Source of the DNA: Pseudofrankia saprophytica
GTDB taxonomy: Bacteria > Actinomycetota > Actinomycetes > Frankiales > Frankiaceae
Direction of reading: 5' to 3'
Length of the DNA: 64,000 nucleotides
NCBI RefSeq assembly: GCF_000235425.2
Contig: NZ_KI912266.1
Span: 2,981,671-3,045,670 of the forward strand
Shown: one piece after another, positions 1 to 64,000 of the stretch
Numbering within the stretch: the first letter of the stretch is position 1
How the letters are laid out: every line of letters starts with the position of its first letter
Notes under the pieces: model-generated
The model's database searches: none
What the model saw: only the letters and a program-made list of their open reading frames with translations
Told to the model about the DNA's origin: nothing
Made by a program: the position numbers and the translations under genes

Positions 1-1606
1 CAAACCGCATCCCCAAGACAAGATTGAGGTTCGAACTCACTTGAGCGCGTGCATGGTGGTTTGCCGGTAGGGTCTCCGCCGCCCGCCGCACGGCATCGAC
101 CGCGCGCTCAAGGTCCGCGACGCTGCCTGTCCATTGAAACCTGGTCATGAGCATCTCGCCCAAGCTGGCTTGCACGGTCGCGTACTCGGCGTGAGTGGCC
201 GGCGCCGCGGTGGCCGCGCCACCGGCTGCCGCTACTGCGTCGTCGATGTCGGCTGCGTCCCCGACTCGCCTGAAGCGGTAGTGCAGCGCCTCGGCGAGGG
301 CCAGGAGCACCTCTGGCTGACTGGCATGGCCGGGTGGCAGCGCGGCTGACCCCTCGCGAGCCAAGTCCACCGCGCTGTCGAGGTCGCCTACGTCGTCGGC
401 TCGCACGCCTCTCGACGTCAGCACGCTGGCCTGACCAGCGAGTAGAAGAGGCCATCCCGGATGGTTGCGAGGAATGGCGCGGAGGGCTTGCCACCCGATC
501 TCAACTGCTCTGTCGAGGACGTCCTCGGTGCCGGTTTCACGGAACTGGAAGCGCAACGTTTCGGCCAGGCTCATCAGCACTATCGGCCAGTCTGGATCGG
601 ACTCCTGTGTCACGGCGGCTGCGTGTTCGCCGGCTGCCACGGCTCGGCGCAGATCGTCCTGGTCGCCGGTCTGTTGGAAGCGCAGCACGAGTATGCCCGC
701 CAGCCCCGCCAGCGTCGCACCGTAGCCAGGTTCGTCTTCCGGTGTCTTGGCGAACGCCTGCAAGCCGGCGTCCACCGCATAATTGAGGTCGGTGAGGTCT
801 CCGGTACTCCGAGAGCGCATCGCGAGAGTGGAGCTAATACTTAGCCAGAGTGCACCGCTCTCGTCATCCGGCGTTACTTCGAGTGCCTTCCAGGCGGCGT
901 TCAGCGCCCTTCCCAGATCTTCCGCGTCACCGGTCACCTGGGATCTCAGCAATAGGGCGTTATGAAGTTCGGTCGCCGTGCCGGCGTAGCTTGGACTGTC
1001 TACCGGCAATAACGCTATCGCTGTATTGGCGGCCTCCACCGCAACGTTGAGGTCGGCAAAGTCGCCCGCGTACAGGTAGCGTGCCCGCATTCCCGGAGCC
1101 AAACCGGCCAGCAGAATCGTCCGGCCGGGATGGTCGACCGGCAACGCCGTCATCGCCGTCACGGCGGCGGTAAGAGCCGCATCGACGCCGGCCAGACCGT
1201 CGGTCTCCACCCGCAGGCAGGCGTCCATGACTGCCGTCGATTTCGACTCTGCGTCCAGCCTGATGAGATTTTCGAGGCTGGCCAGCACGGCGATCCGGTC
1301 CGGATGGTCCACCGGAAGCCCGGCTACCGAATGGAGCCCGGTCTGCACTGAGAACGCGACCGAGGCGTCCAGATCGGCGGTGTCGCCGGTCCGCTCGTAG
1401 CGTACGTGGGAGAAATGGGCAAGAGTGGAGAGCACTTGGCCGCGACCAGGGTGGCCTGTCGGCGTGACAGCCATCGCCGCGTTCGCCGCGTCTATCAGGG
1501 CGTCCAGGTCGTCGACGCCGTCGGACTGGGCGAACTGAGTCCGCAGGCCGGCGAGTTGACTGATGAGGAAGGTGGCCTGGTCGGGCCAGCCTGCTGGTGC
1601 GCTCAC
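1..1606 (-). CDS. TPR-repeat protein, 3' end outside window (probable CHAT-TPR protein)
   Basis: The reading frame is open from a GTG at 1606 to the window edge, about 535 codons. GGGGGA lies five bases before the GTG, which decides the start. The protein is a tandem array of roughly 45-residue helical repeats. Each has the pattern T-G-D-x-x-D-L-D-x-A-V followed by a second helix ending in P-x-x-H-P-x-R-A, as in the four CHAT-TPR proteins of this window; about ten units are visible. Those relatives end in a CHAT cysteine-protease domain, so one is expected beyond position 1, but it is not seen. Upstream on the same strand, beyond inserted transposase debris, lies a small CATRA-associated-type gene (2684-3049). 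The two may once have formed one unit. Confidence 0.85.
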   Translation of the reverse strand, partial: MSAPAGWPDQATFLISQLAGLRTQFAQSDGVDDLDALIDAANAAMAVTPTGHPGRGQVLSTLAHFSHVRYERTGDTADLDASVAFSVQTGLHSVAGLPVDHPDRIAVLASLENLIRLDAESKSTAVMDACLRVETDGLAGVDAALTAAVTAMTALPVDHPGRTILLAGLAPGMRARYLYAGDFADLNVAVEAANTAIALLPVDSPSYAGTATELHNALLLRSQVTGDAEDLGRALNAAWKALEVTPDDESGALWLSISSTLAMRSRSTGDLTDLNYAVDAGLQAFAKTPEDEPGYGATLAGLAGILVLRFQQTGDQDDLRRAVAAGEHAAAVTQESDPDWPIVLMSLAETLRFQFRETGTEDVLDRAVEIGWQALRAIPRNHPGWPLLLAGQASVLTSRGVRADDVGDLDSAVDLAREGSAALPPGHASQPEVLLALAEALHYRFRRVGDAADIDDAVAAAGGAATAAPATHAEYATVQASLGEMLMTRFQWTGSVADLERAVDAVRRAAETLPANHHARAQVSSNLNLVLGMRF

Positions 1607-1758
1607 AATGTCCCCCGTTTGCTGTCTAGCCGATGGTTCATGCGCCAGATTCCGTGCGTACAGGACGCCGGCCCCACGGCGAACGACCCCGAACGAGCTT
1701 AGCGCCATTTGGTCACGCGGCGACGCTCAAAAGCATAGCTGTACAGGCTCCGAGTGGC

Positions 1759-2345
1759 TTAGCGCCGGTTTCGGAGTGAGCTTTTTAGGCGGCGTAGGCA
1801 GATGATCGTGCAGGCGAGGGTGAGTAGTACCTGGTGGATGTCGGCGCGGCGTTCTCACCGAGTGCGCAGCCGGCGGAACTGGTGCAGCCAGTCGATGGTG
1901 CGTTCCACGGGCCAGCGTTGCCGGGCCAGGCCGGAGCCGTGTGGCGCTCGTCGGCGGGCGATGATCGGCGTGATCTGCCAGCAGGTGAGCTTGCGGCGGT
2001 AGGCGTCGTGGTCGTAGCCCCAGTCGGCGAGCAGACAGCGCGGACGGTGTCGGGGCCGGCCGGGGCGGCCCCGGATGGGCGGGATCGCCTCGATCAGCGG
2101 GATCAGCTGGGTGACGTCGCTGCCGTGCTCGCCGGTGATGGACACCGCCAGCGGTGTCCTGCCGGCGTCGACGATCAGGTGGTGTTTGGAGCCGAGGTGG
2201 CCGCGGTTGACCGGGCTCGGACCGTCGCGGTCCCCCTTTGAAGGCGTGCACATGGGAGGAGTCCACCAGCGCCCGGTGCAGGTCGAGGCGGCCCGCGGCA
2301 TTGAGGCACAGGGAGGTGGTGCGCGTCCACTGGCCATACCCGCCC
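1759..2345 (-). pseudogene. IS5-family transposase, broken
   Basis: Minus-strand remnant of an IS5-type DDE transposase. One frame carries a segment like ALVDSSHVHAFKGG. A one-base slip in a G/A run near 2235 moves the rest into another frame, with SKHHLIVDAGRTPLAV, LLADWGYD and RWPVERTIDWLHQF. An in-frame TGA at 1855-1857 replaces the Trp codon usual after RTR, and the normal C-terminus (ERRADIHQ... CLRRL) can still be read beyond it to a stop at 1759-1761. The N-terminal region is missing. At least one frameshift and one nonsense change mean it is dead. Confidence 0.8.
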
Positions 2346-2359
2346 CGGCGTCGAGGTCG

Positions 2360-2690
2360 CCGACTCGATGGTTCGCAACGGCGCAACTGGTCCTCCGGCT
2401 AGCCCAAGAAACGCCCATTGGGGCTACCTGCGACTCTCCGCGGGATACCGCAAGCTGCTGGTCCAGGTATCGGGCGCCTCGGTCCGACCATCCTGCACCG
2501 ATGCGCCGTCGGACCGACACCTCGCCACGGCGGCGGGCCAAGCTGGTCGCAGTTCCTGCGCAGCCCAAGCCCACAATCGGCTGGCCTCCGAGTTCCCCAC
2601 CATCGGCGCCGTCACACCCGCCAGGCTGTACATGCTGTTCTACATCGACTCGACTGCCGATGAGCAGCGCGTGGTGGCACGGCTCAGCGC
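2360..2690 (+). pseudogene. rve/integrase-core transposase fragment
   Basis: Plus-strand fragment of the middle of an integrase-core transposase, spread over three frames. Recognisable pieces in order are AQLVLRLAQET, HWGYLRLSAGYRKLLVQVSG, GGPSWSQFLR and ARLYMLFYIDS. They match the order in the better preserved relic at 22370-23424. It butts against the IS5 relic on one side and overlaps the 3' end of the small CATRA-type gene on the other, so its insertion probably cut that gene. Confidence 0.7.
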
Positions 2691-3049
2691 CGGGTTTCTG
2701 GGTCCGCATGGCCTCCGGGCGGCGAGGCAAGGTCGAGGGAGGGCTCGCTAAGGATGTGGATCAAGGTGTTCAGGCGTTCGCGGATTTTCGGTGGAGCCGG
2801 CTCGCCTACGGGGCCGTCTACGTCGCTGACGTTCCGATTCGGGCCAAGGAACATCAGGTTGGCAGCGGCCTCGCCGAAGGCGGCGAGGTCTCCGGTGCGC
2901 AGCGCGTCGAGGAGGCGGGCGAGCACCTCGGCGACCTCGTCCCACTGGTCAGCGGGCAGCCGCCAGCGGGAGGCCAAGCGCAGTGTCTGCAGGGCCTGGT
3001 CGCGCCGCTTGGCAGGCATCGGCGATGTCGAATTGTCGCTGTCCCCCAT
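2684..3049 (-). CDS. CATRA system-associated small protein (CATASP-like), 3' end altered
   Basis: About 121 residues from ATG 3049; an in-frame TTG at 3061 is an alternative. The helical core contains RLPADQWDEVAEVLARLLDA, a stretch on the theme L-x-x-G-D-x-A-A-F-x-x-A, then LMFLGPNR. This is the pattern I associate with the small proteins of CATRA (caspase/TPR-associated) conflict systems, and it resembles the protein at 59957-60274. The last residues (about ASPPGGHADPETRR) run into the transposase fragment, so the natural C-terminus has probably been replaced. It lies upstream of, and on the same strand as, the TPR gene at 1-1606. The role is presumably that of an adaptor. The family name is from memory and needs an HMM check. 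Confidence 0.6.
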   Translation of the reverse strand: MGDSDNSTSPMPAKRRDQALQTLRLASRWRLPADQWDEVAEVLARLLDALRTGDLAAFGEAAANLMFLGPNRNVSDVDGPVGEPAPPKIRERLNTLIHILSEPSLDLASPPGGHADPETRR

Positions 3050-3066
3050 AGACCAGGACAATAGCG

Positions 3067-3400
3067 ATGCCAGGTTGGGAGGTCATCGCACCTTCGGGGC
3101 GTGCCCGGACGCGCCAACGACGGTTGGGGATACTCAGCGAACGGGATCCCGAGGCTCGCTGCGGCGCCCTGGTACGGGTCCGGGCATGGTGGGAGCCGAG
3201 ATGGGGGCGCTGGCTGCTCGCTCAGTGTCATCGGACCAGCGGGGAGCTGGCGTTCTACGTCTGTTTCGGGCCTCAGCGCACCAGCCTGGCCGGGCTCGCA
3301 CGGGTGGCCGGTGCCCGCTGACCGATCGAGGAATGCTTCCAACAGGCAAAACAGACCTGAGGCCAGGACGACTACCAGGTCCAGCCACGAACTTGACCCA
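3067..3400 (+). pseudogene. IS701-family transposase C-terminal fragment
   Basis: Plus-strand peptide with SGELAFYVCFGPQRTSLAGL then ARVAGAR, followed by TGA where the family has Trp, and then PIEECFQQAK in the same frame, a further stop, and DDYQV. This is the conserved block around the catalytic Glu of IS701/IS4-like transposases. It has two in-frame stops and no N-terminal half. Confidence 0.65.
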
Positions 3401-3530
3401 ATCCTTGACGGCTTCGTCCGACCAAGCCTAGGGCGTCGCTGCGGGCTGGCAGCGCGAGCCAGCCGAACACCCACGCCATGATCAGCTGGACTAGCCGCAC
3501 CACCATGATTACGATCATGCGCCACGGCAT
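3401..3530 (-). pseudogene. Possible N-terminal fragment of an integrase-core transposase
   Basis: Read on the minus strand, this holds a short peptide VVRLVQLIMAWVFGWLALPA. It resembles the hydrophobic N-terminus seen in the transposase relics at 12796-13230 (YLIFVRLCGWLVLL) and 26249 ([12 protein letters not shown]). It is too short for certainty. Confidence 0.35.
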
Positions 3531-3540
3531 CCGGAGACGA

Positions 3541-3938
3541 AGTCGCAGGTCAGCAGTCGGAACCCGAGTTCTGGTGCGGCATGGGCACGCAGCGAGCCTG
3601 ACTCAAGCGCTCAGCTGATCACAGAGGTGTGAGGGGTGGACTACTCGGACTCCTGCGCGAGCCGTCATCGCGGCAGGTGCTGTGGAGAGAAGAACGGTGA
3701 CGTTGCATGCGTCATCGCCTCGATGGGTTAGTCTGGGCTGGTCGGCATACACCTCGGATGAGTCGGCGAAGCCTACGGGGGCTCAAGGTGGCGGTTAATT
3801 CTGGTGTGCCCGCATGGACGGTAGCGTCACAGAGTGGGAGTAATCGGGTAGCGCATTCGGGCGGTCGTGGCCGTCCGAAGACAGCAGCGGTGCGCGGCGG
3901 GTGGAGAACGGGCCGCTCACGTGGACCAGGGCACAGCA
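3541..3938. other. Intergenic region upstream of the AAA+/CHAT operon
   Basis: No supported gene. It presumably holds the promoter of the AAA+ and CHAT-TPR pair. I saw no convincing -10/-35 pair or operator. Confidence 0.4.
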
Positions 3939-5891
3939 ATGCCACGTGAACTGGCGGAACTCGCCAGCTACGCCGAGCTGAACACACTCGTCGGGCTAGA
4001 CGGAGTCAAGCGCGAGATCCGTTCTCTGCTGACGACGATGAACTACTTTCAACTGGCCACCCGGCGCGGGTACAAGGTCGGTTTCGAGGCGCAGCATCTG
4101 GTGTTCGCTGGGCCGCCGGGCACGGGTAAGACTACCGTGGCCAGAATTTTCGCCCGCCTGCTGGCTGAAATGGGGGTCGTTCAGCGCGCGGTGCCAGTGG
4201 AGGTGTCCTCTGACTCCTTGGTGGGCGAGCATGCCGGATCGGGTACCAGGCGGCTCGTCGAAGCGTTCGAGAAGGCACAGGGTGGCGTCCTGTTCCTCGA
4301 CGAGATCCAGAGCCTGGCTCCGGATCCGTCGGGGCATGCCGGGTTCGGCTATGAGATCATCAACGCGTTGGTGAAACTGATGGAAGACCGGCGCCGAGAC
4401 GTCCTGGTCATCGTGGCCGGATACTCGAGTGATCTGAGCAAGGTCTTCGCGATGAATCCTGGCCTCAGTACGCGGTTTACCCGCACCATCACGTTCCCTT
4501 CGTTCAGGCCAGAAGAACTTGCCCGCATTGTCGAGAAACTGGCTTCCGATGCTGGGTTCGTGCTTGGACCAGGGACAGCCGATGCAGTGCGCCACTACTT
4601 TCAAAGGGGCCACGGTCGGCGGACACCAGGTAACGGTCGCGCCGCGCGCACACTCCTTGAGGCGATGCAGGGCCGGCTGGTCGGCCGGGTGATGTCCGAG
4701 GTTGATGCCGGCCGCGACGTTCCTTTGAACGAGATGCGGCCAGAGGATCTTGATGTCGAGCTCGGCCGGTCCGGGCTGGCAGTAGGCCGCCGTGCCCCCG
4801 ACGAGGCGCACTTCGCGCGGGTCAGCGCCGAGTTGACCGCACTGCCGGGCCTGCGGCCCGTGAAGGAGGAGGTCGCCCGCCTGCAGGCCAGAGCCGCGTT
4901 CGCTGTCCGGCGTCAGGCGAATGGGCAATCTAGCTGCATGGAGAGCTGGCACCTGGTGTTCACCGGCGCATCTGGCACGGGCAAGACGATGTGTGCCCGT
5001 CTTTATGGCGAACTGCTCGCCGCGTTGGGGATGCTCGCGCAGGGCCAGCTGGTGGAAGTGACCCGGACTGACCTGGTCGGACAATGGGTCGGGCAGACCG
5101 CCCAGCGTACCCGTGACGCCTTCGAACGGGCCCGCGGCGGTGTGTTGTTCATCGACCAGGCCGATATCTTGGCACCGCATCAGGCGTCCGGTTCTGACTT
5201 TGGCCACGAGTCGGTCAACACCATCGTAAAGCTGATGGAGGACCTCGGCGACGAGCTGGTCGTCATCGCTGCCGGCCGACCCGACCGGATGAAAACATTT
5301 CTGTCAAACAACCCCGCGCTGGCTGACCGTTTCTCCCGGACCGTCCGCTTTCCGGACTATACGGCGGAGGAACTCGTCGCGATCTTCCAGAGGCTGGCAG
5401 CCGATAGCCAGTTCAAAATCGATCCCGCGGTATTGACGGCGCTGCTGGCTCGATTCGTACTCCCAGGCGTTGGCGGCCGAGCGGCGAATGCACGACACGT
5501 CCAGCGGACGCTGTCTGAGATGGTGGATAGCGTCGCGCTCCGGGCCGCAGCCGACGGCGAGAACGTCGACATCGGCCTGCTGACGGTCGCCGATCTTCCC
5601 GAAGAACCCATGGTGTCCGGGCTGTCCCGCCCAGCCGCATCCGCCGGTGGCACAGCTTCTGACGAGGTGACTACTGGGACAGGGGCTGCCAAGGGCATAC
5701 CTTCACCCGCCCGTGGTGGCTCCGCCGACAGATCAGCACGATCCGATAGTGCAGCTCCTCGGGACACACACCCCAGCCCCGCAGCAAGTGGACCACCTCG
5801 CGCGGTACCGGATCCGGGTCCTGCGGCCCGCCCCGCTCCGGGGAGGTGGGACTTCAACGGTCCGGGCGGTGCGGTGCCCAAGCCATGGTGA
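3939..5891 (+). CDS. Tandem AAA+ ATPase, CbxX/CfqX (EccA-like) type, degenerate second Walker B
   Basis: 650 residues from ATG 3939; upstream in-frame GTGs at 3867 and 3921 are alternatives without a better ribosome site. Two CbxX/CfqX AAA+ modules follow each other. D1 has Walker A GPPGTGKT (58-65), Walker B GVLFLDE (catalytic Glu 122) and an arginine-bearing NPGLSTRF. D2 has Walker A GASGTGKT (343-350), but its Walker B reads GVLFIDQ, so Gln407 stands where the catalytic Glu should be. D2 may bind ATP without turning it over. A disordered Pro/Ser/Arg tail of about 90 residues follows. The stop overlaps the start of the giant CHAT-TPR gene (ATGGTGA), so the two are probably translationally coupled. 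This AAA+ family remodels protein complexes. Here it would plausibly act on the CHAT-TPR partner, which is inference. Confidence 0.88.
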   Translation: MPRELAELASYAELNTLVGLDGVKREIRSLLTTMNYFQLATRRGYKVGFEAQHLVFAGPPGTGKTTVARIFARLLAEMGVVQRAVPVEVSSDSLVGEHAGSGTRRLVEAFEKAQGGVLFLDEIQSLAPDPSGHAGFGYEIINALVKLMEDRRRDVLVIVAGYSSDLSKVFAMNPGLSTRFTRTITFPSFRPEELARIVEKLASDAGFVLGPGTADAVRHYFQRGHGRRTPGNGRAARTLLEAMQGRLVGRVMSEVDAGRDVPLNEMRPEDLDVELGRSGLAVGRRAPDEAHFARVSAELTALPGLRPVKEEVARLQARAAFAVRRQANGQSSCMESWHLVFTGASGTGKTMCARLYGELLAALGMLAQGQLVEVTRTDLVGQWVGQTAQRTRDAFERARGGVLFIDQADILAPHQASGSDFGHESVNTIVKLMEDLGDELVVIAAGRPDRMKTFLSNNPALADRFSRTVRFPDYTAEELVAIFQRLAADSQFKIDPAVLTALLARFVLPGVGGRAANARHVQRTLSEMVDSVALRAAADGENVDIGLLTVADLPEEPMVSGLSRPAASAGGTASDEVTTGTGAAKGIPSPARGGSADRSARSDSAAPRDTHPSPAASGPPRAVPDPGPAARPAPGRWDFNGPGGAVPKPW

Positions 5892-8800
5892 GCGACGTGC
5901 CAGCCCAGCCGAACGAAGACACCACGGAGACCAGAACGCAACCGACAGAGGACGGGAACGCAGACAGCCACCTTGATGCAGGCGCGGTCGCGGACTCTGA
6001 TGCGGACCAGACAGCAAGACCGAGCCTTGTCGACGCGCTCGTGGCGTTTGTGACGTCGCCAAGCTGGCGGGCTGCCCAGGAACTGCTTGACGAAAATCCA
6101 GGATTGCTGTCCGCAGACGCCGCCGCGTTGCTGACCGCGCAGGCCGCACTGTTCCGCGACGATGACCCGGCACGCGCGACGAGCCTGGACGAACACCGCG
6201 AACTGCTGAACCGCTGCACGGCGGTCGGCGTGGCAGCGGCCTTCGCCGAGAAGCATGCGACCGCTGAGGGTGCCACCATGGAGCCTCCGTCCGGCGCTCC
6301 TGCTGAGATCGATGTGCTCGATGACGTTCCCCTCACGCCCACGGTCGAGGACGCACTCGCGCTTGCTGCGGCGGAACGCCTCTCCAACCAGCCAATCGAC
6401 ACAGCAATGCTGCTGGCGGCGTTGTCTCGGATGGACGTGGTTGGGGAGTGGGATCGGCTGCGCCTGCATACACGCGCCCCAGTTGACCTGCCCGGTTTGG
6501 GGCTGAGCGATCAGGATGCCGACCCTGGCGGGCGGTGGAAGGGGGTGCCGCTTTCCGGAACGCTTGTCGCGGCCATACGGACGGCCGAAAGGCAGGCCGG
6601 CGAGGCCGGTCTACTGCCTGTCCCAGTCGGTCTGCTCGCAGTCGGGCTGGTCGCCGATGACAGGTCGGCAGCGGCCCGCGGCCTGCTCGCCGAGGGCGAC
6701 CTCGACCATCCGGCGCTGATCGCGTTGCTGGCCGAGACGCTCAGAGTGCCGGAGGACTTGGCCTTCCCGGACCCGGACCCGGACGCGGAGGTCGAGGCCG
6801 CGCGCGTGGCCGTTGAGATGGCGCCGCTCGGGCATCCCGACCGGGCAGCGTTTTTGCACGAGTTCAGCTACGCGCTGGCCGTGCGGTTCGATCGGCAGGG
6901 GCGGGCTGACGACATGGACTCCGCCGTCGACGCCGCGCTGGCCGCGGTCGACGCTGCCGCGGCCAGCGACCCTGACATCGGTCAGTATCAGCGGACGCTC
7001 GGGCACCTCCTGGCCTGCCGGTTCGACCAGCGGGGGCGGCCGGCGGATCTCGACGTGGCCCTGGAGGCGGCTCGCGCGGCGGTCGACGCGATCGATGCCG
7101 ACGACCCGGATCGTGCCGCGGTGCTGTCGAGCCTCGGAACCTACCTGAGCGTCCGGTATGAACGCGTCGGCGATCTGGAGGACCTGGACCTCGCGATCGA
7201 CGCCACGAGATCCGCATTGGACGCCACGTCGGACGACGATCCGGATCGGTTTCTGCGCCTGCTCAACCTCGGTGAGTGTCTCGGCTATCGGCTCCAACGC
7301 ACCGGAGCGCCGGGCGACCTGGCGGCGTTCAGGGTCGCGTCCGCCGCGGTCCGCTCGGAACTAGGGGCACTGCCGGACGGCCATCCGGCCACAGATTTGC
7401 TGCCGGCCTGGGACGCGGCGGCGGCCGCTCTCCAAGGCCTCGAGGCCGACCGGTTGGACATGCGTGATCCTGAGTTCGAAGCGGTGCTCCACAACGCTGT
7501 GACGACGGTGGGTGCCGTGGCCGGGGATGCGGCCGTGGTCGGGTTGGCCGGCGCGACCCGCATGGTGGGCTTCGCGCGGACTGGTGACGTGGACGACCTG
7601 GGGACGGCGATCGAGTCGGTGCGCGGCGCGCTGGCCGAGCTGTCGGATGACGACCCCGCCGAAAACGCGAACCGTGCGCTGATGCTCGCGAACCTCGCGG
7701 GCATGCTGCAGGTCCGCTTCGCCGAGACCGGTGCCATGACCGACCTCGAGGAAGCAGTCGACGCGACACGGACAGTGCTTGCCTCGGCCTGGACCACGCA
7801 CGGCATCCGTGACCTGCTCGAGGCGGGGTTCGCCGAGCTGCTGAAGGTCCGGTTCGAGCACACCGGGGACCAGGCGGATCTGGACGCGGCGATCGCCGCC
7901 GGGTTGGGGTCCCTGCGGCGGGTGGCGGCCAGGAGGTCCGCGGACGACGCCTTCGCCCGCGCGGTGGTGGGCGAGGTCGATGCGATCGCCGACGCCCACG
8001 AACACGCCGCCACCGGCGATCCGGACGCCCTCAGGTCAGGCATCGAGGCTCTCCACCGGATAGCCGGTCTTCTTCCGGACTTCGCCGAACGCGGTGCGCT
8101 TCTCACCCAGTGGGACGGCCTCGTCCAGGACCTCGACGTGGTGGAGAGTGATGACGAGGAGGCTATACGGCGGGTAGCCCAACGCCTGACGGAACAGCTT
8201 CCGGCGGGATCAATCCTCCAGGAGCAGACATCGGCGCGGCTGGCCGCGGCCGAGGCGTTCCTCAGGTACGAGGAGACCGAAGGCCCCACTGATCTCGAGG
8301 CCGCCATCGACGCGCTGCGGACAGCCCTGGCCCTGGGCCCGGCCGGCCATCCAACGCATTGCCTGCTGGAAGGCGAACTAGGCACGGCACTGCTGGCGCG
8401 ATTCGAACGCGGCGGCGACCGGGCTGACCTGGACCAAGCCGTCTCGGCTGCCCGGCGAGCGGTGACCCTCGGCCGGGACGAGGCTGTCGAGCACCGTCTC
8501 GCACTGCTCACCCTCAACAGGGCACTGACGAGGCGATACGAGACAAGCGGCGACATGCAAGATCTGGAGGACGCGATCGTCGCGGGCGAGGCGGCCCTCG
8601 CCGCGACGCCGGACGGCGACCCGCGCCGGGGCATCGCCCTCAACAACCTCGGCACCACCCTGCTCGCCCGATACCAGCACACGGAAGATCCCGACGATAT
8701 GTCCAGGGCGTTCGACATCTGCCACGCCGCGGTCGTCGCCATGCCGCCGGATCATCCTGACCGTGCCATAGCGCTGACCAACAAGGCAACCGCGCTGACG

Positions 8801-11800
8801 TTCCGCTACCAGCGGTTCGGTGATCCGGCTGACCTGGACGCCGCGGTCGCCTCCGGCCAGCAGGCTCTCGACAGCGTTCCGCCTGGACATCGCCACCATG
8901 CCGGGGTCGCGAACACGCTCGGCACCGCGCTGCGGCTCCGGGGCGAACACACCGGCCGGCGCGAGGACCTGGACGCCGCCGTCGAGCTCGGGCGCACCGC
9001 CGCCTCGGCGACGCCTCCGAACCACTCCGGCGACGCAGGGAACGGCGCCGTGCTGATCGGCCTCAGCGGTGCGTTGATCGCTCGGTACCAACAGTCCGGT
9101 GACCTGGCTGACATCGACGCGGCGATCGATGCCAGCCGGCGCGCGGCGGCCGCGACGAGCGACTCGCCCGCGCGGACCGTGACGCTGAGTAATCTAGCGA
9201 CGGCGCTGGCTGCGCGGTTCGAGCGGACGGGCGAGACGGACGACGCGGACGCGGCGGTCGACACGTTCCGCACCGCGCTGTCCGCGACCTCGAACGACCG
9301 CGCTACCCGCCTCGACCTGTTGACGAGCCTGGCGACGACGTTGACCGCCAGGTTCACCCGAACCGGTCATCTGGCCGACCTGGAGGCGGGGATCGAGTCC
9401 GCCCAGGAGGCGGTGGACAGGACGCCCGAAGACCATCCCGACCTGGGTAGGCGCCTCTCCGTGCTCAGCTCCGCGCTGACCACCCGGCTCAACCACACCG
9501 GCGACCTGGTCGACGCCGACGCGGCGGCCGAGGCGGGTCGGGCGGCGCTCGCCCGGATACCTCCTGACAGCCCCTTGCGCCCCAAACTGCTGTCCAATCT
9601 GGGCGCGGGCCTGATCGGCCAATACCAGCGATCCGGCGACCCGGTCGACCTGGACGCGGCGATCGAGATTGGACGAGAGGCGATCCAGGTCACCCCGTCT
9701 GATCACCCTGACCTGCCAGCAGGGCTCGCGAACGTGGCAGCCATGTTGGCCCTTCGCTTCGAACAGCTGGGCGACCTCGCCGACCTGAACGCCGCGATAG
9801 CGATGGCCAGGCGGGCTGTCGCGGTCGCTCCGCTGGAGCATCCTGGGCGCGTCAGCGCGTTGTCCAATCTGGGGAGCATGCTCGTCATACGGTTCGAGCG
9901 GCTCAACGACATGGCCGACCTCGACGAGGCTGTCGAAGCCCTTGAGGCTGTGCTGGTCGCCACCCCGGCCAGCAGCCCCAGCCGCGCTGGCGTTCTGGCA
10001 GCGTTGACCGCGGCCTTGCGGGCTCGGTTCGCGTGGACAGGCGAGCCGGCAGACCTGGATCGCTCGATCAAGGCGGCCGAGGCGGCACTGGACAGCCCGC
10101 TGAGCTATCGGTATCGCTTCGTGGCGCTGAGCGCGATGGCCGGCGCTCTGCTGGCCCGGGCTCACCACACTGGCGAGCCGGCAGACCTGGACGCGGCGAT
10201 CGAGGCGGGACGGCAGGCTGCCGCTGCCACACGACCAGACGACCCGGGCCGAGTCGTTTCCTTGATCTCCCTCGCTAATGCGCTGCATGTGCGGTCCATC
10301 CGGACGGGGCAGCTAGCAGACGTAGACGGCGCGATCGACGCGCTGCGCCAAGCCCAAACCGCCCTGCCCACCGATCATCCTGAACGCAGTCAACTTCTGC
10401 TCGTCCTCAGCGGGTCGCTGATGACGCGATTCGACCGCACCCAGCAGTCGGCCGACGCCGACGCCGCGGTCGAGGCCGGTCAACAGGCGGCCTCCGCGCT
10501 GCCTGCCGACCACCCCCTCCTGCCCATGGCGGAACTCCACCTGGCCAACCTCCTGATCACCGTTCTGGACAGAAGTCGAGAATCCGATACACCTCACCGC
10601 GCGGTCGAAATGTGCCGGAAAGCTGTCACAGCGCTACCAGCCGGACATGCGCATCGCGGTATGGCCGAGATCGTCCTCGCCCGGGCACTGGCTTTCCGTG
10701 CGCTTCGTACTGAACGGCTCGAGGACTACGACGAGGCGCTCGAGGCGCTACGCGCGATCACAGAGGCCGCAGCCGAACACGACGCCCAGACGGCGACCGC
10801 CCACCTCATCTTCGCCGCGACCCTGCAGTCCCGGTTCGACAAGTTCGGCGACACTGTCGACCTGATGGCCGCCGCCGAGGCATACCGCGAGACAGCGGCG
10901 GCCACGGCCGTATCACCGCGACTGCGTGCGCAAGCCGGGCGGCTCTGTGCCCGGTTGTACGCCGACGCCGCGCAGTGGTCGGACGCCGCTGACAGCTTCG
11001 ACAAGGCGGTCGAACTGGTCGGCCTCGCCACCGCACGCGGACTGAACAGACGCGACCAGGAACACCTGCTCGGACAACTCGCGGGCGGCCTCGGCAGCGC
11101 GGCGGCCGCCTGCCACGTGCGGGCGGGCCGGCCAACCCGTGCGCTCGAACTGCTCGACCAGGCTCGCGGCGTGCTGATTAGCCAGGCCCTGGACACCCGC
11201 ACTGACCTGGCCAACCTCACACACCGCCACCCACACCTGGCAAGCCGGTTCACTGAACTCGCCGACGCGCTCGACCATGACGTCGACGCCGCAGCGCTCC
11301 TGACGTTCGAAGTTCCGGAACCTGGCAGAGTCTCGGCGCTCGACCCCGTTGAGGCAGCCCGATGGGCCGCAGAACATCGACGGCGGACCGCCGCCGCCTT
11401 CGACGAATTGATCAGTCATGTTCGACGGTTGCCCGGCTTCGAGGACTTTCTGAGGCCGCCAGGCGTCGACTCACTCGCCGCGGCCGCCGCTGACGGCCCG
11501 GTCGTGTCCGTCGCCGTCTCCCAGTTCGGCTCGTACGCCTTGATCCTCACCGCGGACGGGTCGGTCAACGCCGTCGCACTGGACGGCCTGACCCCGGAGG
11601 CGATTCTTCATCGGGTGCCACCTGTACCCGATGGCGGGGCCAGGGCCCCGGAGGCCGAGAAACAGCTCGTTGACACCCTTGGCTGGCTGTGGGAGGTACT
11701 CGCCGCCCCCGTGCTGGAACAGCTTGGTATTTTGGGGTTGCCTCCGGCGGGTCAACCGTTGCCACGAATCCGGTGGTGTCTCTCGGGTCTGCTGTCATTC

Positions 11801-12547
11801 CTGCCAGTGCAAGCAGCTGGCCACCACCAGACCCGCAGCGATCCGGTCCCAAATACCCTGGTCGACAGAGCCATTTCGTCGTTCACGCCAACCGTTCGCG
11901 CGCTCGCGCATGCCCAATTAGCACTGTTCCGCCCTACTGTGGACGCGCCACCCACAGACTCCAGCGGCGGCGACATGCTGGTCATCGCGATGCCCCACAC
12001 CCCGGGCGTGTCCGATCTGCCTGGGGCGGGCATAGAGACCGATCTCATCAGTCGGCGGTTTCCCGGCCGGGTCAAAATTCTCGCCGCCGAACAAGCGACT
12101 CGCGACGCGGTGCTGACCGCGCTGCCGCGCGCGCGGTGGGCGCATTTCGCCTGCCACGGCCAGGCAGATCTGGACGACCCATCGGCGAGCCGGCTGCTGC
12201 TGGACGACCATCTAGACCAGCCGCTCACTGTCATGGATCTGGCGCGGTTGCGGCTCACAAATGCGGAGCTGGCCTTCCTGTCTGCCTGCTCCACGGCACG
12301 TCCCGGAGGCCGGCTGGCCGACGAGGTGATCCACCTGGCCTCGGCCTTTCAGCTCGCCGGCTACCAGCACGTCATCGGCACGCTCTGGCCCATTCCGGAT
12401 ACCCCATCCATGGCCAACGACATCTACGCGGCGATTGCCGCAGACGGCGACATGGCCGCCGCAGTGCACATCGCAATGCTCCGCGCCCGCGCCCGCGCCC
12501 CCCATCGGCCGTCCTGGTGGGCCGCGTACGTGCACAGCGGCGGCTGA
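5885..12547 (+). CDS. Giant CHAT-domain TPR protein
   Basis: 2220 residues from ATG 5885 (GTG 5888 also possible), overlapping the AAA+ stop by seven bases. An acidic, low-complexity N-terminus leads into a helical head domain (about 45-330). About 29 TPR-like units of roughly 45 residues follow, with consensus D-L-D-A-A-I-x-A-x-R-x-A and L-x-N-L-x-x-x-L-x-x-R-F-x-x-T-G. The C-terminus is a CHAT (caspase HetF-associated with TPRs) cysteine-protease domain with HFACHG (His2091) and FLSACST (Cys2135), and it ends in the family-typical Y-V-H-S-G-G. It is presumably a cytosolic caspase-like effector on a long TPR scaffold. Its array is by far the longest of the set. Its substrate and trigger are unknown. 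Coupling to the AAA+ gene argues for a joint complex. Confidence 0.92.
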   Translation: MVSDVPAQPNEDTTETRTQPTEDGNADSHLDAGAVADSDADQTARPSLVDALVAFVTSPSWRAAQELLDENPGLLSADAAALLTAQAALFRDDDPARATSLDEHRELLNRCTAVGVAAAFAEKHATAEGATMEPPSGAPAEIDVLDDVPLTPTVEDALALAAAERLSNQPIDTAMLLAALSRMDVVGEWDRLRLHTRAPVDLPGLGLSDQDADPGGRWKGVPLSGTLVAAIRTAERQAGEAGLLPVPVGLLAVGLVADDRSAAARGLLAEGDLDHPALIALLAETLRVPEDLAFPDPDPDAEVEAARVAVEMAPLGHPDRAAFLHEFSYALAVRFDRQGRADDMDSAVDAALAAVDAAAASDPDIGQYQRTLGHLLACRFDQRGRPADLDVALEAARAAVDAIDADDPDRAAVLSSLGTYLSVRYERVGDLEDLDLAIDATRSALDATSDDDPDRFLRLLNLGECLGYRLQRTGAPGDLAAFRVASAAVRSELGALPDGHPATDLLPAWDAAAAALQGLEADRLDMRDPEFEAVLHNAVTTVGAVAGDAAVVGLAGATRMVGFARTGDVDDLGTAIESVRGALAELSDDDPAENANRALMLANLAGMLQVRFAETGAMTDLEEAVDATRTVLASAWTTHGIRDLLEAGFAELLKVRFEHTGDQADLDAAIAAGLGSLRRVAARRSADDAFARAVVGEVDAIADAHEHAATGDPDALRSGIEALHRIAGLLPDFAERGALLTQWDGLVQDLDVVESDDEEAIRRVAQRLTEQLPAGSILQEQTSARLAAAEAFLRYEETEGPTDLEAAIDALRTALALGPAGHPTHCLLEGELGTALLARFERGGDRADLDQAVSAARRAVTLGRDEAVEHRLALLTLNRALTRRYETSGDMQDLEDAIVAGEAALAATPDGDPRRGIALNNLGTTLLARYQHTEDPDDMSRAFDICHAAVVAMPPDHPDRAIALTNKATALTFRYQRFGDPADLDAAVASGQQALDSVPPGHRHHAGVANTLGTALRLRGEHTGRREDLDAAVELGRTAASATPPNHSGDAGNGAVLIGLSGALIARYQQSGDLADIDAAIDASRRAAAATSDSPARTVTLSNLATALAARFERTGETDDADAAVDTFRTALSATSNDRATRLDLLTSLATTLTARFTRTGHLADLEAGIESAQEAVDRTPEDHPDLGRRLSVLSSALTTRLNHTGDLVDADAAAEAGRAALARIPPDSPLRPKLLSNLGAGLIGQYQRSGDPVDLDAAIEIGREAIQVTPSDHPDLPAGLANVAAMLALRFEQLGDLADLNAAIAMARRAVAVAPLEHPGRVSALSNLGSMLVIRFERLNDMADLDEAVEALEAVLVATPASSPSRAGVLAALTAALRARFAWTGEPADLDRSIKAAEAALDSPLSYRYRFVALSAMAGALLARAHHTGEPADLDAAIEAGRQAAAATRPDDPGRVVSLISLANALHVRSIRTGQLADVDGAIDALRQAQTALPTDHPERSQLLLVLSGSLMTRFDRTQQSADADAAVEAGQQAASALPADHPLLPMAELHLANLLITVLDRSRESDTPHRAVEMCRKAVTALPAGHAHRGMAEIVLARALAFRALRTERLEDYDEALEALRAITEAAAEHDAQTATAHLIFAATLQSRFDKFGDTVDLMAAAEAYRETAAATAVSPRLRAQAGRLCARLYADAAQWSDAADSFDKAVELVGLATARGLNRRDQEHLLGQLAGGLGSAAAACHVRAGRPTRALELLDQARGVLISQALDTRTDLANLTHRHPHLASRFTELADALDHDVDAAALLTFEVPEPGRVSALDPVEAARWAAEHRRRTAAAFDELISHVRRLPGFEDFLRPPGVDSLAAAAADGPVVSVAVSQFGSYALILTADGSVNAVALDGLTPEAILHRVPPVPDGGARAPEAEKQLVDTLGWLWEVLAAPVLEQLGILGLPPAGQPLPRIRWCLSGLLSFLPVQAAGHHQTRSDPVPNTLVDRAISSFTPTVRALAHAQLALFRPTVDAPPTDSSGGDMLVIAMPHTPGVSDLPGAGIETDLISRRFPGRVKILAAEQATRDAVLTALPRARWAHFACHGQADLDDPSASRLLLDDHLDQPLTVMDLARLRLTNAELAFLSACSTARPGGRLADEVIHLASAFQLAGYQHVIGTLWPIPDTPSMANDIYAAIAADGDMAAAVHIAMLRARARAPHRPSWWAAYVHSGG

Positions 12548-12756
12548 TTGCGGTCGCCAGGGTCCCTCCGTACTCGGCAGCGAGGAGCTTGACGCCGTGC
12601 GCGGCAGAGACCGAACCGAAGACCGGTGTCGCCGTCGCCGCGCCGACTCCCAGGTGATCGGAAAGGGGGGGCAGGCCCTGTACCGTGCCGGTACTTGAAT
12701 CGGGAAGACGACCTACGGTTTTGCTGCCCGGTCAGACAGCGCAAATGCGCCTATCT

Positions 12757-12776
12757 CGCCCGATGATTATCGGGCG
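12757..12776. terminator. Terminator-like hairpin
   Basis: CGCCCGAT and ATCGGGCG form a perfect 8-bp stem around a 4-base loop, 210 bases after the giant CHAT gene. No T tract follows. It could instead belong to the end of the adjoining transposase relic. Confidence 0.4.
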
Positions 12777-12795
12777 GGCCGAGGGGATCGCAAGA

Positions 12796-13230
12796 TCAGC
12801 GCCGGACCCTGGAGGCGCCGACGCGGTGACCGAGCTTGAGCAGCTCGCCCTGGATCCTCCTGTATCTCCAGGTCCTGTTTTCGGTCGCGAACCGCTCGAT
12901 GAGCGCGGGCACCTCTGGAGCGATCTGTGGTCGACCGGTCCGGTTCGGGTGGGTCCACTTCCTGGTGACCAGGCGGCGGTGCCAACGTAGAACGGTGCCA
13001 GGGGTGGTCAGCCGGTGCAGTCGTAGTCTTCGCGGCAGGAGTCGGATCAGCGCGGCGAGCACGGCCCGGTCCGCCCAGTCCCATCTCGGCCGTGGCTGGG
13101 TGCTGCGCAGTACCGCGATCTCGTGCCGAAGCACGAGCAGCTCGATGTTCTTCGACGCTGACGACCGGCAGAGCAGCACGAGCCAGCCACACAGCCGGAC
13201 GAAGATCAGATAGAGCAGGCGTACGGACAC
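12796..13230 (-). pseudogene. Integrase-core transposase, N-terminal fragment
   Basis: A 144-residue minus-strand frame. It has the hydrophobic N-terminus YLIFVRLCGWLVLLCRSS, then [34 protein letters not shown] and NRTWRYRRIQGELLKLGHRV. This is the N-terminal third of a single-ORF rve-type transposase. The frame stops just after RVGASRVRR, where the family normally runs on into the DDE core, so the catalytic part is lost. Confidence 0.75.
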
Positions 13231-13561
13231 AGGTGACCATCATGCCGACGGCCGGGCTGTCGCATCGGCCCAGCTCACGGGACCAGTCCGACTTGTGGCA
13301 CCCCACAGGCAGAACAACCGGACCGAGTCCGGTCACAGCAGGCTCAAGGCCAGGCTACGATCCATACGCGGCTGAAACGGCTGCGCTCCGCTCAGACGGT
13401 CAGCAGCGGACACGCCTTGTCCAAAACATTCGCCGCGGCCACTACGACCTCGCCATCGGCACCAATCCGCAGCTGCGGCTATCGGTCGCGTCCACCGAGC
13501 TTGCCGCGGCGGTCTGATCCTCGAGCTGGCCAGGACCTCCGCGGGCTCCAAGCTCTCCCAA
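13231..13561 (+). other. Leader region with possible out-of-frame upstream coding
   Basis: No independent gene is supported. One plus frame near 13400-13515 reads GHYDLAIGTNPQLRLSVAST and stops at TGA 13515. The frame of the next CHAT gene is open across the same point, and its own text, TYDIAIGAAV, echoes YDLAIG. A one- or two-base change near 13515 could have detached an older N-terminal segment. Confidence 0.3.
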
Positions 13562-16500
13562 ATGCAACAGACCGGCTCGGGCAATGTTCAACGGATCGGC
13601 CCGGACACATACGATATCGCGATCGGTGCGGCGGTAATTCGGTCGCGACGAAGCCTAGACAACGTGAGGACGGCCGTGGACTCGACATCACGTGCTGCGA
13701 GCGATACGCGGCGAACGGTAGACGAGCGGGAGTTGCTGTCGCGGGCCGGTCTCGCTCGGTTCGTTCTCGCGGCGGGGCTGGTGTCGTTCGCGTCGTGGCT
13801 GACGATCTGGTGTGCGGTCGGCACAGCGATCGCCACCGCGCTGATCCTGATTCTGATTTACTGTTGCTGGCGCACTGCGGCAACCGCTGTAACGCTCCCC
13901 GGGGTTTCGCAGGTTCCGCGGTCGTCGACGTGGCGCCTCCGGAACTACGCGCAGCCCGTGCGATTCTTGTGGGTTCTGCTTGCCGTCGCCGCGATGCTGG
14001 TAACCGCCCTCGTCTACCGCGAACTGCTCGGTGGAACGTTCATTCTGGTCGTGGCCGTTTGCGGAATCCTGCTCACGTCGCTCCTAATCGCCGGGGGCTT
14101 CGAGAGCCCGTTGCCCTCGGCCGTCTCCGAGGCCAGGCGCCGCGACTGGAGACGGCTACTCGAAAGTGGCACACGGCGCCGCGTCGTCCGCAGGTGCAGT
14201 GTCGTGGCGGCGGTAAGCGCGTTCGCGTTCGCCCTGATGGCCCGAGTGCTCGTGTTGACGGCACGCCAGCGATTGGAGCAGGGCGTCCGCCCCGGAGCCA
14301 GTCGAATCTACTACGACGCGGTGGCGATCACGCGGTGGCTCGACGACGCACTCACTGGCGCGCCGGCCGGCTCGGTCCTGCAACGTTGGGCCTGGCCGGC
14401 ACTGGTGAGCGGATTTGTCTTCGCCGGCAGTCTCCTGGCGTCGACGGCATTCCTACTCGCTGCCCGAGCGGTCCTGTCCCGTTCCGCTGGCCTCCATACC
14501 CGCACGCCGGAGAATCTGCGCTCAAGGCCTGAAAGTGCGGCCCCGAGCGTCAGCTCGGAGGCGCGTGGGAAAAACGAGGCGTACTTCGGACTCTGGCCGA
14601 TGGTCCGGGCTTGGAGAGGCACGGCTCTTTTCAACAGTTCGATAGCAACCGGAGACAGCGCCCACTTGGACAGGGCAATAGTCCTGCTACGACGGTCGTC
14701 CGGGGTGCCGCCTGCCGGCCATCCTGACAGGGCTATGTTCCAGTCCTACCTCGGCGCCGCCTTGCGCCTCCGGTTCGAGCGGACCGCCAGGCAGCCGGAC
14801 CTCGACGAAGCGATCAGCATCGGCCGAGAGGCGGTGGCAGCCGAGGTCGCCGACCTGAAAGCCCGAGCCAGGCACCTTTCGAACCTCGGCATTTCCCTCC
14901 AGACGCAGGCAGAGCAGACGGGAGTGCAAGCCGACCTCGACGAGGCGATCGCTGTCGGCCGGGAGGCCGTTGCAGCCGTATCCGCCGACCACCAGGAACA
15001 GGCCATGTACCAGTCGAACCTCGGCGGAGCGCTGCGTGTCCGGTTCGACTGGACCGGGCAGCTGGCCGACCTCAATGAGGCGATCAGCAACTGCCGCGCC
15101 GCGGCAGCGACGCCGACGGAACACACCTACGGGGCGATGTACAGGAGCAACCTCGGCCTCCTTCTTCGTATCCGGTTCGACCGGACCGGAGCGCAGGCAG
15201 ACCTCGACGACGCGATCGCCGCGGGCCGGGATGCTGTGGAGACCGCCGGGGTCGACCACCCGGACTGCCCGATGTACTTGTCGAACCTCGCTACGACCCT
15301 CCAGACGTGGTTCGAGACGACGGGCGACCTCAGCGCGATGGACGAGGCGGTCAACCTGGACCGCGCTGCGGTCGCCGCCACGTCCCGCGACCACACCAAC
15401 AGGGCGATGTACCTGGCGAGCCTCGGCCTCGGCCTGCGTGTCCGCTACGACCGGACCGGACTGCTGCAGGACCTCAACGAGGCGATCGTCGTCGGGCGGA
15501 GAGCAGCCGCGGCCACCCCTGCCGACCATCCGGACCGCGCCGGGCGGCTGACCTACCTCGGTGCCGCGCTGATCACGCGGCTTGAGGTATCCCGCCGGCA
15601 GCCCGACCTCGACGAAGCGATCGCCGTGTACAGGGACGCAGTTAAGGTAGCCACTGCCCCGCCGCGCACGCGCGCGGCGGCGGCACGGGCTTGGGGCCAC
15701 GTCGCCGCCAGCGAACAACGGTGGCAGTCGGCCGCCGCCGGTTTCGAAGCCGCGGTCGAGCTGCTCGACCGGCTCGCGCCGCGCAGTCTCGCCCGCGACG
15801 ATCAGGAACACATCCTCGACGAAGTGGAGGGCTTGGCAGCCGACGCGGCGGCCTGCTTCGTGCAAGCCGGACAGCCAGGGCGTGCGCTGGAGCTGTTCGA
15901 ACAAAGCCGGGGAGTGCTGTTGAGTCAGGCCCTGGACACACGGACCGACCTCACGGTCCTCACCGAGAAGCACCCGCAGCTGGCGGAGCGGTTCATCGCG
16001 CTACGCGACAAGGTGAACGAACCGGCCGACAGGTTCGCCTCCGTCGCGGCAGGAAACGGCGGGCAGTACTCGCCCAGTGCCGAGCGGCGTATGGCGACAG
16101 TCGCAGCATTCGACCGGCTGGTTGGCGAGATCCGTGAACTTCCGGAGTTCCGCTCGTTCCTCAAGCCAACGCCGATTCAGGATCTGCTTCCGCTGGCGTC
16201 CGCGGGGCCGGTCGTCGTCGTCGCCGTCTCCGAGTACGGTTCGTACGCGCTGGCCCTGACCCTCACCGGCGTCGATCCGCTGCCGCTGACGTCCTTGGCG
16301 CCGGAGGTGCTGGCCGACAGGGTGGCTGCCTTCCAGGCGGCGTTGAAGGACAGGGCTTCATCGGACAAACGTGTTCGGGAGGCCGCCGAAAGCCGGCTGA
16401 CGGACATTCTGGAATGGTTGTGGGATGCGGTTGCTGGACCCGTCCTGCGTCAGCTCGGTGTCTCCGGTTCGCCAGCGGACACCGAGAGATGGCCGCGGCT

Positions 16501-17278
16501 CTGGTGGTGCCTGTCAGGACTCCTGGCCTTCCTGCCGGTACACGCCGCCGGCTACCACGGACCTCGCGGCGACGCCGTGCCGAGGACCGTCCTAGACTGC
16601 GTGGTCTCTTCGTACACGCCAACGATTCGGGCGATCGCCTACGGGCGCCGTACCGTCGTCGCTGACGACGACGGCCGGGAAACGGCAGGAGCAGCCGGGC
16701 CGTCAATGGTGGCGGTGGCAATGAGCAGTACGCCAGGTGCGAGTGATCTTCCTGGCGTCGACGCGGAGGTCGCCGCGATTAGGGCGCGGTTCGGTGACCA
16801 GGTCCGCGTTCTGGCGGGCGTCGAGGCGACCCGGAAAGACGTGCTCGCGGCGCTGCCCGCAGCCCGGATGGCCCATTTCGCCTGCCATGGTTTCTCCGAC
16901 CCGATGAACCCGTCTGCTAGTCACCTGCTCCTGCAAGATCAAGCCCTGAGAGTCGTAGACGTGGCCGAGCTCAGGTTGGACGTCGCGGAATTGGCTTTCC
17001 TGTCCGCTTGCTCGACCGCCCGTCCCGGAGAACGACTGACCGACGAGGTCATTCATCTCACGTCCGCGTTCCAACTCGCCGGTTACCGGAACGTGATCGG
17101 CACGCTCTGGCCGATCGCCGACCGGCACGCCGTGGACCTCGCCGCCGAGATCTATACCAAACTCGTCTCGGATGGCGACGTAGCAGCGGCACTACATTCG
17201 GCGACTCGGTGGTCGCGTACGGCGCGGGGTTGGGACCGGCCGTCGACGTGGGCGTCGCACATTCACAGCGGGCCCTGA
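13562..17278 (+). CDS. Membrane-anchored CHAT-domain TPR protein
   Basis: 1238 residues from ATG 13562. No good ribosome site is seen, and GTG 13661 or 13673 is also possible. About six hydrophobic segments occupy the first 300 residues (about 64-82, 83-101, 134-152, 158-178, 212-234 and 277-302). Eight TPR-like units follow, carrying Q-x-D-L-D-E-A-I-x-x-G-R-x-A-V, then a longer helical region. The C-terminal CHAT domain has HFACHG (His1109) and FLSACST (Cys1150). The other complete CHAT proteins here have no TM segments, so this one alone seems built to act at the membrane, with the protease and repeats probably on the cytoplasmic side. The next recognised gene downstream encodes an EAD1-like membrane protein. 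The N-terminal frame may be truncated (see 13231-13561). Confidence 0.88.
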   Translation: MQQTGSGNVQRIGPDTYDIAIGAAVIRSRRSLDNVRTAVDSTSRAASDTRRTVDERELLSRAGLARFVLAAGLVSFASWLTIWCAVGTAIATALILILIYCCWRTAATAVTLPGVSQVPRSSTWRLRNYAQPVRFLWVLLAVAAMLVTALVYRELLGGTFILVVAVCGILLTSLLIAGGFESPLPSAVSEARRRDWRRLLESGTRRRVVRRCSVVAAVSAFAFALMARVLVLTARQRLEQGVRPGASRIYYDAVAITRWLDDALTGAPAGSVLQRWAWPALVSGFVFAGSLLASTAFLLAARAVLSRSAGLHTRTPENLRSRPESAAPSVSSEARGKNEAYFGLWPMVRAWRGTALFNSSIATGDSAHLDRAIVLLRRSSGVPPAGHPDRAMFQSYLGAALRLRFERTARQPDLDEAISIGREAVAAEVADLKARARHLSNLGISLQTQAEQTGVQADLDEAIAVGREAVAAVSADHQEQAMYQSNLGGALRVRFDWTGQLADLNEAISNCRAAAATPTEHTYGAMYRSNLGLLLRIRFDRTGAQADLDDAIAAGRDAVETAGVDHPDCPMYLSNLATTLQTWFETTGDLSAMDEAVNLDRAAVAATSRDHTNRAMYLASLGLGLRVRYDRTGLLQDLNEAIVVGRRAAAATPADHPDRAGRLTYLGAALITRLEVSRRQPDLDEAIAVYRDAVKVATAPPRTRAAAARAWGHVAASEQRWQSAAAGFEAAVELLDRLAPRSLARDDQEHILDEVEGLAADAAACFVQAGQPGRALELFEQSRGVLLSQALDTRTDLTVLTEKHPQLAERFIALRDKVNEPADRFASVAAGNGGQYSPSAERRMATVAAFDRLVGEIRELPEFRSFLKPTPIQDLLPLASAGPVVVVAVSEYGSYALALTLTGVDPLPLTSLAPEVLADRVAAFQAALKDRASSDKRVREAAESRLTDILEWLWDAVAGPVLRQLGVSGSPADTERWPRLWWCLSGLLAFLPVHAAGYHGPRGDAVPRTVLDCVVSSYTPTIRAIAYGRRTVVADDDGRETAGAAGPSMVAVAMSSTPGASDLPGVDAEVAAIRARFGDQVRVLAGVEATRKDVLAALPAARMAHFACHGFSDPMNPSASHLLLQDQALRVVDVAELRLDVAELAFLSACSTARPGERLTDEVIHLTSAFQLAGYRNVIGTLWPIADRHAVDLAAEIYTKLVSDGDVAAALHSATRWSRTARGWDRPSTWASHIHSGP

Positions 17279-17312
17279 CCTGGCGGCATGGCATTGCTCG
17301 GCGTAGCCGATT

Positions 17313-17480
17313 CAGGGCGACTCCTCCAGTCGGCGCCGCGTTCTGTTTCTCCGAATGCGCCGTCACCAGCGTCGCGTCGAGATCCACGACCAGGGAGTCG
17401 TCGCCAGAGGATTGGGAGTGGATGGCCTGGCCCGCCCGAGGGTCCGAGCAGGAGGGTCCAAATTTCTGCTTGCGGGCGCG
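17313..17480 (-). pseudogene. IS1380-family transposase fragment
   Basis: The minus-strand peptide has SLVVDLDATLVTAHSEKQNA then APT. This is the signature around the first catalytic Asp of IS1380 transposases. Nothing else of the element is recognisable. Confidence 0.65.
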
Positions 17481-17648
17481 AGATTTTACCCCGGGGCCAA
17501 TTAGGTTGCCAAGCAGCGCCATGTTGCAGGAGGTTGTCTAGCTTGAAGTCACCCGCGGTATCCTCGGCGGCAGTGATCGACTCGAGGGAGAGCGCGATGT
17601 GGTTGGGACCAATCCACCCCGGTATTGCGGCGTAAGGCTCGGACGATC

Positions 17649-18752
17649 ATGCCAGCCGACCGCGCCCGAGAAGAAGGCCTCACCGATTCGGAGGTCGTCG
17701 CGCTTGCCAAGGCATTCCCCGATCAACCGGCCGCAGTGAGACTGCTACGACGAGGTTCGGTAGGCTTCCCGGAAGATAGGATTCCCTGGGCGATATCGAA
17801 CGGCTACGAGTTCTGGAGCGAGGTTGGTCGGCTTCTTGAGCATGGGGTTATATCGGGTGGGGCGACAAGGATCCTCGTCGCGGCGGGAATGATTTTTCCG
17901 GCGAACTCTGTCTTCGGGCAGGCGGATACAGCGCTAGTGGCCGTCCGGCGCGGCGGTTTCAGACGTCGCCGACCGGGGCCGAAGTTTCTGTTTGCAATAG
18001 CTGGAACGACGATTGCGGTCGTGGTTGCTGTCGCCGTGCTCGCCGCATTTTGGTCGGGCGACAAATCTAGGGACCTAGTTCCGAATGGTGTTCGATTCAC
18101 AGCAGGTGACCCGCAAGTAGAGTATCTCTCAGTTGATGGGATGGCCTTCGAGATGTCGCATGCCGACATGTCGGCGCTAGATGCTGAGGGAAACCGTCGA
18201 GTAGACGTGGAAGACTCAGCCTATGCGGAAGCGCACCCCGCTCACCTGGACGTGGGAATCTGTGTTCAGCCCGTCGGGCACACTGCGAAGTACAAGTTTA
18301 CGGGTCAACGAATGCTTCCGGTTCCTACTGGCGAATGCAAGGACCTGAAGAAGGTGCCGACCGCCTGGTCGAAGCAGTATCCCGTGCCCGAAGACGCTGA
18401 CCTTGAGAATGGAATTCGATTCACGGTGGTTGGCTCGGCTGCGCAATACATATCGATACGTGGAGCGGTTCTTCCTATCATGGATATCGGGGATGCTGAA
18501 ATATTCGATCAACGAGAGGGAAACTATAGTGGAGCGACGGTGGAGAGTGGCTACCTAGATCGACACCGCGGCTCGCTGCCAGATGGAACCGTAATTCGCC
18601 CTGCTGGAGGTCTGGAGGTGTCTATTTTCAATGAGTCTTCACGGCATCCGGTGGTCGATGCAAGCCAATGCGGAACGGCGCATCGACCAGTGTATGCTGT
18701 GCCGCCAAAATGGTTGGCCACCATCCCGATCGGTGCGGCGGTCGATTGTTAA
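17649..18752 (+). CDS. EAD1-like domain, one TM, duplicated extracellular domain
   Basis: 367 residues from ATG 17649. Residues 9-90 fit effector-associated domain 1: LTDSEVVALAKAFPD, then RLLRRGSVGFPED, a Trp-Ser-Glu helix, LLEHGV and FPANSVF. In conflict systems these small helical adaptor domains link sensors to effectors. An RRRR-rich stretch precedes one TM helix (112-135), predicting N-inside topology. The outer part holds two related units starting NGVRFTAGD (near 149) and NGIRFTVVG (near 260), each about 110 residues; their function is unknown. Base composition is lower in GC than the CHAT genes, suggesting recent acquisition. It follows the membrane-anchored CHAT gene by about 370 bases that carry an IS1380 relic. 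The EAD1 assignment is by motif from memory. Confidence 0.75.
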   Translation: MPADRAREEGLTDSEVVALAKAFPDQPAAVRLLRRGSVGFPEDRIPWAISNGYEFWSEVGRLLEHGVISGGATRILVAAGMIFPANSVFGQADTALVAVRRGGFRRRRPGPKFLFAIAGTTIAVVVAVAVLAAFWSGDKSRDLVPNGVRFTAGDPQVEYLSVDGMAFEMSHADMSALDAEGNRRVDVEDSAYAEAHPAHLDVGICVQPVGHTAKYKFTGQRMLPVPTGECKDLKKVPTAWSKQYPVPEDADLENGIRFTVVGSAAQYISIRGAVLPIMDIGDAEIFDQREGNYSGATVESGYLDRHRGSLPDGTVIRPAGGLEVSIFNESSRHPVVDASQCGTAHRPVYAVPPKWLATIPIGAAVDC

Positions 18753-20084
18753 TAACGCGATCTGGGATAGTAAGATCGACAATCGTTTCCCAATTGACGG
18801 TCTATCTGTGACCGTCGGCGCGCCGCGAGACGGGCTGGCCTGGCAGTCCTTGGGGGTGGCGGCGTAGCCGCCACCCCCATAGGTGCATGGCGGATGGCGG
18901 TGACCCGGAGGGGTTGTACGTGCCGTCCCGTGCGGGTTCAGGTTCGGTCGGCCGTTGGCTGGTCAGCAGGTAGGTCGTTGAGGGGGAGCCGCTCCCGCGA
19001 GTGACTCTCTGGTGGAGGCCTGAATCAAATCTAACGATTAGAAGCGAGTTCATGATTTTGTTGGCTGCGTGAATATTCGGCTGCCTACATGTCGACTGTG
19101 TAGCGCTCCTTGAGTGGCACACCTGCGAGCCGCTACAGCGGTAGGCCTCGTTCCACCTCGCGGCTACCAATCCCTCGAGTCGGTGCCGCGCAGTGCGACG
19201 AGGTCGCTGATGGATTCGATGGTGGCGAGGACGGCGTGGCTGGTTTGACGGTCCCGTGCGGTTTTCAGGTGCACGAGTCTCATCCCCGCGTCGGCCAGGG
19301 GCGGAGCGTCCCGCGCATGCCAGCTGGTGGCGGTTCAGCCCGCTGGGCAGGCGCAAAGGGGGCGAGGAGCGTGCGGGGTAGGCGAGGGTGGCGGCGCGTT
19401 GTGCGGCTTCGGCCGTGTGTTCGGCGCGGCGGCACGGCGCGTGGCGGCGCGCCGCGCGCCGCGGCCGACGGCGCGATGGGCGCGCTCGGCGCGGATGATG
19501 TGGCCGGTTCGGTGCGCGGCGGCGCGTCCAAGGAGTGCGGCGAGCTTGGCGGCGCGGCCCACAGCGCCATGTTTGCCGTCGCGCCCTTGGACTCGGCGCG
19601 GCCCTACGTCTATGCGCTGCCGCCGTTCCGCGCCGATGCAGGCGCGGTTCCTGCCGAACCCGAGCCTCGGCCCGTCGAGCGCGGTGTGGTGGCCGATGCC
19701 CATCCGGGCCGTCGCCGGTCTTGCCGGTGGGCGTTCACCACCGCGCGTCGGTCCCGGCTGGTGTTTGTCTGCGTGGACTCGGCTGCCGTGTCTGCGGCTG
19801 GGGCCACGGCGGCGGGCGATGCCGTGCTGCGGTCCGCGCCGGCCGGCGCGGTCGGCGCGGCGCGGCTGGGCACGCCGTTGCGCGTTCGGCGCGGTGGGCG
19901 TGCCGTTCGCGCCGCTGCCCTGCCGGGCCGAATCTCGACCGTTGCGGCGGCAAGCGTCGCCGGGCCGAGGCGGGGTTCGGCGGTGCGATGTCCCCTCCCA
20001 CGCCAGGCCTGCGCCGCCCGTTCGGCCCAGGTGAGGCGGGGTCCAGCGGGCGCCGAAGCGCCGATGGTCGCGAGCGCGGTCATG
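18753..20084. other. Long region without a supported gene
   Basis: About 1.3 kb. From about 19300 the sequence is extremely rich in GCG/CGC words, so all six frames stay open by composition alone. None of the resulting peptides looks like a protein family and no ribosome site supports a start. It may be a decayed gene or a repeat-derived spacer. Confidence 0.45.
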
Positions 20085-20225
20085 GCGGAGGACATCGCGA
20101 ACGTCATCGCGTACGACATCGCCGATCGAGATGGCGCTTTCGGGCACCACCGATGACATTGCGAGCGACACCACGCGCGACATCGCCACGCTGTAGGACG
20201 CCCGCGTGCATCGCGGACGGTATTG
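20085..20225. repeat. Direct repeat, left copy
   Basis: This copy begins GCGGAGGACATCGCGAACGT and is built on the motif GACATCGC/GTCATCGC. It is matched about 1.07 kb away at 21152. In the first 38 bases 35 are identical, and similarity continues through a block around CCGATGACAT to about GTGCATCGC. Confidence 0.7.
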
Positions 20226-20367
20226 CGAGCGATCCCCGCGCGAGCCGTCACTGGGTGGAGGCTGATGCGCCGTGCATCGCTGGCGCATCGCAGCGTCGTG
20301 TCCGGTCTGCCACCGTCCCGCTGGCTACGGTCATCCACAACGGGACTGCCGGGACGGGAGCAGATCA

Positions 20368-21013
20368 TGGTCGTGGCAGTGGTGTTCGACGTCGGCGAGA
20401 CGCTGCTGGACGACACCCGGGAGTACGGCGCGTGGGCGGACTGGCTCGGCGTTCCTCGGCATACCTTCTCGGCGGTGCTCGGTGCCGTCACCGCGGCGGG
20501 CCGTAACAACGTCGAGGCCTTCGCGTACTTCCGCCCCGGCTTTGACCTCGTCACTGAACGGCAGCGACGCGAGGACGCCGGTGTCGGCGAGACGATCGGG
20601 GACGCCGACCTCTACCCCGACGTCCGCCCCGCCCTCGCCGAGCTGCGGGCACGCGGCCGTGGGTCGGGATCGTCGGCAACCAGACCGCCAAGGTCGCGCG
20701 GCTGCTGCGCGCCCTCGACCTGCCGGCCGACGCGATCGCCACCTCGGGCGAATGGGGCGCCGCCAAGCCCGACCAGGCCTTCTTCGACCGCGTCGCCCAG
20801 TTCGCCCCCGCCGACCGGTCCGACATCGTCTACGTCGGCGACCAGCGGGACAAGGACATCCTGCCCGCCCGCAAAGCAGGGATGCGGACCGCGCACATCC
20901 GCCGCGGCCCCGCCGGCCACCTGTGGGCCGACCACCCTTCGGTCGTCGACGCCGCCGACTGGCGCATCAACTCACTGACCGAACTACCCGCCCTACTCCG
21001 CCCATCGACCTAG
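20368..21013 (+). pseudogene. HAD-superfamily hydrolase, one frameshift
   Basis: ATG 20368 opens a HAD fold with motif I VFDVGETLLDD and a cap region (RPGFDLVTERQRREDAG, DADLYPDVRPALAELRARG). At about 20662 the frame slips by one base. In the next frame the protein continues VGIVGNQTAKVARLLRALDL, then the DIVYVGDQRDKDILPARKAG motif IV block, to TAG 21013. Restoring one base in the CGGCCGTGGG stretch would give about 215 residues. Either a recent inactivation or a sequencing error is possible. It is bracketed by direct repeats at 20085 and 21152. It would be a phosphatase-like enzyme of unknown substrate. Confidence 0.82.
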
Positions 21014-21151
21014 ACAACTGGCAACGACCCGCGCTGCTGGTGCTTGGCTCCAGCGACGGCCCAGTCACTCGGACCGGTTACATGTCCGGCTCGCAAGGAG
21101 TCAGCGAGTGTGGCCGGACCGGGGCGGACCTCCGTAGGTGCTGAGGCCTTC

Positions 21152-21275
21152 GCGGAGGACATCGCGAGCGTCATCGCGCATGACATCGCTGGTCCGGGCG
21201 GCACTCTCGCGCATCGCCGATGACATCGTGAGCGTCACCGCGCGGGTATCGCCAGGCGAGGGTCGGCGTGCATCG
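21152..21275. repeat. Direct repeat, right copy
   Basis: This copy begins GCGGAGGACATCGCGAGCGT and aligns with the copy at 20085. The pair brackets the HAD pseudogene. Confidence 0.7.
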
Positions 21276-21364
21276 CCGGCATCGTGGCCTACCACGTTCG
21301 GAAAATGAGCCGGGAGTTCAGGCCCGACGCGACCGCGCCCATCGGAATGGCGGTTCTCGACTGG

Positions 21365-21823
21365 CTACTTGGGTGTGGCCGGGTGGAGAGGGCGAAAGCG
21401 CAGGAGGATCTCCACGTCGCCGTAGGCCTCTGTGAAGCGCAGCCCGGCGGGCAGGCTCGCAAGGGCAGCGGTCAGTTGGGTCACGTCGTCGCCGGGGGCG
21501 AACGTGATCTCGACGTCGCCGTCCACGGTCACCCGTACCTTGCTCGGCCCGCCCGTGGGAACGACTGACAGGGGGCCGTCTGCCCACTCGGCCTCGCCGT
21601 GGCTCGCGGCTGCGAGATGGCCCTCGCGACTGCCGCCGTCGGGCGTGTCGGTGTCGAATGCCAGTGGCCTGATCAGGCTGTTCGTCAGGCCGTGTCGGCG
21701 CGCGTAGGCATGGCCCGCCGCTGGCGATTCGAAGGGCAGATGCACTCCCAGTGCGCTCGCACGCTGTGGATCGGCGAAGTTGACGACGCCGAAAAGATGC
21801 TCTTCGTTCGCCCCGTCGGACAC
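21365..21823 (-). CDS. Hypothetical protein, 152 aa
   Basis: Start chosen at GTG 21823 because AGGAGG sits about six bases upstream; the ATG at 21838 overlaps that Shine-Dalgarno and is unlikely. The protein has an N-terminal part with GVVNFADPQRASALGVHLPF and AYARRHGLT. It ends in an acidic beta-like region (VRVTVDGDVEITFAPGDD, LTAALASLPAGLRF). No TM or signal peptide is seen. I do not recognise the family. It runs head-to-tail with the unknown gene at 21944-22315. Confidence 0.7.
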   Translation of the reverse strand: MSDGANEEHLFGVVNFADPQRASALGVHLPFESPAAGHAYARRHGLTNSLIRPLAFDTDTPDGGSREGHLAAASHGEAEWADGPLSVVPTGGPSKVRVTVDGDVEITFAPGDDVTQLTAALASLPAGLRFTEAYGDVEILLRFRPLHPATPK

Positions 21824-21943
21824 GTCGTTCCTCCTCATGGTCGGTCTGTCTGCTGCTGTTCGGCGGTGACGTCGGCCAGAGCCTGCCGATCGCTGGGCTC
21901 CGCCCGGCCGGTCGACGGCTAGCCGCGACCGTCGGTATCGGCG

Positions 21944-22315
21944 TCACGCCGCGACCGCCCTGGACAGCGCAGGTACCGGGGCCGCGCTGGCAAGCCAGCC
22001 GGAGATCTGGCCGTGATCGGTGATCTCCCAGGTGACCCGCAGCTGCACCGCCTCGTCGGTCACGACCGACACCAGGTGCGGCACGGCGACCCCATCGGAC
22101 TGCCAGGCGCAGTGAGGCCGGACCGGGCAGAGCACCACCGGCAGCGGGCCGTGCGCGCTGGCCTCGCGCGCGGCGGCGAGGATGCGGCCGACGGCCAGGG
22201 CCAGCCGGGTCAGCGCCGGTGAGACCGGCGACGGACAGCAGACCAGCACCCGTTCCCCGCGCGTTGCGGCCAGCGACCGGGCTGCGCTTTCCGGCGGGAA
22301 CGGATGCGACGCCAC
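21944..22315 (-). CDS. Hypothetical protein, 123 aa
   Basis: The frame opens at GTG 22315 and runs to 21944. Text such as GERVLVCCPSPVSPALTRLA, ALAVGRILAAAREA and LVSVVTDEAVQLRVTWEITD suggests a short alpha/beta protein, with two close Cys residues. There is no recognised family and no TM. A transposase relic begins about 50 bases upstream, so the original promoter or N-terminus may be lost. Confidence 0.55.
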   Translation of the reverse strand: MASHPFPPESAARSLAATRGERVLVCCPSPVSPALTRLALAVGRILAAAREASAHGPLPVVLCPVRPHCAWQSDGVAVPHLVSVVTDEAVQLRVTWEITDHGQISGWLASAAPVPALSRAVAA

Positions 22316-22369
22316 GAATACCGGGCCCCGAAGGGTGCAAGTATGCGGTTCCGCTGGCCAGGAGCTTGA

Positions 22370-23424
22370 TCAGGCGGCTCGTTGGTATTCGTGGAGGAGG
22401 CCATCGAGGCGGTCGATGCGTCTGATCGAGCCGCTTGGATCGCCGACTGAGGCTGGCCGATCGGGGATGTCGAGCTCGAGGCCGCGGTGGGGTCGTGCGG
22501 TGTTGTAGTGCTCGACATAGATCGACAGGATGTGTTCGGCGTGGCGCCGGTTCCAGATGAGGATCCAATCGAGGCATTCGGCGCGGACGGTGCGGACCCA
22601 GCGTTCGGCGAAGGCGTTCGCGCGTGGTGCCTGGACGGGTGTCTTGAGGATCCGGATGCTCTCGTCGGTGAAGACGTCGTCGAAGCCGGCGACGAACTTG
22701 GTGTCCCGGTCGCGGATCAGGAACGTGTACGGCCCGCCGTCGCCGAGCTGGTAGGTGAGGTTTCTGGCCTGCTGGGTGACCCAGGTGGCGGTGGGGTGTT
22801 CGGTGACGCCGGCGAGCCAGACGTGGCGGCGATCGAGCTCGACGAAGAACAGCACGTATAGCCGGGCCAGTGTGACGGTGTCGACGGTGAGGAAGTCGCA
22901 GGCCAGCACGCCACGGGCCTGGGCGCGCAGGAACTGTGACCAGCTCGGCCCGGCGGCGCGGCGGGGTGCCGGGCCCAGGCCGTGGCGGCGCAGGAGAGTG
23001 CGGACCGAGGTGGCGGATACCTGGACCTGCAGCTTGCGGCATTCCCGACGATGCGCAGGTAGCCCCAGCGCGGGTTCTCCCGGGCCAAGCGGAGGACCAA
23101 CTGCATCGTCGCGTCCTCAAGCCGGCGACCGCGATGCTGCTGTGGCTGGGTCCACCGTCTGCGGACCAGCTCGCGGTGCCAACGCAGCAGGGTGGCGGGG
23201 GTGACGAGGAACGCCGACCAGCGCGGACGGGGCAGGAGCTAAGCCAGGGTGGCCAGCAGCATCCGATCGGACGGGGCGTACCGCGGCCGGGCGACGTGGC
23301 GACGCAGCACCACCAGTTGGTGGCGAAGGACGGCGATCTCGACGTCCTTCTCATCAGGACGGCCCCCGAGACCGGCCACGCCGAGCAGCCTCCGGATCAG
23401 CAGGAACACGACCGTCGACACCAT
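22370..23424 (-). pseudogene. Integrase-core (rve) transposase, nearly complete but broken
   Basis: The minus-strand order is as follows. An N-terminus (VFLLIRRLLGVAG, EIAVLRHQLVVLRRHVARPR) runs to LLATLA and a premature TAG near 23240. The frame resumes with RWHRELVRRRW and LVLRLARENPRWGYLRIVG. A one-base loss in a G run near 23045 shifts the frame. The DDE core follows: VLACDFLTVDTVTLARLYVL, FLIRDRDTKF, NAFAERWVRTVRAECLDW, YNTARPHRGL. The stop is at 22370. It is a single-ORF family also present as fragments at 2360, 12796 and 26249. It lies downstream of, and appears to truncate, a CHAT-domain relic. Confidence 0.82.
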
Positions 23425-23449
23425 GCCGTCATGATCCCCGATGCGTCAT

Positions 23450-23870
23450 TTGCCCAGATCGGCGCCTCTGACCGTCCAGTTGCACCCCACACCCGTGCGT
23501 GGCCACGTGCAGGACCTTGGGCCGTGCGGTGTCGAGGAGGCGTTGTCGGGTGGCGTCCCGGCCCGTGAACGGGTGTGCGCCGAGTAGGGTAGCCCGGCGA
23601 CCTCCCGCGCCTCTATCTCGGTGTGTTCCGGCCGGGCACAGCGCAGGGAGAGGATGAACGGCACCTGGTCGGCGAAGTCCAGATCGAGGTCGGGATCACC
23701 GAGGACGAGCGGCGGGCCGGCCGGCCGGCGTGCCCGCGCCGCTGCGCGGGGTACGCGTGACGAGCCAGCGGGCGCTGGGAAGCGAGGTGACCACGTGCTC
23801 GTCGATGAGCCTTCGGCCCTGCGGGGTCTGGCAGGGTGGGTGCGAAGGCGGAGGTCAACACCGCGATGAG
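23450..23870 (-). pseudogene. CHAT-domain relic truncated by a transposase
   Basis: Three minus-strand frames join into the front half of a CHAT domain. They read PQGRRLIDEHVVTSLPSARW and LVTRTPR, then LVLGDPDLDLDFADQ with EIEAREVAGLPYSAH, then HPFTGRDATRQRLLDTARPK followed by VLHVATHG. The last block holds the catalytic His-Gly. The sequence then runs into the transposase at 23424, and the Cys half is missing. Two frameshifts separate the pieces. The wording (GDPDL, VLHVATHG) is closer to general CHAT proteins than to the HFACHG type of the intact genes here. Confidence 0.7.
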
Positions 23871-24092
23871 CTTGTAGCCGGAGGAACGCTGCTGTGGTCG
23901 GTGAGCGCGGCGGTGCCGCGCTCACCGACCACACGTTAGGGCCTATCTACACCGGGGACATCGGGGTGGCCCACAGTGCGGGTGCCCCCTTCTCCTCCGG
24001 CTGGCACGTCGCGGTTGCGCTGCCTCATGGTCGGTCTCCTTCCACCGTGTTGGTCAACTTATCCTTCTTGGCGGGCCAGGTTTCCGAATCCT

Positions 24093-24944
24093 CTAGCGCG
24101 TGATTTCCCACTCGTAGCGCCTGCCCTGTGGGCTCGGGTCTTGCCAGTCGATGACCCATGACCCGTCGTTCTCGCGGCGGGGCGCCGAGCAGACGCCGAA
24201 GCTGTTCTTCTCTCGAACATTTGGTCGGAAACCTGGATCCTTGAACGCGAAGGAGACGTGGAAGTCGGTCATGGGTGAGCGTCCGTTCGCGGGCATGTCG
24301 TCGTTCCACACGAGCCTGTCGTGCCCGCTCTTCCTGAGGTCCGCCCATAGTGCCCGCTGGGTGTAGCTGCAGTGCCAGGTCACCGGCTTGGTCAGGGTGG
24401 GCTTGAAGATCAGCCAGACGTACAGCTGGCCCTTGATCTCGAGGGCTGTAGAGCGAACCTGTGCTGGCCCGTTCGCGCTGTCGTCCACCCTGGCGTCGAA
24501 GGCGAAGTCGGACAGTTCCTTCGGCGGCTTGCTACCGAAAGTCGTGATCGGACGGATCATGCGGGCGACTAGCTGCGGGTTCGGATCGACCTCGACGGTC
24601 TCGTCGACCCTGTCGCCGCTGTCATCCAGGCCGATCGTCAGCTGGACGTGCACCTTCTCCTCGTTGGCTTCGGCCTGCCGACTGATGGTGTCCACGATGT
24701 CGCCCTCAAGCTGGCGGAGTTCCTTGCTGAGCGACGCGCGAGTGCCGCTGCGAGTGAGCCTGAAGTATCGGAGCAACAACCACAGAAAATAGCTGCCCGA
24801 GACTGCCGCGATGGCGCGTAGTACTACCTGGGCCGCGCCGCCGGTCCAGCCACTGAGTCCGGCGACGCTCGTACCAATCGTGCAGATGAAGGTGATCACG
24901 TCGCGCGCGCGGGCCCAGTCCACTTGTCGCGCATCATTACTCAT
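24093..24944 (-). CDS. Membrane protein, two N-terminal TM helices, unknown C-domain
   Basis: 283 residues from ATG 24944 with GAGGTGG nearby upstream. Two hydrophobic segments (about 16-34 and 40-60) are followed by a charged helix (RASLSKELRQLEGDIVDTIS). A C-terminal domain of about 180 residues, apparently beta-rich, contains KGQLYVWLIFKPTLTKPVTW, SYTQRALWADLRKSG and SWVIDWQDP. The C-domain should lie in the cytosol. I do not recognise it. GC is lower than in the CHAT genes. It is divergent from the small tail-anchored protein at 25261-25491, with which it may share a promoter region. Confidence 0.75.
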   Translation of the reverse strand: MSNDARQVDWARARDVITFICTIGTSVAGLSGWTGGAAQVVLRAIAAVSGSYFLWLLLRYFRLTRSGTRASLSKELRQLEGDIVDTISRQAEANEEKVHVQLTIGLDDSGDRVDETVEVDPNPQLVARMIRPITTFGSKPPKELSDFAFDARVDDSANGPAQVRSTALEIKGQLYVWLIFKPTLTKPVTWHCSYTQRALWADLRKSGHDRLVWNDDMPANGRSPMTDFHVSFAFKDPGFRPNVREKNSFGVCSAPRRENDGSWVIDWQDPSPQGRRYEWEITR

Positions 24945-25260
24945 TCTTGTCCACCTCTTGGCCCGAGGAGATCATGAAAGTGCTCCGCTGGATCGACATC
25001 GCCTGCAGGACAGGGCTTGAGACGCCTCCGGCCAGCGGAGGATCCACATCGATTCCGATCACGTCGCGTAGTCGACAAGCTCTTGGGGGCTTGGCAGTCT
25101 CTGCTGGTACGGCCCCTTTGTCGACACCGACTCGACCAGAATCTGAATACCGTCTGTAGTTGTTCTTGCACCCCGGGCTGTTTGTCTGGCAAACTGCACC
25201 TGCAGCAAAGGGCTTCGGCGCGGTGGCATTCGCGAGGGACTTTCACGGGGGAGAGCCGTC
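24945..25260. promoter_or_regulatory. Divergent intergenic region
   Basis: 316 bases lie between a minus-strand membrane gene and a plus-strand small gene. They must hold both promoters. I saw no clear operator. Confidence 0.4.
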
Positions 25261-25491
25261 ATGGCAGGGACATCCATCAAATCGGCTCCAACGAACTGCG
25301 GCACGTCGCACAGTGAGCCGGCCTCGACCGGTGGTGAAGGCGGTCAGGCGATGGACGCAGGCATCGACGGTCATGCCCTGCTGGCGGAGCTGCCGTTCGC
25401 GGGCCGTATTCCGGCAGCGGTGTATCTCGTCGCGGCCCTGATGGTCGCGGCCCTGCTCGTCAGCCTGTTGGTGACACCGCTCAACCACTAG
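25261..25491 (+). CDS. Small tail-anchored membrane protein, 76 aa
   Basis: ATG 25261 is preceded at good spacing by GGGGGAGA, which supports real translation. A polar Gly/Ser/Glu-rich N-terminus of about 50 residues is followed by one hydrophobic segment at the very C-terminus (AAVYLVAALMVAALLVSLLV), so the product would be tail-anchored or a small single-span peptide. It is divergent from the two-TM protein at 24093. The size and layout recall small membrane toxins or accessory subunits, but nothing in the sequence proves that. Confidence 0.6.
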   Translation: MAGTSIKSAPTNCGTSHSEPASTGGEGGQAMDAGIDGHALLAELPFAGRIPAAVYLVAALMVAALLVSLLVTPLNH

Positions 25492-25701
25492 CTGGCGACG
25501 GAGCTTCTCGAAGGCCAGCGAAGCGCCGTAGCGCTCTGCTGCGATGGCGCCCGAGGTCAGCGTGCGGCACCCACCGCGCAGTGGCCAGCATTCGGTAGGC
25601 GAGCGCGAGGCGCGTACCTCGCCTGCGCCGACGGCCTGGGGGCCAGGCGGTGCTCGGGGGTTAGGAACATCGTTGGTCCTGTCTCGAGGTAAGTACAGCA
25701 A

Positions 25702-25725
25702 GGCGCCGGGGTCATGCCCGGCGCC
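25702..25725. terminator. Strong hairpin, possible terminator
   Basis: GGCGCCGGG, loop GTCATG, CCCGGCGCC: a perfect 9-bp GC stem about 210 bases after the 25261-25491 gene. It has no U tract, as is common in actinomycetes. Confidence 0.55.
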
Positions 25726-25984
25726 ATTCGTTACTGCTGAGTAGCGAGCAGCGGTAGTCAACGCGTAGTCCCGCGGTACTCCCGCATGCTCGACCAGGCC
25801 TCACGATACGCACACTATTCGGACGTCGGCAAGCGTGACGCCGCGCACCGTCTCGTTGTGGGACGTTCGACACGTAGCCGGCTCATAACAGGCGGCTTGC
25901 TCGAGTCGATCCGTGGCTGGTTAGCCGGCTGAAATGCCAGGCCGGCGGCCCGATGGTGCCACCGACACCCCGGGTGCCACAAAG

Positions 25985-25996
25985 TCGATATATCGA
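25985..25996. promoter_or_regulatory. AT-rich palindrome TCGATATATCGA
   Basis: A perfect 12-base palindrome in otherwise GC-rich DNA, flanked by ATCGAT-like words. It could be an operator or recombination core. No partner gene is identified. Confidence 0.3.
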
Positions 25997-26248
25997 ATGA
26001 CTGATCGATCTGCCAATAGTGACGTCGAGGTCAAAATCATCGTGACACCTCGTGCCGAAAATACAATGACACCGGGTGTCGAAATAACCGCAGCCCGGAC
26101 GCCGCGGCATTCGGCTTCCTGAGGTAACCGGGACAGGTCACGTGCGCGATGCGAGGGCCTGTATCGTGCCTGAACTCGGTTTCGGGCCGTTGACTTGCGG
26201 CTTTGCCGCCAGGCCTCATGGCGCGCGATCGTGGCTCATGGTGCTGCG

Positions 26249-26740
26249 ATGGTGTATCTGGCCACGGTGCAGGTGTTCGGCTGGCTCGTCCTACTGACCC
26301 GCGGCGACGTAGCGAGCGCGACCGAACTGTTGGTGCTGCGCCACGAAGTTGTAGTGCTGCGACGCCAGGTCGGATGTCCCCGGTTCACCGGGCCAGACCG
26401 CGCGGTCCTGGCCGCGCTGGCCCGGCAGCGGCCTCGGGACGTCGTGTCGGTTGGTGACCCCGACGCCGCCGCTGGCCTGGCATCGCCGTCCGGTTCGTCG
26501 ACCGTGGAATTACCCGCATCGGGTGGGTCGGTCCGCCGGTGGATGACGAGTTGCCGACGTTGGTGGTCCGCCCGGCTCCGACAACCCGACCTGGGGGCAT
26601 CGCCGCGTCCAAGGCCCTCTCGGCGATCCGCACCCCCACCGCCGCCGCGGCTTGGTGGCGCCCGACCTGCAGGCCGCCCGACTCGTGCCGCGCGGCGCCC
26701 GCTGCGCCCGCGCCGCCGCGGGCGACCGGGTAAAGAAGGC
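26249..26740 (+). pseudogene. Integrase-core transposase, N-terminal fragment
   Basis: From ATG 26249 the peptide reads [16 protein letters not shown], then [20 protein letters not shown] and [14 protein letters not shown]. After a frameshift near 26440 a further stretch ([20 protein letters not shown]) continues the same domain. This is the same family as at 12796 and 22370. The DDE core is absent, and the next recognisable sequence is an unrelated integrase. Confidence 0.7.
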
Positions 26741-26770
26741 CCGCCGGCCGCCCGCAACCAGCTGAGCGCA

Positions 26771-27325
26771 ATGGTCGCCACCTGCCCGGACACCACCCTC
26801 GGCGTGCGCCACCGCGTCCTGCTCGTCCTCGGCGTGGCGATGACGGGCCGCCGCGGCGAGCTCGCCGCGCTCGAGTTGACCGACGTCACTGAGGTCGACG
26901 AGGGCTTGCTCGACTACGTCCGTATCTCGAAGACCGATCAGGATGCGCTCGGTGCCGAGGTCGCCCTCTCCTACGGCTCCCACCCGGACACCGTTCCGTC
27001 TGGGCCGTCCGCGCCTGGCGGGCGCTGCTCGCCGAGCACGGCATCACCGACGGGCCGCTGCTGCGCGCCATTGACCGGCGCGGCTGGATCTTGACCCGGC
27101 CGATGTCCGGCGAGGGCATCCGCCACGCCGTCATCCGCGCGGACTTGGCCGGCAAGGAGACCTACAGCGCGCACAGCCTTCGCGCCGGCGGGGCAACCGC
27201 CGCCACGAAGGCCGGCGCTCCGGTCTCCGCGATCGCCCGCCAGGGTCGTTGGTCGGAGAAGAGCCCGGGGTCGTGCTCGGCCACATCCGCTAGGTCGACC
27301 AGTGACGCGACAACCCGATGACCGG
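26771..27325 (+). pseudogene. Tyrosine recombinase catalytic domain, broken
   Basis: From ATG 26771: [20 protein letters not shown] then [10 protein letters not shown], the box I region with catalytic Arg. A one-base slip near 26995 moves the frame to [20 protein letters not shown] and [15 protein letters not shown]. It then gives YSAHSLRAGGATAATKAG (HxLR box II) and GRWSE. A second slip precedes VVLGHIR and a stop. The tyrosine-bearing end and the N-terminal domain are missing. It is not related by order to the intact integrase at 33193. Confidence 0.72.
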
Positions 27326-27383
27326 CGTCCTGTAGGACAGCGGACAACCCGATCGCCTGGTCAATCGCCCGCAGCGCCACCTG

Positions 27384-28403
27384 CTACGTCCAGTGCAGGC
27401 CGTAGCACAGGCCCAGAGCGAGGTTGGTGAAGTGGGCGGTCGCCTCGCCTGCGCCGTCCACGGGAATGGGTGGTAGCTCGATGCCGCGGTCCTCGACCGC
27501 GCGCAGCGGCAGCCCGTCGAGGCTCCGCACCGTGGGGTCGGCACCGGTGGGGAACCGTACCCGCAGGTCCAGTGCGTCGCAGCGGATCTTCGGGACCATC
27601 GCATAGTGCCGCACCATCGGCTGCCCGGGCAGCACCCGCCACACCAATCCGAACTCGTGCCGCTCTTCGGCACCCAGCGGACGCGGCAGTCTCTGCACCG
27701 GGGACAAGAGGGTGTCGCCTCGCCGGTCGACCCGGAAGATCCGGCCGCCGAACATCACCTCCACGCCGAGGTCGCGGGGATTGGGCGGCGCGTCGGGCGG
27801 GCGGGGCAGGCTCATCGACAGCGCCACCTCGGAGAGCCCGTCCTTGATGACGACGATCCTCCGCGTCTCGAGCAGCTCGGGTGTTGGCCCGTCGAGCCGC
27901 AGCAGCGCCCACACCCGCTCCACGTACCAGCGGCCCCTGCCGCCAGTCGGGTCCAGTGCCACGGCGACGTCCCGGCGGCGTACCTCCCGACCAACGCTGT
28001 TCTGGCCGTCACCGGCGATGATCATCTCGGCCAGCAGGCGGAAGGCCTTCTGGCCACGGCGGCGCAGGGCACGCGGATCCCGCTCGAAGTCGACGGCGAG
28101 CCAGCTGAGCCGCTTCGTTAACAGCCGATGGCCGGCTCACGGGTCCACGCCGAGGGCGACGCCAGTGACCAGGCGTAGGTCTTCGGGCAGCGCCGCCAGC
28201 TACTCTCCGAGCCAGTCGACCAGCCGGGACCGCAGCGGGCCGCCGGACAGGTCGTCGAGTGCGGCGTAGCGGCGCAGCAATGGCCCGGTCCTGGCGTCGA
28301 GGTTCGCGGACCGCAGCCCTCGTCCGCGAGCGAGGGCCCGGAGCTCGTTGTGGAGGGCAGGTAGATCGGCCGCCACGTCGACCGAGCCACCGCCGCGGCC
28401 CAC
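27384..28403 (-). pseudogene. Conserved actinobacterial protein of unknown function, two in-frame stops
   Basis: One minus frame can be read from about 28403 to 27384 through two stops (TAG after DWLGE, TGA after GVDP). The N-terminal part (LHNELRALARGRGLRSANLD, LSWLAVDFERDPRALRRR) is a helical, HTH-like module. The C-terminal part (RGRWYVERVWALLRLDGPTP, IVVIKDGLSEVALSMSLPRP, CDALDLRVRFP, LALGLCYGLHWT) is a beta domain I associate from memory with a widespread actinobacterial hypothetical family. Without the two stops it would be about 339 residues. A shorter product could still start at ATG 28025 (213 residues). Confidence 0.65.
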
Positions 28404-28529
28404 GTAGGTACTCGTCGGTCACACTCCTCCGGCGTGAGCGTCCTTAACGGCAGCCCTACTTTGGGTGAGTTGGGCCCCTGAGAACGGACACCTCGCCTGA
28501 GGTGGCCTCCGGCTGCAGGGAGGTCGACC

Positions 28530-28612
28530 ATACCCGCCCCACACCCGCCGAAGTTTCGCCGGCGCGCGGTCGAGCTCGTGCGTCGCGGCGACGTACCGAT
28601 CGCCGCGGTCGA
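28530..28612 (+). pseudogene. IS3-family orfA fragment
   Basis: The plus-strand peptide PPKFRRRAVELVRRGDVPIA matches the conserved start of IS3/IS911 OrfA (helix-turn-helix). It is about 27 codons long and then ends in the next gene's 3' flank. Confidence 0.5.
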
Positions 28613-28625
28613 TGGTGGTTCTCCA

Positions 28626-31079
28626 TTAGTTCTCGAGGCAGGCCAAGGCGGCGAGTTGCCGGGCGGTTGCCTGGGTGTCGGGGTGGGCATCGCCGAGTGC
28701 CTGGCGACGGCGCACGAGGGTGTCTTCGAACAGGGCTCGGGCGGCGTCAGGACCGTCAGCCACGGATAGGCAGAGCGCGAAGTCGTGCGCTGACGTCAGC
28801 GTGTCCGGATGATCAATGCCGAGGGCCCGGCGGCGCCTTGCGAGGGTGTCTTCGAACAGGTTGCGCGGCGTTGCCGTCTCGCCTAGTGGTCGCGGCTCCG
28901 CCGCGGAGAGGTGGGTCGACCGCGGATGGTGGAAGCGGTCGTCGAGTACCCGTCGATATCGAACCCGAAGGTCGTCGAAGAGAGCACGGGCGACTTGCGG
29001 GTCGCCTAGTGACCACAGGCAGCCGGCGAGGTTGTGCGCGGAGCGCAGGGTGTCGAGGTGATCAGGCCCGAGCACCCGGCGACGGCGCGCGAGTGTGTCC
29101 TCCTCAAGGAGGCGGGCACCGTCGAGATCGCCGGACAGTCGCAAGCAGACAGCGAGGTTGCTCGCTGAACGCAGAGTGTCGAGGTGGTCGTCGCCGAAGA
29201 CCCGGCGGCGGCGCGCGAGAGTGTCCTCTTCCAGCACACGGGCACTGTCGGGATCGCCCAGGGACCACAGGCAGAGCGCGAGGCTGTTCGCCGCAGCCAG
29301 GGTGTCCGGGTGATCGGTGCCGAGAGCGCGGGTCCAGTAACGGTGCGCGGCATCCGCGAGTTGACGGCCGGCGGGGTTCTGCCCAGAAACCCACAGATAG
29401 CGAGTGACAGCGAGCAGCAGCGCACAGAAGGGTTCTGGTACGTCGTCCGGATCTGCCGGGTCATCACGGGCGCTTCCGGCGAGCGCCTGGACATGCGGGG
29501 TGAGGGCGGCATAGGCAGGCCAGGCCGCCGGGTCGTCGGGGTCGCCTGGGGACGCGGTCGCGATCAGCCTGCGCGCTGAGCGGCGGCCGTGAACCTGCTC
29601 GGTGGAGGACAGGCGGGCGCGCAGCAGGCCGTGGACGAGGCGGTGCGCGTGCAGCACAGTGCCGGTGTGACGTGCCAGGCCGAGGCGGGCGATGTGCCGG
29701 ACCACGGTGGCCGTGGTCGCGATGTCGCCGAACTGGACTCCGAATCGCCCCGGTTCAGCGCTGACACCCGACCCGGGCGTGGGAGTGAGCGGCAGTGGCT
29801 CAGGCGCGCAGAACGCCAACTGGTCGAGCAGGTGGGCGGCGAGCGGGCTGGCCACGTGCAGACGTTCGCGACTCGCGGCAACCACCGCGACGAGACCCGG
29901 ATGCTGCTCGATCGTCGGGTCCGATAGCCCCGCCTGCTCCGGCTGGGCAGTGAGCAGGCACAGATAGTCCGCGACTCCCAGGCCGGTGTCGAAGAGGAAG
30001 CAGCCGGCCTGCTCGACCGCAAGCGGCAGATCCCCGACCGCGGCGGAGACCTCGCCGGCCTGCACCTCGGTCAGCGCCGGGCAGCGGCGGCGCAGCAGCG
30101 CGACGGACTCGGCGCGGTCGAACTCGGCGATCTCGACAAGGTCAGCCATCCGGCCCGCCGCCGGGTCCCGGCTGGTCAGCACCAGCTGTCCGTTCTGCGG
30201 GGGACGCAGCCCCGCCACGCTCGATGGGTCGTCGACATTGTCATAGATCAGCAGCCAGTCGTCGCGGGCCGCGAGCTTGGCCCACAGCACTCTCAGAACT
30301 TCGGTGGCGGGCCCCTCCGCCGGGAGCGACAAGGCCGCGGCGAGACGCACCAGCCCGGCGGAAGCGACGACCGGGTCGTCCGCACTGATCCACCAGACCA
30401 CCCCGTAGTCACTCGCGTGACGGTGCGCGTACTCGATCGCAAGTTGGGTCTTGCCTACCCCGCCCATGCCCTGGAGCGGCACAACCGCCACTGAGCCAGC
30501 CCCATCTCGCCCTCGACGATGCAAACGGTCATTCAGGGAGGTCAGAAGGACGTCCCGGCCGGTGAAGAACGGGTTGCGTGGCGGAACGCTCCACACCGCC
30601 GGCAGCCGGTGCGGAAACTCTGCGTCGCCCGCGGCCATCGCCACCTGCGGCTGACCGGGGAAGCCCACCGGCCCGATAGGCCTGCCGACCGGACCAGAGA
30701 TCGCGGACAGCAGCCGCTCGCGCGCCGTCGATTCGTCGGTGTCCGCCAGCTCAATCCGCTTCAACGAGGCGTACAACCCTGGCACCGTGCAGTCGTCGAC
30801 CCGCACCGGCACGATCCGTCCCTCGATGCCGCTGGCGAAGGCGCCTACATGTTCGGCCTGCGAATACCTTCCGGCGAAGTAGGCGTGGGAGTAGACCGCG
30901 AGCACCCGGTCAGCGCGCTCCAACGCGCGGGCCATCGCGCCAACGACGTTCGTACCCGCCTGCCAGTCCCATACGTCCAACTCGACGCTGAACCCGGCGC
31001 CCACAAGCTGCTGGCCGATCCATTGCGCCCACAGTTCATCGGCGCCGGCATGCGAAATGAAGAAGCCCCGCCGATCCAT
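28626..31079 (-). CDS. TIR - NB-ARC - TPR protein
   Basis: 817 residues from ATG 31079; an in-frame GTG at 31154 is an alternative. The TIR domain (about 4-130) has GFFISHAGADELWAQWIGQQ, a WDWQAG loop and RYSQAEHVGAF, where Glu76 is the candidate NADase glutamate. The NB-ARC NTPase has GMGGVGKT (204-211) and DDWLLIYDNVDD (Asp280), with a RDVLL linker before it. The C-terminus has about five kinesin-light-chain-type TPRs with the phrase EDTLARRRRVLG-x-D-H-x-D-T-L. The layout is that of bacterial STAND/NLR-like defence proteins, in which TPRs sense, the NTPase oligomerises and TIR depletes NAD. It stands alone, between an IS3 relic and a dead vapBC pair. Confidence 0.88.
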   Translation of the reverse strand: MDRRGFFISHAGADELWAQWIGQQLVGAGFSVELDVWDWQAGTNVVGAMARALERADRVLAVYSHAYFAGRYSQAEHVGAFASGIEGRIVPVRVDDCTVPGLYASLKRIELADTDESTARERLLSAISGPVGRPIGPVGFPGQPQVAMAAGDAEFPHRLPAVWSVPPRNPFFTGRDVLLTSLNDRLHRRGRDGAGSVAVVPLQGMGGVGKTQLAIEYAHRHASDYGVVWWISADDPVVASAGLVRLAAALSLPAEGPATEVLRVLWAKLAARDDWLLIYDNVDDPSSVAGLRPPQNGQLVLTSRDPAAGRMADLVEIAEFDRAESVALLRRRCPALTEVQAGEVSAAVGDLPLAVEQAGCFLFDTGLGVADYLCLLTAQPEQAGLSDPTIEQHPGLVAVVAASRERLHVASPLAAHLLDQLAFCAPEPLPLTPTPGSGVSAEPGRFGVQFGDIATTATVVRHIARLGLARHTGTVLHAHRLVHGLLRARLSSTEQVHGRRSARRLIATASPGDPDDPAAWPAYAALTPHVQALAGSARDDPADPDDVPEPFCALLLAVTRYLWVSGQNPAGRQLADAAHRYWTRALGTDHPDTLAAANSLALCLWSLGDPDSARVLEEDTLARRRRVFGDDHLDTLRSASNLAVCLRLSGDLDGARLLEEDTLARRRRVLGPDHLDTLRSAHNLAGCLWSLGDPQVARALFDDLRVRYRRVLDDRFHHPRSTHLSAAEPRPLGETATPRNLFEDTLARRRRALGIDHPDTLTSAHDFALCLSVADGPDAARALFEDTLVRRRQALGDAHPDTQATARQLAALACLEN

Positions 31080-31269
31080 CCGCGCCCCCGCTACGACCTC
31101 ACCCACGCGACTGGCGCATGAGATAGGTTCGCCCGCGCCAGCCGCCGCAGTCACGATCTTCGACGTCCCCCATAGTGACAGAAGGCTGCGGAGGTCGCCG
31201 CATTACTCATCGAATCCTCGGCCAGATTTCAGGCCCCCTGTACTAGGCGACGTCGCTGCTGGCGCCCTC

Positions 31270-31459
31270 GTGCCAAAGGAATCCCGGCTGCTCGGTGATC
31301 AGGTGCGTGTCCGGCACGGTGGGGTGGTGGGCTGCTGGAGCCGATCGCCTCGGATGTCGACGCCTGGTTTGCGACCTGGACTGGTTCGCCGAGGTACCGC
31401 TGTTCGGAGACGGCAGGGACCAGCCGCCGACCCCTGTGCACGAGGACATCTTCGAGTGA
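31270..31459 (+). pseudogene. vapB: vapB-type antitoxin relic
   Basis: Pieces of an AbrB-type VapB remain. They are VPKESRLLGDQVRVRHGG, LLEPIASDVDAWFA and, after a one-base slip, LDWFAEVPLFGDG and PVHEDIFE before TGA 31457-31459. The SpoVT/AbrB swap-hairpin start is lost. Its stop overlaps the GTG of the toxin remnant, the normal vapBC layout. Confidence 0.7.
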
Positions 31460-31863
31460 CCTGTGTACTCGACGCCAACGCCGTCATCGCGTTGCTGCAT
31501 AACAGGTCGCCGCCGTGCGGGATCGGTATCAGGCAATGCGGCGTCGGGTAACTGGCTTGCGCTGTCGTCGGTCGTGGCCTTCGAGCTCTGATAAGGCGTG
31601 GCGAAGAGCACCCGGTTCCAGGAGAACGGCGGCTGTCTGTGTGTGCCGCTTTCCGGCGGCCTGGACTTGTTGGACTTCGGCGACGAAGACGCCCGGACCG
31701 CCGGCCAGATCCGCGCCGTACTCGAGAAGGACGGCAGACCGATCGACGCCTACGACCTGCTGATCGCCGGCCAGGCCTTACGGCGCGGGTCACCGTCGTC
31801 ACAGCCAACACCTCCGAGTTCAACCGGGTTGCCGGCCTAAGCTGGCAAGACTGGACAGCCTGA
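31456..31863 (+). pseudogene. vapC: VapC PIN-domain toxin relic
   Basis: GTG 31456 begins TCVLDANAVIALLHNRS, with the first catalytic Asp. Frameshifts follow. Later pieces are ALSSVVAFEL-like text, GVAKSTRFQENG, DEDARTAGQIRAVLEKDGRP and IDAYDLLIAGQALRRG, then VTVVTANTSEFNRVAGLSWQ and a stop at 31863. At least three frame changes mean no functional toxin. A type II toxin-antitoxin pair that has decayed. Confidence 0.75.
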
Positions 31864-31935
31864 CCACCAAACCGTTTCCACCAGCAACACGCATGTCTGG
31901 CCTCAGGGTCGATCCTGCGATTCGGCCGTCGGTGC

Positions 31936-32913
31936 CTAGCGGCGGAACGGGCGTCGCCCGTCGCGGGGCTTCCTGGCGCGGAAGGTCTGGAACCAGGCGG
32001 ACGGCCGGTAGTCGCCGATCCCGAGCTCCCGGTTCACCGGGTCGTCCGGATCCTCCATCCCGTCCCTGGACGGGTCGAGCAGGCCAAGGATGTCGGTGTC
32101 CTTGAACATGGCATCCACGCAGGTGTCCCAGTCGTAGTCGCCAGGATGCGGGGGGAACCGCTCGACACTTCCGGTGATCATGTCGGGGTCGTCGAGGAGG
32201 GCGGAGGCCTCGTGGAGGGCGAGGTGCAGGGCCATCTCCTCGCCCGGGCAGCGAGGGGAGGGCCGCCTGCCGGCCTTGAGGTCATCGGCCAGGTCGTCGA
32301 AGGTTCGGGCGGCCTGGCGGCGCCAGACAGCGTCCTGCCGGTAGGTGATCCTTGGGTAGGCGTCGAAGATCAGCCAGAAGTCGCCGTCGTCGACGGGGTC
32401 GTCGCCGTGTCTCTCGACGTCGTCGTAGGCCTCGTCCGAGAGGATCTCCAGAGCCGTGTACAGGACGGCGGCGGTCCGCGGCGTCAGCTGGAAACCCGCG
32501 CACCGTTCGCACGACTCCTGTCGACAGGTGCAGCAGGCGAACAGCGCGCCGAAGTCCGGCGACGGCTCGTCGTCGTCCGTGCCGGACAGGGCTCCTCGCG
32601 CGCTATGGCCGTCGTGCCGCACCACCGAGCATGTGGTGCCGCGAGACGAGACGGCATCGATGTTGTGGACCAGGAGTTCGGGGTCCAGGATCTCGATCAG
32701 GGCGTCCGCGAGATCGGCGCGTACCTGGGCGCGGGCCTCCTGCGCGGCGTCCTCGGGCGACACGCCGTCATCGGTGCTGACATAGATACGCCCGTCAATG
32801 TCGTCGAGAGCCAGCTGACGAAACGCATCCTCGTCGATCACCTCGACGAGGATCTCGACTTCGATTCGGAGCAGGGACTTGACGGCGCCATCGGAAGGCA
32901 TGCCGCGAACCAT
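31936..32913 (-). CDS. Hypothetical protein with a Cys cluster
   Basis: 325 residues from ATG 32913; ATG 32994 or ATG 32901 are alternatives and no strong ribosome site decides. It is an acidic protein with SLLRIEVEILVEVIDEDAFR near the N-terminus. A cluster of the form C-C-x-C-x5-C-x2-C (residues near 125-136, FACCTCRQESCERC) could bind zinc. Later text reads DGDFWLIFDAYPRITYRQDA and CPGEEMALHLALHEASALLD. There is no TM. It ends with a basic tail (RARKPRDGRRPFRR). The family is not recognised. It is divergent from the integrase gene at 33193. Confidence 0.7.
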   Translation of the reverse strand: MVRGMPSDGAVKSLLRIEVEILVEVIDEDAFRQLALDDIDGRIYVSTDDGVSPEDAAQEARAQVRADLADALIEILDPELLVHNIDAVSSRGTTCSVVRHDGHSARGALSGTDDDEPSPDFGALFACCTCRQESCERCAGFQLTPRTAAVLYTALEILSDEAYDDVERHGDDPVDDGDFWLIFDAYPRITYRQDAVWRRQAARTFDDLADDLKAGRRPSPRCPGEEMALHLALHEASALLDDPDMITGSVERFPPHPGDYDWDTCVDAMFKDTDILGLLDPSRDGMEDPDDPVNRELGIGDYRPSAWFQTFRARKPRDGRRPFRR

Positions 32914-33192
32914 ACACCGGACAATACCCACAAAGAAGCTATGCCTCTTTCCCTCTGGCGGAAAGTAGCGCGACAAACGCACGAGGGCCGTCATGGTGAC
33001 CGAATCGGCGCGATTTCCGTGAGGGTGGCCGTGACGGTGACGATCGCGATGTCACCGCTTTCGACCGTGCCGGTCTATGAACAACGCCTCACCACACAGT
33101 CCGGCCGACCCTGTCAGCGGTCCGAGGGACGGCAGCTACGACCAGGCGGTTCCAGGCCCGATCCGGCGGCATGCGGCGCGGAGCGACACGCC

Positions 33193-34776
33193 ATGAAGGG
33201 CAGGGTCTTCAAGCGGTGCTACTGCACGGACCCGGTCAGCAAGAAGGAGCTCGGTAAACGCTGTCCCAGGTTGGCGCGGTCTGACCACGGCGGCTGGCAT
33301 TTCGTGCACGACGTCCCCCCGGGCCCGAGTGGGAAGCGCAGGCGTGTCTCGTTCGGTCCCTACGAGACCGAGCGGGAGGCCGATCAGGCCCTGGCGGACT
33401 CGCTGACCACCGTGAACCCCGCCGGCCCCGCGCCCGACAACCGGGACCTCACCTTCGGCCGCTACCTCGACCGGTGGATCGCGAACAAGGCGGACCTGGC
33501 GCCCTCGACGCGGCGGGGCTACCAGACCCACATCCGGATCTACCTCAGACCCGGCCTGGGCCATCTCAAACTCACCGACCTACGCGACGACCACTTCGAC
33601 GACCTGTACAAGGCGATGCGCCAGATCGGCCGCGATCACAAAGGGCAGCGCCCGTCGTTCCTCCTGTCCAGACTGCTCGAAGCCCGCAGGGACGACCCGG
33701 CCCGGCGCCGCCCACCCGGCGCCGTCACCATCGCCCGGGTCCATGCCACCGCGAGCAGCGCGCTCAACGACGCCGTCCAACGCCCCAGTTTCCCGATCCG
33801 CGCGAACCCCGCGCAGTACGCCGAGCGGCCCACACCCCGCCGCCGTAGGGCGCTGCTGTGGACCGCCCCTCGCGTCGCCGCCTGGGAACGCACCGGCCGC
33901 CTGCCCTCTCCGGTCATGGTCTGGACACCGGCGCAGACCGGAGCGTTCCTCGACTTCGCCGCCGACGACCGGCTCTACCCGCTGTGGCACCTCGTCGCCC
34001 ACCGCGGCCCGCGCCGCGGTGAGACCGTCGGGCTCTGCTGGCCCGAGGTCGACCTCACCGCCGCCACCGCCTACTTCCTCAAAAACGACACCGGCGTCGA
34101 CGACGAGGACGACGACTACGGCCTGGACGACGACTACGAGCAGACGAAAAGCGCGGCCAGCGACCGGCTCGTCACCCTCGACCAGGACACCGTCACCGTC
34201 CTGAAGCTCTGGCAGGCCCGCCAGCACGCGGAAAGGACCGCCACCGGCGAGACCTGGGTCGACAGCGGCAGGGCCTTCACCCACCCCGACGGACGAGCAC
34301 TCAACCCAGACGGGGTCAGCCAGCGGTTCGACCGACTCGTCGCCCGCTACACCACCATCCGCCGCGAGCACACCGAACGAGGCTGGAACCTCGACCAGCT
34401 CGCCCACCGCCATCGCATGCCCGTCTCCTCCGTTCGCGCGGCGCTCGAGAACGGACCACTGCCACCTATCCGATTCCATGATCTGCGGCACAACGCGGCC
34501 AGCCTCACCTACTTCGCCACCCGAGATATGAAGGCCGTCCAGGAACTACTCGGCCACGCCTCCATCCAGATCACCGGTGACCTCTACACCACCCTGTTCG
34601 AGGAAGCCGACCGTGCGGCCGCCGAAGCCGCCGCACGCGTCGTTCCCCGCACCAACCGCCCGACCGGCTGGGACGACATCCACAACAGCGCCGAGTCGCC
34701 AGACAACAGCTCAGACTCGCCAGATAGCAATACTCTGGACCCGCCGGACAACGACGGACTCGATATCGGCCTCTGA
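33193..34776 (+). CDS. int: Tyrosine-type site-specific integrase
   Basis: 527 residues from ATG 33193; the frame is open further upstream but the homologous text starts here. The order is an N-terminal arm-binding region (HFVHDVPPGPSGKRRRVSFG), a SAM-like core-binding domain (FGRYLDRWIANKADLAPSTR), then the catalytic domain. Box I is HRGPRRGETVGLCW (Arg). Box II is FHDLRHNAAS (His, Arg). Then comes LGHASIQITGDLYTTLFEE, with the His and the Tyr nucleophile. An acidic insert (DDEDDDYGLDDDYE) precedes the lysine region. All catalytic residues are present, so it should be active. It is probably the integrase of the element carrying the downstream SpdB-like genes. Confidence 0.92.
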   Translation: MKGRVFKRCYCTDPVSKKELGKRCPRLARSDHGGWHFVHDVPPGPSGKRRRVSFGPYETEREADQALADSLTTVNPAGPAPDNRDLTFGRYLDRWIANKADLAPSTRRGYQTHIRIYLRPGLGHLKLTDLRDDHFDDLYKAMRQIGRDHKGQRPSFLLSRLLEARRDDPARRRPPGAVTIARVHATASSALNDAVQRPSFPIRANPAQYAERPTPRRRRALLWTAPRVAAWERTGRLPSPVMVWTPAQTGAFLDFAADDRLYPLWHLVAHRGPRRGETVGLCWPEVDLTAATAYFLKNDTGVDDEDDDYGLDDDYEQTKSAASDRLVTLDQDTVTVLKLWQARQHAERTATGETWVDSGRAFTHPDGRALNPDGVSQRFDRLVARYTTIRREHTERGWNLDQLAHRHRMPVSSVRAALENGPLPPIRFHDLRHNAASLTYFATRDMKAVQELLGHASIQITGDLYTTLFEEADRAAAEAAARVVPRTNRPTGWDDIHNSAESPDNSSDSPDSNTLDPPDNDGLDIGL

Positions 34777-34973
34777 CACGCTCCCGGCGGACAGCACCCT
34801 TCTGGTGAACAGCCCATCACCATCATCCGTCACCCCGCACACATCAATGAGCAGTACACGAACGGACAGCCGGCCAGACCGCCGGCACGCCCCACCCATG
34901 GCTACGATGCGTAACCGCCGGCCCAGGCCCCAGGATTAGTTGTGGTCGCAACGGCACCGGTTCGGCACCGGAA

Positions 34974-35162
34974 ATGCCATTCTCGGCCGCTTCGCGATCT
35001 TCGGAAGGCTTGATCGCTGCAGAGAAACCGCTGCACCGCAGCGGGTTCGTGCTTGTGGACCATGTGTACCAGCATCCGAACCGTTTGATCTTGGTTGCTG
35101 GCCCCGAAATCTCTGTCCGTCCGGTTGCGACCCGGGTTCTGGCCAGGGGTGATGTCTCGTGA
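34974..35162 (+). CDS. Small protein paired with the SpdB-like gene, copy 1
   Basis: The frame ends LILVAGPEISVRPVATRVLA then RGDVS, with TGA overlapping the GTG of the next gene (GTGA). The C-terminal 30 residues align with the 40-residue protein at 43563-43685 (IMVEGPEITIRPVATRGLTS), which also overlaps an SpdB-like gene. Conservation of both sequence and arrangement supports coding. The start is uncertain: ATG 34974 gives 62 residues, while GTG 35049 or 35055 would match the other copy's length. The function is unknown, presumably in transfer or maintenance of the integrated element. Confidence 0.6.
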   Translation: MPFSAASRSSEGLIAAEKPLHRSGFVLVDHVYQHPNRLILVAGPEISVRPVATRVLARGDVS

Positions 35163-38121
35163 CCGCGCCTCTTGAAACAAGATCTTCCGAGTCGAACATG
35201 TGTTCAGAATCTTGGGTGGTTCCGGACGGTTCGGCCCGTCTGGTGACCGTGGTCGTCGGCGTCGTGGTCGCGTTGACGTTCCTGTTCGGGTTCGTGCGCC
35301 ACGAGGCGCTGTGTTTCGAGTGGGGGTGGAAGACCTTCGCTTTTAGCCTGTCGCAGCAGGTTGATTGTAGCTGAGGGCAGCCTGATCCGGGTGGTGCCGG
35401 GAAGGGCGGGAGCAGCCCTGACAAAGCCAGGACGTGTCAGCACTGCCAGATGGTGCGGGCCTGGCGAGCGAGTTGGAGAGGAGTACGCGAGGAACCGACG
35501 TCTACGTCCTTTAAAACAATGAGCCGGCTCAAATCTGGTGGATAAGGGCCGGTCGCGGTGCGCACCGAGCATCCACCCGGGTGTGAGGGAACTTCGGGGA
35601 GGTCTGAAACCGCCGAACCGGAGGCCACGGGGAAAGTCTGCGGCGTACCCATGGCGATGCCGCTGGGACACAGTCGGGCTCCTCCTCCGACAAACGAAAC
35701 ATGGTGAACGTGGGAACCGCCTCGTCCGGGTTCCCGGGCAAGCTCGCAGCCAGCGGGCTGTCGGGATAGGCGCACCGACCGTCGACCGGCGAGGTGGGGC
35801 GGAGCCGCCGTAGTACTCCGAGCCGGGGAAAGCCCGGCACATGGGGAAGGGCGACAGTGGTTTCGAGAAGGGAAGGATGCTGCAATGCCGGAAGACGCGT
35901 CGTTGGATGGCGGCGCTCCACGCGGACACGACCTCACGGTGGCGGCTGCGCGGGTATCGGGGATGCAGGCCAAACTTCACCGTTGGGCGGCGGCTGATCC
36001 TGGCCGCCGGTTCGATGACCTGTACAACTTCGTGTGTGACCCGGCGACGCTGCTCGTGGCGTATCGGCGGGTCGCTGGTAACCGGGGCGCCCGGACTGCT
36101 GGTGTCGACGGCCTCACGGTCGCCGACGTCGACCGGCAGCTGGGCGTCTCCGGGTTCCTGGACGACCTGCGTTCCCAGCTGAAGGCGGGCACCTTCCGCC
36201 CGCTGCCGGTCAGAGAGCGCGTGATTCCCAAACCGGGAGGGGCGGGGAAAATACGGCGACTCGGGATTCCCACAGTCGCTGACAGGGTCGTCCAGGCCGC
36301 GCTGAAACTGGTCCTGGAACCGATCTTCGACACCGACTTTCTGCCGGTATCGTATGGCTTCAGGCCGGGTCGGCGGGCGCAGGACGCGATAGCCGAGATC
36401 CACATGTTCGGCACCAAGGGCTACCGCTGGGTGCTGGACGCGGACATCCACGCGTGTTTCGACGAGATCAACCATGGCGTGCTGATGGACCGGGTAAGGA
36501 AACGGATCAAGGACAAGCGTGTGCTGGCGCTGGTCAAGGCGTTCCTGAAAGCCGGGATCCTCACCGAACTCGGCGAGCCCCAGAACACCCGGACCGGCGT
36601 TCCCCAAGGCGGTATTCTTTCACCGCTGCTCGCGAACATTGCCCTGTCGGTGCTCGACGAGCATCTGCACGGGCCGTGGCAGCCGGGTGGGGCGCAGTCG
36701 ACCCAGGTAAAACGCGCGGGCCGGCGCAAGAAAGGGCTCCCGAGGTGGCGGCTCGTCCGCTACGCGGACGACTTCGTCGTCCTGGTCAACGGGAATGAGC
36801 ACGACGCCCAGACGCTGCGCGAAGAAGTAGTCCGGGTGTTGACCACGATGGGGCTGCGCCTGTCCGAGGCGAAGACTCAGGTCACGCATCTGGATCGGGG
36901 TTTCGACTTCCTCGGGTTCCGCATCCAGCGGCGCCGCAAGAGGGGGACAGACAAGTGGTACGTCTACACCTTCGTAGCCGACCGGGCGATCCGGGCGGTG
37001 AAGGCGAAGATCAGGGCCATGACTCCCAGGGAATCACATCAGGGCCTGGAGGACCTGCTGACCTGGATCAACAGGGTCACGCACGGGTGGGCCGGCTACT
37101 TCAAGCACGCCGTGGCGAAGCACGTGTTCAGTGCCATCGACAGCTTCGTCTGGTGGCGTCTCGCTCGGCTGCTGATGACCCGGCACCGCTGGAGATGGAA
37201 GGAGTTCCGCGCCCGATATACCACCCCCACCGGGAGGTGGTTGAACTACTGGGCCGGTACCACCGAGTGGAAGCGGACCGCCAAGATACCGGTCACCCGG
37301 TACCGCTACCGCGGCACTCGGATCCCCACCCCCTGGGCCCCACAACCCGCATAACGGCAGGGACCATGGAGCGCCCGGTGCGTCGAAAGGCGCACGCCGG
37401 GTGCGGAGAGAGGCCGTGGGAAACGGGCCGAGAGCAATCCCGGCACCGCGCCCACGGCCTACTCGACGGGAACGTCCTCGCACTCGGCCTGCGACTCGGT
37501 GTTCCAATCTGGGTCGCACCACTCGTCGCGCCGGCGGTGGACCTGTCGATCGTCGGTCTGCTTCTCGGCTGCCGGCGACTCTCCGTGAACGGCGGGCCTG
37601 TAGAGGTCCTGCGCTCGGCGCGGAGACTGCTCATCTTCGCGAGCACCGTCACCCTCGCCCTCAACATCGCCGAACCCCTTATCGCCGGCCACTACGGCAA
37701 AGCGGCCTTCGACGCCGTCGGACCACTCCTCCTTATCGGCTGGTCCGAGGTCGGACCGGGACTCCTCCACGCCATGCAGACGACGAACCGCAGGACAGAT
37801 GCCGGGGAAGGTCAGCAGGCAGTCCCACCACCCAGCCAACCCGGTCCGCATCCGGATCCGGCCGCCGAAGCTGACCACCGGCCAGCACGGAACGACGCTC
37901 CCCCAGCGGGTACGCCATCAGCGGCCGGGCAGGACCAGGCCCGGCGGCAGGACCTCCTGCACCGGGCACGCGCAGAGGACGTACTGCACTGGCAACAGCA
38001 CCAACGACCGATCTCCGCAGACAACCTGAGAAAACGACTCGCCGTCGGCGCGACCACCGCCCGCAGCCTGGTCACCCAGCTCCGCAGCGACACCCACGGC
38101 GCACTCGACCACCGCACCTAG
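35159..38121 (+). CDS. SpdB/DUF2637-like membrane protein interrupted by a group II intron
   Basis: Exon 1 is 35159-35293 (GTG start, 45 codons, ending LTFLFGF). Exon 2 is 37468-38121 (217 codons, starting GNVLALGLRLGVPIWVAPLV). The second copy at 43682 reads LTFCFGFGNVLALGLRLGVP without a break, so the join is exact and in frame. The spliced product has 262 residues. It has about four TM helices (the last near LLIFASTVTLALNIAEPLI), a Pro-rich linker and a C-terminal winged-helix-like end (DNLRKRLAVGATTARSLVTQ). The family resembles the SpdB2/DUF2637 spread proteins of actinomycete integrative elements. Without splicing, a 71-residue fragment is made. Its start overlaps the stop of the small upstream gene. 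Confidence 0.82.
35885..37354 (+). CDS. ltrA: Group II intron-encoded reverse transcriptase/maturase
   Basis: 489 residues from ATG 35885, with a purine-rich AAGGGAAGGA upstream. The RT blocks are RRLGIPTVADRVVQAALKLV, PVSYGFRPGRRAQDAI, WVLDADIHACFDEINH, TGVPQGGILSPLLANI and RLVRYADDFVVLVNG (the YADD catalytic site). The maturase (X) domain follows (WINRVTHGWAGYFKHAVAKH, RWRWKEFRARY). It ends soon after, with no HNH endonuclease visible. It should assist splicing and mobility of the surrounding RNA. Confidence 0.93.
   Translation: MPEDASLDGGAPRGHDLTVAAARVSGMQAKLHRWAAADPGRRFDDLYNFVCDPATLLVAYRRVAGNRGARTAGVDGLTVADVDRQLGVSGFLDDLRSQLKAGTFRPLPVRERVIPKPGGAGKIRRLGIPTVADRVVQAALKLVLEPIFDTDFLPVSYGFRPGRRAQDAIAEIHMFGTKGYRWVLDADIHACFDEINHGVLMDRVRKRIKDKRVLALVKAFLKAGILTELGEPQNTRTGVPQGGILSPLLANIALSVLDEHLHGPWQPGGAQSTQVKRAGRRKKGLPRWRLVRYADDFVVLVNGNEHDAQTLREEVVRVLTTMGLRLSEAKTQVTHLDRGFDFLGFRIQRRRKRGTDKWYVYTFVADRAIRAVKAKIRAMTPRESHQGLEDLLTWINRVTHGWAGYFKHAVAKHVFSAIDSFVWWRLARLLMTRHRWRWKEFRARYTTPTGRWLNYWAGTTEWKRTAKIPVTRYRYRGTRIPTPWAPQPA
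37369..37406 (+). ncRNA. Group II intron domain V
   Basis: The segment starts GAGCGCCCGGTGCG, has a CGAAAG loop and returns with CGCACGCCGGGTGCGG. It matches the domain V pattern: an AGC triad at the start, a GAAA-type loop and a two-part stem. It lies between the RT stop and the 3' splice site. Confidence 0.75.
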
Positions 38122-38555
38122 CCATCGACGCCCTCGGCCCCAGGGCCGGAGTCGAGAGGGGGGATCTGATCAATCGCCGAGCCCCGCCCAGCCGGCAGCT
38201 CACGCCGCCTCCGTGACCTTCGGCGCGCGTTTGGCGGGGGCCAGCCGCTCCCGCGGCTCGACGGCTGGTTACCCAGCTGCGCGGCGAGATCCACCACCGA
38301 ATCGAAGAAGGCGCACAGCAACCCGAGCGAGAAGCCCGCAGCAGTGTTCTTCCAACGACGGAGATGCCATAGGCGGCATGTCCATCATCTCCCGCGACCG
38401 GTCTGCCCCACCCACGGCGGCCCGACGCCCGACCCCACAGGGGCCGTCCACGCGCCACCGACCACGAGCGACCCGCGCCCGCGGCACCCGGACCAGCCCC
38501 GAACCTCGACGGTCCGAGGCGAAGCCTCACTGCTACTCCAACCAGACTTTTGTGA
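38122..38555. other. Intergenic, possible duplicated tail of the SpdB-like gene
   Basis: No full gene is seen. One plus frame near 38255-38370 reads RRLVTQLRGEIHHRIEEGAQ, resembling the SpdB-like C-terminus SLVTQLRSDTHGAL, so a decayed second tail may be present. Confidence 0.3.
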
Positions 38556-39400
38556 TCAATTGAGTTGTAGTCTTCTAGCCCGGCGTCGGTAGTGGCTGGC
38601 TTGGGCGGTGAACTGTCGGCGGCGCCTCCACCAGGACCAGGCGAGGACGAAGGTGTCCGGCGCGGCGGGTCGGCGTAGGGCGAGCTCGACGAACAGGTGG
38701 CGGACCTCGTTGACGGTCAGCGGGACCAGCCCGGCGGCGGGCTCGGTCTGACGGGCTGTGGCGGTGGTAACTGCGAGGAACGCGTAGATGATCATCGCGG
38801 CCAGGGTCCAACGGTGCCAGGAGGTCCAGCGGCGGACCTGGTGCTCGTCGAGGGCTGCGAGTTCCTTGTTCGGCTGGAAGTCGTCCTCGACGGCCCAGCG
38901 GATCCCCGCGACCCGGACGAACGTGGTCAGCGAGACCGGGGCGGGGCTGTGGCCCGGTAGAACGCGTACTCGCCGTTGCTGATGTTGCGGCGGACGAGCA
39001 GGTGGTGGTGGCCGGGCAGGTCGCCGTCGGTCGTTTCGACGACCGCCCAGTCGTAGAGGCGTCCGCCCTTGGCGCTCTTGCCGGCGGACAGGCGGTTCCA
39101 GGCCATGTGCGGCAGGGTGACGGCGAGGTCGATCGCCTTCTTCTCACCGGCCCTGGTGTGGATCATGTGGTTCTTGGCGACGGCGAGGACGTAGCCGAGG
39201 CGGCGGTCCGCGCGGGCGGCGCGCTGGGCGGTTCTTTGCCGTAGACCTCGTCGCTGGTGGCCCAGCGGGCCCGGGCGCCAGCGACCGCCGCCCATAACCG
39301 CTGCCGGTGTTCCCGCTGCGCCACCGGCGGCTGCCCCGGCGACCGCGTCCCCGCCCGCCCCGTTACCGCCTGCGCCCACCCTGCCCGTCGCCCCACTTAC
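38556..39400 (-). pseudogene. IS701-family transposase, C-terminal two thirds, frameshifted
   Basis: Minus-strand pieces in order. ARWATSDEVYGK and, after a slip, RLGYVLAVAKNHMIHTRAGE come first. Then come HHHLLVRRNISNGEYAFYRA, a one-base loss near 38945, and VRVAGIRWAVEDDFQPNKE. They end with MIIYAFLAVTTATA and RRRRQFTAQASHYRRRARRL to the stop at 38556. The N-terminal third is missing. This is a different element from the IS701 scrap at 3067. Confidence 0.75.
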
Positions 39401-39497
39401 ACACCTCCAGATCGAGGCGTTGCGACGACCAGTTGAATTCACCCAATTCTTGGTCGGGGATTCCAGGTTCACCCTAATCGCAGCACACGTCAAGTTT

Positions 39498-39755
39498 TCA
39501 GGAGTCAAATGCCTCGGCAGACCGCCTGAACTCTCGGCGAGCGAGGACGGAGAAGATAGCCGCAGATGCGGCCATGACGGCCGCAATAGCCCATTCGAGC
39601 GAACCATCGCCTCGGTCTGGTTCGACACCAAAAACGTACTCTATCCACTTGTCGCTGATCAATATGACAACGAGGAGGATGCAACTCAGAATAGATATGA
39701 ACACTTCGACCCAGAGGCGGTATCGCATGTTTCTGATCGTCCTACTGACGCGCAT
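39498..39755 (-). CDS. Small two-TM membrane protein
   Basis: 85 residues from ATG 39755, or 76 from ATG 39728, which has AGGA about ten bases upstream. Two hydrophobic helices, near VFISILSCILLVVILIS and WAIAAVMAASAAIFSVLA, are joined by an acidic loop. A basic tail (RREFRR) follows. Lower GC than average. It is divergent from the Ig-domain protein at 39874, and the pair may be one cargo unit. The family is not recognised. Confidence 0.6.
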   Translation of the reverse strand: MRVSRTIRNMRYRLWVEVFISILSCILLVVILISDKWIEYVFGVEPDRGDGSLEWAIAAVMAASAAIFSVLARREFRRSAEAFDS

Positions 39756-39873
39756 GGCGTTAGTTTGCTACAAGATCCGGATGTCCGCTAGCGGCCCTGA
39801 CTCGGTCGCATACTCCCACAAGATGACGTAACGCGGCCGGACATTATTCCCAGCAGGAGCTTGTGGAGGCGCT

Positions 39874-42081
39874 GTGGTGGCACGCATGATACCGGGACAG
39901 AAGTTGTCGAAGTGGACCTGGTTAATGGAGGATGTGACAGTCCGAGGCATCGTGAGGGATGCGGTAGACCCGAATGACCACCGCGAGCCGAAACAAATCG
40001 GTGCGGAGCTCGGCGGGGCGGACGCATTCGATCTAGAGGTTGACCCCAACTATCGCCACCTGATTGCCATTTCCGGGAATAATCCAACTCCGTTTAGATC
40101 GCCTCCGGGGTGCATACATGTCGAAGGCTACCATCACGACTTCGATAATCCGGATTGGATCAATCGAGTGGCCCCCTCATACTATCCGGAGGAGAGGAAG
40201 GAAGAATGGTTCAAGGTTGATGGGCGTAATCTCGCCGTGGGCGACCGAATAGAAGTCGCCGGACGATGGATTATAGAAAACCAGCATGAGAACTTCTGTT
40301 GGCGAGGTAGTGCGATAACGAAGTTCTTCCGAAATTGGTCTCGAGAAAACCCGCCTTCCCCTCTTCTGGTCACCAATTATGGTTGCGTCTGGACGGAGCT
40401 TCATCCATTCAAATGGAAGGAGATTAAATCTGTGCGGAGGCTCCCGGCTACCGGAACAGAGAAAGAAACGCTGTGCCTTGCCGCCCCCTTGTACGAGTGT
40501 ACTTTCGCAAGGGGTGGCATATTTAATGATGGCCGCCTAAGAGGGCGCGTCGCCATCTTGTCCGACAAAAAAAACTATCGGGAGGATGCTCATGCTCGCA
40601 TGCATATCAAAGGGCCCGAGCTTCCTGCGTTGTTCAAAATGGATCGAAGCTTGGTCCGTTTTAGAGAGGTCGCGATCCTCAACGGCACAGAGCGGTCGTT
40701 GGATGAGATACGGTCGATTGAGGTGGTGGACGACGGAATAGTTGTCGAGGCATCCATCAGCGCTCCAGCCACGGTTGAAACCTACGACGAAGACGGCAAT
40801 CGCTATTTCATTGCAGACAAAAATGACCCGGCCAACGATCGTAGCGTTTTTAAGGCTCACTACTACGTGGACTGGGCGCCGCGGGTCAGGGTGGCAGGCA
40901 GTATCGGCGCAGACTCCGCAAATCTTATTGAGCTACCTGAGCAAAAGGCTGGCACGTCCGTTCAATTCAACATAAATCTAGAGAATGTCGGGCCAGATCG
41001 ACTAGATGTGATCGATATCGAGATTGTTGGTGACCATCCAACCTTATTCCAAGTCAACAATCCGAGAGTCACTTTGCCACCTCGATCCACGGTGACTATA
41101 CCTGCAGAGTTCAAGCCCCCGAACTTTCTCGCGGGATCCAGATTCGAGACTTACCCTCCCTATGTCGTAGAGGCCTTAGTTAAACTTCAGACAACAGATC
41201 CGGCAAATCCGACATGCGAAATCATCCTGCGGGGACCTGTGGCCGCGCCGCCCCTGGCTTCCACGCTTCGCCTTGAGCCCGGAAGCATAAACTTCGGTGC
41301 GGTCGAAGTTGGCACGTCATGCCGCACGAACTACCGACTGTTCAATACCGGACGGCGTGAGGTTGTAATAAAGTCTGTGGTCGTCGAGCGCGAGTCACCC
41401 TACGTCGATCAGTTTAAGTTCGGAACGGCGTTCCCCGGCATGGTGGTGGCACCGGGAGAGAGTCAGAGTATTTCGGTTTCGTTCTGCCCACAGCATGCCG
41501 GTGAAGCGCATTCGGAGGCCGTGGCGACAGTCGCCGAAACAGTGGCTGAGGAGCGTTCCACTTCAGTGCGACTTTCCGTGTCCGGAACGGGAACGATTCC
41601 AGCCGATGATACGTCGCCGGGCCGAAACCCAGGCCTTCGCGTCGAGCCTACTAGTATCAATCTAGGGTCAGTCAAGGTCGGTACGTCTAGTCGGCGAGAA
41701 GTTAGCATACTCAACACCGGGCAGTATAGCGTCTCGGTAATTTCGGCAATCTTTGAAAACGAATCTCCGTCGATCGGTCAATTTCGTTTCGACATGGCGC
41801 TTCCGCCAACGATTTTACGGCCCGGAGAGGGTCAGGATATCTCTGTTGTTTTTACTCCTCACAAGTCCGGTACCGCGCAGGCGGAGGCCGTGGTGACAGT
41901 AAACAGCATGAATTCTATTGGACCTTCTTCCGTATTTCGGATTTCCGTGTCGGGAGTTGGATGGCTTCCTAAATTCAAAAATCTCCTGAATCTCTCCGTT
42001 CGAGAACTGGCCAGGAAGTGGCGTGCTGACAGGCGTCGCTTCAGCACAAGATTGGAGCCGGTTGACCCCCGGACCGGTTGA
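39874..42081 (+). CDS. Multi-domain protein with three Ig-like (ASH/MSP-type) domains
   Basis: 735 residues from GTG 39874 (or GTG 39877), with GGAGG just upstream. The N-terminal about 340 residues are of unknown fold. They include VGDRIEVAGRWIIE and a Trp-Thr-Glu-Leu-His-Pro motif, and a later segment near 300-330 is rich in charged residues. A first Ig-like domain covers about 350-455. Two clear repeats start LRLEPGSINFGAVEVGTS (465) and LRVEPTSINLGSVKVGTS (588), each ending in a VAPGESQSISVSF- or LRPGEGQDISVVF-like strand. These are the ASH/choice-of-anchor type folds. There is no signal peptide or TM. Codons end in A/T far more often than in the neighbouring CHAT genes, so it was probably acquired separately. 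Its role is unknown. Confidence 0.8.
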   Translation: MVARMIPGQKLSKWTWLMEDVTVRGIVRDAVDPNDHREPKQIGAELGGADAFDLEVDPNYRHLIAISGNNPTPFRSPPGCIHVEGYHHDFDNPDWINRVAPSYYPEERKEEWFKVDGRNLAVGDRIEVAGRWIIENQHENFCWRGSAITKFFRNWSRENPPSPLLVTNYGCVWTELHPFKWKEIKSVRRLPATGTEKETLCLAAPLYECTFARGGIFNDGRLRGRVAILSDKKNYREDAHARMHIKGPELPALFKMDRSLVRFREVAILNGTERSLDEIRSIEVVDDGIVVEASISAPATVETYDEDGNRYFIADKNDPANDRSVFKAHYYVDWAPRVRVAGSIGADSANLIELPEQKAGTSVQFNINLENVGPDRLDVIDIEIVGDHPTLFQVNNPRVTLPPRSTVTIPAEFKPPNFLAGSRFETYPPYVVEALVKLQTTDPANPTCEIILRGPVAAPPLASTLRLEPGSINFGAVEVGTSCRTNYRLFNTGRREVVIKSVVVERESPYVDQFKFGTAFPGMVVAPGESQSISVSFCPQHAGEAHSEAVATVAETVAEERSTSVRLSVSGTGTIPADDTSPGRNPGLRVEPTSINLGSVKVGTSSRREVSILNTGQYSVSVISAIFENESPSIGQFRFDMALPPTILRPGEGQDISVVFTPHKSGTAQAEAVVTVNSMNSIGPSSVFRISVSGVGWLPKFKNLLNLSVRELARKWRADRRRFSTRLEPVDPRTG

Positions 42082-42204
42082 CTCCAGGACGTGGAGTTGG
42101 TCGGACAGGCCGCGAGCACGGGGACGGCTAATCGGCCTGCGACGGGAGTTTCTCGTTGAGGGATCTTCGCTGCGCCGGCCGGAAACCACATATCACCAAA
42201 AGCG

Positions 42205-42660
42205 GCACTGGAGATGGTGCCGATTTTGGCCTGTGTGGGTGTGCCGATTTCCGTCAGGTTGAGCCCGACTGGTTGTCTGGGGGGGCGTGCGCGGACGACA
42301 GCGATGAGGTCGGCGATGGCGTTGACTTGTTGGTCGGTCATCGGGGGCGGCGCGAGCCTGGCCGCGCGGATCGCGGCCCGCTGCTCGTCGGTGAGCCGGT
42401 GGAACGGCGCCGTGGTCGCGGGGCGGTTCCGGACTGGTCGGACTCGGGTCAGGGTCGAGAGTGTCGTCCGGGGCTGTCACGGCCGGTCGCCGGGCGGGGC
42501 GGGCCGGACTGCTTCGAGCAGGAGTCGGGCGCGGTCGTTGGAGAGGGTGTGTCCGGCGGTGCGGACGCCGTGTGCGAGTGCGGTGCGGGTGACGGGTCGG
42601 CCGGTGGCGGTGAGGTGGTCGGCGACCTGCTGGGCGGCGGTGACCAACTCGGCCGAGATA
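42205..42660 (-). pseudogene. Remnants of element-borne small genes (SpdB-like tail)
   Basis: One minus frame reads VADHLTATGRPVTRTALAHG then HTLSNDRARLLLEAVR, the winged-helix pattern found at the C-terminus of SpdB/DUF2637-type proteins. Further on, FHRLTDEQRAAIRAARLA and MTDQQVNAIADLIAVVRARP look like a short downstream gene. Stops and frame changes separate the pieces. The assignment is tentative. Confidence 0.4.
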
Positions 42661-42870
42661 GCCGGCCATCAAGACATCAATGTCACCCTTGGCTACAAGG
42701 CCGTCTACCCCGACGAGGCCGTCCAGGCACACCGTGCGTTCCTCGCCCGACGACGAGACCTACGACCCACAGAGGAATACAGGGTCCCCACCGACACCGA
42801 ATGGCAAAAGTTCCTCGGCCACTTCGAACGCCGCAAGGTTTCCACCGGAATATGCGACCGCGTAGTTACG
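42652..42870 (+). pseudogene. Tyrosine recombinase C-terminal fragment
   Basis: The plus-strand text GHQDINVTLGYKAVYPDEAV then AHRAFLARRRDLRPTEEYRV and FLGHFERRKVSTGICDR matches the end of an actinobacterial integrase family, including the GHxDxxxTxxY catalytic block. Nothing upstream of the His-containing block survives. Confidence 0.7.
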
Positions 42871-43340
42871 CGCGGCGGTGGCAAACTTGCGGCACGTTGC
42901 CAGCCCGCCACGCCACCCGGTAAACAGCACGTCGATCTGGGCCTGGCTCGGCGGGATACGCAACGAAGCGCCGGCTGCCCGCGCGGCCGGTTCATTTCGT
43001 CGACCGGGCACGCCAGGACATGGCCAGTCAGGTTGTGGATCTCTACCTTGTGGCGCAGGTCCAAGAACAGGAAGTAGGTTTTCAGCGCCTGCGCTCGGGA
43101 CGAGCGGGTCGCCGGTGCCGCGCGGCGGAGCACCTGCCCGAAGTAGACGTCCCCGTCGGGCGGGGTCATCTCCCACAACGGGCAGCCGAACCAGGACCGG
43201 ATCTGCTCCACGTGCCCGACGTCGGACCGGATCGTCTTGTCAGCCAGGCCCGCCGCCGCCCGCGCCAGCACGAACCCGGCCAGCACGTCCGTCTCGAACT
43301 CCGTGACCTCGTCAAGGCCCCCACGTGCCTTGGCTGCGGG
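42871..43340 (-). pseudogene. Tyrosine recombinase N-terminal fragment
   Basis: Minus-strand text: EVTEFETDVLAGFVLARAAA, TIRSDVGHVEQIRSWFGCPL, DVYFGQVLRRAAPATR and KTYFLFLDLRHKVEIHNLTG, the SAM-like core-binding domain. After a frameshift, RIPPSQAQIDVLFTGWRGGL and ATCRKFATAARNYAVAY enter the catalytic domain and break off near 42865, where the oppositely oriented fragment begins. The family differs from the intact integrase at 33193. Confidence 0.7.
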
Positions 43341-43453
43341 CAGCGCCGCAGAGGCAGCACAAGCCAGTCGGGGTCGGCGGCCAGCGCCGGAGCCACACCA
43401 GCGGCGACCTCCCGCGCCGAGCGCCAATGCGTGCGGTTCGCGCAACAGAATTA

Positions 43454-43476
43454 TGGTCGCCCGTACGGGGCTCGAA
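43454..43476 (-). other. tRNA 3'-end fragment with CCA (probable attachment site)
   Basis: On the minus strand the 23 bases read TTCGAGC, CCCGT, ACGGGCG, A, CCA: T loop, 3' T stem, 3' acceptor strand, discriminator and CCA. The base-paired 5' partners are absent. Such duplicated tRNA ends mark integration sites. It lies just outside the N-terminal integrase fragment, the usual int-att arrangement. Confidence 0.6.
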
Positions 43477-43562
43477 CCGGCCATCGGCGCCCAACCAGCA
43501 CCAGTCTGGCAACCGAACTTCAACCACATAGATCATAAACCGCATTACCGCAGGTCAGTGCC

Positions 43563-43685
43563 ATGATCAACAATTCGGTGGACCTAACGCACCACAATAA
43601 GAACCGGACGATCATGGTCGAAGGCCCCGAAATCACCATCCGACCAGTCGCCACACGGGGCCTGACCAGCGGCGACGCCCAGTGA
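43563..43685 (+). CDS. Small protein paired with an SpdB-like gene, copy 2
   Basis: 40 residues from ATG 43563 (MINNSVDLTHHNKNRT, then IMVEGPEITIRPVATRGLTS, GDAQ). The TGA overlaps the following GTG (GTGA). It is homologous in its last 30 residues to the product of 34974-35162, with the same overlap to an SpdB-like gene. The function is unknown. Confidence 0.6.
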   Translation: MINNSVDLTHHNKNRTIMVEGPEITIRPVATRGLTSGDAQ

Positions 43686-44002
43686 CCGCTGGGACGGGAA
43701 CATCATCCGCCGGATCAAACGACTGTTCCGAGGTTCTGGCGGGTTCGAGGGTTCCGGATGCTCCGGTCCGGATAGTCACCGTGATCGTCGGGATCGTCGT
43801 CGTGCTCACGTTCTGCTTCGGCTTCGGCAACGTCCTCGCCCTCGGCCTACGACTCGGAGTGCCCGTGTGGGTGGCGCCGCTCGTCGCGCCGGCGGTGGAC
43901 CTGTCTGTCGTGGCGCTGCTGCTAAGCACCCGTCACCTTGCCCTGCACGGCGTCTACGGGTTTGTTCGGGTGTTCGTGACGGGGTGCTGGCGCGGCGGTT
44001 GA
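43682..44002 (+). pseudogene. Truncated SpdB/DUF2637-like gene, copy 2
   Basis: GTG 43682 opens a 106-residue frame. It has TVIVGIVVVLTFCFGFGNVL, LRLGVPVWVAPLVAPAVDLS and ALLLSTRHLALHG, colinear with exon 1 plus exon 2 of the intron-containing gene at 35159-38121. After about residue 92 the text departs from the paralogue and soon stops, so the last TM helices and the winged-helix tail are gone. It is valuable as the uninterrupted reference for the intron site. Confidence 0.75.
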
Positions 44003-44076
44003 TCGGGCTGAGTCGTATCCGACTTTGTCAGCCGAGTATGCATCTGTGCGTTGCGGGCGTGAGGTGCGTGATGCGG

Positions 44077-44733
44077 TCATTGGCGGCCAGTAGTCGGGTT
44101 GGTAGGATTGCGTGTCGAGTCGGACTGTCGCATGTCTTTGCAAACTTTGATCCAGTCCCAAAATTTCATAGGCTTGACACTCTCGGTCTGGTCTCTATGC
44201 CTCATTTTCCACGCAAGGGCCATCCAAATTAGCTGCATGAGGATGGCGAGGCCAGCGATACTGGGCGCGATCCATAGTTCGCATTGATCCTCTTTATCCT
44301 CGGCTGGAACTAGTATCAGTCCGAGGCTGACGAAGATGGAAACGATCCCTATATTGTAGCTAGACTGTACGAATTTTTTCCACCACCACCAGTTCCTGTA
44401 GCCGTCATTCTGGGCCTCGATTAGATCTTCCTTCAAGGAGTTGTCGGTATCTAGCTCTGGCGACCAATTAGTTGCGTCGGCGGCGGACCAGAGGTTCATG
44501 CGCGCGTTGAAGCTGAACTGAAGGGAGCCGATTAGCGAACAGGCCGCCAAGGCTAGGAAGATCATAGTTTCGTCAGGGAAGCGCAGCTCGTCCCTCTTTC
44601 CCAAGAGACCCACGATGGCCGCCAGGCTGAATCCTGCAAGCAGTGGAGAGGCGACGTTTCCCATGTCGCGTATGGATTCGCCGTGTCCCAAAGGAGAGGG
44701 TCGGCTCCAGTCTGAGGAATCTGTTTGAGCCAT
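44077..44733 (-). CDS. Four-TM membrane protein of unknown function
   Basis: 218 residues from ATG 44733 with GAAGG close upstream. Hydrophobic segments lie at about 30-45 (LLAGFSLAAIVGLLG), 56-75 (ETMIFLALAACSLIG), 126-145 (YNIGIVSIFVSLGLILV) and 153-175 (LWIAPSIAGLAILMQLIWMA). A Trp-rich stretch (NWWWWKKF) leads into the third helix. Both ends are polar and probably cytoplasmic. GC is low for the region. It sits between two tRNA-end fragments and so looks like element cargo. A membrane-active effector is possible but unproven. Confidence 0.7.
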   Translation of the reverse strand: MAQTDSSDWSRPSPLGHGESIRDMGNVASPLLAGFSLAAIVGLLGKRDELRFPDETMIFLALAACSLIGSLQFSFNARMNLWSAADATNWSPELDTDNSLKEDLIEAQNDGYRNWWWWKKFVQSSYNIGIVSIFVSLGLILVPAEDKEDQCELWIAPSIAGLAILMQLIWMALAWKMRHRDQTESVKPMKFWDWIKVCKDMRQSDSTRNPTNPTTGRQ

Positions 44734-45439
44734 GCAACCTTCCCTCCGCGCAGGTTCTCAATCTCAGTCAAGTGACGATCTAGTCTAGACTGTGCGCGGC
44801 AAGCTTCTCCCTGCCTTCGGGGTGGTGCAAGTCGAGTCGTTGCAGAGCGAGCAGTTCTAGCGGTGGATTCTCTGGCGAGAGAATATGGCACGCATCTGTC
44901 CGGGTCTGGACGTTGTGTGGCTTCGGGTGAACGGGGAGCCGGCCACACCCTGAGTGAAGCGAAGCTGCGTGTGGGCGGCCAGGTCAAGCGGTCTGCGGCG
45001 GCTGGGCTACATAGCCGGGGCGTTGTCCAGCCGAGGTCTGCCTGAACAGCTGGAAGGGTGCTCGAGATCGAACCTGCGCGGGGACGCGTGCCGGCAACGG
45101 TCGACCTCGGCCGCGGCGGCGCTGGTGGTCGAACACCACAGCGATCGCGGCTTCGGTTGCGTTCACCGCCGATGCAGGCCTTCCCGGCAGCGCGTGTGAG
45201 CATCACCGCCGCAGCCACGGCGGCCCAGGTGACGTCGGGGCTGCGGCCCGAATGCAGCCCCAGCGGGACGGGCCGCGTCGTTGGCGCCCGTGACAGCGAG
45301 CACAGGCCGAGCCGGACACAAACGCGCTGGTCGGGACACCGAGGATGTAACGAAGAAGTTAACAAGATCGCGAAACCTGGCACGAAAACCGCCAAAAGCC
45401 CAGGTCGGGCGGCATGCGCCACCCACCCAAGGGTCGGCC
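44734..45439. other. Intergenic region
   Basis: About 700 bases with no supported gene in any frame. Confidence 0.4.
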
Positions 45440-45483
45440 GGTGGGGCGGGTGGGGCTCGAACCCACGACCGGAGGATTATGAG
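45440..45483 (-). other. tRNA(CAU) 3'-half fragment (probable attachment site)
   Basis: On the minus strand it starts CTCATAATCCTCC (an anticodon-loop-like CTCATAA). It continues GGTC, then GTGGG-TTCGAGC-CCCAC (a perfect T arm), CCGCCCC (acceptor 3' strand), A, CC. The 5' half (D arm, acceptor 5' strand) is missing from the adjoining DNA. It is therefore not a working tRNA but the kind of 3' duplicate left by integration into a Met- or Ile2-type tRNA gene. Confidence 0.65.
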
Positions 45484-46056
45484 GATTACTCTCCGTGATA
45501 CTTGCCTGGTGCCGTGACGGTGCGCGGTGTGCCGCGAATCGCCGCTAGATGCCGTCCTGTCTGGTCAACGGCGTGACCTCAAAGATCGTCGCCGGTCGAC
45601 TTTCCCTTACTGTGCGTCACAGTGTCGGCCCGTGTCGCTCAGTTTGGCATCATGCCGGCGTCATAGACCCGTTGATCCCGGTCGAGGGCCTACAACGCAG
45701 CGTGATGCCGGCGTGGGGAGTCCGTTCGGCGTGCCGGACGGCGCTCGCTGCCGGCGGACCTTGGATCTCCTCGGGCCGCCGCCACGTCACTCGCCACCAC
45801 CGTCGCGGTGATCACCCTCGCGCCCGGCAGGCGGGCACGCACACGACGCGCGGTCGGAGCAAGCTCGGGGACGGCCTGCTCAGGCGGCTTCGCCGGTTCG
45901 GCGTCGGGGCGACGGTGACGTAGCCGCCGCTGGCGTCACAGGCGGCCACGGCTTCCGGATCTCCGCCTCCGGTATCACGTCCCCGTGTCGTCGTGCGTCC
46001 CCCTACGTCGATGATGGTCCTGCTCGTGCTGCCGGATGAACGAGGCGGGGGTAGCG
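45484..46056. other. Intergenic region upstream of CHAT-TPR
   Basis: No supported gene. It must contain the promoter of the CHAT-TPR gene at 46057. No clear motif was seen. Confidence 0.4.
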
Positions 46057-49000
46057 ATGCGGGTGCGGCTACTGGCGGCGGTCCAACACCGGCTGGACCG
46101 GTTCATCCAGACCCAGGACCCGGCGGCGGTCCTGGACAGCGAGGCGACCGCGCAGGCGCGGGAACTGTTGGCCGCGGTTCCCGATCCGGCGGCGGACCTC
46201 GAGGTGGCGTTCGCGGTCGGCTGGCTGCACTGGTTCCGTTACCAGGCACTCGACGCGGGCGACGACCAGGAGGACCTCGCTGCCGCGGTGCGCCTGCTCG
46301 CGCCGGTGTACCTGGCTTCGCCCGATGCCGTACCCGAGCAGGTACGAGGCTTCTTCGAGCAGTCCGCGGGCACCGGCCAGCCTCCTACCGCAGCGAAGGA
46401 CGGACCGCGGACGTGGGCCCGCGACGGCGTCCGTCTGCTGCGACATGGCAGGTCGACGGGCGACCTCGCCTCCGTGGAGGGGGCGGTGCGGCTGCTGCGA
46501 CAGGCGGTCGACGCGACGTCGGCTAACGACGAGGCGCGCCCGCGGCGGCTGTCCAACCTTGCCGCGGCCCTGCTGGCCCGGTATTCACAGGTCGGCGTGC
46601 CAGCCGACCTGGACGCGGCCGTGGAGATCGGCCGTCAGGCAGTGGACGCGGCCGCGGTGGACGACGACCATCTCGCCGCGATGCTCTCGAACCTGGGTGG
46701 TGCGCTCCGTGCCCGCTACGAGCGCACCGGCGCTCCGTCCGACCTGGACGCGGCGGTAGACCTCAGCCGCCGGGCCGCCGACGCGACCCCCCTCGGCCAT
46801 CCCGACCGTGCGGAGCGCCTGTCGAACCTCAGTGCCGCACTCCAGCGACGCTTCGGTCGCACCGGAATGCCAGCCGACCTGGACGCGGCGGTGGAAAGCA
46901 GCAGCCAGGCGGTCGACACGGCTGGACCCGACCACCCGGACCGGGGCGCGATGCTGGCGAACCTGGGCACGGCGCTGCGGAGCCGTTTCGAGCGCACCCA
47001 GGTGCGCGCCGATCTGGACGCCGCGGTCGACGCCGCCCGCCAGGCTGTCGACGCCACCTCACCGGCCCGCGCCGATCACGCTGTCTACCTGTCGAGCCTC
47101 GGGATCGCTCTGCTGACGCGCTTCGAGCAGATCGGCGTCACGGCCGACCTGGACGCCGCGCTCGACGCTGGCCGCCGGTCCGTTGACGCCATGGCAATGG
47201 GCCATCCCGACCGGCCGGGGCAGCTGTCCAATGTCGCCGCGGCGCTGCAGCGGCGCTTCGGGCACACCGGCGCGCTGGCCGACCTCGACGCCGCCATCGA
47301 GGTCGGGCGCCAGGCGATCGACGCCGGACCGCCCGGGGACCCGGAGCGGGCGCGGTATCTGACCAACCAGACCAGCGCGCTCTGGACGAGGTTCGGCCGC
47401 ACCGGGTCACTCGCGGACCTGGATGCCGCCGTGGACGCCGGTCGCGCGGCCGTCCGCGCCACCCCGACCGGCCACCCGGACTGGCCCGGGCGCCTGTCGA
47501 ACCTCGCCGCAGCGCTGCAGCGGCGCTTCGGACAGACCGGCACGCTCAGCGACCTGGACGCGGCCGTCGACATCGGCCGCGAAGCGGTCGGCGCCACGCT
47601 GCCCGGCCATGTCGACCGCGCCGTGATGCTGACGAACCTGGGTGGCTGCCTTCGGGCGCGTTTCGAGCGGACCGGGCTCCTCACGGATCTGGACACCGCC
47701 GTGACCGCCGCCCGAGCGGCCGTCGACGAGACGCCGGCGGGCCATACGGAACGGGCGGGGCGTCTGTCGAACCTCGCGGTCGCGCACCTGACGCGGTTCA
47801 CCCGGACGGGGACGCCCTCGGACCTGGACAGCGCGGTCGAGATCGGACGCCGGGCCGTGGAAGCCACCCCGTCCCACCATCCGGACCGCGCGCTGTACTT
47901 GTCCAACCTGGGCGCGGCGCTGCTCACCCGGTCCGAGCGAGCTGAGTCGTCACCGGACCTGGACGCGGCGGCCGAGGCCAGCCGGCAGGCGCTCGACGTC
48001 ACGCCGCCTGATCATCCCGACCGTGCCGTCTATCTGTCGAACCTCGCGACCGCGCTGCTGACGCGGTTCGACCGGCACGGGGAGCCGGCGGATCTGGATG
48101 CCGTGGCACAGGCCGCCCAGGAGGCGGCCGGCCTCGTGGTCGCGCCGCCGCGGGTGCGGGCGGTGGCTGCCCGGCAGTGGGGCAGGTCCGCGGCGCTGCG
48201 TGGGCGGTGGGACGAGGCGGTCGTGGGCTTCGCGGCAGCCGTGGAACTGCTCGGCGAGCTGGCCGCGCGGGAGTCGTACCGTGCCGACCAGGAGGACCTG
48301 CTCGCCGAGGTCGGCGGCCTCGGCGCCGAGGCCGCGGTGTGCGCGGTCCGCGCGGGCGACCCGGCGCGCGCGGTCGAGCTGTTCGAACAGGGACGAGGGG
48401 TGCTGCTCGCGCAGGCACTGGACGCGCGCGCCGACCTGAGCGCGCTGCGAGACCGGCAGCCGGCAATGGGCGACCGGTTTGGCACCCTGACCGCCGAACT
48501 GGCGCGCCCCCCGCACGCGGCCGTGCCCTGGACCGCTGATCTCGCGGCGGCCGACGAAGTGGAGCTGTCCGCGAGGCGTCGGCGTGCGGCGCGGGAGGAG
48601 CTCGACCGCCTCGTCGCCGACATCCGTGAGCTGGATGAATTCCAGGAGTTTCTGCGGCCGCCGAGGCTGGCCGAGCTGGTTCACGCCGCCGCCGGTGGCG
48701 CGCTGGTACTGGTCGCCGTCTCCAGGTACGGCGCGTATGGGATTGTTCTGTCCGGCGACGGCCTCGCCGAACCGCTGGAACTCGCCGGGCTGACTCCGGA
48801 ATCCGTCGCGGCGCAGGTAACGTCCTTTCTCACCGCGATGGACCTCGTCGGGTCGGCGACGAACCGAGACGAGCGGACACAGGCACGGGCTGGTGTCACC
48901 CAGACGCTGGGCTGGCTGTGGGACCATCTCACCGGCCCGGTGCTTGACCAGCTGGAGATCCTCGGCGTTCTGCCCGGCGCCGGCGAGGCAGCTCCTCCAC

Positions 49001-49785
49001 CACGGGTGTGGTGGTGCCTGTCCGGCCCGCTGTCCTTTCTGCCCGTGCACGCCGCGGGATGGTTGGACACCGGCGCTGGCAAAGGACAGTCCACGGCGCT
49101 CGACCGGGTCGTATCGTCGTTCATACCGACGCTGCGCGCTCTGATCCACGCGCGGCGCAGAGCCACGCCGGGCTCGTCGCCAGAAGGCGGGACGCTGGCG
49201 GTCGCCATGCCGAGAACGCCGGGCGCCTCCGACCTTCCCGGCGCCAAGGCCGAACTGGCGGTCGTGGTCGCGCACCTGGGCGGCGACGCCAGAACACTCG
49301 TCGGCGAGCAGGTCCAACGGGAGACGGTCCAGGACGCGCTGCCCGCGGCGACGTGGGCGCACTTCACCTGTCACGGCTACAGCGACCTCGCCGCCCCGTC
49401 GAGTAGCCGGCTGCTCCTACACGACCACGCGGACAGACCGTTCAGTGTGGTGGAGGTCGCGCGGCTGCGCCTCGAGCACGCCGACCTGGCTTATCTGTCG
49501 GCCTGTTCCACAGCCCGCCCCGGCGGCCGGCTCGCCGACGAGGCAATTCACCTCGCCTCAGCGTTCCAGCTCGCCGGCTACCGGCACGTCGTCGCGACGC
49601 TCTGGCCAGTGCCTGACCGGCCGGCCCGGCGCGCGGTCGACGTCATCTACGGCCGGCTCGTCCGTGACGGCCAGCGCGACGCGAGCCGCGCGCCCGACGC
49701 CGTCCACGCGGCGGCCCACGCGTTGCGCGAGCGATACCCGGCCTATCCCGATATCTGGGCTGCGCTCATTCATTCGGGTCCGTGA
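46057..49785 (+). CDS. CHAT-domain TPR protein
   Basis: 1242 residues from ATG 46057. This start aligns with the homologue at 59816 and has GAGGCGGGGG upstream; ATG 46036 is less likely. A conserved N-terminal domain of about 100 residues (RLLAAVQHRLDRFIQTQDPA, DLEVAFAVGWLHWFRYQ) is shared with the 55560-59816 protein. About 13 TPR-like units follow with consensus ADLDAAVxxGRxAVDAT and HPDRAxxLSNLxxALxxRF. A helical bridge (AVELFEQGRGVLLAQALDAR) leads to the CHAT protease with HFTCHG (His1106) and YLSACST (Cys1150). It ends IHSGP. A soluble caspase-like effector, first gene of the second conflict cluster. Confidence 0.92.
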   Translation: MRVRLLAAVQHRLDRFIQTQDPAAVLDSEATAQARELLAAVPDPAADLEVAFAVGWLHWFRYQALDAGDDQEDLAAAVRLLAPVYLASPDAVPEQVRGFFEQSAGTGQPPTAAKDGPRTWARDGVRLLRHGRSTGDLASVEGAVRLLRQAVDATSANDEARPRRLSNLAAALLARYSQVGVPADLDAAVEIGRQAVDAAAVDDDHLAAMLSNLGGALRARYERTGAPSDLDAAVDLSRRAADATPLGHPDRAERLSNLSAALQRRFGRTGMPADLDAAVESSSQAVDTAGPDHPDRGAMLANLGTALRSRFERTQVRADLDAAVDAARQAVDATSPARADHAVYLSSLGIALLTRFEQIGVTADLDAALDAGRRSVDAMAMGHPDRPGQLSNVAAALQRRFGHTGALADLDAAIEVGRQAIDAGPPGDPERARYLTNQTSALWTRFGRTGSLADLDAAVDAGRAAVRATPTGHPDWPGRLSNLAAALQRRFGQTGTLSDLDAAVDIGREAVGATLPGHVDRAVMLTNLGGCLRARFERTGLLTDLDTAVTAARAAVDETPAGHTERAGRLSNLAVAHLTRFTRTGTPSDLDSAVEIGRRAVEATPSHHPDRALYLSNLGAALLTRSERAESSPDLDAAAEASRQALDVTPPDHPDRAVYLSNLATALLTRFDRHGEPADLDAVAQAAQEAAGLVVAPPRVRAVAARQWGRSAALRGRWDEAVVGFAAAVELLGELAARESYRADQEDLLAEVGGLGAEAAVCAVRAGDPARAVELFEQGRGVLLAQALDARADLSALRDRQPAMGDRFGTLTAELARPPHAAVPWTADLAAADEVELSARRRRAAREELDRLVADIRELDEFQEFLRPPRLAELVHAAAGGALVLVAVSRYGAYGIVLSGDGLAEPLELAGLTPESVAAQVTSFLTAMDLVGSATNRDERTQARAGVTQTLGWLWDHLTGPVLDQLEILGVLPGAGEAAPPPRVWWCLSGPLSFLPVHAAGWLDTGAGKGQSTALDRVVSSFIPTLRALIHARRRATPGSSPEGGTLAVAMPRTPGASDLPGAKAELAVVVAHLGGDARTLVGEQVQRETVQDALPAATWAHFTCHGYSDLAAPSSSRLLLHDHADRPFSVVEVARLRLEHADLAYLSACSTARPGGRLADEAIHLASAFQLAGYRHVVATLWPVPDRPARRAVDVIYGRLVRDGQRDASRAPDAVHAAAHALRERYPAYPDIWAALIHSGP

Positions 49786-49826
49786 TGCTCCGGCCTGAGC
49801 ACAACTTCGGAGGACGGCTATGAGAA

Positions 49827-49885
49827 CGGGTGGGCCACCATCGCGCGGTCCAGGCGCCTGCCCCGAGCCTTCGGTGGCCCACCCG
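49827..49885. terminator. Hairpin 1 after the CHAT-TPR gene
   Basis: CGGGTGGGCCACC (49827-49839) and GGTGGCCCACCCG (49873-49885) form a perfect 13-bp stem. The 33-base loop contains the 10-base palindrome CAGGCGCCTG. It starts 42 bases after the CHAT stop. An ATG at 49820 behind GGAGG opens a 62-codon frame across it, but the peptide is low complexity. Confidence 0.6.
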
Positions 49886-49896
49886 GCTCCCGTTGC

Positions 49897-49943
49897 GACG
49901 GTCCCCGCACAGCGTCCCCCCGCGGAGCTGTGCAGGGACCGTC
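49897..49943. terminator. Hairpin 2 after the CHAT-TPR gene
   Basis: GACGGTCCCCGCACAGC pairs with GCTGTGCAGGGACCGTC, 16 of 17 positions, around a 13-base loop. It directly follows hairpin 1. Together they are a strong bidirectional terminator or a structured RNA. Confidence 0.65.
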
Positions 49944-50169
49944 TCATTGATCGGACCACAGACGACGTCGTCTCACCTGGAACCCTGGAAGGCCCTGGAA
50001 CACACTGATAGGCACGGCATGAACGTCTGGTGCGGGTCCGCCGCGCCGCAGGATGCTCCGTTTGTTCCCGCCTGGCCATTCCGCCGAAGCGTTGCGTGCG
50101 CTCGCCAGCGATGTGCCAGGATCGTTGCGGCGGCCGCCAGCGCGAGCGAAGGACGACACCGGGGGGCTC

Positions 50170-52653
50170 ATGGCGGGCGACGGCGCAGGTCCCCTGATCG
50201 CGCCCGAACTCGTCGTGCACCTGTTCGCTCCGGCGGGCGGTCCCCACGCGGCCGAGACGTACGGCTACCTTCGCCGAGCCTGGTTCGCCTGTCGCGACGA
50301 GTTCGGCATGCGGCACCCCATCCCGGCGCTCGACCTGCCCCGCGACCCGCCCGAGCGGCACCGGCCGGAGCCTGGCGCGATCGATGAGTTCCTCGCGGCG
50401 CAGGCGCACGCCGGCGAGGGCGTGTTCCAGGCTCTGCTGCGTCGCGCCCACGACGTCCTGTGCCTGTCGATCATGCTCGCTCCGTCACCGGCGACCTCGC
50501 CGAGCTGGGTGGAGCTGCAGCGGCGGTGGGTGCGAGCCTGCGGTCCCATCCCCGGCGGACTCCTCGGCGCGGCCGAGATCTACCAGGCCCGCCTCGCCGA
50601 TCCGGAGACCTCCCACGTCGAGCCGGCCCACCCGCTGGCGGCGGCCTGTCGGGAACTGCTCCCGGCGCCCACCCCACCCGTCTGGTTCGACAACCTTGGC
50701 GTGGCGACGCCCCAGGGGTTCGCCGTCTGGGAGGCGGAGCGCGACGAGGAGGCGAGGGCACGCCGACGCATCGTCGTCCTCGCGCCGAACGACCGCGACG
50801 ACGAGTTGTCGGCCTGGACCTGGAGCCGAGGGGACGCCGCGATCACGCCCTTCGCCCGCTACCTCATGCACGCGGCCAAGCTCCGCTATCACCTGCGGGT
50901 CTGGGCGGGTGGCGACCCACTGCGCACGGTGCGAGACCGCACCGACCAGCTCACCGAGTCGGTGGCGGGGCTGCTCGACGAACAGCTGGCGGCGGGCGGC
51001 GCCCTCCCGCGCCAGGACGAGGGCCGGACACGCACCGGCGACCTGCGCGCCCAGGCGCTCCACCTGGCCCTGTCCATGACGCGAGTCCGCGAGATCAGAC
51101 ACTCGGTGGAGATCGCCGGGTACAACCTCGCGCAGTACGCGCCCCCGGCCGACGCTCACGGCGGCAACGGAGGCGGGTTGTTCGCCGACGACCGTGACCT
51201 GGCCTCCTGGTTCCCCCAGCAGCTCGACGACGACCTGCGCTACGCGGACGCGTCGGCCGAGCGCGCCCAGAGCGCTCTCGACGCCGCCGAGCGGGTGCTG
51301 GACCCGCCACCCGCCCACCGCGGGATCGCCGAGCCTGACTCCGGACGGCCCCTGCCCGAACCCCCGGCCCAGGCTCGGGGTGAGCCGGGACCGGCGGCCG
51401 TGCCGGCCCCGCGGGGCCTCACGCCCCCCCGGCTACCGGGGCCGGCTCGGGTACTCGCGCTCGCGGACGAGTGGCTGCCCGGGCGAGGCGGCCTCAGCGC
51501 TCTGAACCGTTCCCTGTGCGCCGCGCTGGCCGAGGCCGGGGCCGAGGTGTACTGCGTGGTCCCCGGGGCGACGCCCGAGGAGCGGTCCGACGCCGACCGG
51601 GTCGCCGTGCGGCTGGTGGACGCCCCCGCCCTGCCCGGCGCGGCGCTGCGGGACCTGCTGATGCGCCGGCCGCCGCTGCCCGACGGCGTGCTGCCCGACC
51701 TGGTCCTCGGGCACGGCCGCATCACCGGCTCGCACGCGAAGGCCGTGACAGAGGACCACTTCCCGGCGGCCCGCCGGGTGCACATCGTCCACACGTCGCC
51801 CGACGAGACCGACTGGTGGCGCCCCGACCGCGGCGAGGACACGGGTGCGGTCGCCGAGACCCGCACCGCGGACCAGGTCGCGCTCAGCCGGGACGCCGCC
51901 GTCGTCGTGGCGGTCGGCCCACGGCTGCACCAGTGGATCAGCCGCGAGCTGTCCGTCTTCGACGACGCCCCCACACCGCTGCGCCTCGACCCCGGTTTCG
52001 ACTACACCGACCAGGCACCGCGCCGGCCTCCGCCGGGAGTCCCGCAGGTGCTCATGCTCGGCCGCCTCGAGGACGCCAGCACGAAGGGCCTCGACCTCGC
52101 CGCCCGCGCCGTCGGGCACGCCGCGGCGCTGCGCGCCCCGGCGGATCCCCCCATCGAGCTGCTCCTGCGCGGCGCGCCCCAGGGACAGGCGCGGGTGATC
52201 AGGGAACAGGTCCTGGCGTGGGCAGGGCGCCCCGGGCTCGCCGTGACCGTGCGCAACTACTCGCCGGACACCGAACGGCTCGGGCAGGACCTGCGCAGGG
52301 CGAGTCTGGTCCTGATGCCCTCGCGCGCGGAGGGCTTCGGGCTGGTGGGCCTCGAGGCGATCGTGGCCGGAACACCGGTGCTGGTCAGCGATCACAGTGG
52401 CATCGGCGACCTGCTGCGGGAGGTGCTGCCCCCATCGGAGGCCGACCGTCTCGTCGTGCCGGTCGGGAACGACGAACGCGACGCCGAGGAATGGGGCCGC
52501 AGGGTCCACGACGCTCTGCGCGACCGCCCGGCGGCGTTCAGCCGCGCCGAATCGGTCCGCCGCGCCATGCGCGAGCACCGGACCTGGGCTACGGCCGTCA
52601 CCCGTCTCCTGACCGCTTTCGAGCTGTCGAGGCCGGCGGGCGACGACCGCTGA
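50170..52653 (+). CDS. CATRA-type domain fused to GT4-family glycosyltransferase
   Basis: 827 residues from ATG 50170, chosen because the domain begins a few residues later and a GGGGGG run precedes it. Residues about 10-400 carry the pattern I recall for the CATRA (caspase/TPR repeat-associated) domain. It reads APELVVHLFAPAGG, RRIVVLAPNDRDDELSAWTW with SRGDAAITPFARYLMHAAKL next, RYHLRVWAGG, IRHSVEIAGYNL and FADDRDLASWFPQQLDDDLR. A Pro-rich linker (about 400-425) leads to a GT-B glycosyltransferase. That domain has VLALADEWLPGRGGLSALNR at 428, QVLMLGRLED, and the EX7E motif SRAEGFGLVGLEAIVAG (Glu721, Glu729). The donor and acceptor are unknown. It lies between a CHAT-TPR gene and an NB-ARC-TPR gene on one strand. 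The fusion is unusual for a conflict system. Confidence 0.78.
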   Translation: MAGDGAGPLIAPELVVHLFAPAGGPHAAETYGYLRRAWFACRDEFGMRHPIPALDLPRDPPERHRPEPGAIDEFLAAQAHAGEGVFQALLRRAHDVLCLSIMLAPSPATSPSWVELQRRWVRACGPIPGGLLGAAEIYQARLADPETSHVEPAHPLAAACRELLPAPTPPVWFDNLGVATPQGFAVWEAERDEEARARRRIVVLAPNDRDDELSAWTWSRGDAAITPFARYLMHAAKLRYHLRVWAGGDPLRTVRDRTDQLTESVAGLLDEQLAAGGALPRQDEGRTRTGDLRAQALHLALSMTRVREIRHSVEIAGYNLAQYAPPADAHGGNGGGLFADDRDLASWFPQQLDDDLRYADASAERAQSALDAAERVLDPPPAHRGIAEPDSGRPLPEPPAQARGEPGPAAVPAPRGLTPPRLPGPARVLALADEWLPGRGGLSALNRSLCAALAEAGAEVYCVVPGATPEERSDADRVAVRLVDAPALPGAALRDLLMRRPPLPDGVLPDLVLGHGRITGSHAKAVTEDHFPAARRVHIVHTSPDETDWWRPDRGEDTGAVAETRTADQVALSRDAAVVVAVGPRLHQWISRELSVFDDAPTPLRLDPGFDYTDQAPRRPPPGVPQVLMLGRLEDASTKGLDLAARAVGHAAALRAPADPPIELLLRGAPQGQARVIREQVLAWAGRPGLAVTVRNYSPDTERLGQDLRRASLVLMPSRAEGFGLVGLEAIVAGTPVLVSDHSGIGDLLREVLPPSEADRLVVPVGNDERDAEEWGRRVHDALRDRPAAFSRAESVRRAMREHRTWATAVTRLLTAFELSRPAGDDR

Positions 52654-52916
52654 AATCCCAGCCGGACCGCGGCTACCGGACCATGGTGAGATTCGGCTCC
52701 ATTTCCGCGCTCCTTTCGCAAAGCATTCGCCACGGCTCTGAATGCCGGTGCAGCCTGCATCTTTCTGGGAAGACCGGGCCTTTTCATGCTCGGTTGGTCT
52801 GCCTCGAGCAGTGCAGCACCGGCCACCCGCCGAGGCGGGTCGCGGCTGGAGAAGGCTGGAATATCCTGAACAGCGCGGTGTGCACGCACTCTGCCACCGG
52901 ACGTGAGGGAGGAACG

Positions 52917-55526
52917 GTGGGCGACGGGGGCTCACCATTCGCGCGCCTGGATCCGCCGGCGGCCCGGGAACGGTTCGCCGCCGAGCTCACCCAGGCGATG
53001 CTGGCCTCGGAGCGACGGCTGGGCCGCAGCTTCGACCGCGCCGAGCTGGCCAAACGGCTCAGCGTCTCGCGAGCCAGCCTGTACGCCTACCTGAAGGGGA
53101 CGACGCTGCCGAGCAGCGCGGTCCTCGACCTGCTCCTCACGGCGATCGCGATCGCGGGCCCGGACGCGGGCCGGCTCGCCACGCTGCGCGACGACGCGGA
53201 GATCGCCCAGAAACTGCGCAGGACACGCTCCTCGCCGGCGGCGTCCCGGCAGGACTCCTCGTCCGACCGGCGAAGCGGCCCGCCAGATCCGGCCGGTGGC
53301 GAGCCGGCAGCCAGTGCCGCCGGCCCGCGACCGGCCGTCAGCCTCAGCAAGACCGCGGCGCATCCCCTGCCGCATCAGCTGCCCCTGGTGACCCACGCCG
53401 TTGTCGGGCGCCACATCGAGCTCGCGGCGCTCGACCGGCTCGCGACGGGAACGGACAACGAGCCGCCCGTCGCCCTGATCACCGTCGACGGCACGGCGGG
53501 CGCGGGCAAGACCACGCTGGCCGTGTACTGGTCCCAGCAGGTCGCCGACCGCTTTCCCGATGGCCAGCTCTATGTGGACCTTCGTGGGTTCGGCCCGGGC
53601 GACCCGATGGAGCCCGGGACAGCGCTGCACGGTTTTCTGGTGGCTCTGGGCGCGGACCCGGCCGCCATCCCCCCGAGTCTGGAGGGGCGTTCGGCGCTGT
53701 TCCGCAGTCTGATCGCCGGGCGGCGCGTCCTGGTTCTCCTGGACAATGCCCGGTCGACGGAGCAGGCTCGCCCCCTGCTGCCCGGATCGCCGAGCTGTCT
53801 GACCATCGTCACCAGCCGGACCAGACTTGAGGGACTGATCGTCCGCAACGGTGCCGGACACGTGGCGGTGGGGGTGCTTCCGCACCCGGGTGCCGTCACA
53901 CTGCTTTCGACCCGGCTCGGCGCAGGCGACCACGAGGTTGGTCCCGAGCTCGATGAACTCGCCAGGGAATGCGCCTGCCTCCCGCTCGCGCTGAGCCTCG
54001 CGGCCGCCCGCGTCGGCGGGTCTTCTCGCGAGCTGCTCCGGGACCTCCTCGCCGAACTTCGCCAGTACCGGTCCCGCCTCGATGTCCTCAGCTCCGACGA
54101 GGCCGATCTGGACCTGCGGACCGTTTTCCAGTGGTCCTATGCGACGCTCGGCTCGTCGCCGTCCCGGCTGTTCGCGTTGCTCGGCATTCATCCAGGACCG
54201 GATATCGACCGGTCCGCCTGCGCCGCGCTGCTTGACAGTCCGGAAGGTTCCAGCCAGGCGTTGCGTCAGCTCGCCCGTGCGAATCTGCTCGTCGAGCACA
54301 GACCGGGCAGGTTCACGTCACACGACCTGCTGCGCGGGTTCGCCCAGGAACTGGCGGCGAGCCTCGACCCCGCGCAGACCAGGGCGGCGCTGGAACGGAT
54401 GCTCGACTACTACCTCTCCACCGCGCTGAGGGCCGACGCTGTCTCCCAGCCGTGGGTCAGGTTCCGGTCCGCGCCGACAGCCGGCGCGGAGCCGGTGCCG
54501 GCGGCGGCCGCGGACCGCCCGCCGGGCGGCGCCGCGTCACCCGAGCCGTTCAGCGGGCCGCGGCCCTCGATCGCGACCCACGATGAGGCGATGGCCTGGT
54601 TCGAGGAGGAGCTGCCCATTCTCCTGTCGCTCGTCGGGACCGCCGCCACGCAGGGCTTCGAGTCGCACGCCTGGCGGCTTGCCTGGGCGCTCATGGTCTT
54701 TCTGCGCCGCACCGGACGGCGCACCGAGCGGGAGGACGTGCAGCGGGCGGCCGTCGAAGCCGCCGACCGGGTGGGGCACGGACATGCGCGGGCGGCGTCG
54801 CAGCGCAAGCTGGCCGACGCGCTCGCTCGGCTCGGCCAGCAGGCCGAGGCCCGGGCGCTGCTGTGGGACGCGCTCGCCGCGTTCACCAGGCTGGGAGACA
54901 CGGACGGCGCCCGCCAGGTCCACCTGTCGTTCGCGCGTGTGTTCGAGGCCGGGAGTCGTTACGCGCAGGCGCTGCACCACGCGGCCACCGCGCTGGACCT
55001 CGCCTGCGGCGGGCCGGTGTCCGCGTCGAGCCCGGACCGGGTGGCCGCGGAGGGCCAGCCGGTGCGGGACGGTGAGCCGTTGGCGGTCGCCGACTGTCTG
55101 AACCTCGTCAGCATTCAGCTCTGCCACCTCGGACGGTACGAGGAGGCGCTGTCGCGCGGGCTCGAGGCGCTCGCGCTGTACGACCGGATCGGCCATGTCG
55201 AAGGCCAGGCGAACATCCTTCGCCATCTCGGACGGGCCGAAGGCGAGCTGGGTCACCACGAGGCCGCGATCCGTCACTACCAGCGGTCAAGGCTGCTGGA
55301 CAGGGAGCTGGGTGACCGCTACTGGGAGGCGCAGGTCATGGACCACCTGGCGGACGAGCACCTGGCACTGGGCGACGAGGCGAGCGCGCAGCACTGGCGC
55401 GGCCACGCGCTGCGGCTTCTCGAGTCGCTCTCCCACCCCGATGCCGAGACGGTCCGGGCCAAACCGCGGGTGCCCAGGTATCCCGGCCCGTCCGCGCCGC
55501 CGCCGCCGGCGGCACCGGCGACCTGA
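52917..55526 (+). CDS. HTH - NB-ARC - TPR signal-transduction protein
   Basis: 869 residues. GTG 52917 is chosen because GGGAGG sits six bases upstream; the frame is open far upstream but that text is a shadow of the previous gene. An N-terminal helix-turn-helix (about 20-85) has FDRAELAKRLSVSRASLYAY. An NB-ARC NTPase follows, with Walker A GTAGAGKT (192-199), LYVDLRGFGP, RRVLVLLDNARSTEQARPLL and CACLPLALSLAAARVGG. The C-terminal TPRs include EALSRGLEALALYDRIGHVE and ANILRHLGRAEGELG. It resembles AfsR-type regulators but has an XRE-like HTH in place of the SARP domain. It may act as a transcription switch or sensor for this cluster. It is convergent with the CHAT gene ending at 55560; 263 upstream bases hold no other gene. 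Confidence 0.88.
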   Translation: MGDGGSPFARLDPPAARERFAAELTQAMLASERRLGRSFDRAELAKRLSVSRASLYAYLKGTTLPSSAVLDLLLTAIAIAGPDAGRLATLRDDAEIAQKLRRTRSSPAASRQDSSSDRRSGPPDPAGGEPAASAAGPRPAVSLSKTAAHPLPHQLPLVTHAVVGRHIELAALDRLATGTDNEPPVALITVDGTAGAGKTTLAVYWSQQVADRFPDGQLYVDLRGFGPGDPMEPGTALHGFLVALGADPAAIPPSLEGRSALFRSLIAGRRVLVLLDNARSTEQARPLLPGSPSCLTIVTSRTRLEGLIVRNGAGHVAVGVLPHPGAVTLLSTRLGAGDHEVGPELDELARECACLPLALSLAAARVGGSSRELLRDLLAELRQYRSRLDVLSSDEADLDLRTVFQWSYATLGSSPSRLFALLGIHPGPDIDRSACAALLDSPEGSSQALRQLARANLLVEHRPGRFTSHDLLRGFAQELAASLDPAQTRAALERMLDYYLSTALRADAVSQPWVRFRSAPTAGAEPVPAAAADRPPGGAASPEPFSGPRPSIATHDEAMAWFEEELPILLSLVGTAATQGFESHAWRLAWALMVFLRRTGRRTEREDVQRAAVEAADRVGHGHARAASQRKLADALARLGQQAEARALLWDALAAFTRLGDTDGARQVHLSFARVFEAGSRYAQALHHAATALDLACGGPVSASSPDRVAAEGQPVRDGEPLAVADCLNLVSIQLCHLGRYEEALSRGLEALALYDRIGHVEGQANILRHLGRAEGELGHHEAAIRHYQRSRLLDRELGDRYWEAQVMDHLADEHLALGDEASAQHWRGHALRLLESLSHPDAETVRAKPRVPRYPGPSAPPPPAAPAT

Positions 55527-55559
55527 GCCGCGCGCCACCGCCGGTGCCCTGTCGTCCGG

Positions 55560-58500
55560 TCAGATCCCGATGTGGATGTGCGAGGCCCATCGCGACGGAT
55601 GGGCCGGCCGCCTGCCGCGAAGATGCCTGATCGTGGCGTGCAGGGCCGCGGCTGGCTCGGCCGCCGCGGGGCCGGTCATCGCCGCGTAGGTGCGGTCGGT
55701 GACCGTGACGGCGCCGCTGCTGTCGATCGGCCACAGGGTGGCGATGACGTGACGGTAGCCGGCAAGCTGGAACGCCGAGGCCAGGTGAATCACCTCGTCG
55801 GTGAGCCCGTCCGTGGGAGTGGCCGTCGAGCAGGCCGACAGGAACGCGAGGTGTGCCTCCAGCTGGAGCCGCAGGACGTCCGCGACGGTGAACGGCCGTT
55901 CCCGGTGATCGTGCAGAAGCAGCCGGCTCGCCGACGGGTCGACCGGATCGGAATAGCCGTGGCAGGCGAAGTGGGCCCAGCTGACACCCGGGAGGGCCGC
56001 GTGCACCGCCTCCCATGTCGCCTGCGGGCCGGTCAGGTCGCGCACCCGGCGCGGCAGACGCCGCTGGAGCACCGCGAGTTCGGCGCCCGCCCCGGGGACA
56101 CCGACCCCGGCCTGACCGGCCGGCGACGTGGAGGGCATCGTGACCGCGAGGACCTCTGCGTTTCCCGCGTCGGCGCGGGACCGGCGCGCGTGGGTCAACG
56201 CGCGCAGCGTCGGGGTGTAGGAGGAGATCACCCGGTCGAGGACCGTGGCTGGAGCGGGGTCGAGCCGCGTGTCGTGGCGACCGGCGGCGTGGACGGGCAG
56301 GAACGACAGCACCCCGGCCGTGCACCACCACAGCCGCGGCAGCTCCGACGTCTCCTCGGGGGAGCGCGGCGGCAGCAGACCGTGGTGGTCGATGTGGCGC
56401 AGGACCGGTCCGGCGAGCCGGTCCCACAGCCACGCCAGCGTCTCGGTCAGCCGTCCCTGCGCCTGGTCCCGCCGGTCCCGGCCCGCTTCCTCGTCCCCGA
56501 GGGTGGCCAGCGCGTCGAGGAACTCCGCAGCCTCCCGCGCGACCACGTCCGGAGTCATGGTCTGAAGCTCCAGCGGCTCGGCGACCTCGGTCTCGGTGAC
56601 CACCAGGGCATACGAGCCGTACGGGGACACCGCGACCAGCACGACCGGTCCGCCGGCGGCCGCCCGCTTCAGCGCCGCCAGCGGCGGGGGGCGCAGGAAG
56701 CCGGCAAGATCGGGCAGGTCACGCACCTGTGCGACCAGCCCGTCGAACTCGGCGCGCAGCGCCCGGCGCTCCGCGATCAGTCGCTCCGCCCCCGCCGGGC
56801 TGGCCGCCGCGCCGACGGACGTCGTCCCTGCGCTCGGGCTCGTCCCCGGCCGGTCGAGGGCGGCGGCCAGCTCGACGAACCGGTCGTGCAGGACGGGAGC
56901 GGCCGCCAGAAGATCACTGAGGTCGCCACGGGTGTCCAGCGCCTGGCCGAGGAGCACCCCGCGGGCCTGTTCGAACAGCTCGACCGCCCGCTCCGGCCTG
57001 CGGGCGCGCACCGCGCTGACCGCGGCCTCGGAGCCAAGACCGCGCACCGCGCCGAGCAGGCTCTGCCTGTCCGACCACGACAGCTCACGCGGCACGAGCT
57101 CCTCGAGCAGCCCCGCCGCGGCCGCGAAGCCCTCGACCGCCTGCTCCCAGCGCCCGGCCGCCGCCTCGGCGCTCCCCCATGCTCCCGCCGCGAGCGCGCG
57201 GGCCCGCGGCGGAGCGGCTTCGACGTCGACGGCCTCGCGGCTGACGTCGGCCGCCTCGGCCAGGTCCGCCAGCTCCCCGGTCCGGTCGAACCGTGTGTGC
57301 AGGGTGGAACCAAGATTGAGCAGGCGGGCCGCCCGTTCCGGGTGCTCGGCGGGGGTCGCCGCGACGGCCCGTCGGTGCGCGTCGACCGCGTCGTGGAGGT
57401 CGGCCAGCGACCCGGTCCGCAGGAACATGCTGCGCAGCGACAATCCGAGGTTCGTCAGTACGGCGGGCAGTTCCGGGAGGCCGTCGGGGGCGAGCTCGAC
57501 GCCGCGGCGGCCGGCCTCGACAGCGGCGACGAGGTCGGAGAGCTCGCCGGTCCGCTCGAACCGGACGTGCAGAGCCGCGCCGTGGTTCGTCAGGACGACC
57601 GCGAGGCTCGGGTGGTCGGCGGGGGTCACCTCGAGGGCCAGGCGCCCGGTGTCGACGGCCTCGTCGAGACTCGCCGGGTCCGCGGTCCGCTCGAAGCGCA
57701 GCCGCAGCGCGAACGCCAGGTTGGCGAGCTGACCAGGGCGCTCGACGTCATGGGGACGGCCCACGTCCACGGCCTGTCGCGCGGCGTCGATCGCCTCCTC
57801 CAGGTCGGTCGTGAGGCCGGTCCGCTCGTAGCGGGCCCGCAGGGCGGCCCCCAGGTTCGACAGGTACCGGGCGCGGTCCGGGTGGTCGGCGGGGATCTCC
57901 GCCACGGAGAGCAGGCCGAGGCCGACCGCCTCGTCGAGGTCCGCCAGCACCCCGGTCCGGTCGAACCGCCGGTGCAGGGCGAGCCCGAGGTTCGACAGCC
58001 AGCCGGCGCGGGACGTGTGGTCGCCCGGGACAGCCCCGACGGCCTGTCGGGCGGCGTCGACCGCGGCGTCGAAATCGGTCAGGGAACCGGTCAGCTCGGC
58101 GCGTGCGCGCAGGGCCAGGCTGAGGTTGGACAGGTAGGCGGCAGCGTCCGGGTGGTCGTCGGGAAGTGCGGCGGCGGCACGACGGGCGGCCTCGATGGAC
58201 TCGTCGAGACCGGCCGGCGTCCCGGTCCAGTCGGATCTCAGGAACAGACCGGTGCCGAGCACCGACAGCCGTGACGCGCGGTCCGGATGCAGCGCCGGGG
58301 TTGCCTCGACGGCCGAGCGGCTGGCGTCGATCGCCGCGTCCAGGTCCGCCAGCGCGCCGGTCCGCTCGAACCGGGTCTGCAGGGCATCGCCCAGGGCCGA
58401 CAGGTACCGAGGGTGGTCGGTGTGGTCGGCGGGGGTGGCGTCGAGGGCCAGCCGCACGGACTCCACCGCTTCGTCCAGGTCGGCGAGCGCTCCGGTCCGC

Positions 58501-59816
58501 GCATGCCGCAGGCGCAGCGCGACCGCTAGGTTCGCCGCCATCGCGGCCCGGGCCGGATGAGCGGACGCCGCCTCGACGGCCAGCCTCGCGGCCTGGACCG
58601 CCCCGTCCAGATCCCCGAGGCTCCCGGTCCGATCGAAGCGGCTGCTCAGGGCGAATCCCAGGTTCGTCAGCACGGCCGCACGTTCTGGGTAGTCCTCGGC
58701 GGCCGCCGCGGCGGCGGACCTGCCTGCCTCGACCGCGGCGTCCGCGTCGGCCAGGTTCCCCGTCTGCCCGAACCGGGTTCGCAGGGCGGAGCTGAGGTTC
58801 GACAGGTAGCCCGCGCGGTCCGGGTGGCCGGCGGGTGCCGCCGCGGCAGCCGCCCGGGCCGCGTCGATCGCCTCATCGAGGTCGGCCACAGCTCCGGTTG
58901 CCTCGAACCTGGCCAGCAGCGCGATCCCGACGTGGGAGAGGTAGGTGGCTCGCTCCGGGTCGTCAGCGCCGGCGCCGTCGGCCGCCGACCGGGCTGTCTT
59001 GATCGCCGACTCGACGTCGTCCGCACGCCCGGTCCGCGCGAACCTGGTCAACAGGACGGTGGCGAGGTCCGACAGGTAGGTCGAGCCGACCGCCGCACCG
59101 GCCGGCGCCGCGTCGACCGCTCCCGTCCAGGCCTCGACCGCCCCGTCCAGGTCGGCCAGGTGGTGGGTCCGTCCGTAGCGCAGGACGAGAACGAACCCCA
59201 GCCCCGACAGGATGTCGGCGCGGCGAGGATGGTCGGGCGCGGCCGCGTCCAGAGCGGCCCGGCCGGCGTCGACCGCCTCGTCGAGGTCGGCCGGGTCGGC
59301 GGCCTGCTCGAAGCGGGCGCGCAGCGCGAGCGCCAGGTTCGACAGCCGGCCCGGGCGGTCGGGGTGGCCGGGCGCGGCGGCCGCCGCCGCTGCCCGCGCG
59401 GCCGCGACCGCGGCGTCCAGGTCCGCGGGACGGCGGGTCCGCAGGGCGTCCTCGACGAGCCCGGCGGCCCGGACGGCGTCGGGCGCGTAGTCCTGCGCGG
59501 CCGGTCCCGCGCCGTCGAAATAGGTCCGCACCGGGCCGGGTACCGCCTCCGGCCGGGCCCGGTAGAGGTGGATCAGCAGGCGCAGCGCCGCGGCGCGGTC
59601 GTCGTCGTCCTCGCCGGGCGGCAGCAACGCATAGCGGTAGTAGTGCAGCCAGCCCGCCGCCGCACAGACCTCGAGGTCCTCCGCGGGTTGCGCCACCGAG
59701 GCCATGAGCGCCCTGACCTCGGCCACCGCCGAGGCGTCGAGCAGTATCGCCGGATCCTGGCTGGCCTGGAACCGGGCAAGCCGCTCCCGGACCGCTTCGA
59801 GCAGCTGGTCGCGCAT
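55560..59816 (-). CDS. CHAT-domain TPR protein
   Basis: 1418 residues from ATG 59816 (GAGGTGAG upstream). The N-terminal domain (MRDQLLEAVRERLARFQASQ, DLEVCAAAGWLHYYRYALL) is shared with the protein at 46057. About 17 TPR-like units follow (ALADLDAAIDASRSAVEATP-type). Then come the AVELFEQARGVLLGQALDTR bridge and the CHAT domain with HFACHG (His1286) and FLSACST (Cys1329), ending IHIGI. Its 3' end converges with the HTH-NB-ARC gene with 33 bases between. Its 5' end faces the CATASP-like gene at 59957, suggesting shared control. A soluble caspase-like effector; substrate unknown. Confidence 0.92.
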   Translation of the reverse strand: MRDQLLEAVRERLARFQASQDPAILLDASAVAEVRALMASVAQPAEDLEVCAAAGWLHYYRYALLPPGEDDDDRAAALRLLIHLYRARPEAVPGPVRTYFDGAGPAAQDYAPDAVRAAGLVEDALRTRRPADLDAAVAAARAAAAAAAPGHPDRPGRLSNLALALRARFEQAADPADLDEAVDAGRAALDAAAPDHPRRADILSGLGFVLVLRYGRTHHLADLDGAVEAWTGAVDAAPAGAAVGSTYLSDLATVLLTRFARTGRADDVESAIKTARSAADGAGADDPERATYLSHVGIALLARFEATGAVADLDEAIDAARAAAAAAPAGHPDRAGYLSNLSSALRTRFGQTGNLADADAAVEAGRSAAAAAAEDYPERAAVLTNLGFALSSRFDRTGSLGDLDGAVQAARLAVEAASAHPARAAMAANLAVALRLRHARTGALADLDEAVESVRLALDATPADHTDHPRYLSALGDALQTRFERTGALADLDAAIDASRSAVEATPALHPDRASRLSVLGTGLFLRSDWTGTPAGLDESIEAARRAAAALPDDHPDAAAYLSNLSLALRARAELTGSLTDFDAAVDAARQAVGAVPGDHTSRAGWLSNLGLALHRRFDRTGVLADLDEAVGLGLLSVAEIPADHPDRARYLSNLGAALRARYERTGLTTDLEEAIDAARQAVDVGRPHDVERPGQLANLAFALRLRFERTADPASLDEAVDTGRLALEVTPADHPSLAVVLTNHGAALHVRFERTGELSDLVAAVEAGRRGVELAPDGLPELPAVLTNLGLSLRSMFLRTGSLADLHDAVDAHRRAVAATPAEHPERAARLLNLGSTLHTRFDRTGELADLAEAADVSREAVDVEAAPPRARALAAGAWGSAEAAAGRWEQAVEGFAAAAGLLEELVPRELSWSDRQSLLGAVRGLGSEAAVSAVRARRPERAVELFEQARGVLLGQALDTRGDLSDLLAAAPVLHDRFVELAAALDRPGTSPSAGTTSVGAAASPAGAERLIAERRALRAEFDGLVAQVRDLPDLAGFLRPPPLAALKRAAAGGPVVLVAVSPYGSYALVVTETEVAEPLELQTMTPDVVAREAAEFLDALATLGDEEAGRDRRDQAQGRLTETLAWLWDRLAGPVLRHIDHHGLLPPRSPEETSELPRLWWCTAGVLSFLPVHAAGRHDTRLDPAPATVLDRVISSYTPTLRALTHARRSRADAGNAEVLAVTMPSTSPAGQAGVGVPGAGAELAVLQRRLPRRVRDLTGPQATWEAVHAALPGVSWAHFACHGYSDPVDPSASRLLLHDHRERPFTVADVLRLQLEAHLAFLSACSTATPTDGLTDEVIHLASAFQLAGYRHVIATLWPIDSSGAVTVTDRTYAAMTGPAAAEPAAALHATIRHLRGRRPAHPSRWASHIHIGI

Positions 59817-59956
59817 CTCACCTCTGTCACCGCTCCCCCATGCGGCCCCGCAGCCCCGGGTCGTGCCAGCGCATTCCGGGCCCTTGCCAGGCAGGGGCCA
59901 GGATATCTTCTGACCGATGGAGATCGACAGTGTCGCGTGCAGAGGGGCGGGCGCTC
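59817..59956. promoter_or_regulatory. Divergent promoter region, CHAT-TPR and CATASP-like genes
   Basis: 140 bases separate two divergent starts and must hold both promoters. No clear operator was found by eye. Confidence 0.5.
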
Positions 59957-60274
59957 GTGCCTATCGACGGGGAGCTGCGGCGGGAGGCACTCGAGGTGCT
60001 GGCGGAGATCGCCAGCTGGGAGGCCGGTGCGACCCGCTGGGACGAGGTCGCCGCGCTCCTCGACGCGATGGCGGAGGCTGAGGCCGCCGACGATCCCGAG
60101 GCCCTGGACGCGGCCACCGCCGAGCTCGAGGCGCTCAGCCCGTGGCGGGCCAAGGAGGCCGGAACGACGCCGAAGACACCCCCGCCGGACCCGGTCCGTG
60201 AACGTCTCAACGAGACCAAGCACCAGATCACCGGACGGGACGACGAGGCGACCGGCTCCAAGGACCCGCTTTGA
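59957..60274 (+). CDS. CATRA system-associated small protein (CATASP-like)
   Basis: 105 residues from GTG 59957, with GAGGGG about nine bases upstream. The core (LRREALEVLAEIASWEAGAT, then RWDEVAALLDAMAEAEAADD, ATAELEALSPWR) is helical and shares the W-D-E-V-A-x-L-L-D-A pattern and layout with the gene at 2684-3049. A polar tail with PPPDPVRERLNETKHQITG follows. It is divergent from a CHAT-TPR gene. Probably an adaptor that binds the CHAT/TPR machinery. The family is named from memory. Confidence 0.65.
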   Translation: MPIDGELRREALEVLAEIASWEAGATRWDEVAALLDAMAEAEAADDPEALDAATAELEALSPWRAKEAGTTPKTPPPDPVRERLNETKHQITGRDDEATGSKDPL

Positions 60275-60310
60275 GGTGACCACCAGCGGCGATCTCGACG
60301 CCGCCCATGG

Positions 60311-60400
60311 TCAGGGTCCGAAGTGGATGAAGGCGGACCACAGGTCGGGGTGGGTGGGGTAGCGGCGAATATCCACGCGGTACGCCGCGGCCGGGGGTCC
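60311..60400 (-). pseudogene. C-terminal relic of a further CHAT protein
   Basis: Minus-strand text ending YRVDIRRYPTHPDLWSAFIH then FGP and TGA 60311-60313. The intact CHAT protein at 46057 ends RYPAYPDIWAALIHSGP, so this is the last 25 or so residues of another CHAT domain. Everything upstream is lost. Confidence 0.65.
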
Positions 60401-60489
60401 TGACTGCCAGCGGCCTGGTCGCCTTCTCGTCGGCGGGCCACCCGGATGCCCCGCCCGGCCACCGCCGAGGCTCGGCCGCGCCGGCCGAG

Positions 60490-61200
60490 TCAACCGGCGA
60501 AGGCGACAGCGGTGACGTCGCGGTCGAGGACGGCGGCCTGGTGGCCGTAGGTGTTCGACCCGTCGACGCGGATCATGACGCAGAACCGGTCGATCGCCCC
60601 GACGGCATTCGAGACCGCGTGGAACTCCTGCCTGAGAAAGTGGATCGCGGCTCGGTTGGAGATCGCGGTCTGGCCGCAGATAAGAACGACCGGTCTGCTC
60701 GCCCCCGTCGGGGTGAACTTCGCGACGAGGGCGTACTCCCGCCGGCCCCGGTCCAGCGCGAACTGCTGGTCCCCGACGGTCAGGGCAGCCGAATCGGCCC
60801 TCGTCGGGTGAACCGGATGAACCGTCACGCCCGGCAGCTGGGAGGCCACGTGACCAGCCGTGCGGGAGTTCGACTCCGGGCCGCCTATGCAGAACTCGGT
60901 TCGGTTCCCGTTGCTCTCACGGAAGCCGGTCGAGGACTGGACGGAGACCGGGCAGGCGGCCTCGCTGGCCAGCACCGCGACCTCGATCATCGCGTGCACA
61001 TCGTGATGGCTGGTGCTGCCGGGCGCGTCCCACTTGTTGTTCAGGATGACCAGGCAGGTGCCACCGCGTTCCAGGCCGAAGAACAGGGCCTTGCGCCGCA
61101 GCACCCGAGCCCCGCTCGCCCGCTGCCACGCCCACACGGCCCCGCCGCTGATGACACTGGTGAGGAGACCGATCACGATGTTCAGGACCGCCGCCGACAC
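60490..61200 (-). CDS. Membrane-anchored protein of unknown function
   Basis: 236 residues from GTG 61200. GGAGGTAAG seven bases upstream fixes the start; the ATG at 61269 lacks one. One TM helix (about residues 4-25, AVLNIVIGLLTSVISGGAVW) is followed by a cytosolic domain. It has ALFFGLERGGTCLVILNNKW, HHDVHAMIEVAVLASEAACP, EFCIGGPESNSRTAGHVASQ, LVAKFTPTGASRPVVLICGQ and AAIHFLRQEFHAV. The alternation of strands and helices suggests an alpha/beta sensor-like domain. I do not recognise it. It could belong to the CATRA cluster by position. Confidence 0.72.
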   Translation of the reverse strand: MSAAVLNIVIGLLTSVISGGAVWAWQRASGARVLRRKALFFGLERGGTCLVILNNKWDAPGSTSHHDVHAMIEVAVLASEAACPVSVQSSTGFRESNGNRTEFCIGGPESNSRTAGHVASQLPGVTVHPVHPTRADSAALTVGDQQFALDRGRREYALVAKFTPTGASRPVVLICGQTAISNRAAIHFLRQEFHAVSNAVGAIDRFCVMIRVDGSNTYGHQAAVLDRDVTAVAFAG

Positions 61201-61823
61201 CGTTCTTACCTCCAGGTGACCAGGCCGCCGGTACGAACAGATCCTCCCATGGCGGGACACCTCAGGCATCTCGCTCGGCCGCGCTGACCGGTGGGGCGGG
61301 CCAGCCGCCGGTCAGCGCAGCGGTGTGCCACCTTCGAGGCGGCCGCCTCGCCGGTCGCGCGAGCCGCCACGCAGGCGATGACGAGCCAGGAGCAACGACG
61401 CTAACGACTCGGGAACCCGTTGCGTCGAGAAGATCCGCCCGGCCAGTTCGGGCTGGCGGGCCGACTCGCGGACGAGGGCACGCAGTGCCTGCTCACGCCG
61501 GCGGTCGCGCCGCGCGGGATGGCCGGAGGGAGGACATGGTCCTGAGGCAATGCCGTGAAGCTTAAGTCGATCTTGGATGGTTGATCTTCTGCTGTTGCTG
61601 GCCGGTGGCCTGGACATGCGCTCACTTCTGCGGGATATGCCTGCTCCGATATCTGTAACGTAACCTGGATAGAACTCTCTGGAGGAGTTACCTCGGTGAC
61701 GGCTCGACGCATAGAACAAACCGTTATGGAGGGTCTGAAGGGTAGTGGAGCATCACTTGTTAACCGACGGGACCCTGAGTTTGACGTGAGCGGTCTTGGT
61801 GGTCCACTGAACTGGGGTGGATG
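61201..61823. other. Intergenic, possible decayed minus-strand coding
   Basis: One minus frame at 61312-61520 reads REQALRALVRESARQPELAG and RVPESLASLLLARHRLRGG, which looks protein-like but has no supported start. Otherwise nothing is seen. Confidence 0.3.
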
Positions 61824-62246
61824 ATGGGAACATGGGGGACGGGTCCGCTTATGAGCGACAGCGCCCAGGATTTTCTTGACCAGCTCAAGGAGCTGCCCAG
61901 TCGGGAGCGGATATCCAGGGTCGAGGGGATTCTCGCCCGTGTCGCCGAGGACCCGGCGATAATTATGCGGGAGTTCGTTCCAGAAGAGGTGGTTGCTGCT
62001 GCGGCGGTCGTTGGGGCGACTGTGATCAATACATCTGCGGCGGAGTGGGTTGAAGACGAGAACCTCCGTCGGGTTGTCTCTGGAATGCCGCCGCAGTATT
62101 CGATGCTCGAGATCGCCGGGACCGCATTGGATGCTGCGATGAGCTACGGTGATTCCTGGCTGATTTCTAGTTGGAAGAGTGAAAATGATCGCCGGTCGGC
62201 CGTAGCGCAGCTCGGTGAGATCAGGGCCGCCCTTGTCTCCGATTAG
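61824..62246 (+). CDS. DUF4259-type protein
   Basis: 140 residues from ATG 61824 (the adjacent ATG 61821 also fits). It starts MGTWGTGPLMSDSAQDFLDQ, the signature opening of DUF4259 proteins, and continues with EEVVAAAAVVGATVI and a helical remainder. There is no catalytic motif and the function is unknown. AT-rich flanks (TATTTTAATATGATC) follow the stop. Confidence 0.8.
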   Translation: MGTWGTGPLMSDSAQDFLDQLKELPSRERISRVEGILARVAEDPAIIMREFVPEEVVAAAAVVGATVINTSAAEWVEDENLRRVVSGMPPQYSMLEIAGTALDAAMSYGDSWLISSWKSENDRRSAVAQLGEIRAALVSD

Positions 62247-62798
62247 GATGTAGCGCACCAAGAGCCTATTTTAATATGATCAAAACTTTGGTTATTTGAT
62301 CAAGTCGTACGGTGGTATTCGCTGATCAGGAGTGTCTGTGAAGCAAAAGCTAGCTAGGTAGAGAGACGCGAGTCGGGCATGAATTTTGTGACACGCTGCG
62401 GCAGGTATCAGCCTGATGGCCGTGCCGCAGGCAGGGAAGCCCGACGACCCCGCCGTGTGGGGACCGCAGCCAGACGACGTGCTGTTGTTGGTTGGGGCGG
62501 CCGTGCTGGGGCTGCCGTAGTGGCTGGCGCTGTGTTGTCCACCATGCTGGTCCGGGCCTTTGCACCCGTGTGCAGGCTTCCGCTGTTCCTGTAGGCGTGC
62601 GCCGGGCTGGCCGCCGAGGTCGCCCTCGTCGCGGTGTTGCGGTTCGTGGCCTCCGGCCATTGAGCGTTCACTGCCAAGGAGGTCATCGACGATCGTGGGT
62701 ATGGCGGGGCCTGGCGCCGAATGGGGCGCCGGCGATGGAGGCGATCCGTGCCTGTCTGGCGCTGCCGCCCGGCGGACCGCGCCGCCGGTGTTCATTGC
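62247..62798. other. Intergenic, possible remnant of a small membrane protein
   Basis: From ATG 62417 a short frame reads AVPQAGKPDDPAVWGPQPDD then VLLLVGAAVLGLP and stops. Hydrophobic text continues in other frames (AGAVLSTMLVRAFAPV, LAAEVALVAVLRFVASGH). It is probably a decayed membrane gene, with no intact one. Confidence 0.35.
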
Positions 62799-63989
62799 TC
62801 ACTGCTCGGTGGAAAGGCTGATCTCTTCGGTGTCGTTCCACAGGGATGCGGTGACGCCTGGGGGTGCCTGCGCGAGGACTTCACGGATGGCGGCCGCTGC
62901 GGCGGGGAGGTCGTCGCGCACGACGACGTGCAGGCGGGTTTCGTCTCGCCCGTCGGGGTATGTCGTGCCCCCGTAGGCGTCGACGTGAGTCAGGACGCCG
63001 GACCGTACGAGCCTTTTTAGGTGGGTCCTGATCGGGGCTGTCGGCCTTTGCTCACCGTTGGTGGTGACGAGTCGGAGTTCGAGATCCCACCTGTGCAGGT
63101 GGTGTAGCGGGCTGGCGCCGAACCAGCGGGTGATGATTGTTCCCTGCGCGGTGCCGCTGAGCACCTCGAGTACCCAGGCGGTCTCTACCGGGTCGGTTGG
63201 GGACTCCAGTGCGCGAAGGACGACTTCGTTGCCGTATCCGGTGTGCCGGAAGGCGTCCGCGAGTGGGGCGGTGTCCTGGTCTCGGATTGCGGCGTCGAGT
63301 GCCGAGCGGACGGCGATGTCGGTCAGTGGGGCGGCCGCCGCTACCTGGGTCGCCGTGGCTTCGGCCGCGTCGAGTAGGCCTGACAGTACGTCGAACGGGA
63401 AGGTGGTCGTCTCGGGTGTCCGGTAGGAGTGCAGGAAACCCTTTTTCGGGTCTCGTTCGGCGGTGACGGCCAGGTGCCCGTCGGGCCGGGTCACCCAGGT
63501 GATCCCCGGCAGCGGTGGCCGTTCGAGCAGGGTCCGGGTTTCGGGCCGTAGACCGTCGCCTGGCCGGGGTCTGACCTGGCGGAAGGCGGCGTCGAGGACC
63601 GGGCTGATGGCGTCGAGGGATTCGCTGCCGTCGCGCAGCAGGTAGGGAACGAGCAGGGCTGCGACGGGTCCTGGATGGCGAATGTCGGGGTCGAGCAGCG
63701 CCGATGCCCGGCAGATCAGCTCCAGTTCCTCCCACCGCAGTGTGGCCGGCATGGGATGCGCCTCGTCGAGGTAGCCGATCGTCCTACCCGTGGCGGAGCC
63801 CGGCGGGTAGATCTCCAGCGACTGGATCGCGCCGCCACCCAGCAGGATCTGCGTGCCGATCCGGTAGTCATCCCCGACGTCGACGGCGAAATCGAGCTCC
63901 TGCTTGACGTCCTCGTCCAGGACCTCGGCCCAGAACAGGTCCTCGCCCAGGCGGGCGGTCAGCGACGGAGGTAACGGCACGGTGGGCAC
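62799..63989 (-). CDS. Hypothetical protein, 396 aa or longer
   Basis: Read from GTG 63989; the frame remains open to the window edge, so the true start may lie outside. It is a soluble protein. The N-terminal half has DLFWAEVLDEDVKQELDFAV, RTIGYLDEAHPMPATLRWEE and PGITWVTRPDGHLAVTAERD. The C-terminal half has helical segments, then LHRWDLELRLVTTNGEQRPT, IRTHLKRLVRSGVLTHVDAY (winged-helix-like) and ETRLHVVVRDDLPAAAAAIR. No family is recognised and no TM is seen. Confidence 0.72.
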   Translation of the reverse strand: MPTVPLPPSLTARLGEDLFWAEVLDEDVKQELDFAVDVGDDYRIGTQILLGGGAIQSLEIYPPGSATGRTIGYLDEAHPMPATLRWEELELICRASALLDPDIRHPGPVAALLVPYLLRDGSESLDAISPVLDAAFRQVRPRPGDGLRPETRTLLERPPLPGITWVTRPDGHLAVTAERDPKKGFLHSYRTPETTTFPFDVLSGLLDAAEATATQVAAAAPLTDIAVRSALDAAIRDQDTAPLADAFRHTGYGNEVVLRALESPTDPVETAWVLEVLSGTAQGTIITRWFGASPLHHLHRWDLELRLVTTNGEQRPTAPIRTHLKRLVRSGVLTHVDAYGGTTYPDGRDETRLHVVVRDDLPAAAAAIREVLAQAPPGVTASLWNDTEEISLSTEQ

Positions 63990-64000
63990 CTTATCGACGG

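Follow-up and report, generated by a model that had tools for sequence, protein, structure and literature searches.

The DNA analysed here, a 64,000-nucleotide stretch of the Pseudofrankia saprophytica genome (hereafter the window), encodes a protein in which a CATRA module is joined through a proline-rich linker to a family 4 glycosyltransferase (GT4) domain. Around this gene lie genes for two TPR-CHAT proteases, an HTH-NB-ARC-TPR protein of the STAND type, the small protein CATASP (7 kb from the fusion gene), and a protein with a single hydrophobic segment, which we call the one-TM protein (Table 1).

Table 1. Genes, domains, and motifs of the window, in order of position
Feature	Position	Strand	Evidence and remarks
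TPR protein	runs off window start		probably the continuation of the CHAT gene with which L069 ends
CATASP-like gene	2684-3061	-	
AAA ATPase gene	3867-5891		
TPR-CHAT protein, 2233 aa	5846-12547		
TPR-CHAT protein	13562-17278		
TIR-TPR fusion, 842 aa	28626-31154	-	weak PADLOC matches: Argonaute-associated TIR, bSEFIR
Large phage-integrase-family protein	32146-34776	+	
Group II intron reverse transcriptase/maturase	35885-37354	+	
TPR-CHAT caspase-like protease, 1249 aa	46036..49785	+	Pfam CHAT 1.6e-43, TPR_10 2.5e-9; FTCHG, LSAC motifs
CATRA-GT4 fusion protein, 827 aa	50170..52653	+	ORF, Pfam, and homologue alignment
CATRA-N domain, residues 13-221	50206..50832	+	Pfam PF20269, E ~1.3e-62 to 1.3e-63
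CATRA-C domain, residues 227-366	50848..51267	+	Pfam PF20270, E ~6.3e-39 to 1.7e-39; long helices in AlphaFold model
Pro-rich linker, residues ~367-424	51268..51441	+	low model confidence; relatives differ
GT4-conflict glycosyltransferase domain, residues 429-813	51454..52608	+	Pfam PF20706, E 1.9e-142
EX7E motif, E721-GFGLVGL-E729	52330..52356	+	both Glu invariant, 12/12 aligned fusions
HTH-NB-ARC-TPR STAND protein, 869 aa	52917..55526	+	GTG start after GGAGGA; Walker A GTAGAGKTT intact
Second TPR-CHAT protease, 1418 aa	55560..59816	-	Pfam CHAT 1.1e-42
CATASP small protein	59840..60274	+	PF20271 1e-22, residues 49-132; true start may be downstream
One-TM protein, ~240 aa: one N-terminal hydrophobic segment, alpha/beta domain	60490..61269	-	no Pfam match at E<=1

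Positions 1-17278, together with a CATRA-EAD1 gene found 11 kb before the window start, look like an island of CHAT/CATRA genes, and the phage-integrase-family protein and group II intron reverse transcriptase/maturase are signs of mobility in the region. A 60-aa frame on the minus strand (60311-60493), whose end (RRYPTHPDLWSAFIHFGP) resembles the CHAT proteins of the window, is perhaps a decayed CHAT remnant.

The frame of the fusion gene is open over 50053-52653 on the plus strand, with the ATG at 50170 as the best fit to the starts of homologues, and the coordinates and domain borders given in the preliminary description were correct. That description had placed residues 1-410 with CATRA proteins, and the relationship is borne out by matches to PF20269 and PF20270 that both lie far over the curated cut-offs; NCBIfam family BN6_48550 also spans the CATRA half (E 9e-113), and a sequence comparison of this half with solved structures gave a single chance-level match (E 0.69). 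For the other half, Pfam already holds a dedicated family, PF20706, 'Family 4 Glycosyltransferase in conflict systems' (GT4-conflict), which covers 385/385 model positions at 475 bits, against 53 bits for a general glycosyltransferase model and at most 78.5 bits for the next-best PF20706 matches elsewhere in the same genome. Because PF20706 at its own low cut-off matches 14/14 control genomes, it is the bit score that matters for assignment to this family. The proposed GT4 domain with an intact EX7E motif is thus supported by a full-length PF20706 match and by the conservation of E721 and E729, which are invariant, as are R632 and K639, in 12/12 aligned fusion proteins; the fusion of genome G056, outside this alignment, has the same four residues by a separate one. 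We take the two glutamates to be those of the EX7E motif of GT4 enzymes and R632 and K639 to be basic donor-binding residues. A glycine pair in the N-terminal loop is lost in one of the 12 (L106, from Labedaea). The AlphaFold model of CATRA-GT4 (12 fusion proteins; mean pLDDT 77.9, pTM 0.52) gives a GT-B fold in the GT4 part and a poorly modelled linker: residues 383-420 have pLDDT below 50, and the best fold matches in the PDB are the GT-B enzymes GlgM (8.7e-14), MshA, WaaG, and BshA.

Among 296 genomes sampled from the class, 22 contain CATRA-N (21 of them over the curated cut-off), against 0/14 control genomes, which excludes chance as the source of the match, while GT4-conflict at E<=1e-60 occurs in 13/296 (the best 10 candidates per genome being scored for CATRA-N and the best 6 for GT4-conflict). 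By coordinates, the two lie in one gene in five of the 296 (G000, G017, G056, G224, and G039). A contig scan of named genomes, which rested on two peptide patterns so that its counts are lower bounds, gave at least 21 loci, at least 11 of them with a complete fusion: in Frankia sp. CIT1, Frankia sp. QA3, Kutzneria sp. 744, Labedaea rhizosphaerae, Actinacidiphila epipremni, and Streptomyces prunicolor, cyaneofuscatus, europaeiscabiei, sp. MBT65, sp. AcH 505, and pseudogriseolus. With loci that carry two labels merged (L103=G017, L104=G224, L112=G039), there are 13 distinct actinobacterial fusion loci, namely the 11 from named genomes, the window, and G056. We compared these with 24 CATRA loci without GT4, once by ORF-based phmmer and then by ORF-free tblastn, omitting duplicates (L064, L065, L067), partial or weak CATRA pieces (L088, L099-L102, L122), and G289, which is under the cut-off; L119 entered as a CATRA locus via tblastn, its CATRA gene not having been called as an ORF. 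In tblastn both halves were present in 13/13 fusion loci, and GT4 in 0/24 of the others. Separately, CATRA and GT4 pieces within one stretch of Frankia sp. CiP1_Cm_nod1 (L101/L122) form a broken additional fusion copy.

Fusions of the Streptomyces type have a shorter CATRA half, in which CATRA-N covers about positions 2-138 of 203 model positions (L112 as L067, L113, L114, L116, and L123) and CATRA-C is under the cut-off (L114), partial (L116, L123), or without a Pfam match at E<=0.001 (L067, which is L112, and L113). Between the window fusion and three relatives, dN/dS rises from 0.23-0.29 in GT4 through 0.36-0.43 in CATRA to 0.5-1.0 in the linker. That the fusion recurs at 13 loci in different genera, with each half under purifying selection, rules out a sequencing or annotation join and marks the fusion as a selected protein, and the doubt raised at the outset, that it might be unique to this genome or an artefact, can be set aside. 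A GT4 tree of 26 rows that include the 13 fusions needs three changes, a single change suffices in 0/200 bootstrap trees, and GT4 proteins of Actinomadura (L107/L108) and Streptomyces (L110/L111) nest within the fusions. A single fusion origin is accordingly disfavoured by the tree, although its well-supported branches by themselves are compatible with just one; loss of CATRA in the nested rows would also explain it.

Both CHAT proteins flanking the fusion (46036-49785 and 55560-59816) carry FTCHG/FACHG and LSAC motifs, whose His and Cys are presumably the catalytic residues. CHAT was found at 12/13 fusion loci, against 12-13 of the 24 CATRA loci without GT4 (Fisher 0.03 at 13/24), counts that are lower bounds because the query misses divergent CHAT proteins such as those of L110 and L111, which Pfam recovered. 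The one fusion locus without CHAT (L113) is a 4.9-kb piece that contains TPR sequence. The survey thus upholds the CHAT-TPR neighbourhood seen initially, both for the two genes in the window and across the fusion loci. CATASP does not differ between the two sets, being present at 8/13 fusion loci by phmmer and 7/13 by tblastn, compared with 9/24 and 10/24. PADLOC, run on six proteins of the locus, returned nothing at E<=0.001 save a weak mad1 match of the STAND protein (8.6e-4), so that a defence role for these genes is drawn from family context only.

The STAND gene follows the fusion closely across genomes. By tblastn, a STAND/NB-ARC gene is present at 12/13 fusion loci (194-746 bits), against two matches at the 24 CATRA loci without GT4, both weak at 39 bits (Fisher 6e-7, or 7e-9 if only matches over 50 bits are counted); the 12/13 figure is taken from tblastn directly, since the ORF-based comparison failed to register the STAND gene of the window. 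The thirteenth locus, of Frankia sp. CIT1 (G017), ends at a contig end, and this genome has a STAND gene at the end of a different contig, on a piece that also matches CATASP. When a profile of eight NB-ARC proteins was run over the 296 genomes (best 3 candidates per genome), its five top matches (1104-1307 bits, the next being 701) fell in exactly the five fusion genomes; four of these were profile members and so scored high by construction, and G017 was outside the profile. Pairwise distances of CATRA, GT4, and NB-ARC correlate across 11 loci (r 0.83-0.94; 0/2000 Mantel permutations as high), as would be expected of a jointly inherited block, and general species relatedness also contributes. 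The arrangement is not fixed: in Labedaea (L106:218-2758) the NB-ARC protein has an N-terminal TIR replacing the HTH, and two CHAT genes separate its gene from the fusion gene, 7 kb away. The association also extends to GT4 genes without CATRA. In Actinomadura fibrosa (L107, 6701-11120), a GT4 gene with about 95 residues before the GT4 domain adjoins an NB-ARC gene, and phmmer, tblastn, and Pfam (the last applied to six neighbours) detected no CATRA, CHAT, or CATASP in 17.4 kb; in a second Actinomadura genome (L108:9191-11594), a GT4-conflict gene lies beside a 76-aa TPR piece of an HTH-NB-ARC-TPR gene, and the same three were not found in the DNA around it. Since GT4 and NB-ARC occur together in L107 without the other components, the STAND protein would seem to be a partner of GT4 rather than of CATRA. 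The STAND gene that accompanies the fusion is a candidate sensor.

The one-TM family is likewise enriched, with members at 8/13 fusion loci against 0/24 CATRA loci without GT4 (Fisher 3e-5) and at three loci where GT4-conflict follows a different N-terminus (L110, L111, and L115); it was not found at five fusion loci, of which two are short or cut. In L110:1073-11230 and L111:5954-11215, the GT4 gene with its different N-terminus adjoins a divergent CHAT-TPR gene and a one-TM family member, and L110 also encodes a trypsin-TIR-STAND protein. A search over the 296 genomes (best 9 candidates per genome scored) found the family in 36, in 33 of which every copy is on a contig without a GT4-conflict match at E<=1e-60, and CATRA, GT4, CHAT, and NB-ARC were not found in eight regions around one-TM copies without GT4 on the contig; together these rule the family out as a strict GT4 partner. 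The one neighbour of such a copy that was scanned (L157) is a gamma-glutamyltranspeptidase. In its predicted structure (mean pLDDT 79.2), the one-TM protein combines a long helix at the N-terminus with an alpha/beta domain, and it has no match in the PDB at E<=0.001.

The proteins at CATRA loci without GT4 show what else can be attached to this module. All 23 that were scanned with Pfam (of 24 such loci, the L119 gene being left out) match CATRA-N and CATRA-C, and besides these, 15 contain EAD1 (N-terminal in one, L068), two a CAP12-type TIR, five C-terminal hydrophobic segments, and one (L118) none of these. The CAP12/Pycsar-type TIR domains end two proteins of a single genome (G275; L082:7536-10289 and L083:8789-10513), and in the five proteins with neither EAD1 nor TIR (L071, L075, L087, L120, and L121) a simple hydropathy scan detects one to three segments after CATRA-C. 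TIR and transmembrane modules are typical of killing effectors. Since EAD1, TIR, or hydrophobic segments hold the same slot in other CATRA proteins, the GT4 domain is, as judged from domain architecture, one among several exchangeable CATRA-linked modules. This pattern of module swapping fits better with an effector acting on a cellular or invader target than with modification of the CHAT partner.

The reading that we prefer, at a probability of roughly 60%, is that the fusion protein is the component that carries the effector in a CHAT-dependent CATRA conflict system, with a sugar-transferring GT4 effector under CHAT/STAND control. In such a system, CATRA would keep GT4 inactive within a complex with CATASP and the TPR-CHAT protease; a signal of invasion, sensed via the TPR repeats, the STAND protein, or both, would activate the CHAT protease; and the active protease would free or unlock GT4, which could then move a sugar from an NDP-sugar onto an essential cellular (or invader) target, thereby halting the infection, probably with the sacrifice of the cell. 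Proteolytic release of GT4 at the linker is plausible by likeness to Csx29, the TPR-CHAT protease of Craspase, which is a type III-E CRISPR system; a conserved cleavage site within the linker is not supported, however, as no shared motif was found across 12 fusions, whose between-anchor stretches run from 46 to 125 residues. A more elaborate form of the proposal is tentative and on balance doubtful: CATRA-GT4 loci might be a distinct four- to five-component subtype, in which a GT4-specific clade of STAND proteins is the specific sensor, the one-TM protein is a membrane anchor or first acceptor, and the protease and STAND protein together act as a two-key licence for a sugar-based effector of killing or arrest.

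The target is where the most serious alternative departs from this. GT4 could glycosylate phage DNA, a phage protein, or a surface molecule essential to the phage, and so neutralize the invader without killing the cell, as would agree with the nearest folds, which include WaaG and MshA, enzymes acting on lipopolysaccharide and a metabolite. The authors describing conflict GT4 domains also propose, in the available text of their paper (PMC8195603), that these domains alter molecules of the invader or block interfaces, but the modules in the same slot of other CATRA proteins (TIR, hydrophobic segments, and EAD1) point to the cell itself and nothing points to a phage substrate, and we consider an invader target rather unlikely. 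Glycosylation could instead be directed inward, at the CHAT, STAND, or one-TM protein, to set the activity or localization of the system. The tracking of CATRA-GT4 loci by the one-TM family speaks for such regulation; the absence of detectable one-TM members from five fusion loci and the occurrence of CHAT where GT4 is absent make it improbable, and the 33 of 36 one-TM genomes without a copy on a GT4-conflict contig show that this protein is not an obligate GT4 substrate.

Two further explanations depart more widely from the proposed effector. If GT4 were a sensor of sugars or nucleotide sugars rather than a working enzyme, loss of the glycine pair in L106 would be readily accommodated, but invariance of EX7E, R632, and K639 in all 12 aligned fusions and purifying selection that is stronger on GT4 than on CATRA make this very improbable. 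Just as little weight can be given to a developmental or housekeeping glycosylation locus under STAND control, for which one could cite the matches of the HTH-NB-ARC-TPR protein to the AfsR (266 of 1430 bits) and HaaT (251 of 1125 bits) models; both are far under the cut-offs, and the patchy spread of the fusion (5/296), its CHAT/CATASP context, and the presence of EAD1 and CAP12-TIR in sister proteins all speak against it.

Several known systems share parts of this locus. The NCBIfam model of Craspase Csx29 matches both CHAT proteins (8.1e-7 and 1.2e-10), which like Csx29 are of the TPR-CHAT type, but at 28.3 and 40.9 bits, far under the cut-off of 300, and no CRISPR-associated protein was present among the window proteins scanned. 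CATRA-EAD1 and CATRA-TIR loci have the same CATRA module, often with CHAT and CATASP nearby, but their slot is filled by EAD1 or CAP12-TIR, and the HTH-NB-ARC-TPR partner is absent from the 24 loci but for the two weak matches. The caspase-dependent ternary systems to which CATRA belongs are predicted systems, and the small protein in the window is Pfam's 'CATRA-Associated Small Protein', a component that it has in common with them. The preliminary description had regarded glycosyltransferases as unusual in CHAT/CATRA systems; this does not stand, as caspase-dependent CATRA systems in which GT4 takes the effector position were described in 2021 (Kaur et al., 2021, eLife e70394, PMC8195603, in its available text). 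That text gives Burroughs and Aravind, 2020 as the citation for CATRA systems; the word CATRA is absent from the available text of the 2020 eLife paper. In the literature we found neither the STAND partner nor the one-TM family linked to CATRA, which Burroughs and Aravind, 2020 may do, and no named target for the glycosyltransferase effectors of conflict systems.

The pairing of CATRA with GT4 is therefore already known in kind, and what is new is the STAND gene that appears to go with it and the often adjacent membrane protein. The CATRA-GT4 locus recurs as a compact set of genes (protease, CATASP, CATRA-GT4, STAND, and one-TM) in Streptomyces and relatives, through which the question of what a conflict GT4 glycosylates becomes testable. 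As far as the available text of PMC8195603 goes, the published systems share with the window the CATRA domain, GT4 as effector, and a caspase-like protease, to which the window adds the HTH-NB-ARC-TPR STAND gene, a second CHAT gene, and the one-TM protein. The same text describes fusions of STAND NTPases to GT4, in which the two are coupled as they are here, but in one chain, whereas in the window they are separate genes accompanied by CATRA and CHAT.
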